Below, piece by piece: positions 1 through 64,000 of a DNA stretch of 64,000 nt. The translations under genes and the position numbers were made by a program. The DNA comes from Prostheceraeus crozeri. Its lineage: Eukaryota; Platyhelminthes; Polycladida; Euryleptidae. Numbering within the stretch: the stretch's first letter is position 1; each line of letters begins with the position of its first letter. A model generated the notes under the pieces. That model searched no databases. It was given only the letters and a program-made list of their open reading frames with translations, and was not told the origin of the DNA. The DNA lies in assembly GCA_907163375.1 (NCBI GenBank), contig CAJQUW010001470.1:124001-188000 (forward strand), written 5' to 3'.

Positions 1-183
1 TACAATTTGTGTTATGAACCCGAACTTTTTCCTGCAGCTCTCATTAGTTGTTGGTTACCTGTGCATGTGGCAATCTTTCATAATAGTAAAGTGATCATTA
101 CTGGACTAAAATCTCATGTGCAAGCAAATGTGATCCTAGACTATCTCATCGAGTATGTACGTACCCAGCGGATTGTAAAATAA
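1..183 (+). CDS. TATA-binding-protein-like ORF, C-terminal part only (5' end outside the window)
   Basis: The frame is open from base 1 to a TAA at 181-183, giving 60 residues. The segment beginning YEPELFPAAL, followed by a beta-rich stretch (VAIFHN), then KVIITGLKS and a closing helix ending near IEYV, follows the order of the second repeat of TATA-binding protein: the PELFPGL-type strand, the VLTGAK-type strand and the last helix. TBP binds the minor groove of TATA boxes and nucleates transcription complexes. The ORF converges on the protease gene with only 25 bases between the stops, so I place it in the virus-like element rather than in host DNA. The match is by eye on about 55 residues. 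A diverged host TBP-like fragment is the main alternative. Confidence 0.6.
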   Translation, partial: YNLCYEPELFPAALISCWLPVHVAIFHNSKVIITGLKSHVQANVILDYLIEYVRTQRIVK

Positions 184-184
184 A
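179..184 (+). promoter_or_regulatory. AATAAA polyadenylation signal overlapping the stop codon of the TBP-like ORF
   Basis: AATAAA reads across the TAA stop at 181-183. The opposing gene has the same arrangement 25 bases away. Confidence 0.5.
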
Positions 185-207
185 AAACAATTTTCCAACA
201 TGATGTT

Positions 208-213
208 TTTATT
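208..213 (-). promoter_or_regulatory. AATAAA polyadenylation signal overlapping the stop codon of the protease gene
   Basis: On the minus strand AATAAA spans 213-208 and contains the TAA stop at 211-209. It could end transcripts of the whole leftward gene block. Confidence 0.5.
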
Positions 214-670
214 TCAAATCATGATAGAACTTACAAATCATTTTTTCATTAGAGGATGGATTACATGAAAAGTTTTGAATAACAGATGCAAATCGAGATA
301 CATGTAAACGTTTTAAGATGAAGTACAGTACAAAATCACCACACGTTGATGAAAGTGGATGTTGTAGTATGCGTTCATTTCGCTGATATTGGCGCGTATG
401 TTTTCTCAACCACTGCTGTGTTGGTATATTTGGAGGTTGAGCAAGAGAGTCAAATAGTTCACCACGTCGGTCTTCTCCAATAAAGATCGCTTTCCAATGC
501 TCACTGCCTAAATTCTGCGAATGAGTGTTTAGCACAATAAAGATGGGATAGTGATTTACTGCAGGTGGTAAGGTATCGAGTGAATAGACATTATCGAAAG
601 CTTTCAACGTCGCTTCGTCTGCATTACGCTGCACTTTAGTCTTAATATCGTCAGCAGTCAACCAACTCAT
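209..670 (-). CDS. adenain-like cysteine protease (virion maturation protease)
   Basis: The ORF has 153 residues from an ATG at 670-668. A cysteine-protease triad of the adenain (C5/Ulp1-like) type can be read. His58 lies in GSEHWKAIF, an acidic residue (Asp74) follows in ELFDSL, and the nucleophile Cys110 lies in SSTCGDF. Gln103, seven residues before the Cys, fits the oxyanion-hole Gln. Such proteases cut virion precursors, often after Gly-Gly, in adenoviruses and Polinton/adintovirus-type elements. The start overlaps the capsid gene stop by one base (TAATG), which suggests co-transcription. The frame is intact and of normal length for the family. Confidence 0.88.
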   Translation of the reverse strand: MSWLTADDIKTKVQRNADEATLKAFDNVYSLDTLPPAVNHYPIFIVLNTHSQNLGSEHWKAIFIGEDRRGELFDSLAQPPNIPTQQWLRKHTRQYQRNERILQHPLSSTCGDFVLYFILKRLHVSRFASVIQNFSCNPSSNEKMICKFYHDLK

Positions 671-1947
671 TAACGATTATACTGAAAAATCACGTCACGA
701 TACTTTGTAATTTCAATATTTGAATCGAAGACTGCATAAATTAATACATTGATCGTCTCAGGTAGTGTTCTTTTGAACGTCAAATCCAAACGAATATTAT
801 GAGGCACGTTCGCTTGACGATAGGGTGCACTAATATCGCTGTCAGCAGTCAAATCAAATGCATAAATAGTATATCCACTCTTAAACTCTTTCATAGTCAG
901 TCCGTTGGTGTCATCCGTATTGTAAAAGCCAAAGACATCCATAAAATCAACATAACTGCGCATAAATTGATCCGCAGCAAAATCTGGTTTGTAGGGTGGA
1001 CCAGGATGACTCACACCATTTACACGTAAAGCAATTTCACTTAACTGATTGTGTTTAAAATTGAAAGGATTCTTCTTTATATTACCATTAAATGCATCAT
1101 TTTCAACCATTGCCACCATGAGGAGCTTCGGTGCTTCCGATGGAAAGAGGCCATCTTTCATGAAACTCTTTTGATCTTTCGGAATTGTAAAGGTGAGAAG
1201 CTTTGTATACTGAACGGGGTAAATAGCATTTTGGCGGTTAAGACCTTCAGCATGTCCTCTAATGACACTTGGATTCGGTACTACTCGACGAATGTAAAGT
1301 GCAATATCTTCCACATGAATTCTAAAATTGTCAACTTTAGCAAATGCATTCAGCGCAAATTCAGGCTTATTCAATGTCAGCTTGAGTCGCATGCTGGTAT
1401 TACAGAGTAAAAACTTTGACTGTCTAAAGAAGTCTAAATTCAGCGGACCATATAGCTGACACACTTTACTATCTTTAATCATAGCAGATCGCTTTACAAA
1501 GCCACTGTTTGTTTCAACATCAAATTTTCCTGCTTCATCTCTGTACCATCCCATGGCTTCCATATGACTTTTTTGTGCTGCTGGATGAAACTGTGATACA
1601 TGATTGAAATATGATTTATAGGGATAATCGCTTTGACCACCTTCCACCTGCTGCTCTCCAATCGTTAGAGAAACATCGCGAAGTAATGTAGTCAATGGTA
1701 AATTGTTCAGTCCAACTTTATGTGCATCGTCAATAGCAGTTCCATCTGCTTGCTGAATTCTAAACCTCAAATCAAGCATCGCATAACTCAAATCTATGTA
1801 GTCATCACTACCACCAGGAATAACAAATTCAATGGGACCAGCATTCTCAGCTGTTCGAGGATGATAATCTACAATACTTGAACTAAGAATATCTGTCTGT
1901 ATGGCTTGTTGATCAAACAAACAAAAACCGGAAGTTTTACACTCCAT
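670..1947 (-). CDS. major capsid protein (hexon-like, double jelly-roll)
   Basis: The ORF has 425 residues with an ATG at 1947-1945. It is beta-rich without transmembrane segments. It carries an early EFVIPGGSDDYIDLS segment and a C-terminal region (from about residue 360) with a YDLT-like strand (FDLTAD), a PHNIRLDLTF strand and an acidic loop before the end. This layout is typical of Polinton/adintovirus capsid proteins of the double-jelly-roll class, which form the pseudo-hexagonal trimers of the shell. It sits between the protease and a basic core-like protein, as expected of a morphogenesis block. The frame is intact. The family call rests on pattern and context, not on a search. Confidence 0.85.
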   Translation of the reverse strand: MECKTSGFCLFDQQAIQTDILSSSIVDYHPRTAENAGPIEFVIPGGSDDYIDLSYAMLDLRFRIQQADGTAIDDAHKVGLNNLPLTTLLRDVSLTIGEQQVEGGQSDYPYKSYFNHVSQFHPAAQKSHMEAMGWYRDEAGKFDVETNSGFVKRSAMIKDSKVCQLYGPLNLDFFRQSKFLLCNTSMRLKLTLNKPEFALNAFAKVDNFRIHVEDIALYIRRVVPNPSVIRGHAEGLNRQNAIYPVQYTKLLTFTIPKDQKSFMKDGLFPSEAPKLLMVAMVENDAFNGNIKKNPFNFKHNQLSEIALRVNGVSHPGPPYKPDFAADQFMRSYVDFMDVFGFYNTDDTNGLTMKEFKSGYTIYAFDLTADSDISAPYRQANVPHNIRLDLTFKRTLPETINVLIYAVFDSNIEITKYRDVIFQYNR

Positions 1948-1949
1948 GA

Positions 1950-2405
1950 TTAGAAGTTATAGCAGCGTCGTCGCTTAGCGCCTGATGAATGATTAGAACC
2001 TCTGCGACGTTTGCGTGAATGCCTTTTGACTGAAGATCGCACCTTACCAGCTCCGCGATGTTTCCTCCTTCCTTCATTCATTCGTTTAGGTGATTTCTTT
2101 CCTTGAGTAACACCAGCAAAGGTCTGCTTCAATGTTTTTAAACCGCGTTCCTTCCCGCAATTCAACAAACTGCTCTTAAAACTTCTACCTCTGGAAAGAT
2201 CACTAGCAACATCACCAGCAAAGCCAACGGCATTACTTAAAACATTTCGTTTTAAAGATCTACCGACATTGGATATGAGAGGTGCTACAACAGATTTCAG
2301 TGCACCAAGTATGCTACCTCCACGTTGGCGGCGAGCGCCGATGTAAATGTGTCCTCCACCACTTACATAGGAGGGTCGTGAATAAAATGAGGCAGTTGGA
2401 TTCAT
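1950..2405 (-). CDS. basic virion core/minor capsid-like protein with Gly-Gly-x site
   Basis: The ORF has 151 residues with an ATG at 2405-2403 and stops two bases before the capsid start. The N-terminus (SFYSRPSYVSGGGHIY) is followed by RRQRGGS and a short amphipathic stretch (ILGALKSVVAPLIS). The last 50 residues are dominated by Arg, Lys, Ser and Gly. The RQRGG-S sequence resembles a site for an adenain-type protease, so cleavage could free the amphipathic segment, as with adenovirus pVI or pX. A DNA-binding or membrane-lytic core protein is likely. The precise homology is not certain. Confidence 0.65.
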   Translation of the reverse strand: MNPTASFYSRPSYVSGGGHIYIGARRQRGGSILGALKSVVAPLISNVGRSLKRNVLSNAVGFAGDVASDLSRGRSFKSSLLNCGKERGLKTLKQTFAGVTQGKKSPKRMNEGRRKHRGAGKVRSSVKRHSRKRRRGSNHSSGAKRRRCYNF

Positions 2406-2540
2406 AGCTCAAACCCTAAACATTGTTAGTTACAACTTTGCATGAATCACTGTCGATCACTTAGATGAAAGATGTCGGCACGACGCATCCAAGAGTTCAT
2501 ACTTGAAGGATAACCAGTCCATTTAACAAGACACCATTCT

Positions 2541-3668
2541 TCACCTTGCTGTTTTTTTACATCGAATGATTTTCTCTACCAAATATGTTTCACTTTCAGT
2601 GACTACCTCAATCTCATCGCGGTAAAAGCTACCCTCAATTTCTTCATTATCGTAATCTTTCAACTTGTAGGTGGTTGGAGAGTCTTTTTGATTAATCCTT
2701 GATACTATAAATACCTCCTCTGTCCAATTCGGAAGGTACCCTTTAGCAAAAACACTTTTCACTTTTGAGATACGAACTTTATCACCAATTTTCACATCAC
2801 TTTTCACATGAGTGCGTTTACGTTGGAATGATTCGCGCACTTTATCTACATTGTCAGCATTTACATCTACTGGTCTGAGTCCAATAGAACGATGGATAGA
2901 GTGATTGTAGGCATGGAGTGTATCTTGTAGAACCTTTGTCCAATTTTGTGTCAAGTTGGCAGTAAAATGTCGCCACAAGCGATTTTTTAATGTGCGATTA
3001 AAACGTTCAACGAGTACAGCTTTATAAGCACTCTTTACACTAAACAACTCAATATCATGCCTCTCAAATAATCTTCTCACATGCTGATTTTCAAACTCTT
3101 TTCCTTGATCACTCTGAATTCTTTTTGGAATGCGACCTTCTCGAAAAATTGTTTGGAATGCTTTTGCTACTCCTTTCCCTTCTTTAGTTTTTAAAGGTTG
3201 AGCCCACGCATAACGCGAGAAGATATCAATGACGGTTAAAATAAAATTATTGCCCGAGTTATGTTTTGAAATGGAGGCGACATCGCACAAATCTGCTTGC
3301 CACTGTTCATCGATGTCATGAACAATATAATGGCGGGTGCGGTACTTCTTTTTCGCTTGTTTGTGGAGTGTATAGGTAGCCTGACCCTTTAACCATCGTT
3401 TCACTTGTGATTGTGGAAGACCACTCGCTTTTGATAATTTCTTGATATATGCAAATCCTGCCAGATGTTTTACATCATAATAGATTGACTTCAAACGTTC
3501 AGTCGATGACGACTGACTCTTTTTCCTCCTTCTCATCTTTTTGTTTTCTTGCCTTTCTACATTTACAACAACTGCAGCATTTAGCTTTAGCGGTTTTGCG
3601 ATCGTGTTCACATTGCTTAGGGGTTTCATTATGAGAGCTGGCGCAGCAAGTGCAAGTGACAACGACAT
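2541..3668 (-). CDS. Polinton-type integrase (rve DDE fold with C-terminal SH3/chromo-like tail)
   Basis: The ORF has 375 residues. The catalytic core begins near residue 120. The three acidic residues are Asp126 in EQWQADLCD, Asp187 in RIQSDQGKEF and Glu221 in VLVERFNRTLKN. An HTH-like basic region precedes it (residues 60-105). A C-terminal tail begins at KIGDKVRISK and ends with a short beta-rich domain. The product would insert the element into host DNA, leaving a short target duplication. The ATG at 3668 is the longest choice, but the first 45 residues overlap the Cys-rich ORF in another frame and have odd composition. Met45 (MRRRKKSQ) is an alternative start. The core is intact. Confidence 0.88.
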   Translation of the reverse strand: MSLSLALAAPALIMKPLSNVNTIAKPLKLNAAVVVNVERQENKKMRRRKKSQSSSTERLKSIYYDVKHLAGFAYIKKLSKASGLPQSQVKRWLKGQATYTLHKQAKKKYRTRHYIVHDIDEQWQADLCDVASISKHNSGNNFILTVIDIFSRYAWAQPLKTKEGKGVAKAFQTIFREGRIPKRIQSDQGKEFENQHVRRLFERHDIELFSVKSAYKAVLVERFNRTLKNRLWRHFTANLTQNWTKVLQDTLHAYNHSIHRSIGLRPVDVNADNVDKVRESFQRKRTHVKSDVKIGDKVRISKVKSVFAKGYLPNWTEEVFIVSRINQKDSPTTYKLKDYDNEEIEGSFYRDEIEVVTESETYLVEKIIRCKKTAR

Positions 3669-3720
3669 TCACCTCTGGCGGCTCATTACATGGCAAGCAA
3701 CACATCTGCTTCATATTCAT
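3499..3720 (-). CDS. small cysteine-rich protein (12 Cys in 73 residues)
   Basis: The ORF starts at ATG 3720-3718. It contains CC/CxC clusters near residues 7-11, 23-26 and 48-54 and a Lys/Glu-rich tail. The cysteine spacing suggests a metal-binding fold. Small Cys-rich proteins are known in Polintons, but I cannot match this one by name. It overlaps the end of the preceding ORF by about 35 bases and the possible N-terminus of the integrase by 170. One of the two readings of the 3535-3668 stretch must be the less constrained; the regular cysteines favour this one. Confidence 0.5.
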   Translation of the reverse strand: MNMKQMCCLPCNEPPEVNVVVTCTCCASSHNETPKQCEHDRKTAKAKCCSCCKCRKARKQKDEKEEKESVVID

Positions 3721-4348
3721 AGTCTGAGAACATGTATTTCCTGGGAGGAGCTGTTTTACGTTTTCCTTTTACTAGTTTTAGTGGTGATGTAGATCTACGT
3801 CGAGTTCTTCCTCTTGTTTGCTTAGTGAGTGTGGGAGGGGATGTAGCAGGTGACGTCTTAAACCAATTTGTTGGCATTTTCATCGTCTGAAGCATTGGAG
3901 CAGTAGCCACTGTTGAATCAAGTTCTTTCAATGTCTCATTATTTAAAGCAAATTTTGGCACATTATGCTTTTTCAATAGTTTAAGAAAGTATGTCCAACC
4001 AGGTGGAACATAGCCCTGACGGCGCTTTCTACGTGTTGCATACTGAATCAAGTCTTCATAACGTGAAGCATCAATCACTTTATTTTCATCTGTAATGATT
4101 TCTCCTCTATCATTTACATTGAGATGGGGTTCAATACTGTTGAAAAGAGATATGGCATGTGCGCGAGATGCTAAAGGTGTAGCAGTCGATACAGAGTCAC
4201 GCATCTTATTCTTCAAGTTTTTCAATTGCTCATCAGTTTCCGATTGTAATAATACAGCACGATGTGGATCTTTGATGTGAACATTTTGCTGATAATCTAT
4301 TTCTTTCCTATACATTTGATTTGCAAGAGGTTGCTTTACTTGCTGCAT
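3686..4348 (-). CDS. conserved structural-type Polinton/adintovirus protein
   Basis: The ORF has 220 residues from the ATG at 4348-4346; the few residues upstream would need a TTG start. The N-terminal half is polar and helical. The middle has an RYEDLIQYATRRKRR segment, then PPGWTYFLKLLKKHNVPK. The last 60 residues are Arg/Lys/Ser/Thr-rich. A helical segment followed by a PxGW motif and a basic tail is a layout I associate with a virion protein of these elements, but the biochemical role is unknown to me. It lies directly upstream of the Cys-rich ORF and downstream of the ATPase. Confidence 0.55.
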   Translation of the reverse strand: MQQVKQPLANQMYRKEIDYQQNVHIKDPHRAVLLQSETDEQLKNLKNKMRDSVSTATPLASRAHAISLFNSIEPHLNVNDRGEIITDENKVIDASRYEDLIQYATRRKRRQGYVPPGWTYFLKLLKKHNVPKFALNNETLKELDSTVATAPMLQTMKMPTNWFKTSPATSPPTLTKQTRGRTRRRSTSPLKLVKGKRKTAPPRKYMFSDYEYEADVLLAM

Positions 4349-4405
4349 GGCAGTCAATTGTACATATTCATCCTAAAGGAATAACAATCATGCGAGAATA
4401 AGAAC

Positions 4406-5023
4406 TCATAGTTTGTAGATAATCATGGGAGTTTTCAAAATATCACTTCGAAATCTAAATTCTTCCGGACACTCTTGCGTAAAGTCAATGAATAAGTAAC
4501 CGTATGGTTTTTCAGTAGCTGCTTGAAAAATTTCAATTAAGGCTTTTGATCCTCTGGGTGCAACTTGTCGCGCTAAAATTTCAAATTGACTTTTATCTCG
4601 CGGATTCTTGAAAATAGCATAATAGTGTGTATTCAGGTTTCGTGTACGAGCTTCTTTTCCATCAGGAAACAAATTTTGTGTGATATAGATGATAAAACAC
4701 CTTTTATGATGTGCTGCACGAGTGAACATATCTGTAACATCTTTGGAATTCTTACTTTCTTTTAATAAATCATCCAATACAACAACATCATTAGACTGAA
4801 GTTTATCCACTGGAATAATTCCTTCATGTCGAATAAAGTTGCGACTTTGCAATTCCTGAAACAAGGACAGTTGATAAATACCATAACACCAAATCACTCG
4901 ATTGATAGGTTCCTTAAACAACTCCCTTCTTTTATCCAATAAATTCAGCGTGAAAACAGTTTTACCTGCATGAGATGGACCTGATACAGTCAGAACTTTA
5001 TCACATTGAAGTCTGAAATCCAT
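4406..5023 (-). CDS. DNA-packaging ATPase (FtsK/HerA-type, A32-like)
   Basis: I choose the ATG at 5023-5021, which gives 205 residues; the longer reading needs a TTG start. The Walker A motif GPSHAGKT follows a beta strand (KVLTVS) 15 residues from the start. Walker B is VVVLDD and a sensor-type Gln is in FIIYITQNLF. Packaging ATPases of this group pump genomic DNA into preformed capsids and are a hallmark of Polintons, adintoviruses and other PRD1-lineage viruses. About 30 bases separate it from the next upstream gene. The frame is intact. Confidence 0.87.
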   Translation of the reverse strand: MDFRLQCDKVLTVSGPSHAGKTVFTLNLLDKRRELFKEPINRVIWCYGIYQLSLFQELQSRNFIRHEGIIPVDKLQSNDVVVLDDLLKESKNSKDVTDMFTRAAHHKRCFIIYITQNLFPDGKEARTRNLNTHYYAIFKNPRDKSQFEILARQVAPRGSKALIEIFQAATEKPYGYLFIDFTQECPEEFRFRSDILKTPMIIYKL

Positions 5024-5054
5024 TTTATTACTTTGAGATTCAACATTTGCATAA

Positions 5055-5411
5055 TTAACGCTTAGAGCCAAAGATATTACCCAATAGGTTGCCCACGGCA
5101 GGAGCTATCATTGGAAGTATTGCTGAAAGGAAACCGCCCTTTTGTGTTAGAGTTTTCCTCTTTCTTTGAAGGGTGACTTTAGGATTGGAGGTGAAACGCA
5201 ATTTCGTAGCATATCGCTTAAGTAACTTTCGTTGTTTTGGCGCTAATTTCTTCGTCCTCAACTTCCTCACATGAGAAATAATTTCACGGATGAATTTATC
5301 GTTAGCATGTCTTATAGCATTGTATCGCTGATTTTCTTTCATTCGTCGGAGAGCTTGAATGGCTGAAGAAAACTTTTGACTTTTACGTTTCGTCATTTTA
5401 CGTTTCGCCAT
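5055..5411 (-). CDS. basic core/membrane-active minor protein (pX/pVI-like layout)
   Basis: The ORF has 118 residues with an ATG at 5411-5409. The first 90 residues are very rich in Lys and Arg. They end in TQKGGF, followed by a hydrophobic, Pro- and Gly-containing tail (FLSAILPMIAPAVGNLLGN) and a final GSKR. The KGG-F site resembles a substrate of the adenain-like protease encoded in the same block. Cleavage would separate a nucleic-acid-binding part from a membrane-active peptide. This is the same design as the protein at 1950-2405, so the element may carry two proteins built alike. Confidence 0.6.
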   Translation of the reverse strand: MAKRKMTKRKSQKFSSAIQALRRMKENQRYNAIRHANDKFIREIISHVRKLRTKKLAPKQRKLLKRYATKLRFTSNPKVTLQRKRKTLTQKGGFLSAILPMIAPAVGNLLGNIFGSKR

Positions 5412-5462
5412 TTTCCGTGTTAGTCTTTGCTAAAACCTATCTTTACCACATTTGCATAGGTA

Positions 5463-5786
5463 CTAACTATTGCGACATAAGTGACACTCGAAATGAGCAA
5501 TATCACAGTGGTTACATTGGCAAAGTTGAATGCAATTACGTATGAAACAGCGTTGACAAAAAGCATGCTTACATCTCTTGAAGATCCGCTTTTCATTTCC
5601 ATCCTTTCGCTTACATACATCGCAACACATAGTTTCACCGTTACTGATGTCTATAGCAAGTCTTTTTGAAGATATGAATTTGCTAGCCTTTTCTAAATAA
5701 TAGACACATGTACAGAAGGAATATACTTCGAGAGTGAGCAGACATAACTCGAAAACCAGTTGTGCTACAATCAAGTACCACTGCAT
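5463..5786 (-). CDS. membrane-anchored RING-like zinc-finger protein
   Basis: The ORF has 107 residues from ATG 5786-5784 (two bases after the preceding gene's stop). Residues 1-30 are a strongly hydrophobic N-terminal segment, a signal anchor by its look. The second half carries CCDVCKRKDG, then FKRCKHAFCQRCF and a third Cys/His cluster (CQCNHC...CHLC). The C-x2-C...C-x-H-x2-C-x2-C order is that of a RING finger. RING proteins usually act as ubiquitin ligases, and viral ones redirect host protein turnover; that role here is inference. No linear homologue comes to mind. Confidence 0.6.
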   Translation of the reverse strand: MQWYLIVAQLVFELCLLTLEVYSFCTCVYYLEKASKFISSKRLAIDISNGETMCCDVCKRKDGNEKRIFKRCKHAFCQRCFIRNCIQLCQCNHCDIAHFECHLCRNS

Positions 5787-5788
5787 TT

Positions 5789-6199
5789 TCAATTTTTCTT
5801 TATGGAAAGTTGAATGTGAATATCTGAAATCGCTTCAATCACTAGACTGCTACCATGATGGTTAAATGCGTTAAGACGTTCAGCAATTTTTATCATATGT
5901 CTTTTAAAAAATTCTTCGGGGTGATCTACCACTTCCATTGAATAAGAAGCAAAATGGAAAGAGCGACTTTCTACCTCTTCCTTTCCAAAATGACGAAACT
6001 TAATTTTCGCAACTAATCGCGCCATGATAATGCTATCAGAGAATGTATTCATTAACTCTAGAAATAGAGTGCTAGCATCATCGACCACTGCTTCGATGTC
6101 GATCTCATCTTTATGAAAATTTATCACATAATCTTGAACAGCTCCTTTTAAACTTTGCCTATGAAAATGTAATGTTCCGCAGTCGTTTGAGAAAGACAT
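5789..6199 (-). CDS. conserved-looking protein of unknown function (136 residues)
   Basis: The ORF starts at ATG 6199-6197 and ends two bases before the RING gene. It is acidic to neutral, without membrane segments. The C-terminal half shows a helix (EEFFKRHMIKIAERLNAF) followed by a GSSLVIEAISDIHIQL strand. That helix-then-strand pattern reminds me of the N-terminal segment that precedes the polymerase domain in Polinton DNA polymerase B. If so, it would be a detached version of that segment. This is a weak resemblance; otherwise I do not recognise the protein. Confidence 0.5.
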   Translation of the reverse strand: MSFSNDCGTLHFHRQSLKGAVQDYVINFHKDEIDIEAVVDDASTLFLELMNTFSDSIIMARLVAKIKFRHFGKEEVESRSFHFASYSMEVVDHPEEFFKRHMIKIAERLNAFNHHGSSLVIEAISDIHIQLSIKKN

Positions 6200-6474
6200 G
6201 ATCGCTCTTTATCTAACCCATCCATTGCATGAAAACAACTCTTCTCATAGTAACATTTATTGAATAACGGTAACAAGCATGCATTATAAATCAATGATTT
6301 GAAAGAGATAAAATAGATACAGCTGGTAACTATCATACAGCGAGCAATGATAACCATACAGGACTTTGGCAGTGTTGAGGTAAGGAGGAAAGAAGCATTG
6401 GTTATTAACGTAGCTACTACAACGAACAGACAAAATAGGAACACACAAATCCTTAAAACGTTTCGTGACTTCAT
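6148..6474 (-). CDS. possible small membrane protein (overlapping ORF)
   Basis: The ORF has 108 residues from ATG 6474-6472. It has one strong hydrophobic N-terminal segment (residues 7-30) and a second weaker one near 40-60. It overlaps the exonuclease-like ORF by about 190 bases and the next gene by 52 bases, so it may be a shadow frame. It is listed because nested ORFs are common in such compact elements and because a signal-anchor segment right after the ATG is unlikely to be random. Confidence 0.28.
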   Translation of the reverse strand: MKSRNVLRICVFLFCLFVVVATLITNASFLLTSTLPKSCMVIIARCMIVTSCIYFISFKSLIYNACLLPLFNKCYYEKSCFHAMDGLDKERSCLSQTTAEHYIFIGKV

Positions 6475-6814
6475 GGTAATGTTGATTCACTCTACTATCC
6501 CAAGGCGGGAGCAAAATATCATCAATGATTAGATTGGGAAATACTTTCCTCTCCTTACCAGGATTATTACAAAAGATGCGTATAACATTGAAAGTAGCTA
6601 ACCATCGTTTAAAGTCAATAAGAAGAGCACTCTCACAAGAAAAGCCATAGTCTTGCAAATATTTCAGATTAAGTCCATGAATGTGTTTTCTCGCCCATTG
6701 ATCAACATTGGGATCGCAGTTGGCATGTTGATGATAGACACTAACGATCTGATATGTCCAATTGTTCATAGCAATAGCACTGAGCTCCTGTACAGGTTCA
6801 CCCTCACAATCCAT
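6284..6814 (-). CDS. DEDD-type 3'-5' exonuclease-like protein
   Basis: The ORF has 176 residues from ATG 6814-6812. It opens with MDCEGEPVQELSAIAM, which has the D-x-E arrangement of the first exonuclease motif of DnaQ/RNase T-type enzymes. The frame is open further upstream, and the hydrophobic strand IIIF just before the Met belongs to that motif. The real start is therefore probably in an upstream exon: a pyrimidine-rich TTCCGTTTTAG acceptor-like site lies at 6836-6846. A DIL...PPWDSR segment near residue 105 may hold a later acidic motif. A proofreading or nucleic-acid-processing role is inferred from the first motif only. Confidence 0.45.
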   Translation of the reverse strand: MDCEGEPVQELSAIAMNNWTYQIVSVYHQHANCDPNVDQWARKHIHGLNLKYLQDYGFSCESALLIDFKRWLATFNVIRIFCNNPGKERKVFPNLIIDDILLPPWDSRVNQHYHEVTKRFKDLCVPILSVRCSSYVNNQCFFPPYLNTAKVLYGYHCSLYDSYQLYLFYLFQIIDL

Positions 6815-6865
6815 AAAAATGATGATAGAAGCCTAAAACGGAATTTACACATCTAAGGAAACGTT

Positions 6866-7066
6866 CTATAACATATTACAAAATGAAGAATTACATCGAT
6901 GCTTTTCACGACAAAATACACAAATGATATGACGGCAACGAAGAAGTAAAATGTATCTAATAAGACCACGTCTACGACACTCAAAGCACATAAGCGAATT
7001 GTCATAGGGTAGAGTTAGGAAAGGACTAGTAATTCTCCTTCTTTGATTTGCGTTTTGATGCAGCAT
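6866..7066 (-). CDS. second RING-like Cys/His-rich small ORF
   Basis: From ATG 7066-7064 (or the internal ATG 6991-6989) the frame encodes MCFECRRRGL, then LLRCRHIICVFC and CNSSFC, again a C-x2-C...C-x-H-x2-C-x2-C order. Its upstream part overlaps the end of the 5' gene by about 40 bases in another frame. It lies directly in front of the acceptor-like site of the exonuclease-like ORF, so it could be an exon joined to it. As a stand-alone protein it would be only 40-66 residues. Confidence 0.4.
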   Translation of the reverse strand: MLHQNANQRRRITSPFLTLPYDNSLMCFECRRRGLIRYILLLRCRHIICVFCREKHRCNSSFCNML

Positions 7067-7800
7067 TCTTCTCCGACTTGCGCTTCGTACCACTGCTGTT
7101 AAGGATTTGATCAATTATGTCGTCCACGTTGGGTGGTTTTGGAATATATAGGATGGATTCCATATGCATGGAGAGAGAGGCTATTTTATTATCCTTGTGC
7201 CGGCCATAATATAGCCCATTCACTTTGAAAAGGATATCCCAAGTACCTTCTCCGAGCTCATCACATCTGATGGGTATTGAATGATCTCCATCCTTCTTAT
7301 AGTAAGTGCACCAATGTGATACTGGTAGGCAAATGTGATTACCATCCCAAATCTTTCTATAGGGAGTATCCTTGTCATCTCTCGCCTTCCAATCTTGAGC
7401 AAGAGGAGTAGGAATGTCCATATTTAATGTCACGTACTCCTCAATAATATCAAGTTGGTGGCGAATGTACGGACTCACGGGGATCAGTATGTAGTCCCCA
7501 TACTGATTGCGCATTATCTTGACATCCGTGGAAGGGAGCATTCCCGTTTGGAGTACTACGCTATGATCGTCATAACGCAAGACTTGTTTAAATTTACGCT
7601 GTAGCGGTGTAGGATTATGTACCTTGGTTGTTTCTTCCACTGGCCTCAGTTGTAGATGATCTGATCGTAGCGAACCTTGTAACGTTTGACCGCCATTTTG
7701 TCCTACTAGTGCAGAAGATGGAGTAGATGCCTGAAAATGAAAAAGATTGTATTAAGTTTACGTTCAAGGGAGGAGAGGGAGGAAAGTAGCGACTTACCAT
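7026..7800 (-). CDS. 5'-most leftward gene, unknown function, spliced directly after the ATG
   Basis: The body of the gene is an open frame ending at 7026 with no ATG in its first part. The only nearby ATG, at 7800-7798, is followed at once by a GTAAGT donor. An acceptor (pyrimidine tract then CAG) ends at 7731. Removing 7797-7731 puts the ATG in frame with the body and gives roughly 234 residues. The product is hydrophilic with a mixed beta/loop centre (HICLPVSHW, GTWDILFKVNGLYY). Its tail of alternating Lys, Arg and Ser looks like a nuclear-localisation signal. I do not recognise the family; a nucleic-acid-binding early protein is a guess from the tail and from its place next to the promoter. 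Confidence 0.6.
7731..7797 (-). other. 67-nt GT-AG intron separating the ATG from the rest of the gene
   Basis: The donor GTAAGT (7797-7792) touches the ATG. The acceptor is a T-rich tract followed by CAG at 7733-7731. The reading frame is open and in phase on both sides. Confidence 0.65.
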
Positions 7801-7900
7801 TTTAGTTGGATAATAGAATAGGGAACTAGAGAGAGAGAAAATGTGCGTCCGTCACTCGTGTGATTCAACGATGGAATGATTCTCACTGTGGAAGGCTCGC

Positions 7901-7910
7901 TATTTATATA
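7901..7910 (-). promoter_or_regulatory. TATA box for the leftward gene block
   Basis: The minus strand reads TATATAAATA at 7910-7901, about 100 bases upstream of the first ATG (7800). Transcription would start near 7875-7880. It is the only clear TATA box in front of the gene block, and it is notable beside a TBP-like ORF in the same element. Confidence 0.55.
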
Positions 7911-7960
7911 GAAATGCTTGATTCTCATTGGATGATGATCCTCATTCGACAATAACATCA

Positions 7961-8830
7961 AGCTGATTCCAAATCTGAAATCCGTTTTCCAATCCGATGC
8001 TTCGTTTTGAAGCTACAGCCCAAAACGTCCCAAATTCTAACTCTGTCGTTTTTCGCCAATGTCCCAAACTCTTAAATGGCGTCTCACATCTAAACGAAGA
8101 CAGATAGGAACAAGCCGATTCTTTCAGTGAATTTGTCTCACTCTTAGCTTTCAAACGAGCTATGGCACGACAAAATCCGTCCACTAGAAGCCAAGATCGA
8201 AGCGAGTTCTCCACAGGGGGGGGGACGTCAGCGAAAATTTTTTCTCTCCGATTGCGTTCAAATTCACCATACCGATGCAGAATTTCACGCTGAATCCGAA
8301 TCTGGCCTCCGTTTTCTCATCCGATGGTTCGTTTGGGCGCTACACACCAAAACGTCCCAAATTCTAACTCTGTCGTTTTTTCGAAAAATGTTGAAAATTT
8401 TTTCTCACCGATTGCCTTGAAACTCACCATACAGATAGAGAATTTCACGCTGATTCCAAATCTGAAATCCGTTTTCCAATCCGATGCTTCGTTTTGAAGC
8501 TACAGCCCAAAACGTCCCAAATTCTAACTCTGTCGTTTTTCGACAATGTCCTAAAATCTTAAATGGCGTCTCACATCTAAACGAAGACAGATATGAACAA
8601 GCCGTTTGTTTCACTGAATTTGTCTCACTCTTAGCTTTCAAACGAGCTATGGCACGACAAAATCCGTCCACTAGAAGCCAAGATCGAAGCGAGTTCTCCA
8701 CAGGGGGGGGGACGTCAGCGAAAATTTTTTCTCTCCGATTGCGTTCAAATTCACCATACCGATGCAGAATTTCACGCTGAATCCGAATCTGGCCTCCGTT
8801 TTCACATCCAAGCACTCCTTCCACTCGAAA
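7961..8830. repeat. direct duplication with a 487-bp period plus a diverged third partial copy
   Basis: Bases from about 7961 to 8340 recur from about 8448 to 8800 with a constant offset of 487 and few differences. A shorter related block lies at 8280-8400. Each full unit contains the same Cys-free open stretch on the minus strand and a G9 run followed by ACGTCAGCG. The block begins 50 bases upstream of the TATA box. It could be the terminal-repeat region of the virus-like element or unrelated flanking repeats; the left end needed to decide is outside the window. Confidence 0.8.
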
Positions 8831-9035
8831 CAGCCCATTTTACAACCCAACATTCAGCAGATTGCACGAAAAACATCACACACTATAGCCTCAAGACAAA
8901 TCCTGGCGGTCGCCCAAGTCCACCACGACACTCTGGCGTTCCAGAGGGGGGGAGTCAGCGAACATTTTGTGAACGTGAACCAACCTGGCCGGCACACCAC
9001 GACAGACCACAACCTCTGCCGTTCCAGAGGGGGGG
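8213..9035. repeat. four G-run motifs (G7-G9) in similar contexts
   Basis: Runs of seven to nine G occur at about 8216-8224, 8703-8710, 8946-8952 and 9029-9037. The first two are preceded by CTCCACA and followed by ACGTCAGCG; the last two are preceded by CGTTCCAGA. The third is also followed by GTCAGCG. They look like repeated element ends. Confidence 0.55.
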
Positions 9036-9077
9036 GGCGCGCCGGTCGTAAGTTCGCCGTTTTCTTACTACTCTTAT

Positions 9078-9695
9078 TGAACCGAATTGACATTTTGGAC
9101 TCCATTATGTGGACCGATGAAGCCTACTTTTCCGTGAATGGGTATGTGCACCGAAAGAATTGTGTTATTTGGGGTGCAGAAAGACCCAAATTGACTGTTC
9201 AGTCAGCACTCCACTCTCCACAGGTGTGTGTTTGGATTGGATTTACTGCGAACACAATGCCTCCTCCTTACTTCTTCACTGGAACAGCGACAGGTGACAA
9301 CTATCGCTACATGTTGGAGAACCACGTTTTCCCGAACTGCATCGTAGACATCTGATTAATCAGGTGATATTCCAGCTAGATGGCGCGCCGCCTAATTTCT
9401 CGAAAGCGGCTAGGGATTTCTTGTCCGCTGAAATACCCGATACACGAATAATATCTCGAGGATTTCCCCAAGCATGGCCTCCTCGCTCACCAGATTTATC
9501 ACCTCTGGATTATTACCTGTGGGGTACAATGTTCACAATTTCGTTCCAAACAACTTGAACCAATTGAAAGAAAGAATCAAAGAAATCGCAAGAGGCATCG
9601 GTCAAGATGAGCTACAGCGTGCAGTTCATCATCTTCCACATAGACTAGAATGTGTTATTGATCAAGATTGTGGACCATTTGAACATTTGTTATGA
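9078..9695 (+). pseudogene. mariner/Tc1-superfamily transposase, C-terminal half, broken
   Basis: Catalytic motifs appear in order. WTDEAYFSVNG carries the first Asp, FQLDGAPPNF the second, and WPPRSPDLSPLDYYLWG the third, with 37 residues between the second and third Asp (DD37D-like spacing). The DNA-binding N-terminal half is missing, a stop follows at 9353-9355, and the frame shifts near 9525, after which the end of the protein is readable to FEHLL. The fragment abuts the G-run repeats on the left. A possible right terminus lies near 9930-9955. This copy cannot encode an active enzyme. Confidence 0.85.
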
Positions 9696-9957
9696 TTCCT
9701 GATTTCTTAAATTTCTTGAAATAGCAGTTAATTCCGTGATAGGAAGTTTATCAAAAATTACATGATTTTTATGGAAACATAACTTGTTTTCTACTCTGAC
9801 TTAAAGAAAAAATTCAGTGAATAAGAAACTAATTTTGCACTTTTCACAAACCCCGGGTCATATCTGATCAAATAAATATAAATGTCTCGATATTTGAGCA
9901 AGTTTTGTCAATATGATGACAAAATGAAAAACAAACTGCGTGACTTTTGGCACACAC
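9696..9957. other. untranslated 3' part of the mariner remnant
   Basis: AT-rich sequence without ORFs, ending in a GACTTTTGGCACACAC stretch that may be the outer part of the element's terminal repeat. Confidence 0.4.
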
Positions 9958-10575
9958 GGTATATGTAGGAAGAGTCTCGACTCAAAAATGTATCAAAAAT
10001 GTAATCTAATGAACTGGATCATAATGGAAGTCTTCATGAAAAAGTCAAGATCTTATAGTGTGGTCGTAGCTGAAATTTTATATTTTTAATTGAATTTTCA
10101 TCGGCATGAACTTATGATTCACTAAATTTATGTTTCACTTCTTGAATCTGAATAGTGATGTGCGTGGACTCATTTACATCTTTCAAAGTTAATTGAAATC
10201 ATTGTCTTTGACTCTGTTATTTGGCTCTACCAGTGGCAGGTTGTTTATGATATGATCACGCTTAAGAAGATTCTCTTGAGGTTCAGCATGAAAGCAATAG
10301 CAGGTCATCGAGTTGCTAATTTAACAGACATCACCTCTCCAAGGCTATCATGACACGGAGGATCTGTAAAATAATATCATTTCCTTCAGCATTACTATTA
10401 TGATCAGTCAACTCCGTTGTAATTTCTTCGAAACTGCATAAATGTGCATATCTTACATTTGGAAACAATTGCAACTGTATTCACCTCGAGTTCATTTAAT
10501 GAAATCGAAACTGTATACACATTGGGGATTAAATAAATGCTGATTTGCTACTCTACCTAATATACCTACTCTATG
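9958..10575. mobile_element. hAT-type MITE, copy with lost left end
   Basis: The sequence matches the complete copies at 18043-18882 and 34452-35111. It shares the GTCTCGACTC-like start, the internal AAGTCAAGATC region and the right terminus ending in ACTCTATG. The first dozen bases, and so the left terminal repeat, are diverged or missing where it meets the mariner remnant, and no target duplication can be seen. Confidence 0.75.
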
Positions 10576-10812
10576 GCAACAATGTATCCCGCATCCTGCA
10601 TCTATGCATGTAAAAGATAATTAACAAATGTCAGCTAGCGTATATCTGCTAATGTATTGCTATCCGCTTTTTTCCTACATTGCTGCCCAGACCATTTAAA
10701 TTACGCACAATAGTATTAACAAAGATTTTTTCGGACAACAATGTAGGACATTTTCTGGCACTGACGGGCCCTCAAATGTCCTACATTGCTGCCCTCAAAA
10801 ATCCATGTTAGT
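10576..10812. repeat. MITE-like family X (GGCAACAATGTA hairpin), copy 1
   Basis: It begins with GCAACAATGTATCCC and matches 58125-58440 over most of its length. Near its end an inverted pair (GGACAACAATGTAGGAC ... GTCCTACATTGCTGCC) frames a short loop. It has no coding capacity, and no target duplication was identified. Confidence 0.7.
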
Positions 10813-13488
10813 GTTGCATTATCCTGTTAGTGTAATCAATATCCTTCAAATATTACGACGGTAGGACAGTAGGCTGTCGATATCCCTTAGAAAAAATTTC
10901 TGCCATCACTCGCATTCTTTTGCACCGTTGGCTTGGCCTTTTGAGGAAGCTGTGAGTTCACTTCATCCGCAAAACTTCGGTTCGATTCCTTAACCGGGAG
11001 ATTGCGATTGAGGAATTAGGTGAGTTCATCATCATCACATATTTAAGAGTTTTGTCGACATGTTGAAAACCTTTGTTTTTGACTAATTTCAATTTCTGCC
11101 TGAAGCCGAAATAATTACTATTTCTCTAAGAGGTCGCCTTTATTACAAATCATCAAAACAATCAACAGAAAGTTGTTTTTGAAATGTGATGTTTTTGATG
11201 AAACATTTCAAAGATATTCTCGAATTTCATTAATCTGCTAGATCCTCATCAATAGCGGTTGTACAAATCTTCATCAACAATCATAGTTCCAGAGCACCGA
11301 TTCTCAGTACAATCATTTTGGGAAACGTAAATCTTCTTCCAAATCCCTTGCGTATTACTGATTATGATACACAATATTCGTCATGTAAATTTAGTCTGAA
11401 AAAACCGAAATCAGCTTACTCGCATTTACCAACAGAATGAAACAGTTCATTAATGAACAAGTCACATGATTTGCACTTTGAAAATTTTGATTGACATGGC
11501 TTGCTATCACTTTCGTTTTTAATTTTACAATAAGAGTTATTATTTTTACTAAATTTTTACAATAAGATAAATAGAAGCTTATGAATATAAGCTATAAAAA
11601 TTCGAAAGAGAAATCATAAAGATATACATGGACAATACATTTTCTTTCATTTCAATGAAACATATTTTCTTTATCTCAAAACATGATTGATATTTACGTT
11701 AAAAATTGATTTCTTAAAAGTTTTTGATAAAGATTATTTTATAATCTATAGTTCATCAGAAATATAATTACTTTTTCTGCAGATACTTATTCTGTGAAAT
11801 ATTTCAATTCATAGATATATAAGCTTCCATCATAATGTTTTGTATTCCTATGTGTATTGCTGTTTTCGTTTGAATAAGATTTTAGCAGATGAAGTTTTCT
11901 ATTGTAGTCTACTTCCATTTAGATTTGCTTGCGAGAATCCTATAGCCAGGGAACACTGGTGTCGCTGTCTACTATTGTTTGTCATGTTTGGCGGCTACAA
12001 CCTTTCATAGGATGAGTCTTTAGAATAATAAAACAGATTTCTGACAATCTTCACATCTTCACATCGTGTGCTGAAATATTCAAAATCGTTATTTCATTTT
12101 TAAGTTATAACATACTCACTGGATGGTCACTTCACATAAATATTTAGTCTGCCATTTTATTCTAATCAAAAGCATTGACTATTTCGGTGGTAGGATAGAT
12201 CAATTGGCGAAGGGCCACGATTCGCTATGGAAGTGCAGAAGATAAAGGAAGTGCCCCCCTTAGGAGATACTAGCCGTATCTTAGTGAGAGTTGCGAGTGT
12301 GTTAAGGCTGCCCCATCCCTCTAGCTCTCTAGCATGGCTGTCTGTCTCGGGTGGGACAAGGCTGAGTTAAAGTTTTCTTCCATTGTCAACTTCTTGTGTA
12401 AATTATATGTAGAGTATATTATAGAGTATATTTGCAAGTTAACTCATCCTTGACTGGAATCCTATACTAAATCAATGAGTGCATTTTTATATTTGGGTCA
12501 TAATTCACGAGTACTTGAACAGGAAAACAACAACTCCAATATTGTTTGTGTTTTTTGAATTTTTATTTGTTGAATTATTTGTTTGCTATGGATAGGCATC
12601 ATGCACGCTACAACGCATAAAGGTACATCTAATAATTTCACATATTTTTATAGCACTAGAATTTGAATTTTGGCATTTGATAGTCAATTGATTCAGATTA
12701 TAGCCTATTAATATACATAAGTGTTGACTATGTACTCCTACTACGTCTAACGAATGACTCAATTGAAAGTTGTATATAAGAGTCATTCCATGGTAATATG
12801 CACCACATTTTCACAATCATTCTTACAAATTTTCATTATCTAATAATCATAGCAAGTATTAAGATTTATATTATGTGCAATACAAAAAAAATGCACTATA
12901 TTAAAGCACAACCCTATACTAATTTCAGGCAGAATTCTTAAATAAATCGCTTTCATAGCTTTGATGCCAGAGGTTTCAAAATTGGTAGCGTACACGTACA
13001 TTCATGCGTGCCTACCTCACAGGATAAAATTCATTACTTTTATTTCTTGACTTGCTATAATTATTCCTGGTCTTCAAAGTAAAGCAATAAATTTAGACTG
13101 ATATGGCCTAGTTTTTGAGTGTTTCAGGAATTTTGAAGAGGAAGATTATCTGTTTTCCAGATTCCTCTCGTTAAGTTAGAGATCGAAAATAGAAACGTTG
13201 TACAGCAATGTATACACCACAGATAAGTCAACATCAGATCATTGATCTAATTACTCCTCTTTCGCTTAGATATTGCTTCTAAATGACATTAAGAAAATCG
13301 AAAGAACAGTTATCATAGCAAGACACAATGAAGAATGGAAGTGAAACACTTAATTTAGTACAATTCAGAGATAGCTTTATTGTTATTACTTTAACCAAAG
13401 TAATAGTTAGACTTTAGCATCCAGGAATTTCTACAAACTGGAGCCTGTCAATAAACTGTATATTAATTACTAGGAGAATCCACTAAAG
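10813..13488. other. non-coding stretch
   Basis: There is no convincing ORF. At 10930-11000 a perfect Pol III B-box-like GGTTCGATTCC (10979-10989) suggests an old tRNA-derived SINE, but no good A box accompanies it. A GC-richer island at 12200-12380 stands out from the AT-rich surroundings and may be part of an old repeat. The rest shows nothing I can name. Confidence 0.5.
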
Positions 13489-13551
13489 TAATGGATAGAA
13501 GGAAAACGTCACAAATCTCTCCCGAAATATATATAATGCCGAATAAACACA

Positions 13552-14441
13552 CATTTTTGATTGCCTTCATGCGGAATTACCTTTGCTCTCGAACCCAATG
13601 TGTACGCTGGAAAGAAGATCGGAGCAGCATTATTCCTGTGATTAGTGGCATTCCTCAGGGCTCCTCGTTTGGCCCACTCGTTTTTGGATTTTTCATTTCC
13701 AGCCTTCAGTTATGCAATAATGAAGACATGCTATTGACGAAGTACGCCGATGATGTCTTATTGATGGCCAAAGTTAAGAAGACAGATTCATGCAGCAGGA
13801 TTGCCAGCGGCTATCAAGAGATCTTGAAGTGGACTGAGGCGAATATGATGAAAGTCAAGGAAGAGAAATGCCAACAATTCTTTGTCGCAAAGTCACAACA
13901 TCATGATTTTTCCAAGTTCATCATGCACGGAATTCCTTTAAAGAAAACACTCACGTTTCTCGGTGTAACTTTTGATGAGAAATTAAATTGGAACTTCCAT
14001 GTTGACAGTATCACAAAAAAAGCATCGTCGCGGTTATCAGTTTTAAGATATCTTAAACCCTTCCTGTCAAAGAACGAGCTCGTAATTGTGTACAACTGCA
14101 GTATAAGAAGCGTGCTAGAATATGCAACACCAGTCCTGTTCAACATCAGTGCAGTTTCCTCGCATCGGATGAACATTGTCCAGAACAGGGCCCATAGAAT
14201 AGTTTGTGGATCTTCTGATTGTCAATGTGGACATTTTCTTCCTCTAGAATATCGTCGACTCATGTTGTCTACCAAGCTGTTCAAATCGTTTATCAGTGAC
14301 CACTCTTATCCGCTTCACCATCTTTCTCCTGACATCAACCCGAACTCCAGATCTTTTCGAATGCCTGAATGCTCTTCAAAAATGAGACAAAATTCATTCA
14401 TTGTGGCCATGATACGCGCATTTAACCGAGGATTGTGCTGA
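13552..14441 (+). pseudogene. non-LTR retrotransposon reverse transcriptase, 5'-truncated
   Basis: The frame runs open to a TGA at about 14439-14441. It shows GIPQGSSFGPLVF (RT motif region), the catalytic YADD box in LLTKYADDVLLM, then KCQQFFV, LGVTFDEKLNW and a thumb/C-terminal region rich in Leu. The order matches LINE RTs of the Jockey/CR1/L2 group. The N-terminal RT motifs and endonuclease are missing. The reading frame seems to start earlier only because it runs into the foldback arm. Behind the stop, 110 bases of 3' UTR end in (ATT)n. Confidence 0.87.
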
Positions 14442-14554
14442 ATTTAGTGTGACTTTTCGTACTTGTTACCGGTATTGACTTTTTGACTTATGTAACTGAA
14501 ATCTTTTTATGTCGGCCTCACGATTTTCAGTGTTGAGGCTTGTTTAAAATATAC

Positions 14555-14584
14555 GATTATTATTATTATTATTATTATTATTAT
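14555..14584. repeat. (ATT)n tail of the LINE fragment
   Basis: About nine ATT units follow the 3' UTR and stop exactly at the foldback arm, as expected of a LINE 3' end. Confidence 0.85.
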
Positions 14585-14797
14585 AAGGTTTAAGTAAAAA
14601 TATAATACAGGTAAAATCGGCAAACGTTTCGCGTCCAGACGCTTGGTTACTGCCTTACTAAATGATTCTAACAGTAGGTGCAACAACACCCTCGTTTGCC
14701 GATTTTACCTGTATTATATTTCTACTTAAACCTTTGTGTTTATTCGGCATTATATATATTTCGGGAGAGATTTGTGACGTTTTCCTTTTATCCATTA

Positions 14798-17399
14798 TGC
14801 GCCTCCCGCCTCAAGCCATTAAAGTAACTGCATCATCAAATGTTAAAAAGCAATGGAACAGGATAAAACTTTTGAGTTTTTAATTATGCCGCACTCACTG
14901 ATGACAAAATGTCATGAGGACGTAAAGCATTTTTGATAAAAGATATGCGACCTCAACGATAAATTTAATCCATGCATAGCTTAGAATATAGGTCAAATTA
15001 GCACTAATATTTGATATATGTGTAAAGAGGGCCATGATCAATTCACGATAGCCTGCAAAATTTTTGCCTGTTAGTTGGAAGAGCACCACTAACCTAAATG
15101 GGAGATCTGAAAGCTAAATATATGATACTCCTAGTAATATCAATATTATCTTTTTCAACCCTGGGTTTGAGTCTTGGGTTTTTACCCAAGTTTGTGGAAA
15201 AGCTTGGGGTTCACACCCAACCCATGTTTTTACCCAACCTTGCTCTCATTGACGCTTAATGCTTCAGCCAACACTGCTTTTCAGTAAAACAATAAACTGT
15301 ATACTTCATTCTATGTAACTGACTATACTGCTCTTCAATGCACTAAACATACATGTTTCATTTTGTAGCAATCAAGACTTCGCATGATCAAGGAAAATAC
15401 TCGTACTTGAGATAGAACATCAAAAACTTAATTTATTGCAATAAGATTCAATCCAAATTCAACTATGAAAGGCGCTATCTTTCTCTGAGTAAACTATTCT
15501 TGTATTGATCAAACGTCACAAAAAATTTTGGTCATACTGCTTCGGTTATTTGTCCTGTTCTGTATTGCGTAGGCTATCAGATTATGCTCATTTGACAACA
15601 TGATCAACAGATCATAGACGAGACATTCTGCTGAATAGGCTTTCCACTATGTGGGTTTTCAACATTGATTTTTATGTAGATTTTGCGTCAGTGGTCAATA
15701 GATGGTCCGATGAATGATGCTGATGAATATTTATGCTTCAAAATGCAGTGTTAGAACCTAGGACAAAATATGTAGTGAATATCCAATCAGCAAACGCATC
15801 GCTCACCACCGGTAATGATAGAGTACTACTTTCTGACCAATGTTGAGATCGATTTAGAAAATCAATTAAACAATTATGAATAATTTTCTGGTCAACGATT
15901 TTCTTTCAACCGGCTAGCCTCTTCCATCCCTGAATGTGAGTAAAATGCAGTTTTAATGAAATCTTATATCAATGCAATTTCTTCTCACTGAATGTGCAAA
16001 ACTATGATTAATTTTGAAATAATGTACGTGTATATTGTCTGTAAATGGCATGTATCAAAATATAGGTACTTTCATTCTTTTCAAAACTGTACAAAATGAG
16101 GAGACACAGTCTGTCCACAAATTCTCAACGCTTGAAATGTTATTTACATAATTCTTGTCATGCACTTTAGTTTTAATAACTTCGTCTCACTTATTAGTCC
16201 ACTTATTGACAGGTTTGATTTCTATTAACCCTATTAACGTTGGGGTTTGGGGAATCGGCAACTCTGTTTCTAATATTCGTCGTGGACCCTCTAAAATTAA
16301 ACTGCATATTTATGCTCCCATGGCCCAATTGCCAGAAGTTTATATACTTTCAAATTGCTTTGTAAAACTTATATAAAACGCAAATATCTTCAAAATGAGA
16401 ATCATCTTTAGAATAGTTATTTAGTCATTTAGTTTATATTTAGTTATTCAATAAATCAAGGGGCATAAGACAGTTCAGCCAACCTATATGCCAGACATGA
16501 ATGAAATAAAGGCTTGGAAAATTAGTTAGATTACTTTTAGCTTACATGTATGCAACTTTTGAAGATATTTGTAGCAGTTCCACATCAATGCTGCATTTTT
16601 CTGTTCAATTTATCTTGATATGAAAATTATGAGAACCCTATCTAAGTCTAAGTCCTATAGATGTACACTGAAGAGTACTCTATCAGGTACACATTCACTT
16701 CACAATTGAGCGGTGTTCATTTCAATAAAAATTTCTACATTTCATATATCATACATATGCATGAGTTTTCTCTTCAAGTAGCTCTTCAAGCAGATTCTTT
16801 CAGTATCAGTCTTGCACAAACATTTAAAGGAACATAACTGCGTCCTTATATGGACTTTCGAAATCAAATTCTAACAGAACTTGAAATTGGTCAAAACTGT
16901 TTGATAACTGGGAATTTGAAATGCGTTGTCATTCATGGCACCAAGATAATCGATTTATAGCACGTGAGTACCAGTACGAATGAAGAGGACAAGAACTTTT
17001 GTTCCGTGATATCACTTAATCCTGAACATGCTGAATAATGCTCCAGAAATAGTAAACTGTGGTCTACTCCACAATCCTGGGCTGTTAAATTACAGATGTG
17101 AAGCGGTCAAATTCAAACTAATGTGCATTACAAGTATCTTAGCATTAATCATGTGTCTCAGTACTGGGAACAAGATATTTTCAAATAAAACAAGTCTCTT
17201 CGGCACTTGTAATAATAAAAAATGCATAGTAATAAAATCGCAAATTTTGTTAGCTTTCAATGTCCTGGTCTCACATGTCGCATGCATGTTTTGCCTAAAA
17301 ATCATGCGAAAATCGCAATGATATTTGTGGACAGAGTGATCATACCTTATCTAAAATGGAAATGAAGTGAATCTATTACAAATGCAAAGGGATTTGTTC
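14798..17399. other. non-coding stretch 3' of the LRR gene
   Basis: There is no credible ORF and no transposon ends that I recognise. The part at 15160-15240 holds repeated GGGTT/ACCCAA words forming a small hairpin. AT-rich throughout. Confidence 0.5.
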
Positions 17400-17577
17400 T
17401 CATTTAGGTTTATTTGGTTTTAGTGCATTGAGAATGGTCAAGGCTTTCACCGCTGCTCCCATATATTGTCCATGGGAAGTCTGATTAGGATTGCCACCCC
17501 GGTTTGCTTCTTTCTGCTTCTTGATCGCTTTCGCTTTCACATCCTTGAATTCCTGATTGATATTAAGAATTTCACTG
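17400..17577 (-). CDS. LRRC74-like gene, last exon
   Basis: The acceptor TTTTACAG ends at 17578; the TGA stop is at 17402-17400. It encodes a Lys-rich helix (FKDVKAKAIKKQKEANRGG) and a short polar tail. The first base completes a Ser codon begun in the previous exon. Confidence 0.8.
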
Positions 17578-20500
17578 TAAAACAAAGTAAAAATGTCAAA
17601 TTATGGCAGTAAATGCAAGTTAATGTAGCAATCTAGTGTATTTTCTAAAAATTAACTTTTTCGTGTAATTTAAATGAAATTTTTCCTTTTTCATTTATGC
17701 GCTTGCATTCAAGGCCACGTCCGAGATATTACCGTGCGAAACCGAGAAGTCCGTCAACTTTCGCATTGAATCATGATATCAACTGCTCTTATCGAGAATT
17801 ATCGAAAATACAGCATTTTCTTTTTTCTTGCTACATTCACTAGACACAGTAAACCTCATCATCCGAACTTCGATAATACCAAAATTTCGCCATCCGTGCG
17901 AGAAGCTATGGGAACAGAATTCTACAACATTATTTATATCCGATAATGCAGAAGGTCGCTTACCGGAAACAAAATTGGGAACCAGAGCCATTGCATAATA
18001 GGTAGAGTGTGAACTCTAGAAATGTCATCATACAGTTAAACTCATAGAGTAGGGATATATAGGTAGAGTGTCGACTCAAAAAAGTATATGTATACAGTGA
18101 AAAAAATTATATGAAAAGATTCAGCTTTTTGCGGAGATTACGTTCCCGTGATCCAAAAATTATTTGAGCACTTTTGAAAAAAGTCAAAATTTGCCAATTT
18201 ATATACTACCGAGATGGCTCTCTTATATAAGTAGTATGAAACAAGCTGGATATCAAAAAGAATGAATATTTGCTAATAAGCATCATAATTAAGCAGAAAT
18301 CAAGCTGATTATCAAGGGAATTTCATGAATTGTAACATAATGAAAGTCCTCATAAAAAAAGTCGCGATGTTATTCGGGTTTTTTTGTCCGGAATTTCAAG
18401 TTTTTAAATCAATTTTCACCGGCAAGATTTTATGATTCACTAAATTCATGTTTCATTTCTTTAATGTGAATAGTGACGTGGACCCATTTACATCTTTCAA
18501 AGTTAATTGAAATCATTGTCTTTCATTAAGTAATTCTGCTCTGCCAGCGGAAGGTTGCCTGTGCCGATCACGCTTAAGAAGATACTCTTGAGGTTGAGCA
18601 TGAAAGTATAAATAGGAACCCATCGAATTGCTAATTTAACAAACATTAAATCTCCAAGGCTGTCATGAGAATCTGTGAAATACCATCATTCCTTGTGCAT
18701 TACAATCATGATCACTCAATTCCGTTGTAATTTCTGCAAAACTGCAAAAAATTTGCATGTCACATTTGGTGATAATACCACCTGCATCTCCCTTAAGTTC
18801 ATTTAATAAAATCGAAAGTGTATACACATTGGGGATTTAATAAATGAGGAGTTACCACTCTGCCTAATATACTTACTCTATGGTTAAACTCTTATATGCA
18901 TATCAAAGAATTTGAAAATTCCGCCGAAATAGCATGATGCTGTATGGATAAAACAAAAGCCGTGCTATTTATAGGTTCGTATAAAAAGCTCCTAAATTTC
19001 CGCCCCTACTCAGGCCACCTCAGGATAGAAGGGAGTTAAAACTTTCCAAACATGAATTTTAAAATTTAGATATGAATCAATAGGATAAAAAGGAATTATA
19101 TACATCTAGAAAGATAAGTGCATTATAAGATTTCATAAAGACATATAAAAAGAGCGGCTTTTGTTTTATTCATATTTTATATCAAAAGATTCAGTTTTAT
19201 ATGGAGATTAGGTTCCTGAGGTTTAAAGAAATATTTGACCAATTTTCAAAAATGTAAAGTGTTTGCAAATTATTCCGTTATGTTTACATGCTAGCGATTT
19301 CGGTGCATTTTAATGTTTAAGTAGCATAAAACTCATTAGATATCAAAAAGAATAGAAATTTAGAAATAGGAATCTTAATTAAGCACAAAGTTTAGTTGAT
19401 TATCAAGGATATTTCATGAACCATATTATAATATAAATCTCCATGCACAAAAATGAAAGCTGATACTGCGTCTCGACTCACTTTTTGACTTTGTTAACTT
19501 TGCAAATATGGCAAATTGATAGTTGATAGCTTTTCTAGGTAAGTAAGGTAAGTTAGGTAAGTATTTTCAAGATAAGTAATTAATACAAGGTAAATGGATC
19601 TGTCAAATCATGACAATTGAGATATTTTTTAACTATCAGTATAATTGTGTAGAATTGAGTTGCAAACGGTTATAATCATAATACTCTGTGCGGTAAGAAT
19701 TCAAGTATAATTATGCATGTGGATATATTCAATTTTCTTCGGCAAGATTTGGTGATTCACTAAATTAAGTTCTACTTGTTATCTCAATATTGTTAAGTCA
19801 TTAACGTGAACATCTTTTGAAGTTAATTTTGATCATTGTCTCTTTGATAACGATGTTTCACTTCTTCAGTGCCGCTTCTACGTGGTCTCCGTGGCACAGT
19901 GGTTAAGTGCTTGGCCTAGCGATCTTTTGGTCCAGAGGTCGAGCCCCGAAGGTGTCATTGGAAGTCAGCAGGAAGGGCATCCGAACTTAAAGTACTACAA
20001 CGCTACGCAAGTCTGACTATGTCAGCACCGTCCAAGCCCCAAGTATGAGGAGTAGTGACGTAAAAGTTTCATTTTTTCAAAAAGGGTCGGATGGATTGTG
20101 ACATGTTCAAGCGTAAGAAAATGCTCTTATTAATAAGGATGAAACTTGAAGTACATGCAGTAGTCACTTCATACATAAACCTCATTACATAAAAGTAACC
20201 TTAAAATGTTGAGGTTATGTTATTATGTATTTTAGTCAAAAGCGACGCAGATGCACCGAGATACATTGAGGCAACAATCGTGTACGCAGAATTAATCCAT
20301 TTTAAGAAAAAAAATAGATACATGAAAATCATCATGATTGAAATACCAAATACTTTCCATCAAAGTACGAAAGATACGCTGGCTACTTCGTCCAAAATGC
20401 GCTGATCTAAAGGCATCGACGTCGCGTTGACATGCACTCTGATTAATAGATTGAAAGAACCGATTAAAATTGTTACATAAAATCAAGAAGGGATTCTTAC

Positions 20501-23500
20501 CTGAGATCCACTTCTCCATCTCCATCTTTGTCCAGCATGTTGATGAGTTCATTCAATTGTGATTCGGACAAGGGTGTTTCAATTTGTTTTAGACCATCAA
20601 TAAACTCGTCTCGTGTCAAGCTCATCGATTGATCTTTATCTAGACTTTTAAATAAATCGACCAATCGAAGGCGCTGTTCACTCATAAACATGAGAAGAAG
20701 CTCCAATGGATTCTGGTCTCCAAATTTGTTACCGGTTGGAGTCTGCCGATGAAATGAAAGTTTAAATAGAGCGATTCAAGATAGATGAGAGGCAAGCATC
20801 TTAAACATGCGCTTGCCATCTCAAATTGATTATTTTCAGCCTCCTAATTGTAAACCCTTGCAATGTACTTTGAAGCACTGATGCTCTAATCAAAAGTTAA
20901 GACATCAAGTCAAGACACGATGCCATTCATACATCAGTTACTAAATAATGGCTTTTTCACCAAATTGTTCAATAGCCCTCAGTTCACATTCATCTCCACA
21001 AGTTCAGGACCGATATCTCACTCTGTTTACTTGTTTGTAAAATATCTTCAAATCCACCTTAATTGGTCATAAAAAAAGAAGTACAGAGCATCATATCAAT
21101 ATGCAGCTATAGGCCTATAGATTAAATACCGCAGGTCTGCATTCATTGATTATTGAGATTCAGGGGACATTTTAAGCAATTATGTCTACTTGACAAGCCC
21201 TTAAAAAAGCACATTTGAATTTTTTAGCATTTAGGGAAGTAATCAGAAATACTTTATTTTATCCCTCTTACAATATTGTTTCATGCATTATTACCAGCAT
21301 TAACACAGGTACTGCACAACAGATATACATGTGTTGTATGTACAGCATACAATGCTACATACACTCAATGTAAGACTACAAGCAATGTGATTCTTTTGAA
21401 ATAATGACACCTATAGATAAAATATTTTATTATTATGAATAGACTGTGATAGAGATAGAGACAATAAGTATAACATGCAGAGTGACCTACTGAATACCTA
21501 CTGATTAAGTTAACATGGCTAAAAGAGATCGCGCTCCAACATATAGGTAATTTATTTTTGAACAATCGATTGATAATAATCAATTGGTGAAATGGAAATA
21601 TTTGTTGATCATCAGTATGATCTTATTATGAGCGTTTTCTTGCTTTGAAGTCACTCAGATTCCAGAAGTAGCTCGCTGAGTTATGACATTTTTAGAGCCA
21701 CCTCTTACAGAATGTATTATTTTTGAAAGCTGACGTACAATATTAATAACTGTTGATAATTATCTAAGTCAAGTCAAGGCTTGGCGGCAAAATTCGATAT
21801 AGGATATGCATATCCGATTTTAAGTTATAAAATTCGCTCGAAAAGGTCTGCATAATTGTTTTGAACAGTATGTAAAGTCGGTTTACAATGGAATAGATAA
21901 TTTAAGACGCTATTTCCTCCTAATCACTTGACTGACTATTCTATCCGACAGTTCATCGCTTCTAGCAATCCATATAATTCAACATCTACAAGGAAGCGAT
22001 AAATAATAATTTGAGATATTGGGAGTGGTAATTTCTTCGGATGAAAGATTATTCAATTGATAATGGATGATACTGGAGTAATCTTTTATCAAAGCGAATC
22101 CAAAACAAAGCTCACATTTACACACATCATTTACTTTGAGAAAGATGAAACTCAACTTACCTTCATTGCATCTTTTCCTTTTGTCACGTAGCCATATCGA
22201 GTTACAAAGTTCGGTTTCCTTTGTTTCACGTCGCCTACTAAACCAACAAACTTCTCGTTGACGGGGATATCCTAAAAAATGAAAATTTCATCTTAAGGTA
22301 CATTAATTCAACAAAACAAGAATGAGCTATCTTTAACCGTCAATTGAGCTTTGGAGTGAGCTAAAGCTGAAATGTGTTTTAATAAGATTTCCTTGAAGTT
22401 TCGCTAATACTGAATCGAATCGAAGCTTTATTGCCAATTTTTCTGATGTGAAGCATGTCTGACGATCTAAACAATGTTTCAATGCATAATCATAGAACTC
22501 AGAATATATTATTAGCTTCATCGTAAGTACAAATTTAACCGACCAATTTGCCAATTGAAACTTGAATGAATTACAAGAATCAGCAACTTCATTGAATGAC
22601 AACATAATATACATTTAAACTAAAAATATCGCATATTTTATCGGCGCTGTGGCCTTGTGGTACTCTGCGTCCGGGAGATCTTAGGTCAAACTTCAATCGG
22701 GGCAAACCTAGGACTTTTAAAATAGGGGCGCTCTGCACTGGTAAGCTACTAGCACAAAAAGAATGAGAATGAGATAAATAATAACTCGGCCACAATAAAC
22801 AAAGGTTGAACCATGCCTAGTGTGCGTCTGAGAATAAACCAGCTTTATTTATTTTTAATTTCTAAGTTATTAACCGCGGGCCCGGTCTAATCACGGCTTC
22901 GACATTGATCTTAACGGAAACTTAAATAGGTAATACATAAATGCACATGATTTTAAATAAACTATGAGTGAATAAAAGTAAATTGTGAGCATATCAGACA
23001 TTTGACAGAGGAGCGTGAGCTATACTATTGTTTCTCCAGTTTCCTGTAAAAGCCACTACGATCGCAGTTTTTGTTCCATTTGTTATCCATACCAAAGTTA
23101 GAGTAATTCCAGCATGTTGTCGCTTTTTACATGAAAGATTTTGACAGATGTGCATGAGCTTTCACTTCTGTATTCACCATTCTGCCTCTAATGCACTGGT
23201 TCCCAACCTTTTCATGCTGCGTACCCCAAAGTAGAAAATCATGGGATTTTTCATTATTCCGCGTACCCTCACCTATACATATAAAAAATAGCAAGAATTC
23301 AATCATACTAAAATTTAATTGCACGTAGAAATATACGAAATTCGCAATTCAATAACACAAAAATTTAACTAGGCGTAACTGATGCGTGCTTGTGTAACAA
23401 CACAAGCGCAGCGAAAGCCATGTTTCAGCATCAAACGAGCACTTTGTTTGCTTCTAATCATTACTATGGTTGAGAATCCGGTTTCGCATAAGTATGTGGT

Positions 23501-26500
23501 CCACACCCGTCGGCTGGGTCGATCAAGCGGTCAAAAATGCGAGCCCTTAGCGACCACTTTTTTTGACATCTACTATCACATCTAAGAACTACTACATAGG
23601 TCTCTCAAATCATCTATTGGCTATTCGCCTGCAGGACCAATTTTTAAAAAAATTCAAATTTCAAATATTAAATTCCATCATACAATTTTTTGATTTCTCT
23701 GTATCTGGTTGCAAATGATTTGTACTGTCATATTTTGATAAAGTCTTATCTAGAAATACCCAAAGATTATGCAGAAACACATTCTAACAAATTTAGACCT
23801 ACTTAGCAGTCAAAATTCAAATATTTTTGAAAAAAAATCAAATTTTAAATTTGAATTTCGTGCTATATTTTTTTTCATCTCTATAACTGCATAGATACGA
23901 TTTCTATTGCCATTATCTGATAATTATGTATTCATAGTTGTTTCAGATTATTCAGAAGCACATTTAAATGCACTAATAAAGAGAAATTTAACGATCAAAA
24001 TTCGAAATTTCTAATTAGAAAAATGAATTCCAAAATATTTTTCACATTATCTCTGTTTTTGTGAGTGCAATATTGAGGCGTAGGCTTATATCACATCTGT
24101 TATGTACATTAATGTACTACATTGATAGCAACGACAATATATCAAACAATCATATGATGATATTGTTAGACATATATGCAACGTGGCGGTTCATAAGTTA
24201 CCGACATAATGATATTCTGGTTAACAAACCTATGCGAATTTTATGACATTATATATAAATTTGTTATCTACATCAGGGGTTCTCAACTCAAAATTTCGGC
24301 GGGCCACATTTCCTGGCATTTTTCTAATGAATATGCTACCGGGCCAATCGACTGAATATATGACCAAAGAACCCCTGTATGCCTATTATATTGTTTATAC
24401 ATATGTACCGTTATTAGTTAGAGTTGACTAGCGCCTATAGGCCTATTTATGTTTCATTAATAATCCTTCTGAAAAAAATATTTTTGTTTTGTGATGATTA
24501 AGTAGAGGTAGGGTATGTACCTATTGGCATAATTAGAAGGTACTATATAAGCTTACCTAGCTTATAGGATAGATCTGTAACTCTGTATACATGTATACTT
24601 TTACAAAACGCATGTGGTTTTGAAAATTTATTGCCAGTGAGAGTTTATCGTTTTTGTTGAAACCTAATGCTCATTCACAAAATATGCAACGCTTATAGAT
24701 AAAGAGAGGGGGAGGCATACATTCATTGGATGAATGCTAACGTTTGGGAAATATTACATATTATGTATGCATGCGTACATGAATATAAACACTCCTTGTT
24801 TAAATTGAGAAGAATGATGATAATCCAATAATGATATTATAATTATAAATTGCAACAGAAAAATAGAAATGGCTTCATCCAAAACGTCATAAATGCTATT
24901 AATTGTGTCAGTGAGAAACTTGTCCAGGCTTTGCTTTTGTCAACTTGACGAATCTTGGTTTCAAACCGGTTAATGCAAGACGCATCATGTTTTGTACATT
25001 TGCGTTAGTCAAGCGTGATCGATATTTGTTTTTATGTAGTTGAGTGTAGAGAACGAAGACTCACAGTGGTAAGTTGATCCGAACATTGCAAGAAGCCTAA
25101 GTCCACCTCGTCGAATATCTGCATACTTCTCATCCTCAGGAATGTCAAACCACATATCAACCATAGTTGTTGCACCTCTAACGCATTCTTGAACAACACC
25201 ACTATTTCTCAGCGCAATCAATTGCAGCTCACCAACAGCTCCATTCACTCCAAATTTTTCGAATTGACCTGCACAGATTTCAACATTTGCTTCTACAGGA
25301 TTTCTCATAAATCCTATCAAATGAATAAGGTCATTAAAATCTTGAAATCGATTGTCAAAATCGATTTGAACTTCAGCTATGTAAGTTTTTAACAATTGAC
25401 ATGTATGATGTTTGCTACGGCTGCAGCTTGCTTCACTCTTCTCTACAGAGCTTCTCATTGAATTGAGTGGGAGAAATAGCGCGCGCACATCACGTTTGTC
25501 GCCGTGCGCTACAAATTAGCTGTTCTTAAACTGATAGACAAGCTCAATTGACAAGCCGCCAAATATACGCATGTCTTGCTCACTCGTTTCATCGCGGGCC
25601 ACCGCCAACAAGCTTGCGGGCCACAAAATGGCCCGCGGGCCACGTGTTGAGAACTCCTGATCTACATGACTTTATGCACTGCAGACGTATTTTTTCTTGT
25701 ACTGTGATTATCACAATATCCATTTCCTTCATGGGAACTCATACGAAAAGATGCTTCGGATATAACATTAAAGATCTTGTTGTTGTTTGACAAACTGTGT
25801 AGATTGTCATTGCCGCTGAGTGTTCAGCGGCAATGATATGATGACAGCTATGTTTTGAGGGCGTCAATGGCAAATTAGAGGGCCGCGTTAGCGGCCCGAC
25901 AATTTGCCATTGACAGCCCGAAAAATGTAGATGTCATAATCATTGTATGCCATGTTGCGAAATATTTCTATGGTTTCATTTCCAGGCCATGAATTTTCCG
26001 GGCCGTTAATGAATTTCTGGGCATTATCAAAGATATCAGTCTTATATACATGGTATACAATGAAAACCGAACGCCTGAAATTCTGGTCTCTCCTTCTCAC
26101 TGACACCGCAGTAACTCATTGATTTGATCACTATTCACTCGCGCAGCAGCATAGAGTTCAGATGTCCATGCTATTGTCCTCTCCTAACATAGATATCTAA
26201 TAATCCGACCTCTATGCACTACAGTATCTGCTCTGTCAAGAATATCTGTCTGTCTGATAATGGTATAAAACAGGATGAATTCTATTCATGAACGCCGTGT
26301 CAACATAATTGATTTTTATGCGCGAGCTTCCAAACTGTTTATCAGCAGCAACTGGTGCGCTTGATCACAATTAACAGTGCCAATATTCTAACGATACGAC
26401 ATTACGACTTGATTCTTATCGCGTGTTATCTTTTGTGATGGCACATGCACATACAAACAAAGCTAGAAGTCATGAAGAAAACAGATATAGAGTATGCCTT

Positions 26501-29500
26501 ATATGTATGGAAAAAGGAGACTGTCCAATCACGGATGCCGTTTTACGAAGAATCCGAGCTTTCTTTATAGAAAACTATACAACAAACGATGACTGCCTAC
26601 CTGCTGCCATTTGCTCGAATTGTCGCTCAAATCTTCTCAAAATTGAAAGTGGTGTGAAGGAACGGGGTATCTTGCCGGAAGTTTATGATTTTAGCCTTGT
26701 GAAACCAGCTTTTGAAATAAACACGCGATCAGTTGGCTATACATTTTGTGAATGCTTGATATGTCAAATTGCCAGAAAAAAGGAACGTGTATACCAAAAC
26801 GTAAAAAAGGTCGTCCTACTATCAAGTCCCCTGATTCAATGATGTCTCATGATACAAGAAATAGTGTGCAAGTTATATGCGTTCAATGCAAATCTCCGGT
26901 TGGCCGTGGTATCACTCATAAATGTACAGTCAGCACTCTTCGACAAAATATAATAGATATGTGCAAAGATCCTGATAAACGTACGCAGGATGTTGTAGCC
27001 AGCAGTATGATTTCACATAGAAGGAGAGAATCATCTTCTTCTGAGCGACATCATGAACCAAAACTTCATCAGCATTTAGATCTCGAAACAAGAGGGCCAA
27101 ACCGAATCAACCTTGCTATAAATGATCAATCACCAAGAAGCATTGCTGCGAAAAATCTGAGCAATTTACAGTTGTCCCTGGGAGCTTCGAACTCCGCCAT
27201 GATTCACAAGGTTATGCCGTTCCTGCGAAGTACTCTTGGTAAAAGTGTTATTGAGTCAAACAGTGATGATTATTTTCGAAGTCGAGATAGTGCTCTCAGT
27301 GACTTGTTCTCTTTAGAATTCCAAGTATTTGATGAGATATCTAAGCCTGTTGTGTTTTGTAATGACTTAGTCCAATTAATCCAGCACATCTGCAATGATC
27401 GACAGATTGACAGCAGCCACACTAACCTTCAATTGAAATTAGGACTCGACGGTGGTGGAGGCTATTTCAAGATTTGTATGTCCATACGTACCTCAATTGA
27501 CAATGTTTCATCGTCTTCTGCGACAGGATTTTTGGATTCGAGTGTCAAACGAATTATAATACTGGCAATTGCTCCTGATATAAAAGAAAGTTACACGGTT
27601 ATTATTGGACTTACTCAAAGTAGCTAATCTGGATTTCAAATACACCTACGCAGTTGATCTTAAATTGGCTAATATTGTTGCTGGGATACAAGCACACGGG
27701 AGTTCATACCCATGTGCTTCCTGCAGTTGTCCGAAAATAAAATTTGGGACTCCTTCTTCAGGAAGCTATCCTCTTCGCACAATAGGATCAGTTAAAACCG
27801 AGGCAAATAGGTATCGTGATACTGGAATTGCAAGATCATGCCAGAGCACAACGAATCCCTCATTAACCTTCTATATCCCAGACTGATAAGATATATAAAT
27901 TTTTCTGTTCTTGATTATTATTTTTAATAATTTATTACTATATTTTTTACGCATATAGCATATAAAAACTCAAACCGTAATGATTTCCTGTGTTATATAG
28001 CAATGTCCATAGGGAACTGGGGATGTGATCGCATGATATTGATAGAAATACAAGGAAAAGGAAAAAAGTTTCAAGAATATACCGGACCGGAACAAAAAAA
28101 AAAACGTCTCCTGTTTATATTTATGAATTATGAATATCATTCAGTAATATAAATATTACACTAAAACATCTCAAGAAAAGAAGCAGAATTAGATAAAAAA
28201 GCTTAAGTTCGTACTTTTACTTTTTGTTTTATTTTGTAAAGCAAGCAGTCAATTCCTCATCGGTGTGCAATACAAAGCATTTTACACATTGTCACACATT
28301 GTCGATTCCTTCGCGTAAGCCGTCTGCATTCATTGTAGCGTGTAATGTTTGTCCCACTAATCCACCTAAACTCACTCAGGCAGCGGAACGCTGCGCAGGG
28401 TGGCTCTTTGGCGTCCTCCACCGAGTATATGTATCATAACACACAAATCTATCAAACTCTGAACTCTCTCTGAATTTCGATGTGTGTGTTTTTCACTGCC
28501 ACCACCACCTGCAGCCACACCACCGAATAGTTGGACGATATGCACCTAAATATGTAATAAAAAAAATAATGGGTCCATTAGATCGACACCACCATTTGAT
28601 ACTGTGTACTGTTTTGATACTGTCGGGTTGCGAATTTTGTGCAAGTCCGTTCTTTCCCATGTCCTTGGTGACATATGAACAGTCGACATCGTATGTACGA
28701 CTGAAATGTACGACCACTTTTGTCTCACACTTGTACAAGCTCGTTCGTTCCATCTTCTTGTAGTTCGTTTTTTTTGTTTGTTTTGTTTTTTGCAATCGTT
28801 TTTTTGTTTTTTTGTTCGTTTCATTTTTGTTCCGACCTGTGCCTGTGGCTTGACCTGGACTCACACTCACCCGCTGGCTAAGCTGAAAGGCTAGTACTGA
28901 AAGTGTCGAAATTAAAAAAAAAAAATCTCTGAAATCTTCACTCTCCTCACATTCAATATAATTCTGACTCTATGCATCATTTCATTTCATTTGTAAATGA
29001 CCCTACTCTTGGTGAAATTACTACAATCCTGTGGGTGGATAAAATCTGATCTGGAATCCACAGAATGGTACACATTGCCTGTTAAATGTCCATATTTTGT
29101 GATAATTCACCCACAATTTCTTACATACATTATTTTTTTTAGGATTTTTTTTAGATTAGAGTTAGTTAGTTTACAAAAATTTTTTAAAAATTAATGCAAA
29201 ATAAATTAAATTAATAAAACATCAATTTTTTATAAATCAAAAAAGAAAAATTAAGAAAAAAATTTTAAAAAATAATTTAAAATAATTATATTAATATTAT
29301 ATCTATATAGTAATTATCAATAGTAAAAAGTAAAAATATTAGGTAAAAATCATTTTAAAAAAACTAAAACAAAAACAAAAAAAGCAGCACTAAAATGAAA
29401 AAAATGATTTTATAGATAATTAAATTGTTGTGAGGTTAATCAATGGAGAAGATCATGAAATGATAATCAGCCTTCTCGCACCTCCGGAATTACACTTAAT

Positions 29501-32500
29501 GTTGCGTGTATTCAACAAAGTTTTTCGCCAAATGGAGTCATTATCCCCACGTTCTGCTGAAGTTTGTCGGCAGTGGGTTTGTCGCGTAGGAATAACTCGC
29601 CCAAAAATGCATTCCGGCGAATTTACAGGCAACATGTGCCGCTTGTTGCTGATGAAAACTGATATGCTCCAAGCAATATGCGAGTCAAATGGTTGTCTGG
29701 AACTTGTTCCCTACAAGCAATTACTTCAAGAGTTCAATCGTGTTCGTATCACTTGTTTCGGACAAGAATTGGACCCAAACTTCAATTGTTCTATTAAAGC
29801 ATTTGAAAAAAGTTACAGCGAATTGCCCATTAGTGTCACTACCAGCGTCCACATTGTAACGAAGCATCTCATACAGTTCTGCAAACTAAAACATTCAGCT
29901 CTTGGACCATATAGTGAGCAGGCCTCTGAGTCCGTTCATTCGGACTTCTCGGCAATGTATTGCAGTAGCAGCAAAGTTGGAGAATCAAATCCAAAATACG
30001 GCAACAGTCTTTTGGAATGTGTTGTGCGCTATAATGGACGCCACTTGTAAATGGATGACTTCAAACTTTATATTCATGACTGTTTCATTTGCGATATTGC
30101 TAATGACATTTTATAAGTTGATGTCAATGTATTAGTTAATATAAGTGACTCAAAATTGAAATGCATATATTTTTTGGTACTGCGAATGAGGGCTCGTCAG
30201 GGATATCGGGGTTCGTAAATAAAACCTATTTTTATTAATATTAAAAAGTATTTTGATCGTTAAATTTCTCTTTATTAGTACATTTAAATGTGCTTCTGAA
30301 TAATCTGAAACAACTATGAATACATAATTATCAGATAATGGCAATAGAAATCGTATCTATGCAGTTATAGAGATGAAAAAAAATATATCATGAAATTCAA
30401 ATTTAAAATTTGATTTTTTTCAAAAATATTTGAATTTTGACTGCTAAGTAGGTCTAAATTTGTTAGAATGTGTTTCTGCATAATCTTTGGGTATTTCTCT
30501 AGATAAGACTTTATCAAAATATGACAGTACAAATCATTTGCAACCAGATACAGAGAAATCAAAAAATTGTATGATGGAATTTAATATTTGAAATTTGAAT
30601 TTTTTAAAAAATTGGTCCTCCTGGCGAATAGCCAATAGATGATTTGAGAGACCTATGTAGTAGTTCTTAGATGTGATAGTAGATGTCAAAAAAAGTGGTC
30701 GCTAAGGGCTCGCATTTTTGACCGCTTGATCGACCCAGCCGACGGGTGTGGGTCGAGTTGGTGGTCGCTAACTAGCAAAGGTTGCTCAAGGACAGATCAT
30801 GACAATCCAATGCGGAATACGCAGAAAGTTAACAGTTCAACTGACCCATGAACAGGGAGTTCCAAAAGTAAAATTGAATTATAATAAATCTCCCATATCA
30901 TGCGTACCCCTCAAAAGTCCTTCACGTACTCCCAAGGGGTACGCAACCTCTGCTCTAATAACATGTGTCGTGTTTTGATGTGATGAGAAGATCCGAATAA
31001 AATTATGCCTTTTGAATATCAAAACTCGATTTATGGGATAGATGTTTACTACAATAGAAACGATAAAACTTGCTTTCTGAGGTAAATTCAATAAAATACT
31101 CGGCTTATCTCGCATGTACAAGTACAATTGTAAAAGTACGTCTCGCCAACTTGACCAAACTCACTGATTAGCTCATTCTGCGCGCTGATCTTAATTGCAC
31201 ATAAGGTAGACCTAATTGTATTCTCCTGCATGTTGCAAAGGAGAACTCCCCATGTCACAGCCGCAATTCGCTCCGATGGCATTTGGTGACGACTGTACCA
31301 ACTCACAAAGGACTCTTGTTATTTGGGTAATGTGCTCGGGACAAGGTTGGACCTTGGGTTTAACATTAGCCTTGAGGGATCTTGGATCCAAGGTATTTGG
31401 GTTGCAAAAAGTAAACTTGTCCCAAGTTTTAAAGAATGCTTTTGGTCTATGAATGCTTTGGACTAATTTTTGGTGATGTTCAAATATCATGTCAGCTACT
31501 CAGATTAAGCAAAATTGACATTTTAGATACATAGCATCAGTGATGACATACATGTACACAACATGCAGGTATGTGACTGGTTCATATGTAAACCACTGCA
31601 ATTTAGTACAATTACAATGCTGCACCATGGATAGAGCTTTGTTGTAGGGATGACTACTATGATCACGTAATCATTATATCTTTGATTAAGAAATACTTCA
31701 TTTTTTTCTGTTAATCGTTTTCGATTTCTATTAGTAAGTATTAGGAATGATTTTCGTATTCGCTTCCCACTACACTGTATGCCGAGTTCAGCAAGGTTTT
31801 CGCATCTCATGCAGCAGGCACAGTAGTTGCAAATTTATATTCAATTAGTGCATCAACTCGGCACAGTAGAGTAAAAGGAAGTTCCCAGGGATAGAAAGAT
31901 AACAAGACAAGGCTATCAAAAACTTTTGTAAAAGCAAGCGTAAAAATTCAGTTTGCATATGGAAGTTGGGCAACTAGACGAGCATGTAGATCGAAATCAC
32001 CTAAATAGAATGACATGTTTCTTCGCAGGGGCCAATGCATTATCAGAAATGACCGTAGATGGAAAACCTTATACTTAAGGCAAGCATATATTAAATTCCT
32101 TATTACATTCTGATGTTTCAGTACATGCATTCACTAGCAATGAATGCATGAATGACATGAAAATAACTTATGACAAAATAATAGAGTTTAAAAAAACTCG
32201 CTAATACACTACTTAAGGGCTGATTGACGATTATACATCTAATTTTGTAAATTGTGGATCTAATTTGCTGTGCACGGCAAATATATGAACATCTGAAAAA
32301 ATTGTATAAGTTGTATAACTACTTCCCTTTCCATCGGACATCTTTTCTGGATGATCCTAGCGGTTTATGCGAAATCAAAACAGCAAGATAAATTATTAAA
32401 CGAAATAATCGAATCAATTCTGAAATACGTTTACTGTCAGTGCTATCCTCAAAAGTCATTAGAATCAATCAGTTTCGTTTCATTTCGTGAACCTACGGAA

Positions 32501-35500
32501 ATGATGAATTCATCCAAACCAAGGTCTTCAATTTCGGACAAAACTTCCATCATTGTAACGGCACCTTCAGTATTGATTGGATTTGATGAGATCTGAAACA
32601 AAGGATACATATGAAAGGGTTTGGAAGGCATTGTAAATAGCAAGCAAAAGTAATACTGATATTTCTATGATACCTTGAATATTTTAATTCTATATTTCTA
32701 CCTTGAAGGTAGTAAAAGGTAGGCTGACATATACGAGATTCATCGCTATTGTATAACCTTTACCCCAAATTGTTTGCTACCTCCTGAGCGAAGAAAAATA
32801 GGAGCTCCAAATTGTAGGTAGCTTATTTTCAACGTACACCACAGCTTTTCGTCAATTATGTATAAAATCAGCTTGATGCTTTCATCACAGTGAGATTTTA
32901 AAATTTGAATGTCCAACAGATCGTTTTTTTGTTGAATTTTGCACTATTTTCACTCTGAATGTTTTCATGTGCCCTTAATAATGTCGAAACTACCGAATTG
33001 GATTGTTTAACTCTGTCAGCTTACTAGAAGTGAAAACTTATTCAAAACAATGGCACATGCTGGACCTTACTAAGTGGGCAAAAAGGAATTCCTAATGCCT
33101 TACAGAGATAGGAAAAATAGTCGTGCGTCGCTTCCGAATTGTTGTGAATTCCTCCTAAATACTTCGATTGCCACGATTTCTTCAGATTCGAAGAATTCCG
33201 ATCATTGCCCACAACTTTTCTCGTTAATATCTAGATTCTTTGTTTAGAAGTTGGCAGGCGTGAGAAATTTATTTCACTTCATCTCTTCGTAGGATTTATC
33301 AATGAATGGCACTGTGACAGCGAAGTGTGACCGAACAAGGAACTCGATGTGTATGACACGCACGCCACTGGTTGCTGTCTGAGGTTCACTTGTTACTCAG
33401 TGACGACTCATTGTTTCACCGTAGATCGTGTGTGGTGTGTGCCATTTCATTATCGCATACGAGATATGACTCTGCCCTTTTATGAAACAATGACTAGGCA
33501 ACGAGCAGTCTAATTCTGTGCTTGAAACTATTCGAAATGTAAAAGAAAATGCTCTCGTGTCAATTTGAGCAGCAATTTATAACACCTTTGTAAATGCTAT
33601 TTAGACTTCCAAGTTTTGAATTCAAAATTCACAATTTAGAATTGTAAAATCTTCGTAATTGGATCGGATTTCAAAATACAAATTTGACCTCCATTTGACC
33701 TGTACTGTGAATTTGAATTTAAAAAAATTTACTGACGCAGCATGATGAGCTTTCATTTGGTGTCTTCTGTTTCGAATTTAGTCATATGGTTACTGACATA
33801 AGGGGAAGAAATGGTGATTCTGCAAAAAAATCATTTCACCTTTGAATTTCAATTTGACCTTCACAATAACCATGAACTTCAAAACAATGATAATTTTCTG
33901 TCTCGTGATGAGAACATTCATTTGATGTATTTTGCATTTATCTTGTACCTTTAGGCTCAGAAATCAGCATTCCCCTCAGTGGGGCGCATTTGTCAAAACA
34001 TCTCCGTGGGGTGACGATTAAGTTCGGTTCAGCATTGGACAGCACTCATTTCGCTACTATTTGAACGGCTAACGGTAGGTGTTAGTTCGTGTCCTTCTCA
34101 TTGAGATCGGATGGACTCAGTGGGACGGGAGCACTGACACTTTCTTCCTAAATTCCCGTACAAAGGGCTTAATAGCATGGATTTGTAGATCTTGAAACAC
34201 TGAACACAAAGATCAAATTCTTGATTGTCACAGCCAGTCGCTTTCGGTTATAGGTAAGGTTAAAGGATTCCCATGGGAATCAAATGGGGAAATTCAAGAA
34301 ACATCTATGGATTGTGAAACACTTGGCAATCTTTGTACATTTTCTTTTGCAGAAAAGAAACTATTTATCAGAATGCCTTGAAATTTGAAACATGATTGAG
34401 TTCAGAACATCAACTTCGATATAAAAGTTGAAGTATGTCACATGATTCAGTCATAGAGTAGGGATATATGGGTAGATTGTCGACTCAAAAAAGTATCTAT
34501 ATACAGTGAAAATTTTTATATGAGAAGATTCAGTTTCTTGCGGAGATTACGTTCCCGTGGTCCAAAAAATTATTTGAGCAGTTCTAAAAAAAGTCAACAT
34601 TTTGCCAATTTATATACTACTGAGATGACTCCTCTATGTAAGTAGTATGCAACAAGTTGGATATCAAAAGGAATGAATATTTGCTAATAAGCATCCCAAC
34701 TAAGTGGAAATTAAGCTCATTATCAAGGGAATTTCATGCTCCGCATTATAATGGAGGTCTTCTTGAAAAAGTCGAGATCTTATTTTGCTTTCTTGTCTGA
34801 AAATTTTCATATTTCTAATTCATGAAAGCAATAGCGCAGGTCATCGAGTTGCCAATTTAACAAATGCTACCTCTCCAAGGCTGCCATGACACGGATGATC
34901 TGTAGAATAATATGATTTCTTTCTGCTTTGCTATGATGATCAGTCAATTCCGTTGTAATTTCTTCAAAACTGCATAAATGTGTATATCTCACATTTGGAA
35001 GCAATTCCGAGTGTATCTCCCTTGAGTTCATTTAATAAAATCGAAAGTGCATGCACATTGGAGATTTAATAAATGCGGAGTTACCACTCTACCTAACATA
35101 CTTACTCTATGGATTCAGTATTTGATTGATGTCTGAGAGCCTCTACAAAATGAGTAAATTTCATGTTTTGACTTAATTTTGGCGATTTTACTCATTTTGT
35201 AGAAACTCTCAAACATCAAATACTGAATCATGTGACACTCTTCAACTTTATATCGAAGTTGATGTTCTGAACTCAATCATGTTTCAAATTTCATGGCATT
35301 CTGATGAATAGTTTATTTTCTGCAAAAGAAAATGTGCGAAAATTGCCAAGTGTTTCACAATCCATAGATGTTTCTTGAATTTCACCATTTGATTCCCATG
35401 GGAATCCTTTAACCCTACCTATAACCGAAAGCGACTGGCTGTGACAATCAAGAATTTGATCTTTGTGTTCAGTGTTTCAAGATCTACAAATCCATGCTAT

Positions 35501-38500
35501 TAAGCCCTTTGTACGGGAATTTAGGAAGAAAGTGTCAGTGCTCTCGGACTACAGTTGTTCATATCAAGTTTTATATAACTTTTACATCTTTGTGGACGGA
35601 AGTAGATTCTGATGAGGCTACTGCACATTTCTATTGCTAAAATACTCGGACATTGGGTTTTAATTCCAAGCTTGTAAAGGAGAAAATTGCAATAATATCA
35701 GAAAACATGAATATTGTGACTCACGTTCAATCGTTTCAGAGTATTGTTCTTGACGAAGAGTTTGGCAAATGGTGTGCAGATGGCTTCGGGAATTCGGTTA
35801 TTGCTGATATTCAGATCCTCTAGAACATCGTTTTGTATTAAGGCTGCTGCGATATGGAGGGATCCACTCACAGAGAACCCGTTCATACTGATATTGAGTC
35901 TGGTGATTGTCCGGTTTTTCTGTAAGCAACAGCGATTATTAACCAAAACATCCCATTTATAACGGAAGTCACGCTTTGTTGCGACATTTTGTGCTCTAAC
36001 TCAGAAACTGTGACCTACATAAATGAAGTTGCTGTTCATAATTACCACTACATTGACCAATCAAATAAGCCGGTGAAATGTTATTTTTCTGTTAAAAATA
36101 TTTTTTGGCAGAAGTGATCCTCTCCAAAAGTCCCACGGTTTGCGTCCCAGTGGCGCGGACTTCAGCTTATCTTGCTCATTCTTCTCAGTTTTTTTTTTGA
36201 GAAAATAAAGTTTCTTTATGTTGCCCTATTACGAAATTCAGCCTTCCGCAAGAATCTACTCCAAGGTTTGGTGCCACTGGTCAGTAGTCGCTCTGTTTCA
36301 TACTTGTGACTATTTCTTGACATTTGTTTAACCTATGTTTCGGAATGTACAGTAAGCAATACTGTCCTAATTTTGTTAAGCACTAGTGAAACCACAAAAT
36401 CAGATTGCCAAAGCGTGTCAATTTACTAGAAATGCATACTGATTCAAGGCGATGGCACATGCAGGTACTAAGGGGGCAAAAAGAAATTTTTAATACCTTG
36501 CAGAGATAGGAAAAATAGTCGTTCGTCGCTAGCGGATTGCTATGAATTCTTTCAAAATGCTCCGATCGCGAAGATTCTTTCAATTCGAAAGAATTCAATT
36601 AATTGTGCACAAACTATGAAAAAAGATAATAGGAGAACAAAAAACTTCACACACTTCTCACTACAGAGAACTTAACATTGCGTCTCTTCGATGTGATTCA
36701 GCTGCTAACAGTCACTGAAACTTCTCACATTTTAGCATGTTTAATGTTGAGCTGGCAGCTCATTGCTCGATAGCTATGGTATTACATGTATGTCTCACTT
36801 CATTAGCATTACATGTTCCAATGCTTCCAGTCTAGACTAACCGAGAAAGAGACGACCGCGTCTAATACTCACAGTGCAGCATTCCTAAATGTGGCACTGC
36901 AGTCTTGAGAGAATTAGTATTCTAGGTGGATAAATCTTCATAGTTTAGGCTTTTCAAATAATGTTCAATGTTTCAGCAAAATATCTGAATTTGCAATATT
37001 ACGTTTTGATTTAATAAACATTGGTGCACATCTACAACAAGATTAGTGCAGATATCTTTAGATATAATTTAGAGAATACGAGTAAATAGAGTCCAATATA
37101 ATTTCTCAAAGTTTCAGTCAGAAATCAAAAATCAACTTGAACATTGTCGTTGATCTGAAAACTGTTGGAAAGAGCAGTCTCCAGCTTTTTCTAACGTGCA
37201 AAACAACAAGTAAGCTTATAATGTTGAATTCAGTTGTTGAAGTAATTGCTCCCTACTTATTTCAATAATTCAGTAGCGACAACTTCGCTACATTTTATCG
37301 CGACAGGAAACTTTCACCAATATTTATCACACCGTCACACCTTAATGAGCGGTCAGCTCAAAATCGAACGCACTGTCGCTTGAGAAGCAGACTCAATAAA
37401 CCGCTCAATGATGCGCTCATTAAAAAATATGTGCTGTTGTCTGTTATAAAATGAAAACTACCTCTTTGCTGCTTTAGTCGCAATATTTTACTTTACGACA
37501 TCGATCAATAAAGCGAAGAAGTGATTAAATGGCTTGGAATTTCTTTTTCCAAACTTCGTGTAAAAATTATATTTTCCATTTTTTTTCTGATTAAGGCAAA
37601 AGTAGTGTCTAGAGTCAAATTGCTTTGCATGAAATGTCTGTTTGTCATTTCATATTATGTGTGTATGTCATCATCTTACATGCACCTCTGACATCAGGTG
37701 CTGCATGCGAGAATGTACATGGCAAAAAATGGATGGAATGCTACGTTCACCACTATTTAGAGGCTTGTTAAATCTGAATGTGCTTAGTTTCATAGACAAA
37801 TGTAAATGAGAATAACATGAAGTGATCTGAAAGTTATGGCTCTATACTGAGCTTTTCAATTAATCACAGAAAACAAAGAAAACTTTATTTTCACCGAAAT
37901 CTTCAACCTTCTTTACGTTAGTTCTACATTGGGGTCTCTTTGATCCGGTCTGACAAGAATAGGAACCGGGTAGAACTCGGCAGACGCACCGATTCTTAGT
38001 AGCCGCAGAGTGTACATCACTGCGTGAAAGTCTCCTTTTTGGCCTCGATCCTTGCAAAAACTCTTTGATGCTGGACTAAATTAGAATAATCGCATTACAG
38101 AAGATTTCTTCAGCTATTTTTGCATAGTCGATCAAACTTGTGCACAATATTTGGAATTCTTCGAATGCAACTCACAGCAACCTACAATCAATGAAAGACT
38201 ATTTTTGCCCTTCAGCCAATGTGGTGCATTTTTCTTTCTGATCTTTTAGAAAGCATTTGATTACATTTCTAATAAACAGATGCGCTTCAATGTTGTAGCG
38301 ATGAGTGTTGACATTCATCATAGATATATTTCGCTATAAAAATAGCAAACATCAATCTCACTACATCATCTGATTTTGATTCTGTGAACCATTTGAGACC
38401 TATATATATATCACTGAATCATCCAGTTTTTAATTGACTCCCTGATACCGCAATCTATTATTATTTATGGCACAGCATTATATTGCTTGCGCATCACTTT

Positions 38501-41500
38501 GCTAGAAGTGCAAGCTAATTCAAAACGATGGCACAAGCAGGAAGTTAATAAGTGGGCAAAAAGAAATTTTCAATGCCTTACAGAAATAGGAAAAATAGTC
38601 GTGCGTCGGTTGCGGGTTGCTGTGAATTCCATCAAAATGCTCCGATCGCCACGATTCCTTCACATTCGAAGAATTCAAGATCATTGCGCTTAAGCTTTTT
38701 CGATAATGTCGGTCCTTTCAATCATTATTCAAAAAATTTTGGCAGGCGCACGAGAGAACGTTCACAACTTCTCTGTAGAACTTGACATCGACTGCGTTTC
38801 TTTGCTGTGTGATCCGGTTGATAACAGTCACTGAAACTTCGCACAATTTGGCGTGTTTAATATTGAACTGGATGCTCATTGTTCTATCTCTATGGTATAT
38901 GTCAGCAGATTGTGCCATTTCATGGGTATTCACAGAATTAGACAGGTCGTCTCTTCTTCCGTTTGACAAGAAGGGAAACATTGGAACATGTAGCGTGGGT
39001 GAAATGGCACAATCTGCTGACATAATACCATAGCAATCGAACAATGCGCAGCCAGTTCAACATTAAACACGCCAAATTGTGCAAAGTTTCAGTGACTGTT
39101 ATCAACCGGATCACGCAGCAAAGAGACACAGACGATGTCAAGTTCTACAGAGAAGTTTGTGAACGTTTTTTCATGCGCCTGCTAACTTTTTTTGAAATGA
39201 TCGGAGGACCCAACATTATCGAGAAAACTTTTGCGCAATATTCTGAATTCTTCGAATCTGAAGGAATCGTGGCGATCGGAACATTTTGAAGGAATTCAGA
39301 GCAATCCGCAAGCGACGCACGACTATTTTTCCTATCTCAACAAGGTATTAAAAATTTCTTTTTGCCCACTTATTAACTTCCTGCATGTGCCACCTGTTTG
39401 AATCAGTTTGCACTTCTAGCAAAGTGATACGATTAAACAATCTAATTCTGTGTAGGCATTACATGTTCCAATTCTTCATTTCATAGTCAAACAGAGGAAG
39501 AGACGACCTGTCTAATTCTAAAATTTATGGTTATTAAGACAGTTGAAGATCTTGATTTTGAAGTTCGCAGACGAGACAGCGAATTTAGAAAATAGGTTAT
39601 TGCACACCGTCGCATACGTAGAAGGAGGTGATTAATATGATAATTGAAAACGAAGCAGACAATTGAGATAAAGAAAATATCTTGCCTCTAGCATTTCGCC
39701 AATTGCATCTGCTCCCTTTAATCGAATCTGATTCCAACTGAGATCGAGGTGCTGAATTGTGGAATTTGTCGCTGAAATAAAGCAAATTAATTGAGGAAAA
39801 TAACTGCATAAGAACTAAGTATTTTATGAAAACGTTACATAGAACATCAGCAAGGCAAATTGCGCCATGAAGACTGAATTCGTTGTTGCTCAGATTTAGC
39901 TCTTTGAGGGCAATGCAGTTCTGCAATAAAACGTTGTAGAAATTAAGAAACATAATTGGAATTCGTAATGCAGAAAAAAATATTTGCTTTCTTTAAGGTC
40001 CTTTATTGTTTCTGCCTTATTCTATGAAACTCTTTTATCCCCTTTTACTTACAGAGTAAAGACACAATCAGTGATGTAAACGAATAATCGCACATTTATT
40101 GATGACACGATTGATCGCGTTATTACGAATGCTTCAATGGAATCTTCCGTAGAAGGATGCTTAAATGGTTCACATGAAAAAACAAAGATTCAAAAATTCT
40201 ACATTTAAAAATGTTCACATGAAAACGAATCGAAGAAAGATTCTTCAATTTCAAGTTCAATTTTACAGTCCACTTTTAAGACTGAAGATTTTTTAAGTTA
40301 TCCCGTTTGGTATTAGTTTTCAGATTGATCTTTTGAACCGTTGACAATATTAACAATTATGTAATGTCTTGTAAAAACATCAATTCAAATAATATTTGTA
40401 AGTACGAGCATTTATTTGGAAGTCACGCTTTAGAAGCATAACTATGAGATAGTGTAACTGCAACAAGTTCTTCACATAAATTCAGAAACTGTATAATATG
40501 CATATTTACTTGAAAAAAAAGAGATATTAAAGTGAATTTCAGGGAAATTTAGCTGACTTTATCCGTGCAATTTTCTCAATTCCCAAAATGCATTGTTCTA
40601 AATTCTCCAGGTAAATATTGATCCATAAACAAATCATGGAACGTTTTTTTTCATCTACATTGTGTATAAGAAGAGAGAGTATGAAAGCGTGGCAAAAAAA
40701 AGATTTATCGCTTTATTATGAAGTCGAGTGTAATTTAAATAGCGATATGGTTACGATTTAAACTATTACTCCTGCTAAATTATTCAAGTAATCATCAAAA
40801 ATAATTAATTAGTGTCGTTCTTGATCAACACCAACAGTCAATTTGGCATCATGTTTCCGATGAAGTAATCGCATTATTATGAAATCCATAATCGATTATT
40901 GAAAAATCGCAATTGAGCCCGACAGTGGGCCTACTTGTAATGACATTGAGCACAAAGGATATTGAAGCTTATTTTAGAAACTTTGAAATGTTCTACCAAA
41001 AGATTAAGTAAATTTATTAGACGTTGTTTGACTTGCCTTGATGACATCCGCGATGACATCTGCATCACTGTCTTTGAACAAATTGGCTGAGATATCAAGC
41101 TTGGTCAGAGATCGATTGTTTTTGAGAACAGTCCTGAGTTGTCGAGCACCTTTAGACCCCAAGCTATTGCACGAGAGATTCTGAAAGTAATGAATGCAGT
41201 TATTTAAGAGTCAAGGAGAATTGTTTTGAGGAACTTTTTAAACCAACCTCTTTATAACCAAAATATTAAGTCCAATGAAAAACCGTTGAAATTTCTATGA
41301 GACGCCTAATCCCTTGGAAGCATAGCAGGTGCAATATTAGCTGGGTTGTAGCGGTAACTCAACCATTGCTCACGTTGACAAGACGTTGGAGTGCTCACGT
41401 TGACAAGACAGTAGCCACGGCCTCTCGTCGTCTTTATGCTACACGCCTAGTTCGACGCTCTATACACCCGGCAAGCTTGAAGTTGGTGTATTTTTCCTTA

Positions 41501-44500
41501 ATACGATCCACCATGGAATATTGCGCACCTCTTTTTGCGTCATTTAAACTCCACTAACACCAAGCGCCTAAATCGTGTCCAACGCCATTTTGACATTCTG
41601 TGTTCGGTAGCAACTGAATACACTAGCCTACCTGGTTTACGTAAACGTCGTGACATCATTTGCCTACGCTTCCTGAAGAAGATAATGTCCTCTGATCATA
41701 TATTGCACGATCACTTGCCCCCGATCTCAAGATCTGGCAGATTTCTACTTCCTGCAAGACGAACTGTTAGACGAAGCAATTCTTTTTTCTTGTATGCTTG
41801 TTCCTTGTACAATGATCACGTCAAAAGATGAGTATCAACAGCGACTAGTGGCTGGCAGCATTTTCTTTCCTTTTTTGAGCAACTTCACAAATTGTATTGA
41901 TTTCCATTTCGTAATAAAGACGCTTTATTATTATTATTATTGCAAAGGGGAGAAACTGAGTTTACGGGGTTCCAACGCAATAGCCTATCGTTTGTCGCGG
42001 TTTAAATGAACCGATTTAATAGATGAAGAATGCAATCGTACAGTAGACATTTAACAGCAAACGTTAATCACATAGTGTACTTTATCTTTCTTCGTTTCTG
42101 TTACAGAACATCTGAAGCACTTATGGCTTTTGATTATTTTAAAAAAATTGAATATTTCCAATATTAACAAAATATGCCACTTACCACATCCGACAAAATT
42201 GGATTTTCAAATAAGAAAGTGGCAAAGATTGTGCAACTATCTGAATCTCCAATCGCATTACCGGTGAAGTCGATGGATGTCATGGCTGGATTTAACTGGA
42301 AAATAACATACTCAACTTTTAACACATCTTATTGAATGTTTTTGATTCATTTTTATTAGCATTTTTCTTAGGGTGAAGCCCTTTTTTGTTTCAGCTGAAA
42401 ATTTCAAATGATTATTAATTTTCGGACCAAAAGTTTGCCGCGTGATAATGATAGAAAAAGTTTTCTCTTCTTCATCTGACTAATCCTCAATATCCGAGAC
42501 GCCTGTGTTAAAAGCAAAATTTGATTCCAATCTGAAAATATATTTGACATATGGGCACCATCCGATGCATGTTAAAACCGACTAATTCGACTCGGGCAAT
42601 GTTCGTCAACGATGTTCAACTGATGCTTACGTAGTTGAAGCACATTTTCAAGTAGTAGTCATAAAAATCACTATTGAAATACAAATTCATAAAATGATAC
42701 ACCGGGTCTTGCTGAGTTGACGATTAACTAAGTTGCAGATGTTTTTTCCGTCGGTTTTTGCTAGACTTGTGATCTAAATTCGCTTGCTAAGTTAAATTTC
42801 AGCTGAAGATCATATAAATCTTTGATGATCTGCAAAACTCGCGCTGTGGGGCGACCGCACAGAAACACTGTAAAGTTAACAAATCTTTAACAGCATCGCT
42901 AACCCATTGGGGCTGCGCACAGAAGGACAGTTAGGGTTTTGTTAAGAACTTGGTTACGGTCTTGGTTAGTGATAGCTAACTTTGTGACAGCCTATCTGTG
43001 ATTGGTTTCTGTAAACATCAACAGGTTATTATTGCGCACTCAATAGAGAATTCATTGCAGATAACGTTTGCTTCATCATCAGACTGATCCGAGATTAGAA
43101 ATCGTGCCGCTTTCATGCATTGATCTAAAATCAGGAGATTGATGACTTCCCTAAAGCGCGTGTAATTATTCAACCCTGACCCTGAGATGAGCTCAGGAAT
43201 CTTGAGGCTTTGCATAAAAGCGCAATGCTGTCAATAGTTTCAGCATGTTCGATACGTGCAGGCCTACTGCTTGATTTGATGTAGATGACACTTGAGGATC
43301 TATATCTTCATACAATAAAATAGTGGAAGATTTTGTCAATCTGTAACGAAATCTGAATTCCTCCTCTTCAGACAATGACAAGGGATCATCACAATCTTTT
43401 ACGGGGTCTTGCAGATGTTCTTTACCTCGGTTCTTGCTGGACATGTGTTCTAAATTAACTTGCTAAGTTCCAACGCGAGGTATAACCTTTAACATGGTCT
43501 GAATAGGCTGAGTTGTAATGACATTTACACCGCACTAACTGGAGCTTTACTCACCAAGATCATTAAGCTACAGCTTATCGCAGTTATAACTCGGCTAATT
43601 AGGGAATTCCAAAGTTTCTCAAAGGTTTAGCTGAGACGCAATTTAGCAAGACCAATAATCAACAGTTCAGCTCGAGCTTACTTGGATTTCCCTGGTTTCT
43701 AATCTTAGACTTGAGGTTCCTCTAAAACTTTTTTGAGCACGGGTTTAGTCCCTATTTTATATTTATTCTACTTTAGGTTGACCTCTAGCCTTATTAAAAC
43801 TTAATTCAGCAAGAGTTGCACCGTAGATTTGGTCTAACTACTACGTACTAGCGTTATTCCTAAACTCAGCAAGACCGCGATAGAAAGTCAACTACAAGTG
43901 ATAAAGTCAACGATAAGTCATTTATCAACGAGGTTGTGAATGGATAAATCATTGCTTACATTTCTTAGTTATACATAAAGGCACACAAGATTTTCCGGAG
44001 TAGCAAAGTTTACGTGGAATTAGATAATACAACGAATGATTTGCTCTAAAAAGACTTTGACTGATTTCATGTCTTTGCTCAGTAATAGCATTTGAGAAAC
44101 ATTTACAGTTTCGTGAATCATCAAAAAATAATATGGTGTACTCTTCGGTCAACTTTTTCAAGCAGTGCGGAAAGTTTAGCATTGAGACCAAAGAAGCATG
44201 GACATGCATATTCTAAAACACAATGGTCGAAGCAAACAACGATTGACAACACTTAAAAATGATTCTACCAATAATGGAGAGCATATCTACAAGACGGTAG
44301 CGCGACGAAGCGATGTTCATGGAAACCAGTCTATCTACATTTGTGCATGATTGTAAAGTAAGAGAACTATCTTGTTCCATAAATCAACTCATTTTTTCTG
44401 AATGCATTCATATGTCATATGAATCTTCAGTTCTCTAGTTCTTTCTGAAAAAGTCACAAATTTTAGTTTGTTCGCTTGACTTACTTTGGTACTGTAGATT

Positions 44501-47500
44501 TGATTAGCGAAATTCACTGACGATTCGACCATGACGTTATTGTTTTGAGACAAAGCAAATTTCATCAACTCATCATGATAAGCCAGAGCTCTTTTCAGAT
44601 CAATCACTTCATCAGTGGCTGCAGAGACACAGCCGTCATCATCATCGTTATCGTCGTCAAAGACCATCAATGATTTCTCGGGACTTCGTTCAGGACATTG
44701 ATCGAGACTATGCACAGTTGCATCATTATCAAAACTCACATAGACTTGGAGAGAAATTCCGTCGATAATGTTCTTGAATTCATCTTCTGATGGCAATCCA
44801 TGATCAATTTCACCGTCAGTTGATTCTACTTCGAGATTCGACGACTTCAGAAAGCATTTTGTAATTGCTTCCGACTGGAAACGAAGCCATGATACTCGAA
44901 ACCATGTAATGCCATCGAGAAGTGTCACGACTCGGCCATTTGGGTAGCGGACGCAGTTTTGTCCTGATCTATTTTGCTAATCATCTGTCGTAAAAAGATC
45001 CTGCGATAATGTAGCTTTGCACTCTGAGTGACTCCGGCATCGCATGGTTGCAGCCTAGAAGTGGTGTTGGGTGGCACAAACTGTACAGTGTGTAGCTTTA
45101 TGGTAGAGAGTGTCAAATCGACCTGGGAGGAGAAATTGTCGATAAAAAGAAGAATATTTCGACCCTGAATTCGGAATTAGTTATTCAGCCACGCGTGGAA
45201 TATTCTCGAAGTGATCCATGCATTCTTATTAGAGCGATAATCAATGCCAAGTTGAGAGACGTTCACTCCACGAAAACTCCTCGGGTTTGCCGTTTTTCCA
45301 ATAACAAGTAGATGAAGCTTTTCTCCTGTCAAACTACAGGCAAAAAGAACCGTTATTCTGTCTTTCGCTGACTTAACACCGGATGAGCTTTCTCCTTTCT
45401 ACGTCATTGATCGTGAAGGTTTGCATGCGGTAGTACAGACCTGTCTCATCTACATCAAAGATGTCTGAGTTTTTGTAGCCGTTACATATGGACGGAAGTC
45501 GCTTACTCCAGTCAGCTACACTTTCTTCGGAAACATTTCCATTTTCCCTCACAGAGGACAGTACACCTAACATCGTGTCGTTTCTGCCATGATTCCAACC
45601 ATCCTTTGCGTCCCGAGAGGTTTACAGGTCCATTTTCAGCTGCAAGAATCCTTGCCTTCTCCTGAATCATTCGGCCACTTATCGGTAACTTTCTTGCTCT
45701 TTGCATCTTTGAACCATTCTCATACAGATTCATCAACATCATTTTAACGACACTGTTTTCTCGACTTCTTTGCATTGGCATTTTTGCCGTTTTCGCATCT
45801 CTGAAGGATCTCTGTTTTATTTGAAATTATCGATTGTATCTTAGTTTTTCCGACTTCTAATTCATTTGCGATGTATACTGCAGTTTCGCCTTTTTCATGT
45901 CGTTGTAAAACTTTTACGCGCTTAAGCAATTTCTTTTCGACATAGTTTGCAACTAAGAAATAGGCCTGCGGTGTATGGTGGTGAGGTAATGTCTATCAAC
46001 GTGAGGTCATGTCTATCAACGATGAGGTAATGTCTCTGGCTTGCCGTTGACTTGCGCTGCGAGTTTGACATGGACCAATAGATTGCTCTGAAACGCTGAT
46101 GCTGCATTGCTATTCGATTGACAATGAGACGGAGCAACGACCAATGAGCGACCAGAAGATTGAAGTTTGAAAGCAAGATGCTATTTTAAGCTGAATCTCA
46201 CTAATGTCCTTCGTTGTGTGCACGTGACCAAGGTCTTTCAATTCTACAATATTCTATGCAGCCTTATCGCCTCGGATAAGTTTCAGGGGAAGATGAAACC
46301 AGTAATTTGAGAGTGTTGAGACTCATGTATCTGTCAGAGCTAAAAGTGAGGGACGTAATAAGACTATTGATGTTTGTTTGTTAATAATACATAAAGTTAG
46401 GGAAACATCTACATGTATTTATCGTCCCCCCGCAATCAGCGGTCGTAATGAACAGAGATCAGAGAACAATTTGCCAAATTACTGAGGTCGTAAGTCGCTT
46501 TTTGATCTCACACCGGAGAGAATAATTGTTGAGAGGCTTCCGTTCATGACTCTTCCTAACTTTTTGTTGGACATCTCTGAGTGCTGCTGTTTAATAATAG
46601 ACTCAATATATTAGCCACAAGAGCCACATGAAAAAAATTTGCGACCTTGTATTTTCGACATTCTGAATTTTCCCTTCTACTGATCAGAATTAGGGGTTTT
46701 AGTTTCACTTGAACTTCTGTATTTTGCCCGATCAAGAAATATGGTCAAGTAATTATGCTAATTGCTAATCATATATTTTCCACCTAGTTATGATGATTGA
46801 TAGCACGCATGATCCATAACACTACTTTTTGATAACATAAGAAATAATAATAAGTAATAATATACATATTCATATTTCAATATCTGAGTGGATCACACGA
46901 ATTTCTCTAGTATACACCGATGCTGTTCTGAAAGATTTAGTGATATAATTGACACGTATAGCTACAAATCTTAGATGATTGACAAAAGTCCATATTCCAG
47001 CATTACGAATTCATTGCAAGAATTATAGAGGACTCATATTTTTCAGCAATCTTCGACATTAATTATTATTAGATGGTGGTTTGAATTTCAAAATGCTAAT
47101 TATTCTGACAAGATAAACTTGGAATGCAAAACGGATGGCATTATCAGACAGAGCACATGCTAAATAATTTATATCATCTAATTTTTATGCAATTCTGTTT
47201 TAGCCATTTGAGGATCAATCGCAAAATTTTAAAAAATGATAGTTTGAATTGAATTTTAAAATGCTATTTATAGTAACAAGATCAACTTCCTGGAATGTAA
47301 TGTAGCATTGAAGACAGTATACGTGAAATAATTTCACCCAATTACGTTGTGTCAAATAATACGATAATTTATAAAGGGGATATAATTCTAAAACTTCACC
47401 TACAAGAAAATTCCTGAAATAAATAGGCATAAGCAATAATAGGTAGAATATAAGGTTGCTAGATATGTAGCATATTAATGTATGAATACATATATAGATT

Positions 47501-50500
47501 GCACAGTGCACACCGTATATGTATGCAAACACTGATATTTCTTCCAAATTTATTTATATTTTGAATATACATGTATACACATTGATATTGAGTCATAAAA
47601 AGTCATTAATTCACGGACGGTAATTTCTTCGCCGAAGGACTATGCTGACTTTGAGTTTCCCATTGTGTGTTGTCCATCAGATTGAGGTTAGGATCATTTT
47701 AATTAGAGTGATATTGAATTTGCATTTACGATGACTTTTAGATTTGAAAATTGTGAGCAACACATGCGATGCTTACTGAGACATTCCATCACTGAAGGTT
47801 TTAGTAAGTTTAAGAAAAATATGAGCCCCAAAGTTTTTGACTTTTTCAGACAATTCTTAATCAATTATGCTCCAACAGGCAGCTGGAGCTGATGTACCTT
47901 GCCCTCAGTTCGTTATATGTTAACTTTTATTGCACACATTAATCAGTTTCCACAATGCGTCAATCATAAAAATCTATTCGCTATCAAAGTTTTCAACGAT
48001 TTATTCAATAGCAGCAACTACGCAAGTGACTTTCGCATCTTCCAAATTGAATCTTTTAGATCTTCGTTGATCGAAATAGATATAATCTGATGGAATCTCT
48101 TCCGCTCTGATGGAGTACATTCTGAGAATTCTTTCAAGCAACCGCCATTTGACAGTTAACACAGCGGATGTATAAAAAATTAAAATTTAGAATCCTCAAC
48201 GCGCAGATGGTTAGACTGTCAGACATTCAATGAAACCTTCCTGAATTCTTGGGGGATTCAATGCTGCGCTGGTTTTATGCTACAGCCATTTCAAATTTGT
48301 CAATATGAAGAAGATAGTCATGCTTCAAGAATCGCATAAATCTGATATCATGTTCGTTGGACTTGATGTCGCCACCAGATAATGTAGGAATCATCTTATC
48401 TACCGAAATTATGCAAAAATCTCAGTTTTTTTATCATAATGACCATGACTTAGTGACTTCCCGATCATAAGAAAACAATTGCCGTTACAAGCGCGTGATA
48501 CGTCGGTCACAATAAACTGCTGTTTTGAATGTTTAACTGTCAACATGTCTTCATAACCTTCATGCGTTAAGTAAGCTCCCGCTATGTCGCGGTCAATTAC
48601 AAGCAATTTAAATGTCAAAGCCGAAATAGAACTCCAGTCATTTAGAACGTGACAAGAATTGCGTAATAATGGTTATTGAAATCCGACGATTTTCGCCAGG
48701 TGATGGAGCTACCTGACGAAATAACCAGTCAAGTGCGAGTAATTCGACATTTCTCGGTAGGACCTACAGTTTTCGGTTTAGCTGAACTATCAAATTATGC
48801 AGTTTTCGTCAATATTGGCAATAAGAACCTGTATATAGTCCGAATTTGCTTCACCTTGAGAAATTGCAGAGACTAGCACATAAAGTTATTTGTGACATGT
48901 CATGTAAGTGCAATTGTATGGAAAACCTTGCAGTGAGAAGACTGAAAGCTGCGAGAAAACTATTTGAAAACTGTCTATTGCATTCTCATCGGCTACATCA
49001 GCATATTCCACCTGCCAGTGTGCGTACTGGTCGTGTCATATTGCCGTTTTGTGCAACTACACGCCGTTTGAACTCATTTCTTGTGTATATGCCAGCAGTA
49101 CAGCTAAGAAATTTTCCTTTTTTCGATTTATAGCTAGCATAATAGACTTTCATGTCATATGAAAGAGTGAAACAATTTTACAGTCGTATAGTGTTAGCTT
49201 TGATGTATAAACATGTACATATCCAAAAATAATTTTACTTTAACTACTTATGATTACATATATGTCCTATGACTTTCTGCTATTTGTGATTCTCAGTATC
49301 TTGAAATGTATGGAGTTCCGTTCTATTCTAGAATAGAATAGATCAGAAATCCATACATTAGAGATACATATACGAAAAGGTACGATATAGTAGGTTGCCA
49401 TAAACACCCAGTGCATAACGCATGTAGCGGATGCTTCAAAATGTCCATCGCATGCTTGTAAAGCAATAAAGTAGCGAGCAGCTATAGTCTGATCAGTGGA
49501 TATTAGAAGAGGAAATATAGATATAAAATAAGATGCTTCATTAGCTGTCTCGTTTGCTTTGTCCTTAATGGCGAGTCGATCAGCAAGCATACCTATTGTA
49601 AAAGTTTCTTGAAGGAAATGTAAACATTCGTCGATTTAGATGCCTCGCATTAATTTGTAAGAGAAACATTTATCATGCCATCGACGCATGGTAATCAGAA
49701 AACCGATTGCCAACGCATTAGGTGCTTACTCAATGCACATATGCACACACGAACTTGGAAGTGCCTCAACAGTTTTGTATCATGCTTAACGTTATTCAGA
49801 TATCATGAAAATTTAATTTTTCATTATATTCATTCTCATGCATTCAATCAAAGATTTAATGGAAGACGAAATTGCTGCTCTTCCACGTGCATGATATAAC
49901 TGTGATTGACTGACAGAATCATTTTCATTCTCAAAATCATCTTCATTATTAGTCAAACATTAGAATTAGCAGCTCTATGGTGCAAAAAGATTGCTTTCCG
50001 ATAAAATCTGATCAATTGTAAGTTGCAACAGTTAATAAAATAATTTTTAAAAAAACAGCTACTTCGAATGAATAGCGAAGTAGTTAAAGCAGAATTTTAT
50101 GGTCATAATCTGACACTTACGCTATGGGAGCTCAGTATCTTAGTGATCAAGGGTGTGACCTGTCTACACACATGAGATCATACTAGTAGAACTTGTCATT
50201 TGAAGTATCAATTAAACTTTTTAGCTATTCAGACATCCACAAATAGTGAATCACAAATCATTTTCAAGACTGTCATTAAACACTCATTATTTTTAGTTGG
50301 CATTCAACATTGTCTGTATGTCTCGGTAGGCTAATAAAGCGTAATTTAGCTGCTGAAAGCAACAGGTGAATGTGTCTGTGTTTCAGTTAATTAAGCATAT
50401 GGGCCAAACCACGGTAACGCTCGCCACATTGGATGGAAAAATTCGATTGAAAACCAACATTCCTTATGATACGATATTCTTTTTGAGTATTCTGAAGATA

Positions 50501-53500
50501 CAGTTTGATGTAATACGACATGGACCTATTTCAAACAGAATATTTCATGAGATAAATATTTCATTGTAATTTTTTGAGATTGTATTGATATTTTATCTAA
50601 ACTACAGAAGCTGGTGTCTCAAAAACAAAATGATAGATAAATAATGAATAGTTGATGATTTCCTCATGCTTGAATAGATTACTGTAAACACCGAGTACGA
50701 AATTTGAAAATAAGGAGACGTCAAAAACTGATTTGAAATTTTACGTCGGTGCAACCAACTATATAACTTGACCCATATAATTCTTCACCTTAGTCGTGAA
50801 TTCAGTGATTTACTAAAACTTTACTAGATAACACATTTTTAGGATGTTGTAAACTACATGTACGTGTTTCGATCTACTTGCTTGAGATAAATTCTTATAA
50901 ATATCTGTCATTTTTCAATAAATCATGTTTGCAATCTGAAATTTCTGTATGGAACTCATGATGACACACACCATAATATATGGAGTGCAAAATGCTTATA
51001 ACATTTATGTGAATAGCATTAAATGTAGGGTTTGGAGCTGCTCGCTGGCAAGCGCACAATGACCGGTTGTAGCAATGCATTGATAGACAACCGCGTCAAG
51101 AATTTTTTTGAATAAATTTCATCCCAATGAAAACCTGCCGATCGGCAAATAAAGGTTCTACCCATAGAGATCAGATATCTCTGCTATTGTCCCCTCTTGT
51201 CTAGAGAGGACAATAGATGACTAGGATGGCACCAGTTTGGACTCTGACAGTTGATCTAGCTCAGGACTTCTCTGTCTTTAATTTGAGATAACTTCTCACA
51301 TAAATACTGTGTAACCTACATTTTTCACTCAGACAAAGATCCAAATGAGATATGTCACCTGTTTGAATATGAATGAAATTGGACAGTTAACAAAGCCTGT
51401 AGACGATGCGAAAGAAAATCATAATAATTCATCTTGTGACCACAGACTTATGATTCATTCTTCCATTTTTGCATGATGGATCTTCATAATCCATTGCAAA
51501 CGATCCTGAACAGAGTGATATTCCAGCATGCTTCCAGACGATTCTCCAGGCGATTTTGTGATTAAATCTTTATTTGTCAGCCATGTCATTGATCTTCATA
51601 AATTGATAATCGTTTCGAATGAATTATCTTTCATGTTATCAAGACATCAGTCTCATTCTATTAAGCATCCACTTGTTTACCAGTTCAGCAAGAATTTTCT
51701 GATCTATTCGGTAGACAAGGTAGACATTTCGTGACTTGTCGTCCACATTTATCACTGCGGTTACAATCATTTCAGGTACAATTGATTGATGCGATGATAT
51801 AGCGTCAATGAGAATTGCATGTTGTCGTTGCATGTGTCCAATGCAAGTAATAATTGAGTATTGAAAGTCCTCCTTCTGATGGATCCACAGGCAGAATTGC
51901 GAACTATAAACACTGAATGACACATTCAGTCAATGAATTCACAAATGACTCTGCCTTCAATTCATTTTATCTCCGTTACGAATACATGTTAGAGATATTT
52001 CATGTCCGCTCTAGATAACATAGATATCTTATAATCCGACCTCCATGGTCCTACCTTATTAATACTACCGTATATTCTAATTTAAGTTTGTGCACTATAT
52101 ACTGCACTAGGCATTTAAGGTAACACTTGATGTGGTTTATGTCAATTGAAATTTGATCTGTAATTGATTGTATTTGTTGATTGATTGATTCAATGGATAC
52201 ATAGTAATTCCAGTTGAGATAACAGTATACTATATTGCTTCCGGAAACTCTCTAACTGTTTCAAGCGATGTTATTATTTGGCTAACGTTTCATTGGCTTA
52301 CAGCTCACCTTGGTCACTGCCAGACAGACTTCTTGTCTGGCAGTGACCAAGGTGAGCTGTAAGCCACTGAAACGTTTGCCAAATAATAACATCGCTTGAA
52401 ACAGTTAGAGAGTTTTCCGGAAGCAATATAGTATACTGATTGATTGATTGTTTAGGCGAAATCAAATAATAGTGTCATGAGAGGAATGAGACACTGGTAG
52501 TGTCGAGCATCACAAAATCAAATCAATTCATTCATCACCATATGAATGAATGAATATCTCGGTCTTTTTCCTGTCTAGGATAGACATCTTGAATAATCAG
52601 TGACAACCATAGAAATAAACTGTTTATCTGAAGTTCGCTAGAATGGAAATTGACTCAAGGTCGCGACACATCCGGGGGAACTAAGTTGGGGCATGAAGAA
52701 CCAATTAAAAGCTTCGATTTACTCATATGACTGATTCTAACCCAATGATACAAACGTTGACAGGTGCATCTAAGTGAAAATGCGTGCGATTTATGTGCCG
52801 TTATTGTGTATTGCCTGAAGCGCAATTTCCATTCTAGAGGTTTTATTGTTGTCAATTTCTATGGTGGCAACAGCCTACACACGCAGTCTAAAAATAGAAA
52901 AACCACCTGGTGGTAAGTTTGCCAATCACAAGGACGCTGCAATAACATGAGTTGAATGGACAAAAAGATTACATGATTTCCACAATATGAGGTTGACGCT
53001 GTTCTCGTGGCAGAGACCTACAGAATGCTCTGAAATTCATCACTTGCTGTTAACAGTGGTCATTTGTGCAAAGCATTGTGAAGATGAAATGAGCATCTAT
53101 CAACATTTTTTCCGGTGATTATTTCTATGAGCTAAAGAGACCTGAATGCTGACCAGTCGATACTGATCAGCCTCCCGGATTATAAGGAAGTTGATCCAAA
53201 GTCCAGTCCTCGTAGATATAAGTCTGTTCACATTGTCCGAGATATTACTTTTTTCGCAAAAGAAGGCAGTCAAGGTACAAAACTACGTTCGATTGTGTTA
53301 CAAGCCCAATTTGTAAGTCGACCTGTCAGTCATTAGTTTATTTTAGCAAGCTTACAGTTGCATAATAATGACACCTAGCTTCTTTATGCTGAAATCATCA
53401 ATCACCCATCCATGTTACAAGAGCATTGACAGGCGTTAGTCCTAGTTCAGTTTTTATGAACTGCTATCTATTGTGTAAGAAATGGACAATCTACGTGAAC

Positions 53501-55783
53501 TTGTGGCTCAATGGTGACAACTGCTGCCGATCAGCAGGAATAAAGTTCAAATCTAATCACAAATAAAAGGGTTGCTATGGGGGAGATGCCGAAGAGACTC
53601 CTTTCAAATGCCGCAGCTCTAAGAACTGCTTGCAGGCATGCTCCTGGTATGTCGATCCCAATGCTTAAATGAAGCATGGAACAAAAAGAAAGCAGAAATA
53701 TCTTATTGCAACATAAAAGGACACACGCAAAATTTTATTCTATTTAAATAAGTGCCTTTCGAATTAGAAGTGGTATGGTGTGGCGCTTAGATCAGTAATG
53801 ATTACATTTTCAATGCGTTTAACGCATGTGAATGTCTAATATTTTCACTTAGCCTAATGACTCATCTGTTTTCTGATCCAATGATTTCTTACATGTAGAA
53901 CTACCGCACTTCAACAACAACAACAACTATTGTTGAGATTTTCTCTATATCATCGTCATTTAAAAAGTCGTCGCAACCAACACACACATTATAACCATGC
54001 AGCTCAATATTGATTTATGCACGGCCGGTTTAACATGCATACTGAATTGTCAAAAGTAGGGTCTATTCATAGATTATCCAGATTACATCATAAAGCTGTT
54101 ATAAGTAAGATTTATGGTAGGCCTACATGCATGTGAACTATCGATAATTTCTTTTATGATAAGACAAACTTTACATCTAAAATCCAACAATTCACTTACA
54201 ATTTGAAATGTGACAAACATAATGCATTGTATGAATGATATTTGGTGGCTTTAATGGCATCATTTTTCTGTAGCAGCTTATATTTGATAATTCAATTATC
54301 TCAAATTGAATCAAGGGAAATGAATCATGTTTCTGAAAAATAAAAGAAAATCGAAACCGTTTACATGTAGATTATTAGAAAAAGACAATCAGTTTCAGTA
54401 AACCGGTTTCGTAACCGATGTCAGGTTAATAGCCGAGCACTACTTTATTTCAAGTGAGTAAAAGTCTTCACTGTGTTGCCCTGAATCATTTCTGTACAAT
54501 TCAGTTAGCACGCAAAGAGAAATCATCAGTTCACAATAACTCACTGTCAACGGTCCACAGACTGCCCGTGCCTGCTTCTCCGGCATTCCACGATGTCTCA
54601 TACACATACTGTGATCGTGGGCATGTCGAAGATAGTACGAAATCGTTGGTACCATCATGCGCTGACAGAGGGTTTCATGAAGTGCAGTGTCTACATGTTC
54701 AGGCTTCCGACGCTGTCGAATCTCTGCAGAGAAGAAATCACATGTGACACTTGAAAGTGACAAAATTTAACCGTACACATTTCTCAGCAGGTCAAATATG
54801 TTTTAGTCATATGAGAGCAGCATGGGAGGAGAAGAAATTTTAATTAAATTTTTGCCAATTTTCGTTTGCCGATTTTTCTGGTTCTTTGCATAATCAACCA
54901 GATACGTAAAGGGCACCGGTCAATGCGACATTGCAGAAAAGGATGTATAAGAATTAATCACCGTGAAGTAGTTACTGTAGCCTTATTGAAAATGCAATTG
55001 ACACCTTGAAAAAGTATGACATCAGCAGCTGAATTGAATCGAGCATATTGTCGGTTATTTTGATTAGCCGACTACCGTCTACATTAGGTAAAAGTCCGGC
55101 ATCTAACTCTGATCCGGATGCAAATATGATACCAGATTTCTAACAAGTATCTTGGCAATTGATGAATTTATCAAATCTCGGCACATGTAACCACCACGAG
55201 ACATGTTAAACAAGTAATGAGCAGCGCTTCAATATCGGATGCGGCATTGGTTATACATGTACATGTAGAATGCAATCCGCCGCCCTCCACGTGTCTGCGT
55301 TAAAGCATTGCCTTCCTGGCTGATTCACGCTCTCGACAGATGGTCCGGTGGCCTTGTGGCTAGAGGGCAGGCTTCCCCGTCAACTATCTCCAACGTCGCT
55401 GGTTCGAACAATGAAGAGGACCAACAAGCCGAAATATGTCTCGTGGTGGTTGCATCTTTCCAAATTCGATAAAACAATACAAGGTATTATCAGCAAAAAT
55501 GTATGACCTCACCGTCTTCGTCTTCCTCCAAGTCCGTGTCGTAAATGTCATCCTCACTGAACTGTGTTACAAAAGTGTTACTGACACGCCTGTGGTCGTC
55601 GTCCATCGCAGTTTTACGGACTTTCACCGCTCCACTAACCACACGGCCACGTCCGAGGATGTTAGGGAAGGGTGTTCTCCGCAGCTGGCGCAGTTCCTCG
55701 GAATCCCAGAGTGCAAACTCGTCCTTGTCCTCTGTCGTGGGCTGCCGGGCTCGACGCACAAGCTCCACGAAGTTTTCTGCCCG
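17400..55783 (-). CDS. LRR and EF-hand protein, LRRC74A/B-like (11 exons seen, 5' end not found)
   Basis: I assemble exons 55783-55513, 54723-54545, 42295-42185, 41180-41037, 39920-39839, 39771-39686, 35919-35725, 32592-32497, 22271-22161, 20742-20501 and 17577-17400. The phases agree at every joint and sum to 564 codons plus stop. The order is an acidic N-terminal part, a YYLRHAHDH-type segment, about eight leucine-rich repeats of the ribonuclease-inhibitor type (for example LKELNLSNNEF, IQHLDLSWNQI, ITRLNISMNGF), a linker and two EF-hands. This is the layout of the LRRC74 family, whose function is poorly known. Two introns use GC donors. The frame has no stop; the gene looks functional despite 38 kb of repeat-filled introns. 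First exon(s) lie right of 55783. Confidence 0.85.
18043..18882. mobile_element. hAT-type MITE, full copy (840 bp)
   Basis: The ends are inverted repeats beginning CATAGAGTA, about 28 bp with few differences. The flanks are a perfect 8-bp target duplication, GTTAAACT, at 18035-18042 and 18883-18890. Eight-base duplications are the mark of hAT transposition. It has no ORF of note. Two other copies in the window are at 9958-10575 and 34452-35111. Confidence 0.92.
19165..19870. repeat. old, diverged relative of the hAT-type MITE
   Basis: Blocks such as AAGATTCAGTTTT...GGAGATTA and GGCAAGATTTGGTGATTCAC follow the same order as in the full copy, but the ends are not readable. Confidence 0.55.
19878..20070 (+). 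mobile_element. tRNA-derived SINE
   Basis: The head has an A-box-like GTGGCACAGTGG (19890-19902) and a B-box-like GGTCGAGCCCC (19938-19948), 36 bases apart, as in Pol III promoters. The body includes CAGGAAGGGCATCC, a word common in SINE and LINE tails. No tRNA fold is complete and the ends are approximate. Confidence 0.7.
20501..20742 (-). CDS. LRRC74-like gene, EF-hand exon
   Basis: It lies between acceptor CGGCAG and donor GTAAGA. It encodes NPLELLLMFMSEQRLRLVD, a first EF loop DKDQSMSLTRDE and a second loop starting DKDGDGEVDL. Both loops keep acidic residues at positions 1 and 3, and the first ends with the Glu at position 12, so calcium binding is plausible. Confidence 0.88.
20743..22160. 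other. intron of the LRRC74-like gene
   Basis: AT-rich; no repeats or ORFs recognised. Confidence 0.5.
22161..22271 (-). CDS. LRRC74-like gene, linker exon
   Basis: 111 nt, phase 0 at both ends, between TTTTTTAG and GTAAGT. It encodes DIPVNEKFVGLVGDV and KPNFVTRYGYVTKG, the segment linking the last LRR to the EF-hands. Confidence 0.8.
22641..22830 (+). mobile_element. second SINE-like sequence
   Basis: GCGCTGTGGCCTTGTGGTAC resembles an A box region, and GGTCAAACTTC (22684-22694) a weak B box. The GTGGCCTTGTGG word recurs in the SINE-like sequence at 55341. The tail is AATAA-rich. Confidence 0.5.
24003..24273. other. left inner flank of the 7.25-kb element
   Basis: Non-coding AT-rich sequence between the left terminal repeat and the nested hAT copy. 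It ends with the target duplication ATCTACAT (24266-24273). Confidence 0.6.
24274..25659 (-). mobile_element. nested, deleted hAT transposon (1386 bp)
   Basis: The ends CAGGGGTTCTCAAC and GTTGAGAACTCCTG form the terminal repeats. Both flanks carry ATCTACAT (24266-24273, 25660-25667), a perfect 8-bp duplication. Subterminal GGGCCAC words recur at both ends. It keeps only the 3' part of a transposase gene. Confidence 0.93.
24914..25488 (-). pseudogene. hAT transposase, C-terminal dimerisation region, frameshifted
   Basis: The ORF at 25488-25009 ends with GLRLLAMFGSTYHCESSFS, the hAT C-terminal dimerisation motif region. A single-base shift near 25020-25030 interrupts it. In the shifted frame, YRSRLTNANVQNMMRLAL follows, the usual end of such proteins. 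The catalytic part is missing. Confidence 0.82.
25807..25836. repeat. perfect 13-bp hairpin
   Basis: TCATTGCCGCTGA pairs with TCAGCGGCAATGA around a 4-base loop. Confidence 0.85.
25863..25914. repeat. two-storey perfect hairpin
   Basis: A 14-bp outer stem (GTCAATGGCAAATT) and a 7-bp GC-rich inner stem (GGGCCGC) lie 26 bases behind another perfect hairpin. Confidence 0.85.
26423..30050 (+). pseudogene. zinc-finger DDE-like transposase of unassigned family, broken in three places
   Basis: The pieces are 26423-26842, 26752-27627, 27605-27866 and 29436-30050. The N-terminus has CLICMEKGDC and CSNCRSNLLK (C-x2-C pairs). A second zinc site is VICVQCKSPVG with HKC. The core has LKLGLDGGGGYFKICMSI, VDLKLANIVAGI with a CASCSC cluster, PPELHLMLRVFNKVF, SGEFTGNMCRLLL and finally PYSEQASESVHSDF. 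The order acidic strand, Cys cluster, PELH, G-N-R, then S-E-x-A-S-E is that of RAG1/Transib-type transposases, but similarity is too weak to assign. Frameshifts lie near 26800 and 27600; an insertion splits it at a TTAA (27863). Confidence 0.7.
27867..29435. mobile_element. 1.57-kb TTAA-flanked insertion inside the transposase gene
   Basis: The gene is interrupted exactly between TTAA at 27863-27866 and TTAA at 29436-29439. Removing the insert with one TTAA rejoins the frame (..PSL then INGEDHE). TTAA duplications are made by piggyBac and Kolobok elements. The inserted ends share only CCT, so the family is open. It has no transposase. Poly-A-type runs at 28088 and 28912 and an AT-only stretch at 29130-29430 are its main features. 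Confidence 0.75.
32497..32592 (-). CDS. LRRC74-like gene, LRR exon
   Basis: 96 nt, phase 0, between TTTGTTTCAG and GTAGGT. It encodes ISSNPINTEGAVTMMEVL, which completes the LRR begun in the exon before (LKRLN). Confidence 0.82.
33000..33250. repeat. repeat family F, partial copy
   Basis: It shares AGTGGGCAAAAAG, GGAAAAATAGTCGTGCGTCG and CGATTGCCACGATT-like blocks, in the same order, with the left arm of the palindrome at 38493-39429. Confidence 0.75.
34130..35543. mobile_element. foldback element with arms of about 320 bp, split by a MITE
   Basis: 34130-34451 continued at 35120-35160 is the inverse of about 35180-35543. The MITE 34452-35111 interrupts the left arm near its inner end. The loop is short and non-coding. 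Confidence 0.85.
34452..35111. mobile_element. hAT-type MITE, internally deleted copy (660 bp)
   Basis: It has the same termini as the 840-bp copy. The target duplication is GATTCAGT, perfect at 34444-34451 and 35112-35119. The centre is about 180 bp shorter. Confidence 0.93.
35725..35919 (-). CDS. LRRC74-like gene, LRR exon
   Basis: 195 nt, phase 0, between TTGCTTACAG and GTGAGT. It holds two full repeats (ITRLNISMNGF, LEDLNISNNRI) and the start of a third (LKRLN). Confidence 0.88.
36350..36880. repeat. repeat family F, second partial copy
   Basis: Blocks matching the 38493-39512 palindrome and its outer sequence recur here in order, more diverged. Confidence 0.7.
36881..38492. other. intron sequence without recognised content
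   Basis: At 37325-37430 the words TAATGAGCGGT and ACCGCTCAATGATGCGC form an inverted pair. Otherwise AT-rich and non-coding. Confidence 0.45.
38493..39429. mobile_element. near-perfect 430-bp-arm palindrome (family F foldback)
   Basis: 38493-38922 is the inverse of 39000-39429, equal in length with few differences, around a 77-bp loop. The loop sequence is itself inverted again at 39453-39512. ORFs on both strands here are mirror images of each other and carry no domain I know. Confidence 0.88.
39686..39771 (-). CDS. LRRC74-like gene, LRR exon with GC donor
   Basis: 86 nt after acceptor TTTATTTCAG. It encodes STIQHLDLSWNQIRLKGAD and ends EMLE. The downstream intron starts GCAAGA; no GT alternative keeps both frame and repeat. 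Confidence 0.8.
39839..39920 (-). CDS. LRRC74-like gene, LRR exon
   Basis: 82 nt between TTTATTGCAG and GTAACG. It encodes NCIALKELNLSNNEFSLHGA. The last base is shared with the next exon; the intron between is only 67 nt. Confidence 0.83.
39921..41036. other. intron of the LRRC74-like gene
   Basis: AT-rich; no repeats or ORFs recognised. Confidence 0.45.
41037..41180 (-). CDS. LRRC74-like gene, LRR exon with GC donor
   Basis: 144 nt, phase 0. It encodes NLSCNSLGSKGARQL and LTKLDISANLFKDSD. The donor is AAG/GCAAGT, the strict GC-AG consensus. Confidence 0.83.
41297..41942 (+). pseudogene. LINE reverse transcriptase C-terminal fragment with (ATT)n end
   Basis: RRWSAHVDKTVATASRRLYA and STMEYCAPLFASF match the region after the RT thumb in Jockey/CR1-type LINEs. 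A frameshift near 41545 leads to RLNRVQRHFDILC and RRSNSFFLYACSLYNDH. (ATT)n follows at 41925-41942. It lies inside an intron, antisense to the gene. Confidence 0.78.
42185..42295 (-). CDS. LRRC74-like gene, first LRR exon
   Basis: 111 nt, phase 0, between TTTTCCAG and GTAAGT. It encodes MTSIDFTGNAIGDSD and ends LSDV. Confidence 0.82.
42730..43470. repeat. two copies of a 62-bp block around the Harbinger remnant
   Basis: About 42733-42794 recurs at 43410-43468 (GCAGATGTT, TTGCTAGAC/TTGCTGGAC and CTTGCTAAGTT in the same order). It suggests a local duplication. Confidence 0.6.
43018..43444 (-). pseudogene. PIF/Harbinger transposase, N-terminal remnant
   Basis: EFRFRYRLTKSSTILLYEDI followed by MLKLLTALRFYA has the layout of the HARBI1-type transposase N-terminus, where a FRFRYRL-like helix is followed by L.ALRF.A. 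The frame breaks right after this motif, and the catalytic DDE part is absent. Confidence 0.65.
44389..45929 (-). pseudogene. Tigger/pogo-type transposase, nearly full length, several frameshifts
   Basis: From the right, VKVLQRHEKGETAVYIANEL and GKTKIQSIISNK form the psq-type HTH. NLSGRKGWLESWQKRHDV is the CENP-B-type second HTH. FDVDETGLYYRMQ carries the first catalytic Asp. VQFVPPNTTSRLQPCDAGV holds the third acidic position. An acidic, Asp-rich tail follows (44640-44680). At least three frame breaks lie near 45570, 45400 and 44930. The copy is dead. Confidence 0.85.
45979..46038. repeat. three tandem 20-bp units
   Basis: GTGAGGTAATGTCTATCAAC occurs twice with one difference, then a third diverged unit. 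It lies about 50 bases upstream of the Tigger ORF. Confidence 0.8.
46039..48836. other. intron sequence with few features
   Basis: A degenerate duplication pairs about 47070-47165 with 47235-47330. A short plus-strand ORF at 48676 (VIRHFSVGPTVFGLAELSNY) is open, but I cannot connect it to a gene. Nothing else recognised. Confidence 0.4.
48837..49133 (+). pseudogene. LINE C-terminal fragment
   Basis: LEKLQRLAHKVICDMSC, then RRLKAARKLFENCL and TRRLNSFLVYM, follows the same pattern as the ends of the other two LINE fragments in the window (QNRAHRIVCG..., RRSNSFFLYA). Only the last 95 codons remain. Confidence 0.65.
49134..52222. other. intron sequence
   Basis: A perfect hairpin CTATTGTCC...GGACAATAG lies at about 51183-51216. 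The block around 52018-52050 (ACATAGATATCT, TAATCCGACCTC) also occurs at 26188-26220, and the two belong to one old repeat family. No coding sequence recognised. Confidence 0.5.
52223..52438. mobile_element. 216-bp near-perfect palindrome
   Basis: Both ends read CAGTATACTATATTGCTTCC outward-in. The two arms of about 104 bp differ at only a few positions, and the loop is about 5 bases. It has no coding capacity. It may be a foldback MITE, although no target duplication is visible. Confidence 0.9.
52439..54544. other. intron sequence without recognised content
   Basis: TGATTGATTG repeats flank the palindrome. The rest is unremarkable. Confidence 0.4.
54545..54723 (-). CDS. LRRC74-like gene, pre-LRR exon
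   Basis: 179 nt between TTCTCTGCAG and GTGAGT. It encodes IRQRRKPEHVDTAL and VPTISYYLRHAHDH, ending in the first LRR-like segment (AVCGPLT). It enters in the phase left by the upstream exon. Confidence 0.78.
55337..55440 (+). mobile_element. SINE head
   Basis: GGTGGCCTTGTGGCTAGAGG (A-box region, 55347-55366) and a canonical B box GGTTCGAAC (55401-55409) lie 45 bases apart. It shares the GTGGCCTTGTGG word with the SINE-like sequence at 22641. Confidence 0.6.
55513..55783 (-). CDS. LRRC74-like gene, most upstream exon seen
   Basis: 271 nt between TTTTCTCTCAG and GTGAGG. It encodes DEFALWDSEELRQL, ILGRGRVVSGAV and an acidic end (DDIYDTDLEEDED). No ATG fits a start, so at least one more exon lies upstream. 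Confidence 0.7.
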
Positions 55784-57350
55784 CTGAGAGAAAAGAGGAA
55801 AAAACGGAAATTGTCAATCTCAAGACATCCGATGAAGAAAGGATATTGATGGCACGTGATTGGACAAAATACGTAAATGAACGCTTTCTGTCCCTTTCCT
55901 CGTGAAATCCTCTTGCTTCCTCCTCTCATATTCATTTCCTTTCCTCAGATGGAATATTTATTTTCTTTCTCCTTTTATTCTTACAAAGTAATTTTATTGC
56001 ACAGAATTGGCGCATGTATGAACGGATGCCCTATTTGCAGATATTGGAATCCACATCCGCACGTGTTAGGATGTTTTGAATTTATGGTGTAAATTGACTG
56101 TAAAGGCTTGCGTGATTTAGGACTGGATTGAACAAGAAAACCTCACAGGATGTTAAAAGGCATAAATAATTGAGCCATTATAAATTTCAGAAAAACAAAT
56201 TCTGTAGAATTATCCATCCCTCGGTTTCGAAAAGAAATTCATTATGACGATTAAAACATGAGCTGAAGACTGGCATTCGGACTCAAGAACATGAACGCGG
56301 TGAGAATGAGCCGAGTATTTCACTACATGATTGGAACCGGCCGACTGCCCGGCCGGCCTGTTTTTCTAGCTAGGCTTACATGTATAGCGACCATTGACGA
56401 CATTCATTCCATGATTTAATTGTCTAGTCAATTAAAAGAATTTCAACATTGTAAGAGCATGAAAGTATAACAATTTATGTAGCAGCTATTAGTTTATGTT
56501 GTCAGAGCAACTGTTGCATCTCAAGAGGAAAATCTGCAAATTTTTTCTTGTTTTTCAGTTTTTGTTGCTTTTTCCGTATTTTCTAGCGTATCTGAACTTT
56601 GTAAGATTTGTGAATTTTTTATAATCTATCTAGCGCAAAATTCATCCATAGCGAAAATAAGTTATCACGCGCATTTCTGCTCAATTTTTTCCATAACTTT
56701 ACATACTGTCAAAGTGCGCATAATTGCAAATTTATCTGATTGGAGATCAACTTGGATAGAAATTGACAAAAATCAGTACCTGTGCATAACTCTTGCTTAT
56801 CCGGAGTACCGACAGACCTTCCGTACACGTGCTATATAGAAGTCTAGACGCCGGCTCGAATAACGGAATTATGACGCCGGCTCGGGAAAACGCCGGAAAA
56901 CTTGGAGTCTCTAAAGTTAGGTGGAAACATCATGTATCCCCGGGAATCGAAGACGTGGCGGTTCCGGTCTTTTGACGCACATTCAAAGGTTTTGAACGAC
57001 GATAATCCTGTGGATCTACAGAGTCTTTCACAAAGAATTGAAATAGATAAACGTAAATTACGTATAGAAAGTCGTTTCCAAATTCAACAAACTTTAAGTG
57101 TTTAGAAAGTTCATGTTTTGAAATTCCTCCTGTGAAAATTTCATGACTATAAATATAGCAGTCGACAGACAAATAATGATTCAATCTTCTGCAATTTATT
57201 TAGAATTCAATTCTCATTTTCATCGCCAACCAGAAAGCGCGACTCATCGCTCTCCAGCATGCATAACTGACAGATGAGAGCAATGCTGTGTAATCGAAAG
57301 ACATCGAATTCATTCATTTCATTTGTTTCCTGTCTCTCAGTAACATACTG
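55784..57350. other. upstream intron or flank of the LRRC74-like gene
   Basis: No exon could be assigned. GACGCCGGCTCG occurs twice at about 56850-56885. An inverted GGCCGG/CCGGCC cluster lies at 56339-56362. Confidence 0.4.
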
Positions 57351-57359
57351 AGGCTTTGA

Positions 57360-57754
57360 GTCAGGCATGCTGAGTCAAGCTGAGGCTTTGATCCGAAGTG
57401 GCCGGCCAATTGCCACTGTGTCGCAATAATTTATAGTCCCTAAAAGTACTATTTACTTTTGGTTGCAAAGAGGCTGTCAGGGCAACTCAATTGCATAAGA
57501 GACAGGCAGGAATACGAACCTAAGACTGGCCGGCAAGGTCTCCTGACTTGAATCAAATTGAGCATGTCTGGTCTATCTTGAAACGGCGAGTTCGTCGACG
57601 AATTTGTCCTGGCAATGATTTGAATCGGTTGGAATCTTTAGTGAGGCAGGAGTGGAATCAGATTCATCAACAGATGATCAGAAATTTGATCGGCAGTATG
57701 CCTAATCGCATCCGAAAGGTCATAGAGCTTAGAGGAGATGAATCTGGCTATTAG
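57360..57754 (+). pseudogene. Tc1-type transposase with internal deletion
   Basis: SQAEALIRSGRPIATVSQ and VPKSTIYFWLQRG are the paired-like HTH of Tc1 proteins. After a gap the sequence resumes at WPARSPDLNQIEHVWSILKR, the third catalytic region of Tc1 transposases, and runs to GDESGY. The whole middle, with the first two catalytic acids, is gone, and a stop lies within the HTH part. Confidence 0.8.
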
Positions 57755-57879
57755 GGAACGCACCCATCAGTCCTTTTAAGGACTAGGCCCGTACTGGGCC
57801 AACATATAACATATATTTAAAATATATATTTAAAAATATTTAATATGATATACATGTAGGAAACAAACATTACTCGATG

Positions 57880-58440
57880 GATGATTAAAATATATGCAGA
57901 AAGACTCTATTCAAAAGGCGGGCAACAATGATATAGCTTTTTTCTTGAGAGAGGAAATATCAACTTTTCCTCCCCCAGCTATGTTGTACAGCCCGAGCGC
58001 ATCGAGGGATGGACAGATAGTTAAGGGAGGAAACGTTGATTTCCTCTCGAAAGAATGTAGCTTTTCATTTTGTGATTTATAATGTCTATTGTGCGTAATT
58101 TAGCTATGGTACAATATGGAAAAAAGAAAGCAACAATGTATCCCGTCATCATCATATCTGTATCTATGCATGTGAAAGATATTTTTGAAATTTCAATCAG
58201 CATATATCTGCTTGTGTATTCATATCATTGCTGCCCGCTTTTTTCCATAGAAGTAGATAATAGTACTTTCTATGGTATTGTTAATTTCTATGCTTTTTTC
58301 CTACATTGCTGCCCAGTTCATTTCAATTACGCAGGATATTATTAACATAGCTTTTTTTGGGCAACAATTTAGGACATTTTCAAGCGCTACAATGTCCTAC
58401 ATTGTTGCCCTTAAAAATCCATGTTGATGTTATATTGTTC
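57880..58440. repeat. MITE-like family X, copy 2
   Basis: 58125-58440 matches 10576-10812. The part before it (57910-58080) contains an inverted pair GAGGAAATATCAAC ... GTTGATTTCCTC. A short TTTCTATGGTATTGTTAATTTC block inside recurs at 60925-60950. Confidence 0.65.
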
Positions 58441-58581
58441 ATTATGAAATTTATGGTGACACCAGGAAATCCATGAATGAGCTAATCCAGGGACTTTATC
58501 GATATCTTGGTAGTCTCTGGCTAATCCATAGAAGTGGATAATAGTACACTAGAATGGAAGTTTGATATCTTGCCTATATAC

Positions 58582-59990
58582 AGGGTGTTTCACTTACTTG
58601 GGCCGCTCTTTGGATGAATATATCTAAGCTTTCCCCTTGTCTTCTGAGACAACAATCATGAAAAACATGACAAAAGTGAGTCATTAATGTAATTCAACAA
58701 TAAAATCAGCAATATTACAAGAGATTTTCGATGTGGCGGCCATTATTTGAGTAACACAGTCGGCACCGCTTCCGAAAAGAATCATAGCACTTTCGCACTT
58801 CACGAATGTCTATTCTGTCTAAGAAATCGGATATCCTTGACTCCAGTTCTTCCAGCGACGTTGGTCTTGGTGCACCGTAGACACTGTTTCGAACACAACC
58901 CCACAGCCAGAAATCATTTATCGTGAGATCAGGGCTGCGCGGAGGCCATTCAAGGAAGGAGCTACCTCGACCGATCCATCGATTGCGGAGTTTGGTATCC
59001 AAAACGGCCCGCGCACGCAATGAGAAATGCGCAGGAGCACCATCTTGCTGAAATATCAGCGCTCTCCTTGGCTGGATGAAGGGAACAACACATTCTTCCA
59101 GTAAAGAGGCGTAGTTTTCAGAATTAACAGTGTCGTGGATCACACGATAGGTCAGTACGTGTTGATGCGAGATCATCACCCAGAAAGTGATTGCTGCTTA
59201 CTTCATGGGCTTTTCCGTCGTCAATCGCGGATTTTCGGAGGCATAATGAAAAGAGTTGTGCAAGTTCACCTGGCCGTTAAGGTGGAAGCTGGCCTCGTCG
59301 CTGAAGACGATGTTGTTGCTCCAACTCGGACGATCTTCTTCGCGCTGAATAATTTGAGAGCAGAAGAAATGTCTCTTTGGATAGTCCGTGTCTTTCAGCT
59401 GCTGAACTGGAGTGAACTTCCATGGTCGAAGACCTTCGCTTTTGAGAATGCGGTTGACCGATGGCAAGGAAACGCCAACCTCGCGAGACACCTGCCGTTG
59501 AGAGCTGCAGGGTTCATCATGGAATGAATTTATCACGGATTGACGCTGTTCATCCGACACACGGCGATGACTTTGATCGGCCCCACTCTTCCTTGGATGA
59601 ACGGATAGGGTCTCTAAAAAACGTTGACGCCATTTGCGTAATGTCCTGACGTGGGGTCCTTCCTTGTTGAATTTTGTGGTGAATTGCCTTAGTGCTTCTT
59701 CACAATTATCAAAAGTTATTGCATACGAGACAACGGTCGCGATCTCTTCATTTGTGAAATCCTCCATCTCGAGTCTTGAAAGTGATGTTGTGCCGTGCTT
59801 TTGTCTTTATGATGAGAGTAGAATCTAACTGAATTTAAAAATTTCATTGTGTTCGTGAAAATCATAGATATCTAACTCCCTCATCATTTCATTCATGACA
59901 GCAACTAATCAAATCAATAATTGCCTTTCAATAGACATGCAGAAACATGATTCAATATTCATTCGAAGAGCGGCCCAAGTAAGTGATGGC
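58582..59990 (-). mobile_element. mariner/IS630-type transposon with both terminal repeats
   Basis: A 31-bp inverted repeat (starting TCACTTACTTGGGCCG) lies at 58590-58620 and 59956-59986, with about two mismatches. The left end continues outward as CAGGGTGTT behind a TA; the right end has lost that part. The element contains one transposase gene. Confidence 0.87.
58715..59767 (-). pseudogene. mariner/IS630-type transposase, one in-frame stop
   Basis: The start is MEDFTNEEIATVVSYA, followed by an HTH region (RTLRKWRQRF; SREVGVSLPSVNRIL). The catalytic motifs are VFSDEASFHLNG, FQQDGAPAHFS and WPPRSPDLTINDFWLWG, again with 37 residues between the second and third Asp. A TAA at 59200-59198 interrupts the gene, and the same frame continues to the natural end (58715). 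All motifs are kept, so this is a young inactive copy. It differs from the copy at 9078-9695 and belongs to another lineage. Confidence 0.9.
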
Positions 59991-60879
59991 ACATGGAAAA
60001 ATCTATGGTTTGTAGATCAGATTCGATCTAAAACATTATGTCATAGTCAAACTATATGCCAAATTGGTTGTGGAAGTTGTTGACAGGATCTTCATGAAGA
60101 GAATTTTAGTGAGATGGTGTTATTCTATCATGTGAAGTAGCCTACTATTCCATGGATTAATATGCTGTGTCTATTTGTGCCAGTCATTCACAACTATTCT
60201 ACAATTTTTCAACACTGGAATACGAATTAAAATTTGGTTCCCAGGGTCATATTGAAAGTGGTCTCTGTAATGGTTGGAAGAACATCTCAAGAATTCACAG
60301 ATTAAATTTCTAATTATTGGATAATTTCTCGGTCAAGCGGTTAAGAGACCTAGTGCTTTTCTGGAATAGACGCACTGAAAGCTTCTTTACCTGCAATCAT
60401 TTCTCAGATAAGTAGAATGTCGCTGGATCTTTTCAATTAATCATTGAATGACTTAGTAAAATAGTCTGATGATATTTTGGCAGCTGATATTCGAAAGCAT
60501 GGGAAAATTTTGAAAATTGTTCAAATGTAAAGAACAGGGGAACCCTTTAAAGTAAAATGAATACCCGACGGTTTATTTCAAGCTGGAGTAATGCATGTTC
60601 TGTAAATCGACATTGCAAGTTGCACATGTGTCTGATTATACTCTTGATAGATTATGGGAGCGATATTTCAAAATGATGAACGTAGAGAACGTTTTAAAGG
60701 ATTTTCTTCTTTGTCATTCTGTCGCCGCAGTATTTTGTAAATTCATTATTGCTTTTGTGTACATGATCTTTGGACAAGGTGCAACAATCCACATCACAAA
60801 TTGACTTGATAATTAAAAATGCCAACCCGAAAACAAGAAAGCCAGCTCGCAAAATTTGCTTTTTGCACCAACTAAGTTC

Positions 60880-61260
60880 CCCCGGAGTGTGCCATAATTT
60901 TCATGCAATTTCCATTCTAGGACTTTCTATGGTATTGTTAATTTCTATGGGCTAATCATATCTTGTTTATGCACTTCTATGATTTTTTTGCACACGAGCT
61001 TACACAGGAAAAGTTAACTTTATGATTCCGTGGGACTGAAAAGTTGACTTTTCCTACCGGCATTTTACATAGAAGAGATATCTTTCCACTCCCAAACAAA
61101 ATGAAAATATCATTGCAGCCCGGCTTTTTTCTATTGAATTTCATATCTAAAACAGGCGGGCAACCATGATGTCATTGTTGTCCGCCTATTTACAGTAGAT
61201 TGAATTTATATCTAAGAAGCGGACTGTGCCATAGCTACATTACGCACAATGTACCGGTAG
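60880..61260. repeat. family-X-related block
   Basis: TTTCTATGGTATTGTTAATTTC, GGCGGGCAACCATGATG and CATTACGCACAATGTACC blocks are shared with 57890-58290, in part in another order. Confidence 0.5.
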
Positions 61261-61424
61261 AGTCGTTGAATTCAAAATTAGATATTGCGGGCAGAAATAT
61301 CAGACAGTCTCAGCTGCTAACGTAGCCTCGTCTTTAAATGATATATTTTAATACCTCAATGGATGATACATTTACATGTACTACACGTAGTCATCCTTTT
61401 CTATTTTTCTTGAAATCAAGGGTG

Positions 61425-61540
61425 CGGCGATTATATTAGAGAGCGGTGATTATCAAAAAGTTGAACTCTCAGTTGCGGCGTTTATTAGAGGGCGTCGTTA
61501 ATTAGAGGGAAAACGGCATATAATTAAGAACGAGATAAAT
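61425..61540. repeat. tandem GCGGCGATTATTAGAG-type units
   Basis: Words of the type GCGG(C/T)G(A/T)TTAT and TTAGAGGGCG recur at least four times with 16-18 base spacing, as in subterminal repeats of some DNA transposons. Confidence 0.6.
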
Positions 61541-64000
61541 AGAGGTACAAAACCTTCAATTCACTTTTGAAACGCAATCATGAAAATCATAACTGATAAA
61601 ATCAGATAGTCACTTATTTGTCCGATAAAATAACAAAAATTGTCTGCCAAATCAATGTGATACTTTGAGGAAGTCGCACACAGCTTAATATATGATAAAT
61701 AAAATGATGCATCCATTTTCAGAGGAATAAGCATTTTCATGAATTTTCAGAGAAATAAACATGGATCTCGAATATTGAGGATTACAAGGTACAACAGAGT
61801 ATAAATCGGATTGTGAGCTTCGGTTAAAAGGTTGTACTGCTAAAACATTGCACGATAGTGACCGAAGAAGAGCTCCTTGTGAAGAATGCTTTCAAGATGC
61901 AGCGTCTGAAGTCCGCGAGAAGACAGAATTCTTTCTTTCCTTGGGCATGCAGTCTACAGTACATAATAAATCTGTTTAACTTCTCTGTTTGACCTTCTAT
62001 TGATGATGACTTGCAACTTTCTTGTGATTGATTTCCATTCCATTAAATAGACGCTTTAATATTATTTATATACAAATAAGAACGCTTCGCGTCTCGTGTT
62101 TCTAAGAACATAGACAATTCGTTCAATTATGGTGGATGCATTGCAAGCTATGCAGCAATAAACATTTCTGCCCTTAAAAATGATGATATAATCCTATTAA
62201 TCACGACAGAATTCACATTATCGAAGCATAAATCCTACTGTTTGGAACAGAATTCCAAATAATACTATGACGTGCGGTAGACATTTGCATGGTACATTAT
62301 ACAACATGTTCCGCAAAGAAATTCCTGGGCGCACTTACTTTGTCTCCTTGAGTGTAGTGTAATCTAAGTTTTCAAATTTTGATCTGTTAAGTAAGAAATC
62401 ACTAAACTTTTCCAAGCAGTCCCCCAATCCACTGCGTCATCTGAAATACAGTTTTAATGGCGTCTTGTGCTGGATTGGAATTTAGCCATTCTTAATGAAT
62501 GGTAAATCAGCAAGAAAAAAAGCCAGCGTCTCCAGTCATCTAGAAGAATTCATAGATTGACAACTCCATTAATCACCATTAGCAGATTAAAGATGCCGGT
62601 TTCACTGGGGAATGCACTTGCGGAATTACAATTTTCATACTTATCCTTGTTGTTCCAAAGCTTATAGTATGATACTCAAAGTATCTAGTTATGGATGTAT
62701 ATTGGTAGGACGCATTTGGTGTTTAGCCTCAATTTGCATTCAGATAAGTAACCCATGATCTCGACAAAGTTAAATGCAATTCAGTTTTAACACGTTGAGT
62801 CAGTTGGAGCACCGATTAGCTGGACAACCCAAGAGTACTATAAATTAACAATTTAATTAAATGAAATAAACGACAGATCAAATTGCCACACAAAAGATGT
62901 ACGGTTGGTACGATTTGTACCTACGAACCCAGGTTAACTAGAGATGTGACAGTGATTAATGGTGGCAACCTTGCACTCCTTTAGATCATCTGAAAGAAAT
63001 AGCAACTTTTTAAGTAAATTCCAAAGTCGATATATCCATATAAAATTTTAAAAAAGTAATTCAATTGTCTGACGCACTTTAAGGAAACTGAAGCATTGAA
63101 TACTATAAGAACAGTCAACCTTCGCGTATATAGTTGACAAACTGGAGGGATACTACTTTGGGTATAGCAAAACAGTTAACTCACGGTGGGTTTGAGTTCG
63201 ATTATCACTTTGACAATTCTCCAGAAAAACTGTTTGCACTTTCTGAACATATTAAGTCTTGGTTTTTCAAAAATGTAAATCTGAAAAAGTTCATCTAGTT
63301 ATCTTCGAGCAAAATCAAATTTTGAATTTCGCAAGTACCGAATCTTACGCAGCATGAAAAAAATGTTTTCCTACATTTCAAAAACAAAAGCTCTCCATAC
63401 AAACTGATAGCATTTCCGGGTCTTCTAACGCTTTTTAAGCCGTAGAATGACGACACTGTGACTATCTATCGAGCCCCTTTGAAATAATTTGAATTTTGAA
63501 CTTATTAAGTAATATGAATAAGTATGGATCTTGAAAATTTTAAACATAAGTTTCTTTTGCCGAATGGAATTCATTGTATGGTGTTGCAGCGTATATGTTC
63601 ACTCTTCAAGTCTCAATAGTTCGTGCACTTTCTTTGCCTTTATCTCATGTTTCTGAGCTCAATTAGTATTTTTCTCTAATACGGTATATTAAGTGAGAAG
63701 GGTCAGTCTCAAAACTTCTACAATTAACGATTCATTTACATAATATGTGCGATCAATCAGCATTGAAAACGATTGATTATTTAACTCCCACAAATTACAT
63801 GTCCCAGTCCCATACGAACAGCCAAATCATTAAAAAACTTAGTAGAAACAGAAACCAATCTGAAATCAACTTTGATATCGAGAAATAATAAATTGATTTT
63901 CGGAGTATTCCGAGATGATACTGATGGATCTCGAGATTAAAATCAATAGCGTTGTAAACCCGTTGTGATTTGCATTTATGTGAAAAGTTGACGAAGGATT

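Follow-up and report, generated by a model that had tools for sequence, protein, structure and literature searches.

A defective transposon with CAC ends and a RAG1-like transposase core, probably representing a new family of Chapaev DNA transposons

Within the window, as we call the whole stretch of 64,000 nucleotides analysed here, lies a 7.25-kb element whose long inverted repeats enclose a broken gene, and which the initial annotation could match to no superfamily and put forward as an undescribed system. The question raised by this locus is whether the element stands for such a system or for a new family of a known kind. The latter is most likely: we estimate at roughly 87% the probability that it is a defective member of a new Chapaev family of DNA transposons, of the CMC (or CMCT) clade that is related to Transib and RAG1. 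RAG1 is the enzyme that assembles antibody genes, and the Chapaev transposase is its distant cousin; Chapaev, a member of CMC, was reportedly recognized as a superfamily by Kapitonov and Jurka in 2007.

The terminal inverted repeats (TIRs) of the element align over 502 columns with 493 identities, 6 mismatches and 3 gap columns, and its termini read CACACCCG...CGGGTGTG. With up to three mismatches allowed, the terminal 31-mer occurs twice in the window, against a mean expectation of 0 from 100 shuffles. These near-identical long ends beginning with CAC, and the GGTC present on both flanks (Table 1), support the initial reading as a DNA transposon whose ends carry CAC and whose target was duplicated over 4 bp. 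Elsewhere in the window, a run of ORFs on the minus strand (209-7640) resembles a Maverick/Polinton-type element, its translations being what we take to be protease-, capsid-, integrase- and packaging-ATPase-like proteins and polymerase pieces; presumably, 8762-9355 (+) and 58715-59767 (-) are Mariner/Tc1-like transposase pieces and 13491-14441 (+) is a reverse transcriptase of the non-LTR type.

Table 1. Coordinates of the element and of the pieces inserted into it (positions in the window)
Feature	Position	Strand	Remark
Target-site duplication GGTC, left	23498-23501	.	identical to 30751-30754
Left TIR, 500 bp, CACACCCG terminus	23502-24001	+	matches 97-100% across the genome
8-bp duplication ATCTACAT, left of hAT-like element	24266-24273	.	
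Nested hAT-like insertion, 1,386 bp, ends CAGGGG...CTCCTG, ORF 25009-25488	24274-25659	-	
8-bp duplication ATCTACAT, right of hAT-like element	25660-25667	.	
Hairpin-containing insertion, 221 bp, about 6 bp duplicated	25837-26057	.	MITE-like
Transposase gene, 5' part	26438-27866	+	zinc motifs, first and second D, C(2)C, conserved in relatives; two frame changes
Insertion of 1,569 bp between TTAA duplications (27863-27866, 29436-29439)	27867-29435	.	
Transposase gene, 3' part: LH, H(4)H, E region	29436-30050	+	kept in relatives
Right TIR, 501 bp	30250-30750	-	alignment to left TIR
Target-site duplication GGTC, right	30751-30754	.	identical to left GGTC

The assembly that contains the window (G000) comprises 2.05 Gb. 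Of 161 first-look candidates from a search of it with the left TIR, 40 scored as matches, each 97-100% identical to the query. Two of them are the window's own ends; the other 38 represent 30 places, with both ends in the fetched stretch at 25 and one end at five. The annotated length of 7.25 kb holds for the window copy but not as the usual size, since 21 of the 25 other two-ended copies measure 3.9-4.1 kb, two measure 4.68 and 4.71 kb, and two 2.86 kb. The shortest pair (L016 and L028) are deletion derivatives with an identical internal deletion and differing duplications, and make up a small non-autonomous subfamily.

The window copy is longer because three pieces have been inserted into it, as seen by comparison with eight of the 25 genome copies; when the inserts and their duplications are subtracted, about 4,055 bp are left. 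The 1,386-bp insertion, bounded by a perfect 8-bp duplication, is absent from six of the eight copies, in which 24273 joins 25660 with 8 bp overlapping, and the other two lack the region altogether. Its duplication, its end sequence and the motifs of its ORF, which we presume to be of hAT type, suggest a hAT-like element; Pfam gave no match to this ORF. The 221-bp insertion, in whose region a palindrome lies at 25831-25945, is absent from five copies (L011, L012, L013, L026 and L035), the remaining three being deleted there. The 1,569-bp insertion is absent from all eight, with 4 bp overlapping; it has low-complexity stretches and ends in CCT...AGG, with no clear inverted repeat apparent by eye.

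CAC is found at 51 of the 52 ends of the 26 elements, the exception being one TAC end of L017. It had been proposed to check whether 4-bp duplications recur, differing lengths being taken to speak against the annotated element. They do recur, with an exact duplication of 4 bp in 18 of the 25 other copies (19 of 26 with the window copy), and lengths do vary to some extent: four copies (L010, L014, L018 and L028; 4 of 26) have exactly 5 bp. No exact duplication flanks a further three (L017, L030 and L031; 3 of 26), of which L031 has one of 5 bp if a single mismatch is allowed. A C precedes the duplication in 15 of 23 cases, and a G follows it in 15 of 23 (p = 4e-6 each at an assumed base frequency of 0.205, the preference having been noticed before it was tested). 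From these lengths and flanking bases we infer a stagger that is usually 4 bp and sometimes 5, at a loosely palindromic site.

The similarity of the two ends had also been read as a sign of youth. This is not a safe inference: the ends of one element share private mutations and seem to have been homogenized. Among the 52 ends, 20 substitution variants occur in exactly two, and in 15 of these the pair belongs to a single element, against 1 in 51 under random pairing; four are the same end of two elements and one is opposite ends of two. Five further variants are each confined to two elements with differing duplications, and stand there in both ends. At 24 commoner polymorphic columns, a set that also includes alignment-edge columns beyond the TIR, left and right agree within an element in 500 of 624 comparisons, whereas 2,000 re-pairings of the ends gave a mean of 456 and a maximum of 483. 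Mean TIR identity is 99.1% within elements (26 pairs) and 98.7% between them (325 pairs). The 86 variants confined to a single end count against complete homogenization. Most likely, the TIRs of an element are occasionally copied onto each other, by gene conversion or by post-excision repair, in which case TIR identity does not date an insertion; these apparently homogenized 500-bp ends are a warning against dating such elements by end-to-end identity. Alternatively, the shared private variants might have arisen in assembly, if reads of one TIR were used to build or polish the other.

The zinc-finger, DDE-like gene of the initial annotation lies on the plus strand as described, though broken by frame changes at about 26775 and about 27605-27624 and by the TTAA-flanked 1,569-bp insert; judged from these frame changes and the nested insertions, the window copy is inactive. 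The 5' part has an N-terminal zinc domain (C-x2-C, C-x2-C, C-x-C-x2-C) and a second zinc-like motif (C-x2-C ... H-x-C), and carries the codons of the first and second D at 27448-27450 and 27656-27658; the candidate catalytic E codon is 29928-29930. Used alone as a query, the 3' piece found 14 relatives among 42 candidates. The 679-residue read-through found 24 among 5,607 candidates, the best with 63% identity over the full length and 20 of them spanning 664-721 residues, and a profile search found at least 24 among 7,989 candidates scored, 12 of them new ids. Scans of viral contigs and genome contigs gave no relative confirmed by tblastn. The expectation that autonomous relatives exist is borne out by open-frame relatives among database proteins but not by the genome copies: none of the 25, chosen as the top TIR hits, keeps a frame through all 679 residues, and the longest, of 671 residues in L034, covers read-through residues 1-670.

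In the alignment of the 24 relatives (A2, residues numbered from P0015), D335, D408, C427, C430, L495 and H496 are invariant, and H615, H620, E637 and E641 are at least 90% conserved, the exceptions being P0036, which departs at its C-terminal end, and P0037, which departs at the H positions. In the N-terminal domain (27 rows), C20, C23, C59, C104, C106 and C109 are invariant and C62 is at least 90% conserved. The catalytic triad of RAG1 is D600/D708/E962, and titles of PDB entries among the fold matches name E962Q. The 19-residue spacing from D408 to C427 equals that of the aligned D and C in RAG1. E641 appears the better candidate for the catalytic E because HzTransib has, at the aligned position, the second E of its ASE stretch, where we take the catalytic E of that enzyme to be.

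The predicted structure has a RAG1-like core fold, and this core finds its best matches, in fold and in sequence, in RAG1, RAG1L and HzTransib (11-16% identity to RAG1 and HzTransib in structural alignments), the RAG1 and HzTransib structures matching residues 224-680 of the transposase. The annotated combination of N-terminal zinc sites with a RAG1/Transib-type core is thus borne out by the conserved cysteines and the fold matches. A PDB search with the 3' piece alone returned just two matches, at chance level, and in a search of the PDB with the first profile (A1) HzTransib ranked first, at E 0.068, beside unrelated chains at similar E. Pfam placed no family above its cut-off on the pieces of the broken gene; a clear HMM hit to a known superfamily, which would have counted against the initial annotation, was likewise absent from the relatives (0 of 24 above cut-off), with DUF1280 (4 of 24), zf-AD (5 of 24), DUF7635 and others lying below it.

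In an excerpt of PMC4079192, Chapaev elements are given 3- to 4-bp duplications, CAC/GTG termini, and a D/D/E transposase with C(2)C, LH and H(4)H. Each published trait of Chapaev that was open to testing is present here, including a duplication within that range and, in the 24 relatives of A2, the D/D/E residues together with the C(2)C, LH and H(4)H motifs; the views that the element matches no superfamily and that it is an undescribed system are therefore not supported. One 'unknown superfamily' is thereby struck off the list. A passage of PMC4411706 describes an N-terminal Chapa zinc domain in Chapaev, with a RING finger after it in two of the subgroups, and states that Chapa and RING are encoded in no other known transposable elements. 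According to part of PMC12730594 the C and H motifs are common to the whole CMCT clade, so what places the element within the clade is its duplication length, its termini, LH and the multi-cysteine N-terminal domain, which may be the Chapa domain; the further C-x2-C...H-x-C motif, present in the alignment of relatives, may be what is left of a RING finger. The placement was made from published hallmarks rather than from a tree that includes Repbase Chapaev sequences. Chapaev itself is treated as a clade of the Transib superfamily in an excerpt of PMC4411706 and is placed within EnSpm in Repbase (PMC4455052).

Could the element instead be of Transib or RAG1L type, with the same chemistry and 5-bp duplications? 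The fold and sequence matches and the four copies with 5 bp favour this, but we consider it improbable: 4 bp is the commoner length by far, the 5-bp duplications reported for Transib in part of PMC8355894 are found in 4 of 26 elements only, identity to RAG1 and HzTransib is low, and, according to an excerpt of PMC4411706, the canonical Transib transposase consists of the core alone. That RAG1 and Transib are closest in the PDB is not decisive because no PDB match bears the name Chapaev. An undescribed CMCT lineage between Chapaev and Transib, to which the mixture of 4- and 5-bp duplications and the missing Pfam match might point, seems to us an equally long shot, given that the testable Chapaev hallmarks are present and that the missing match says little, as Pfam may hold no Chapaev model. 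An assembly artefact, or a chance inverted repeat beside unrelated gene pieces, is scarcely credible when 26 elements of matching structure but different flanks occur in one assembly and full-length relatives of the joined gene occur in other sources.

Membership of Chapaev leaves the nature of the N-terminal domain to be considered. Its top fold matches are to ZAD (zf-AD) of insect zinc-finger factors, and its LP-x-x-IC-x2-C pattern is one that we take to be ZAD-like. Pfam zf-AD scored 20.3, 15.7, 15.1, 13.2 and 11.2 bits at the same place in the five relatives concerned, none of the 24 reaching the gathering score of 28, and the window's own piece had no match at E<=1. We suggest, tentatively and as rather less than an even chance, that the domain, whose position corresponds to those of Chapa and the RAG1 N-terminus, has the ZAD fold. 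If so, relatives of a single transposase dimerization domain would be present both in the V(D)J recombinase and in the ZAD zinc-finger proteins, which form a large class of transcription factors in insects, and a fold and a dimerization role would be suggested for the part outside the matched RAG1 and HzTransib structures. Among the papers listed by our search of an open-access library, none named both ZAD and Chapaev, and ZAD is not linked to transposases in passages of PMC10547256.

The computations establish that the CAC ends are paired, that the duplications are of 4 or 5 bp, and that the predicted core is RAG1-like and has conserved acidic residues. In an intact member, of about 4.06 kb, 500-bp TIRs that begin with CAC would flank a single gene, apparently free of introns. 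The transposase it encodes, of about 679 residues, would be composed of a ZAD-like N-terminal zinc domain, another small motif of zinc-like type and a core resembling that of RAG1, the last with an RNase H fold and C2/H2 zinc elements. We imagine that a transposase dimer pairs the two ends and that the D/D/E site cuts at CAC, possibly with hairpins on the flanks, as in RAG and Transib cleavage; the ends would then be joined to target strands staggered by 4, sometimes 5, bp, with a preference for C-N4/5-G. Defective copies may be mobilized in trans, as suggested by the presence of the deletion derivatives L016 and L028 at different sites.

How does this family compare with known systems? With Chapaev it shares CAC...GTG ends, the 4-bp duplication, the C(2)C, LH and H(4)H motifs alongside D/D/E, and a cysteine-rich zinc domain ahead of the core. 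It differs in being, as far as seen, a separate family and in its minority of 5-bp duplications (4 of 25 copies), which are nearer to the 5 bp of Transib in part of PMC8355894 than to the 3-4 bp of Chapaev; its TIRs are 500 bp long, and our literature search found no TIR lengths for described Chapaevs. Chapaev3 (Merrow, Garfield, Conan) shares the motifs but does not fit because of its 3-bp TWA duplications (a passage of PMC4079192), those here being of 4-5 bp without TWA. A 3-bp TWA between A and T agrees with none of the 23 exact duplications (19 of 4 bp and four of 5 bp). Academ was dropped once the Chapaev motifs had been found. RAG1, RAG1L (ProtoRAG) and Transib, the ends of which are CAC-type in RAG and Transib, have in common with the family the core fold and the conserved D, D, C2 and H2 positions, and differ from it by the 11-16% identity and the mostly 4-bp duplications here; no second gene is evident among the printed ORFs of at least 150 aa (up to three per copy) of the 25 copies. 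N-RAG-TP of Aplysia (PMC8355894) was also considered for comparison. The analysis adds a RAG1-like transposon family of which a single 2-Gb assembly contains at least 26 complete-ended copies. Its mixed 4/5-bp stagger and its preference for C-N4/5-G targets are useful for comparing Chapaev with Transib and RAG.
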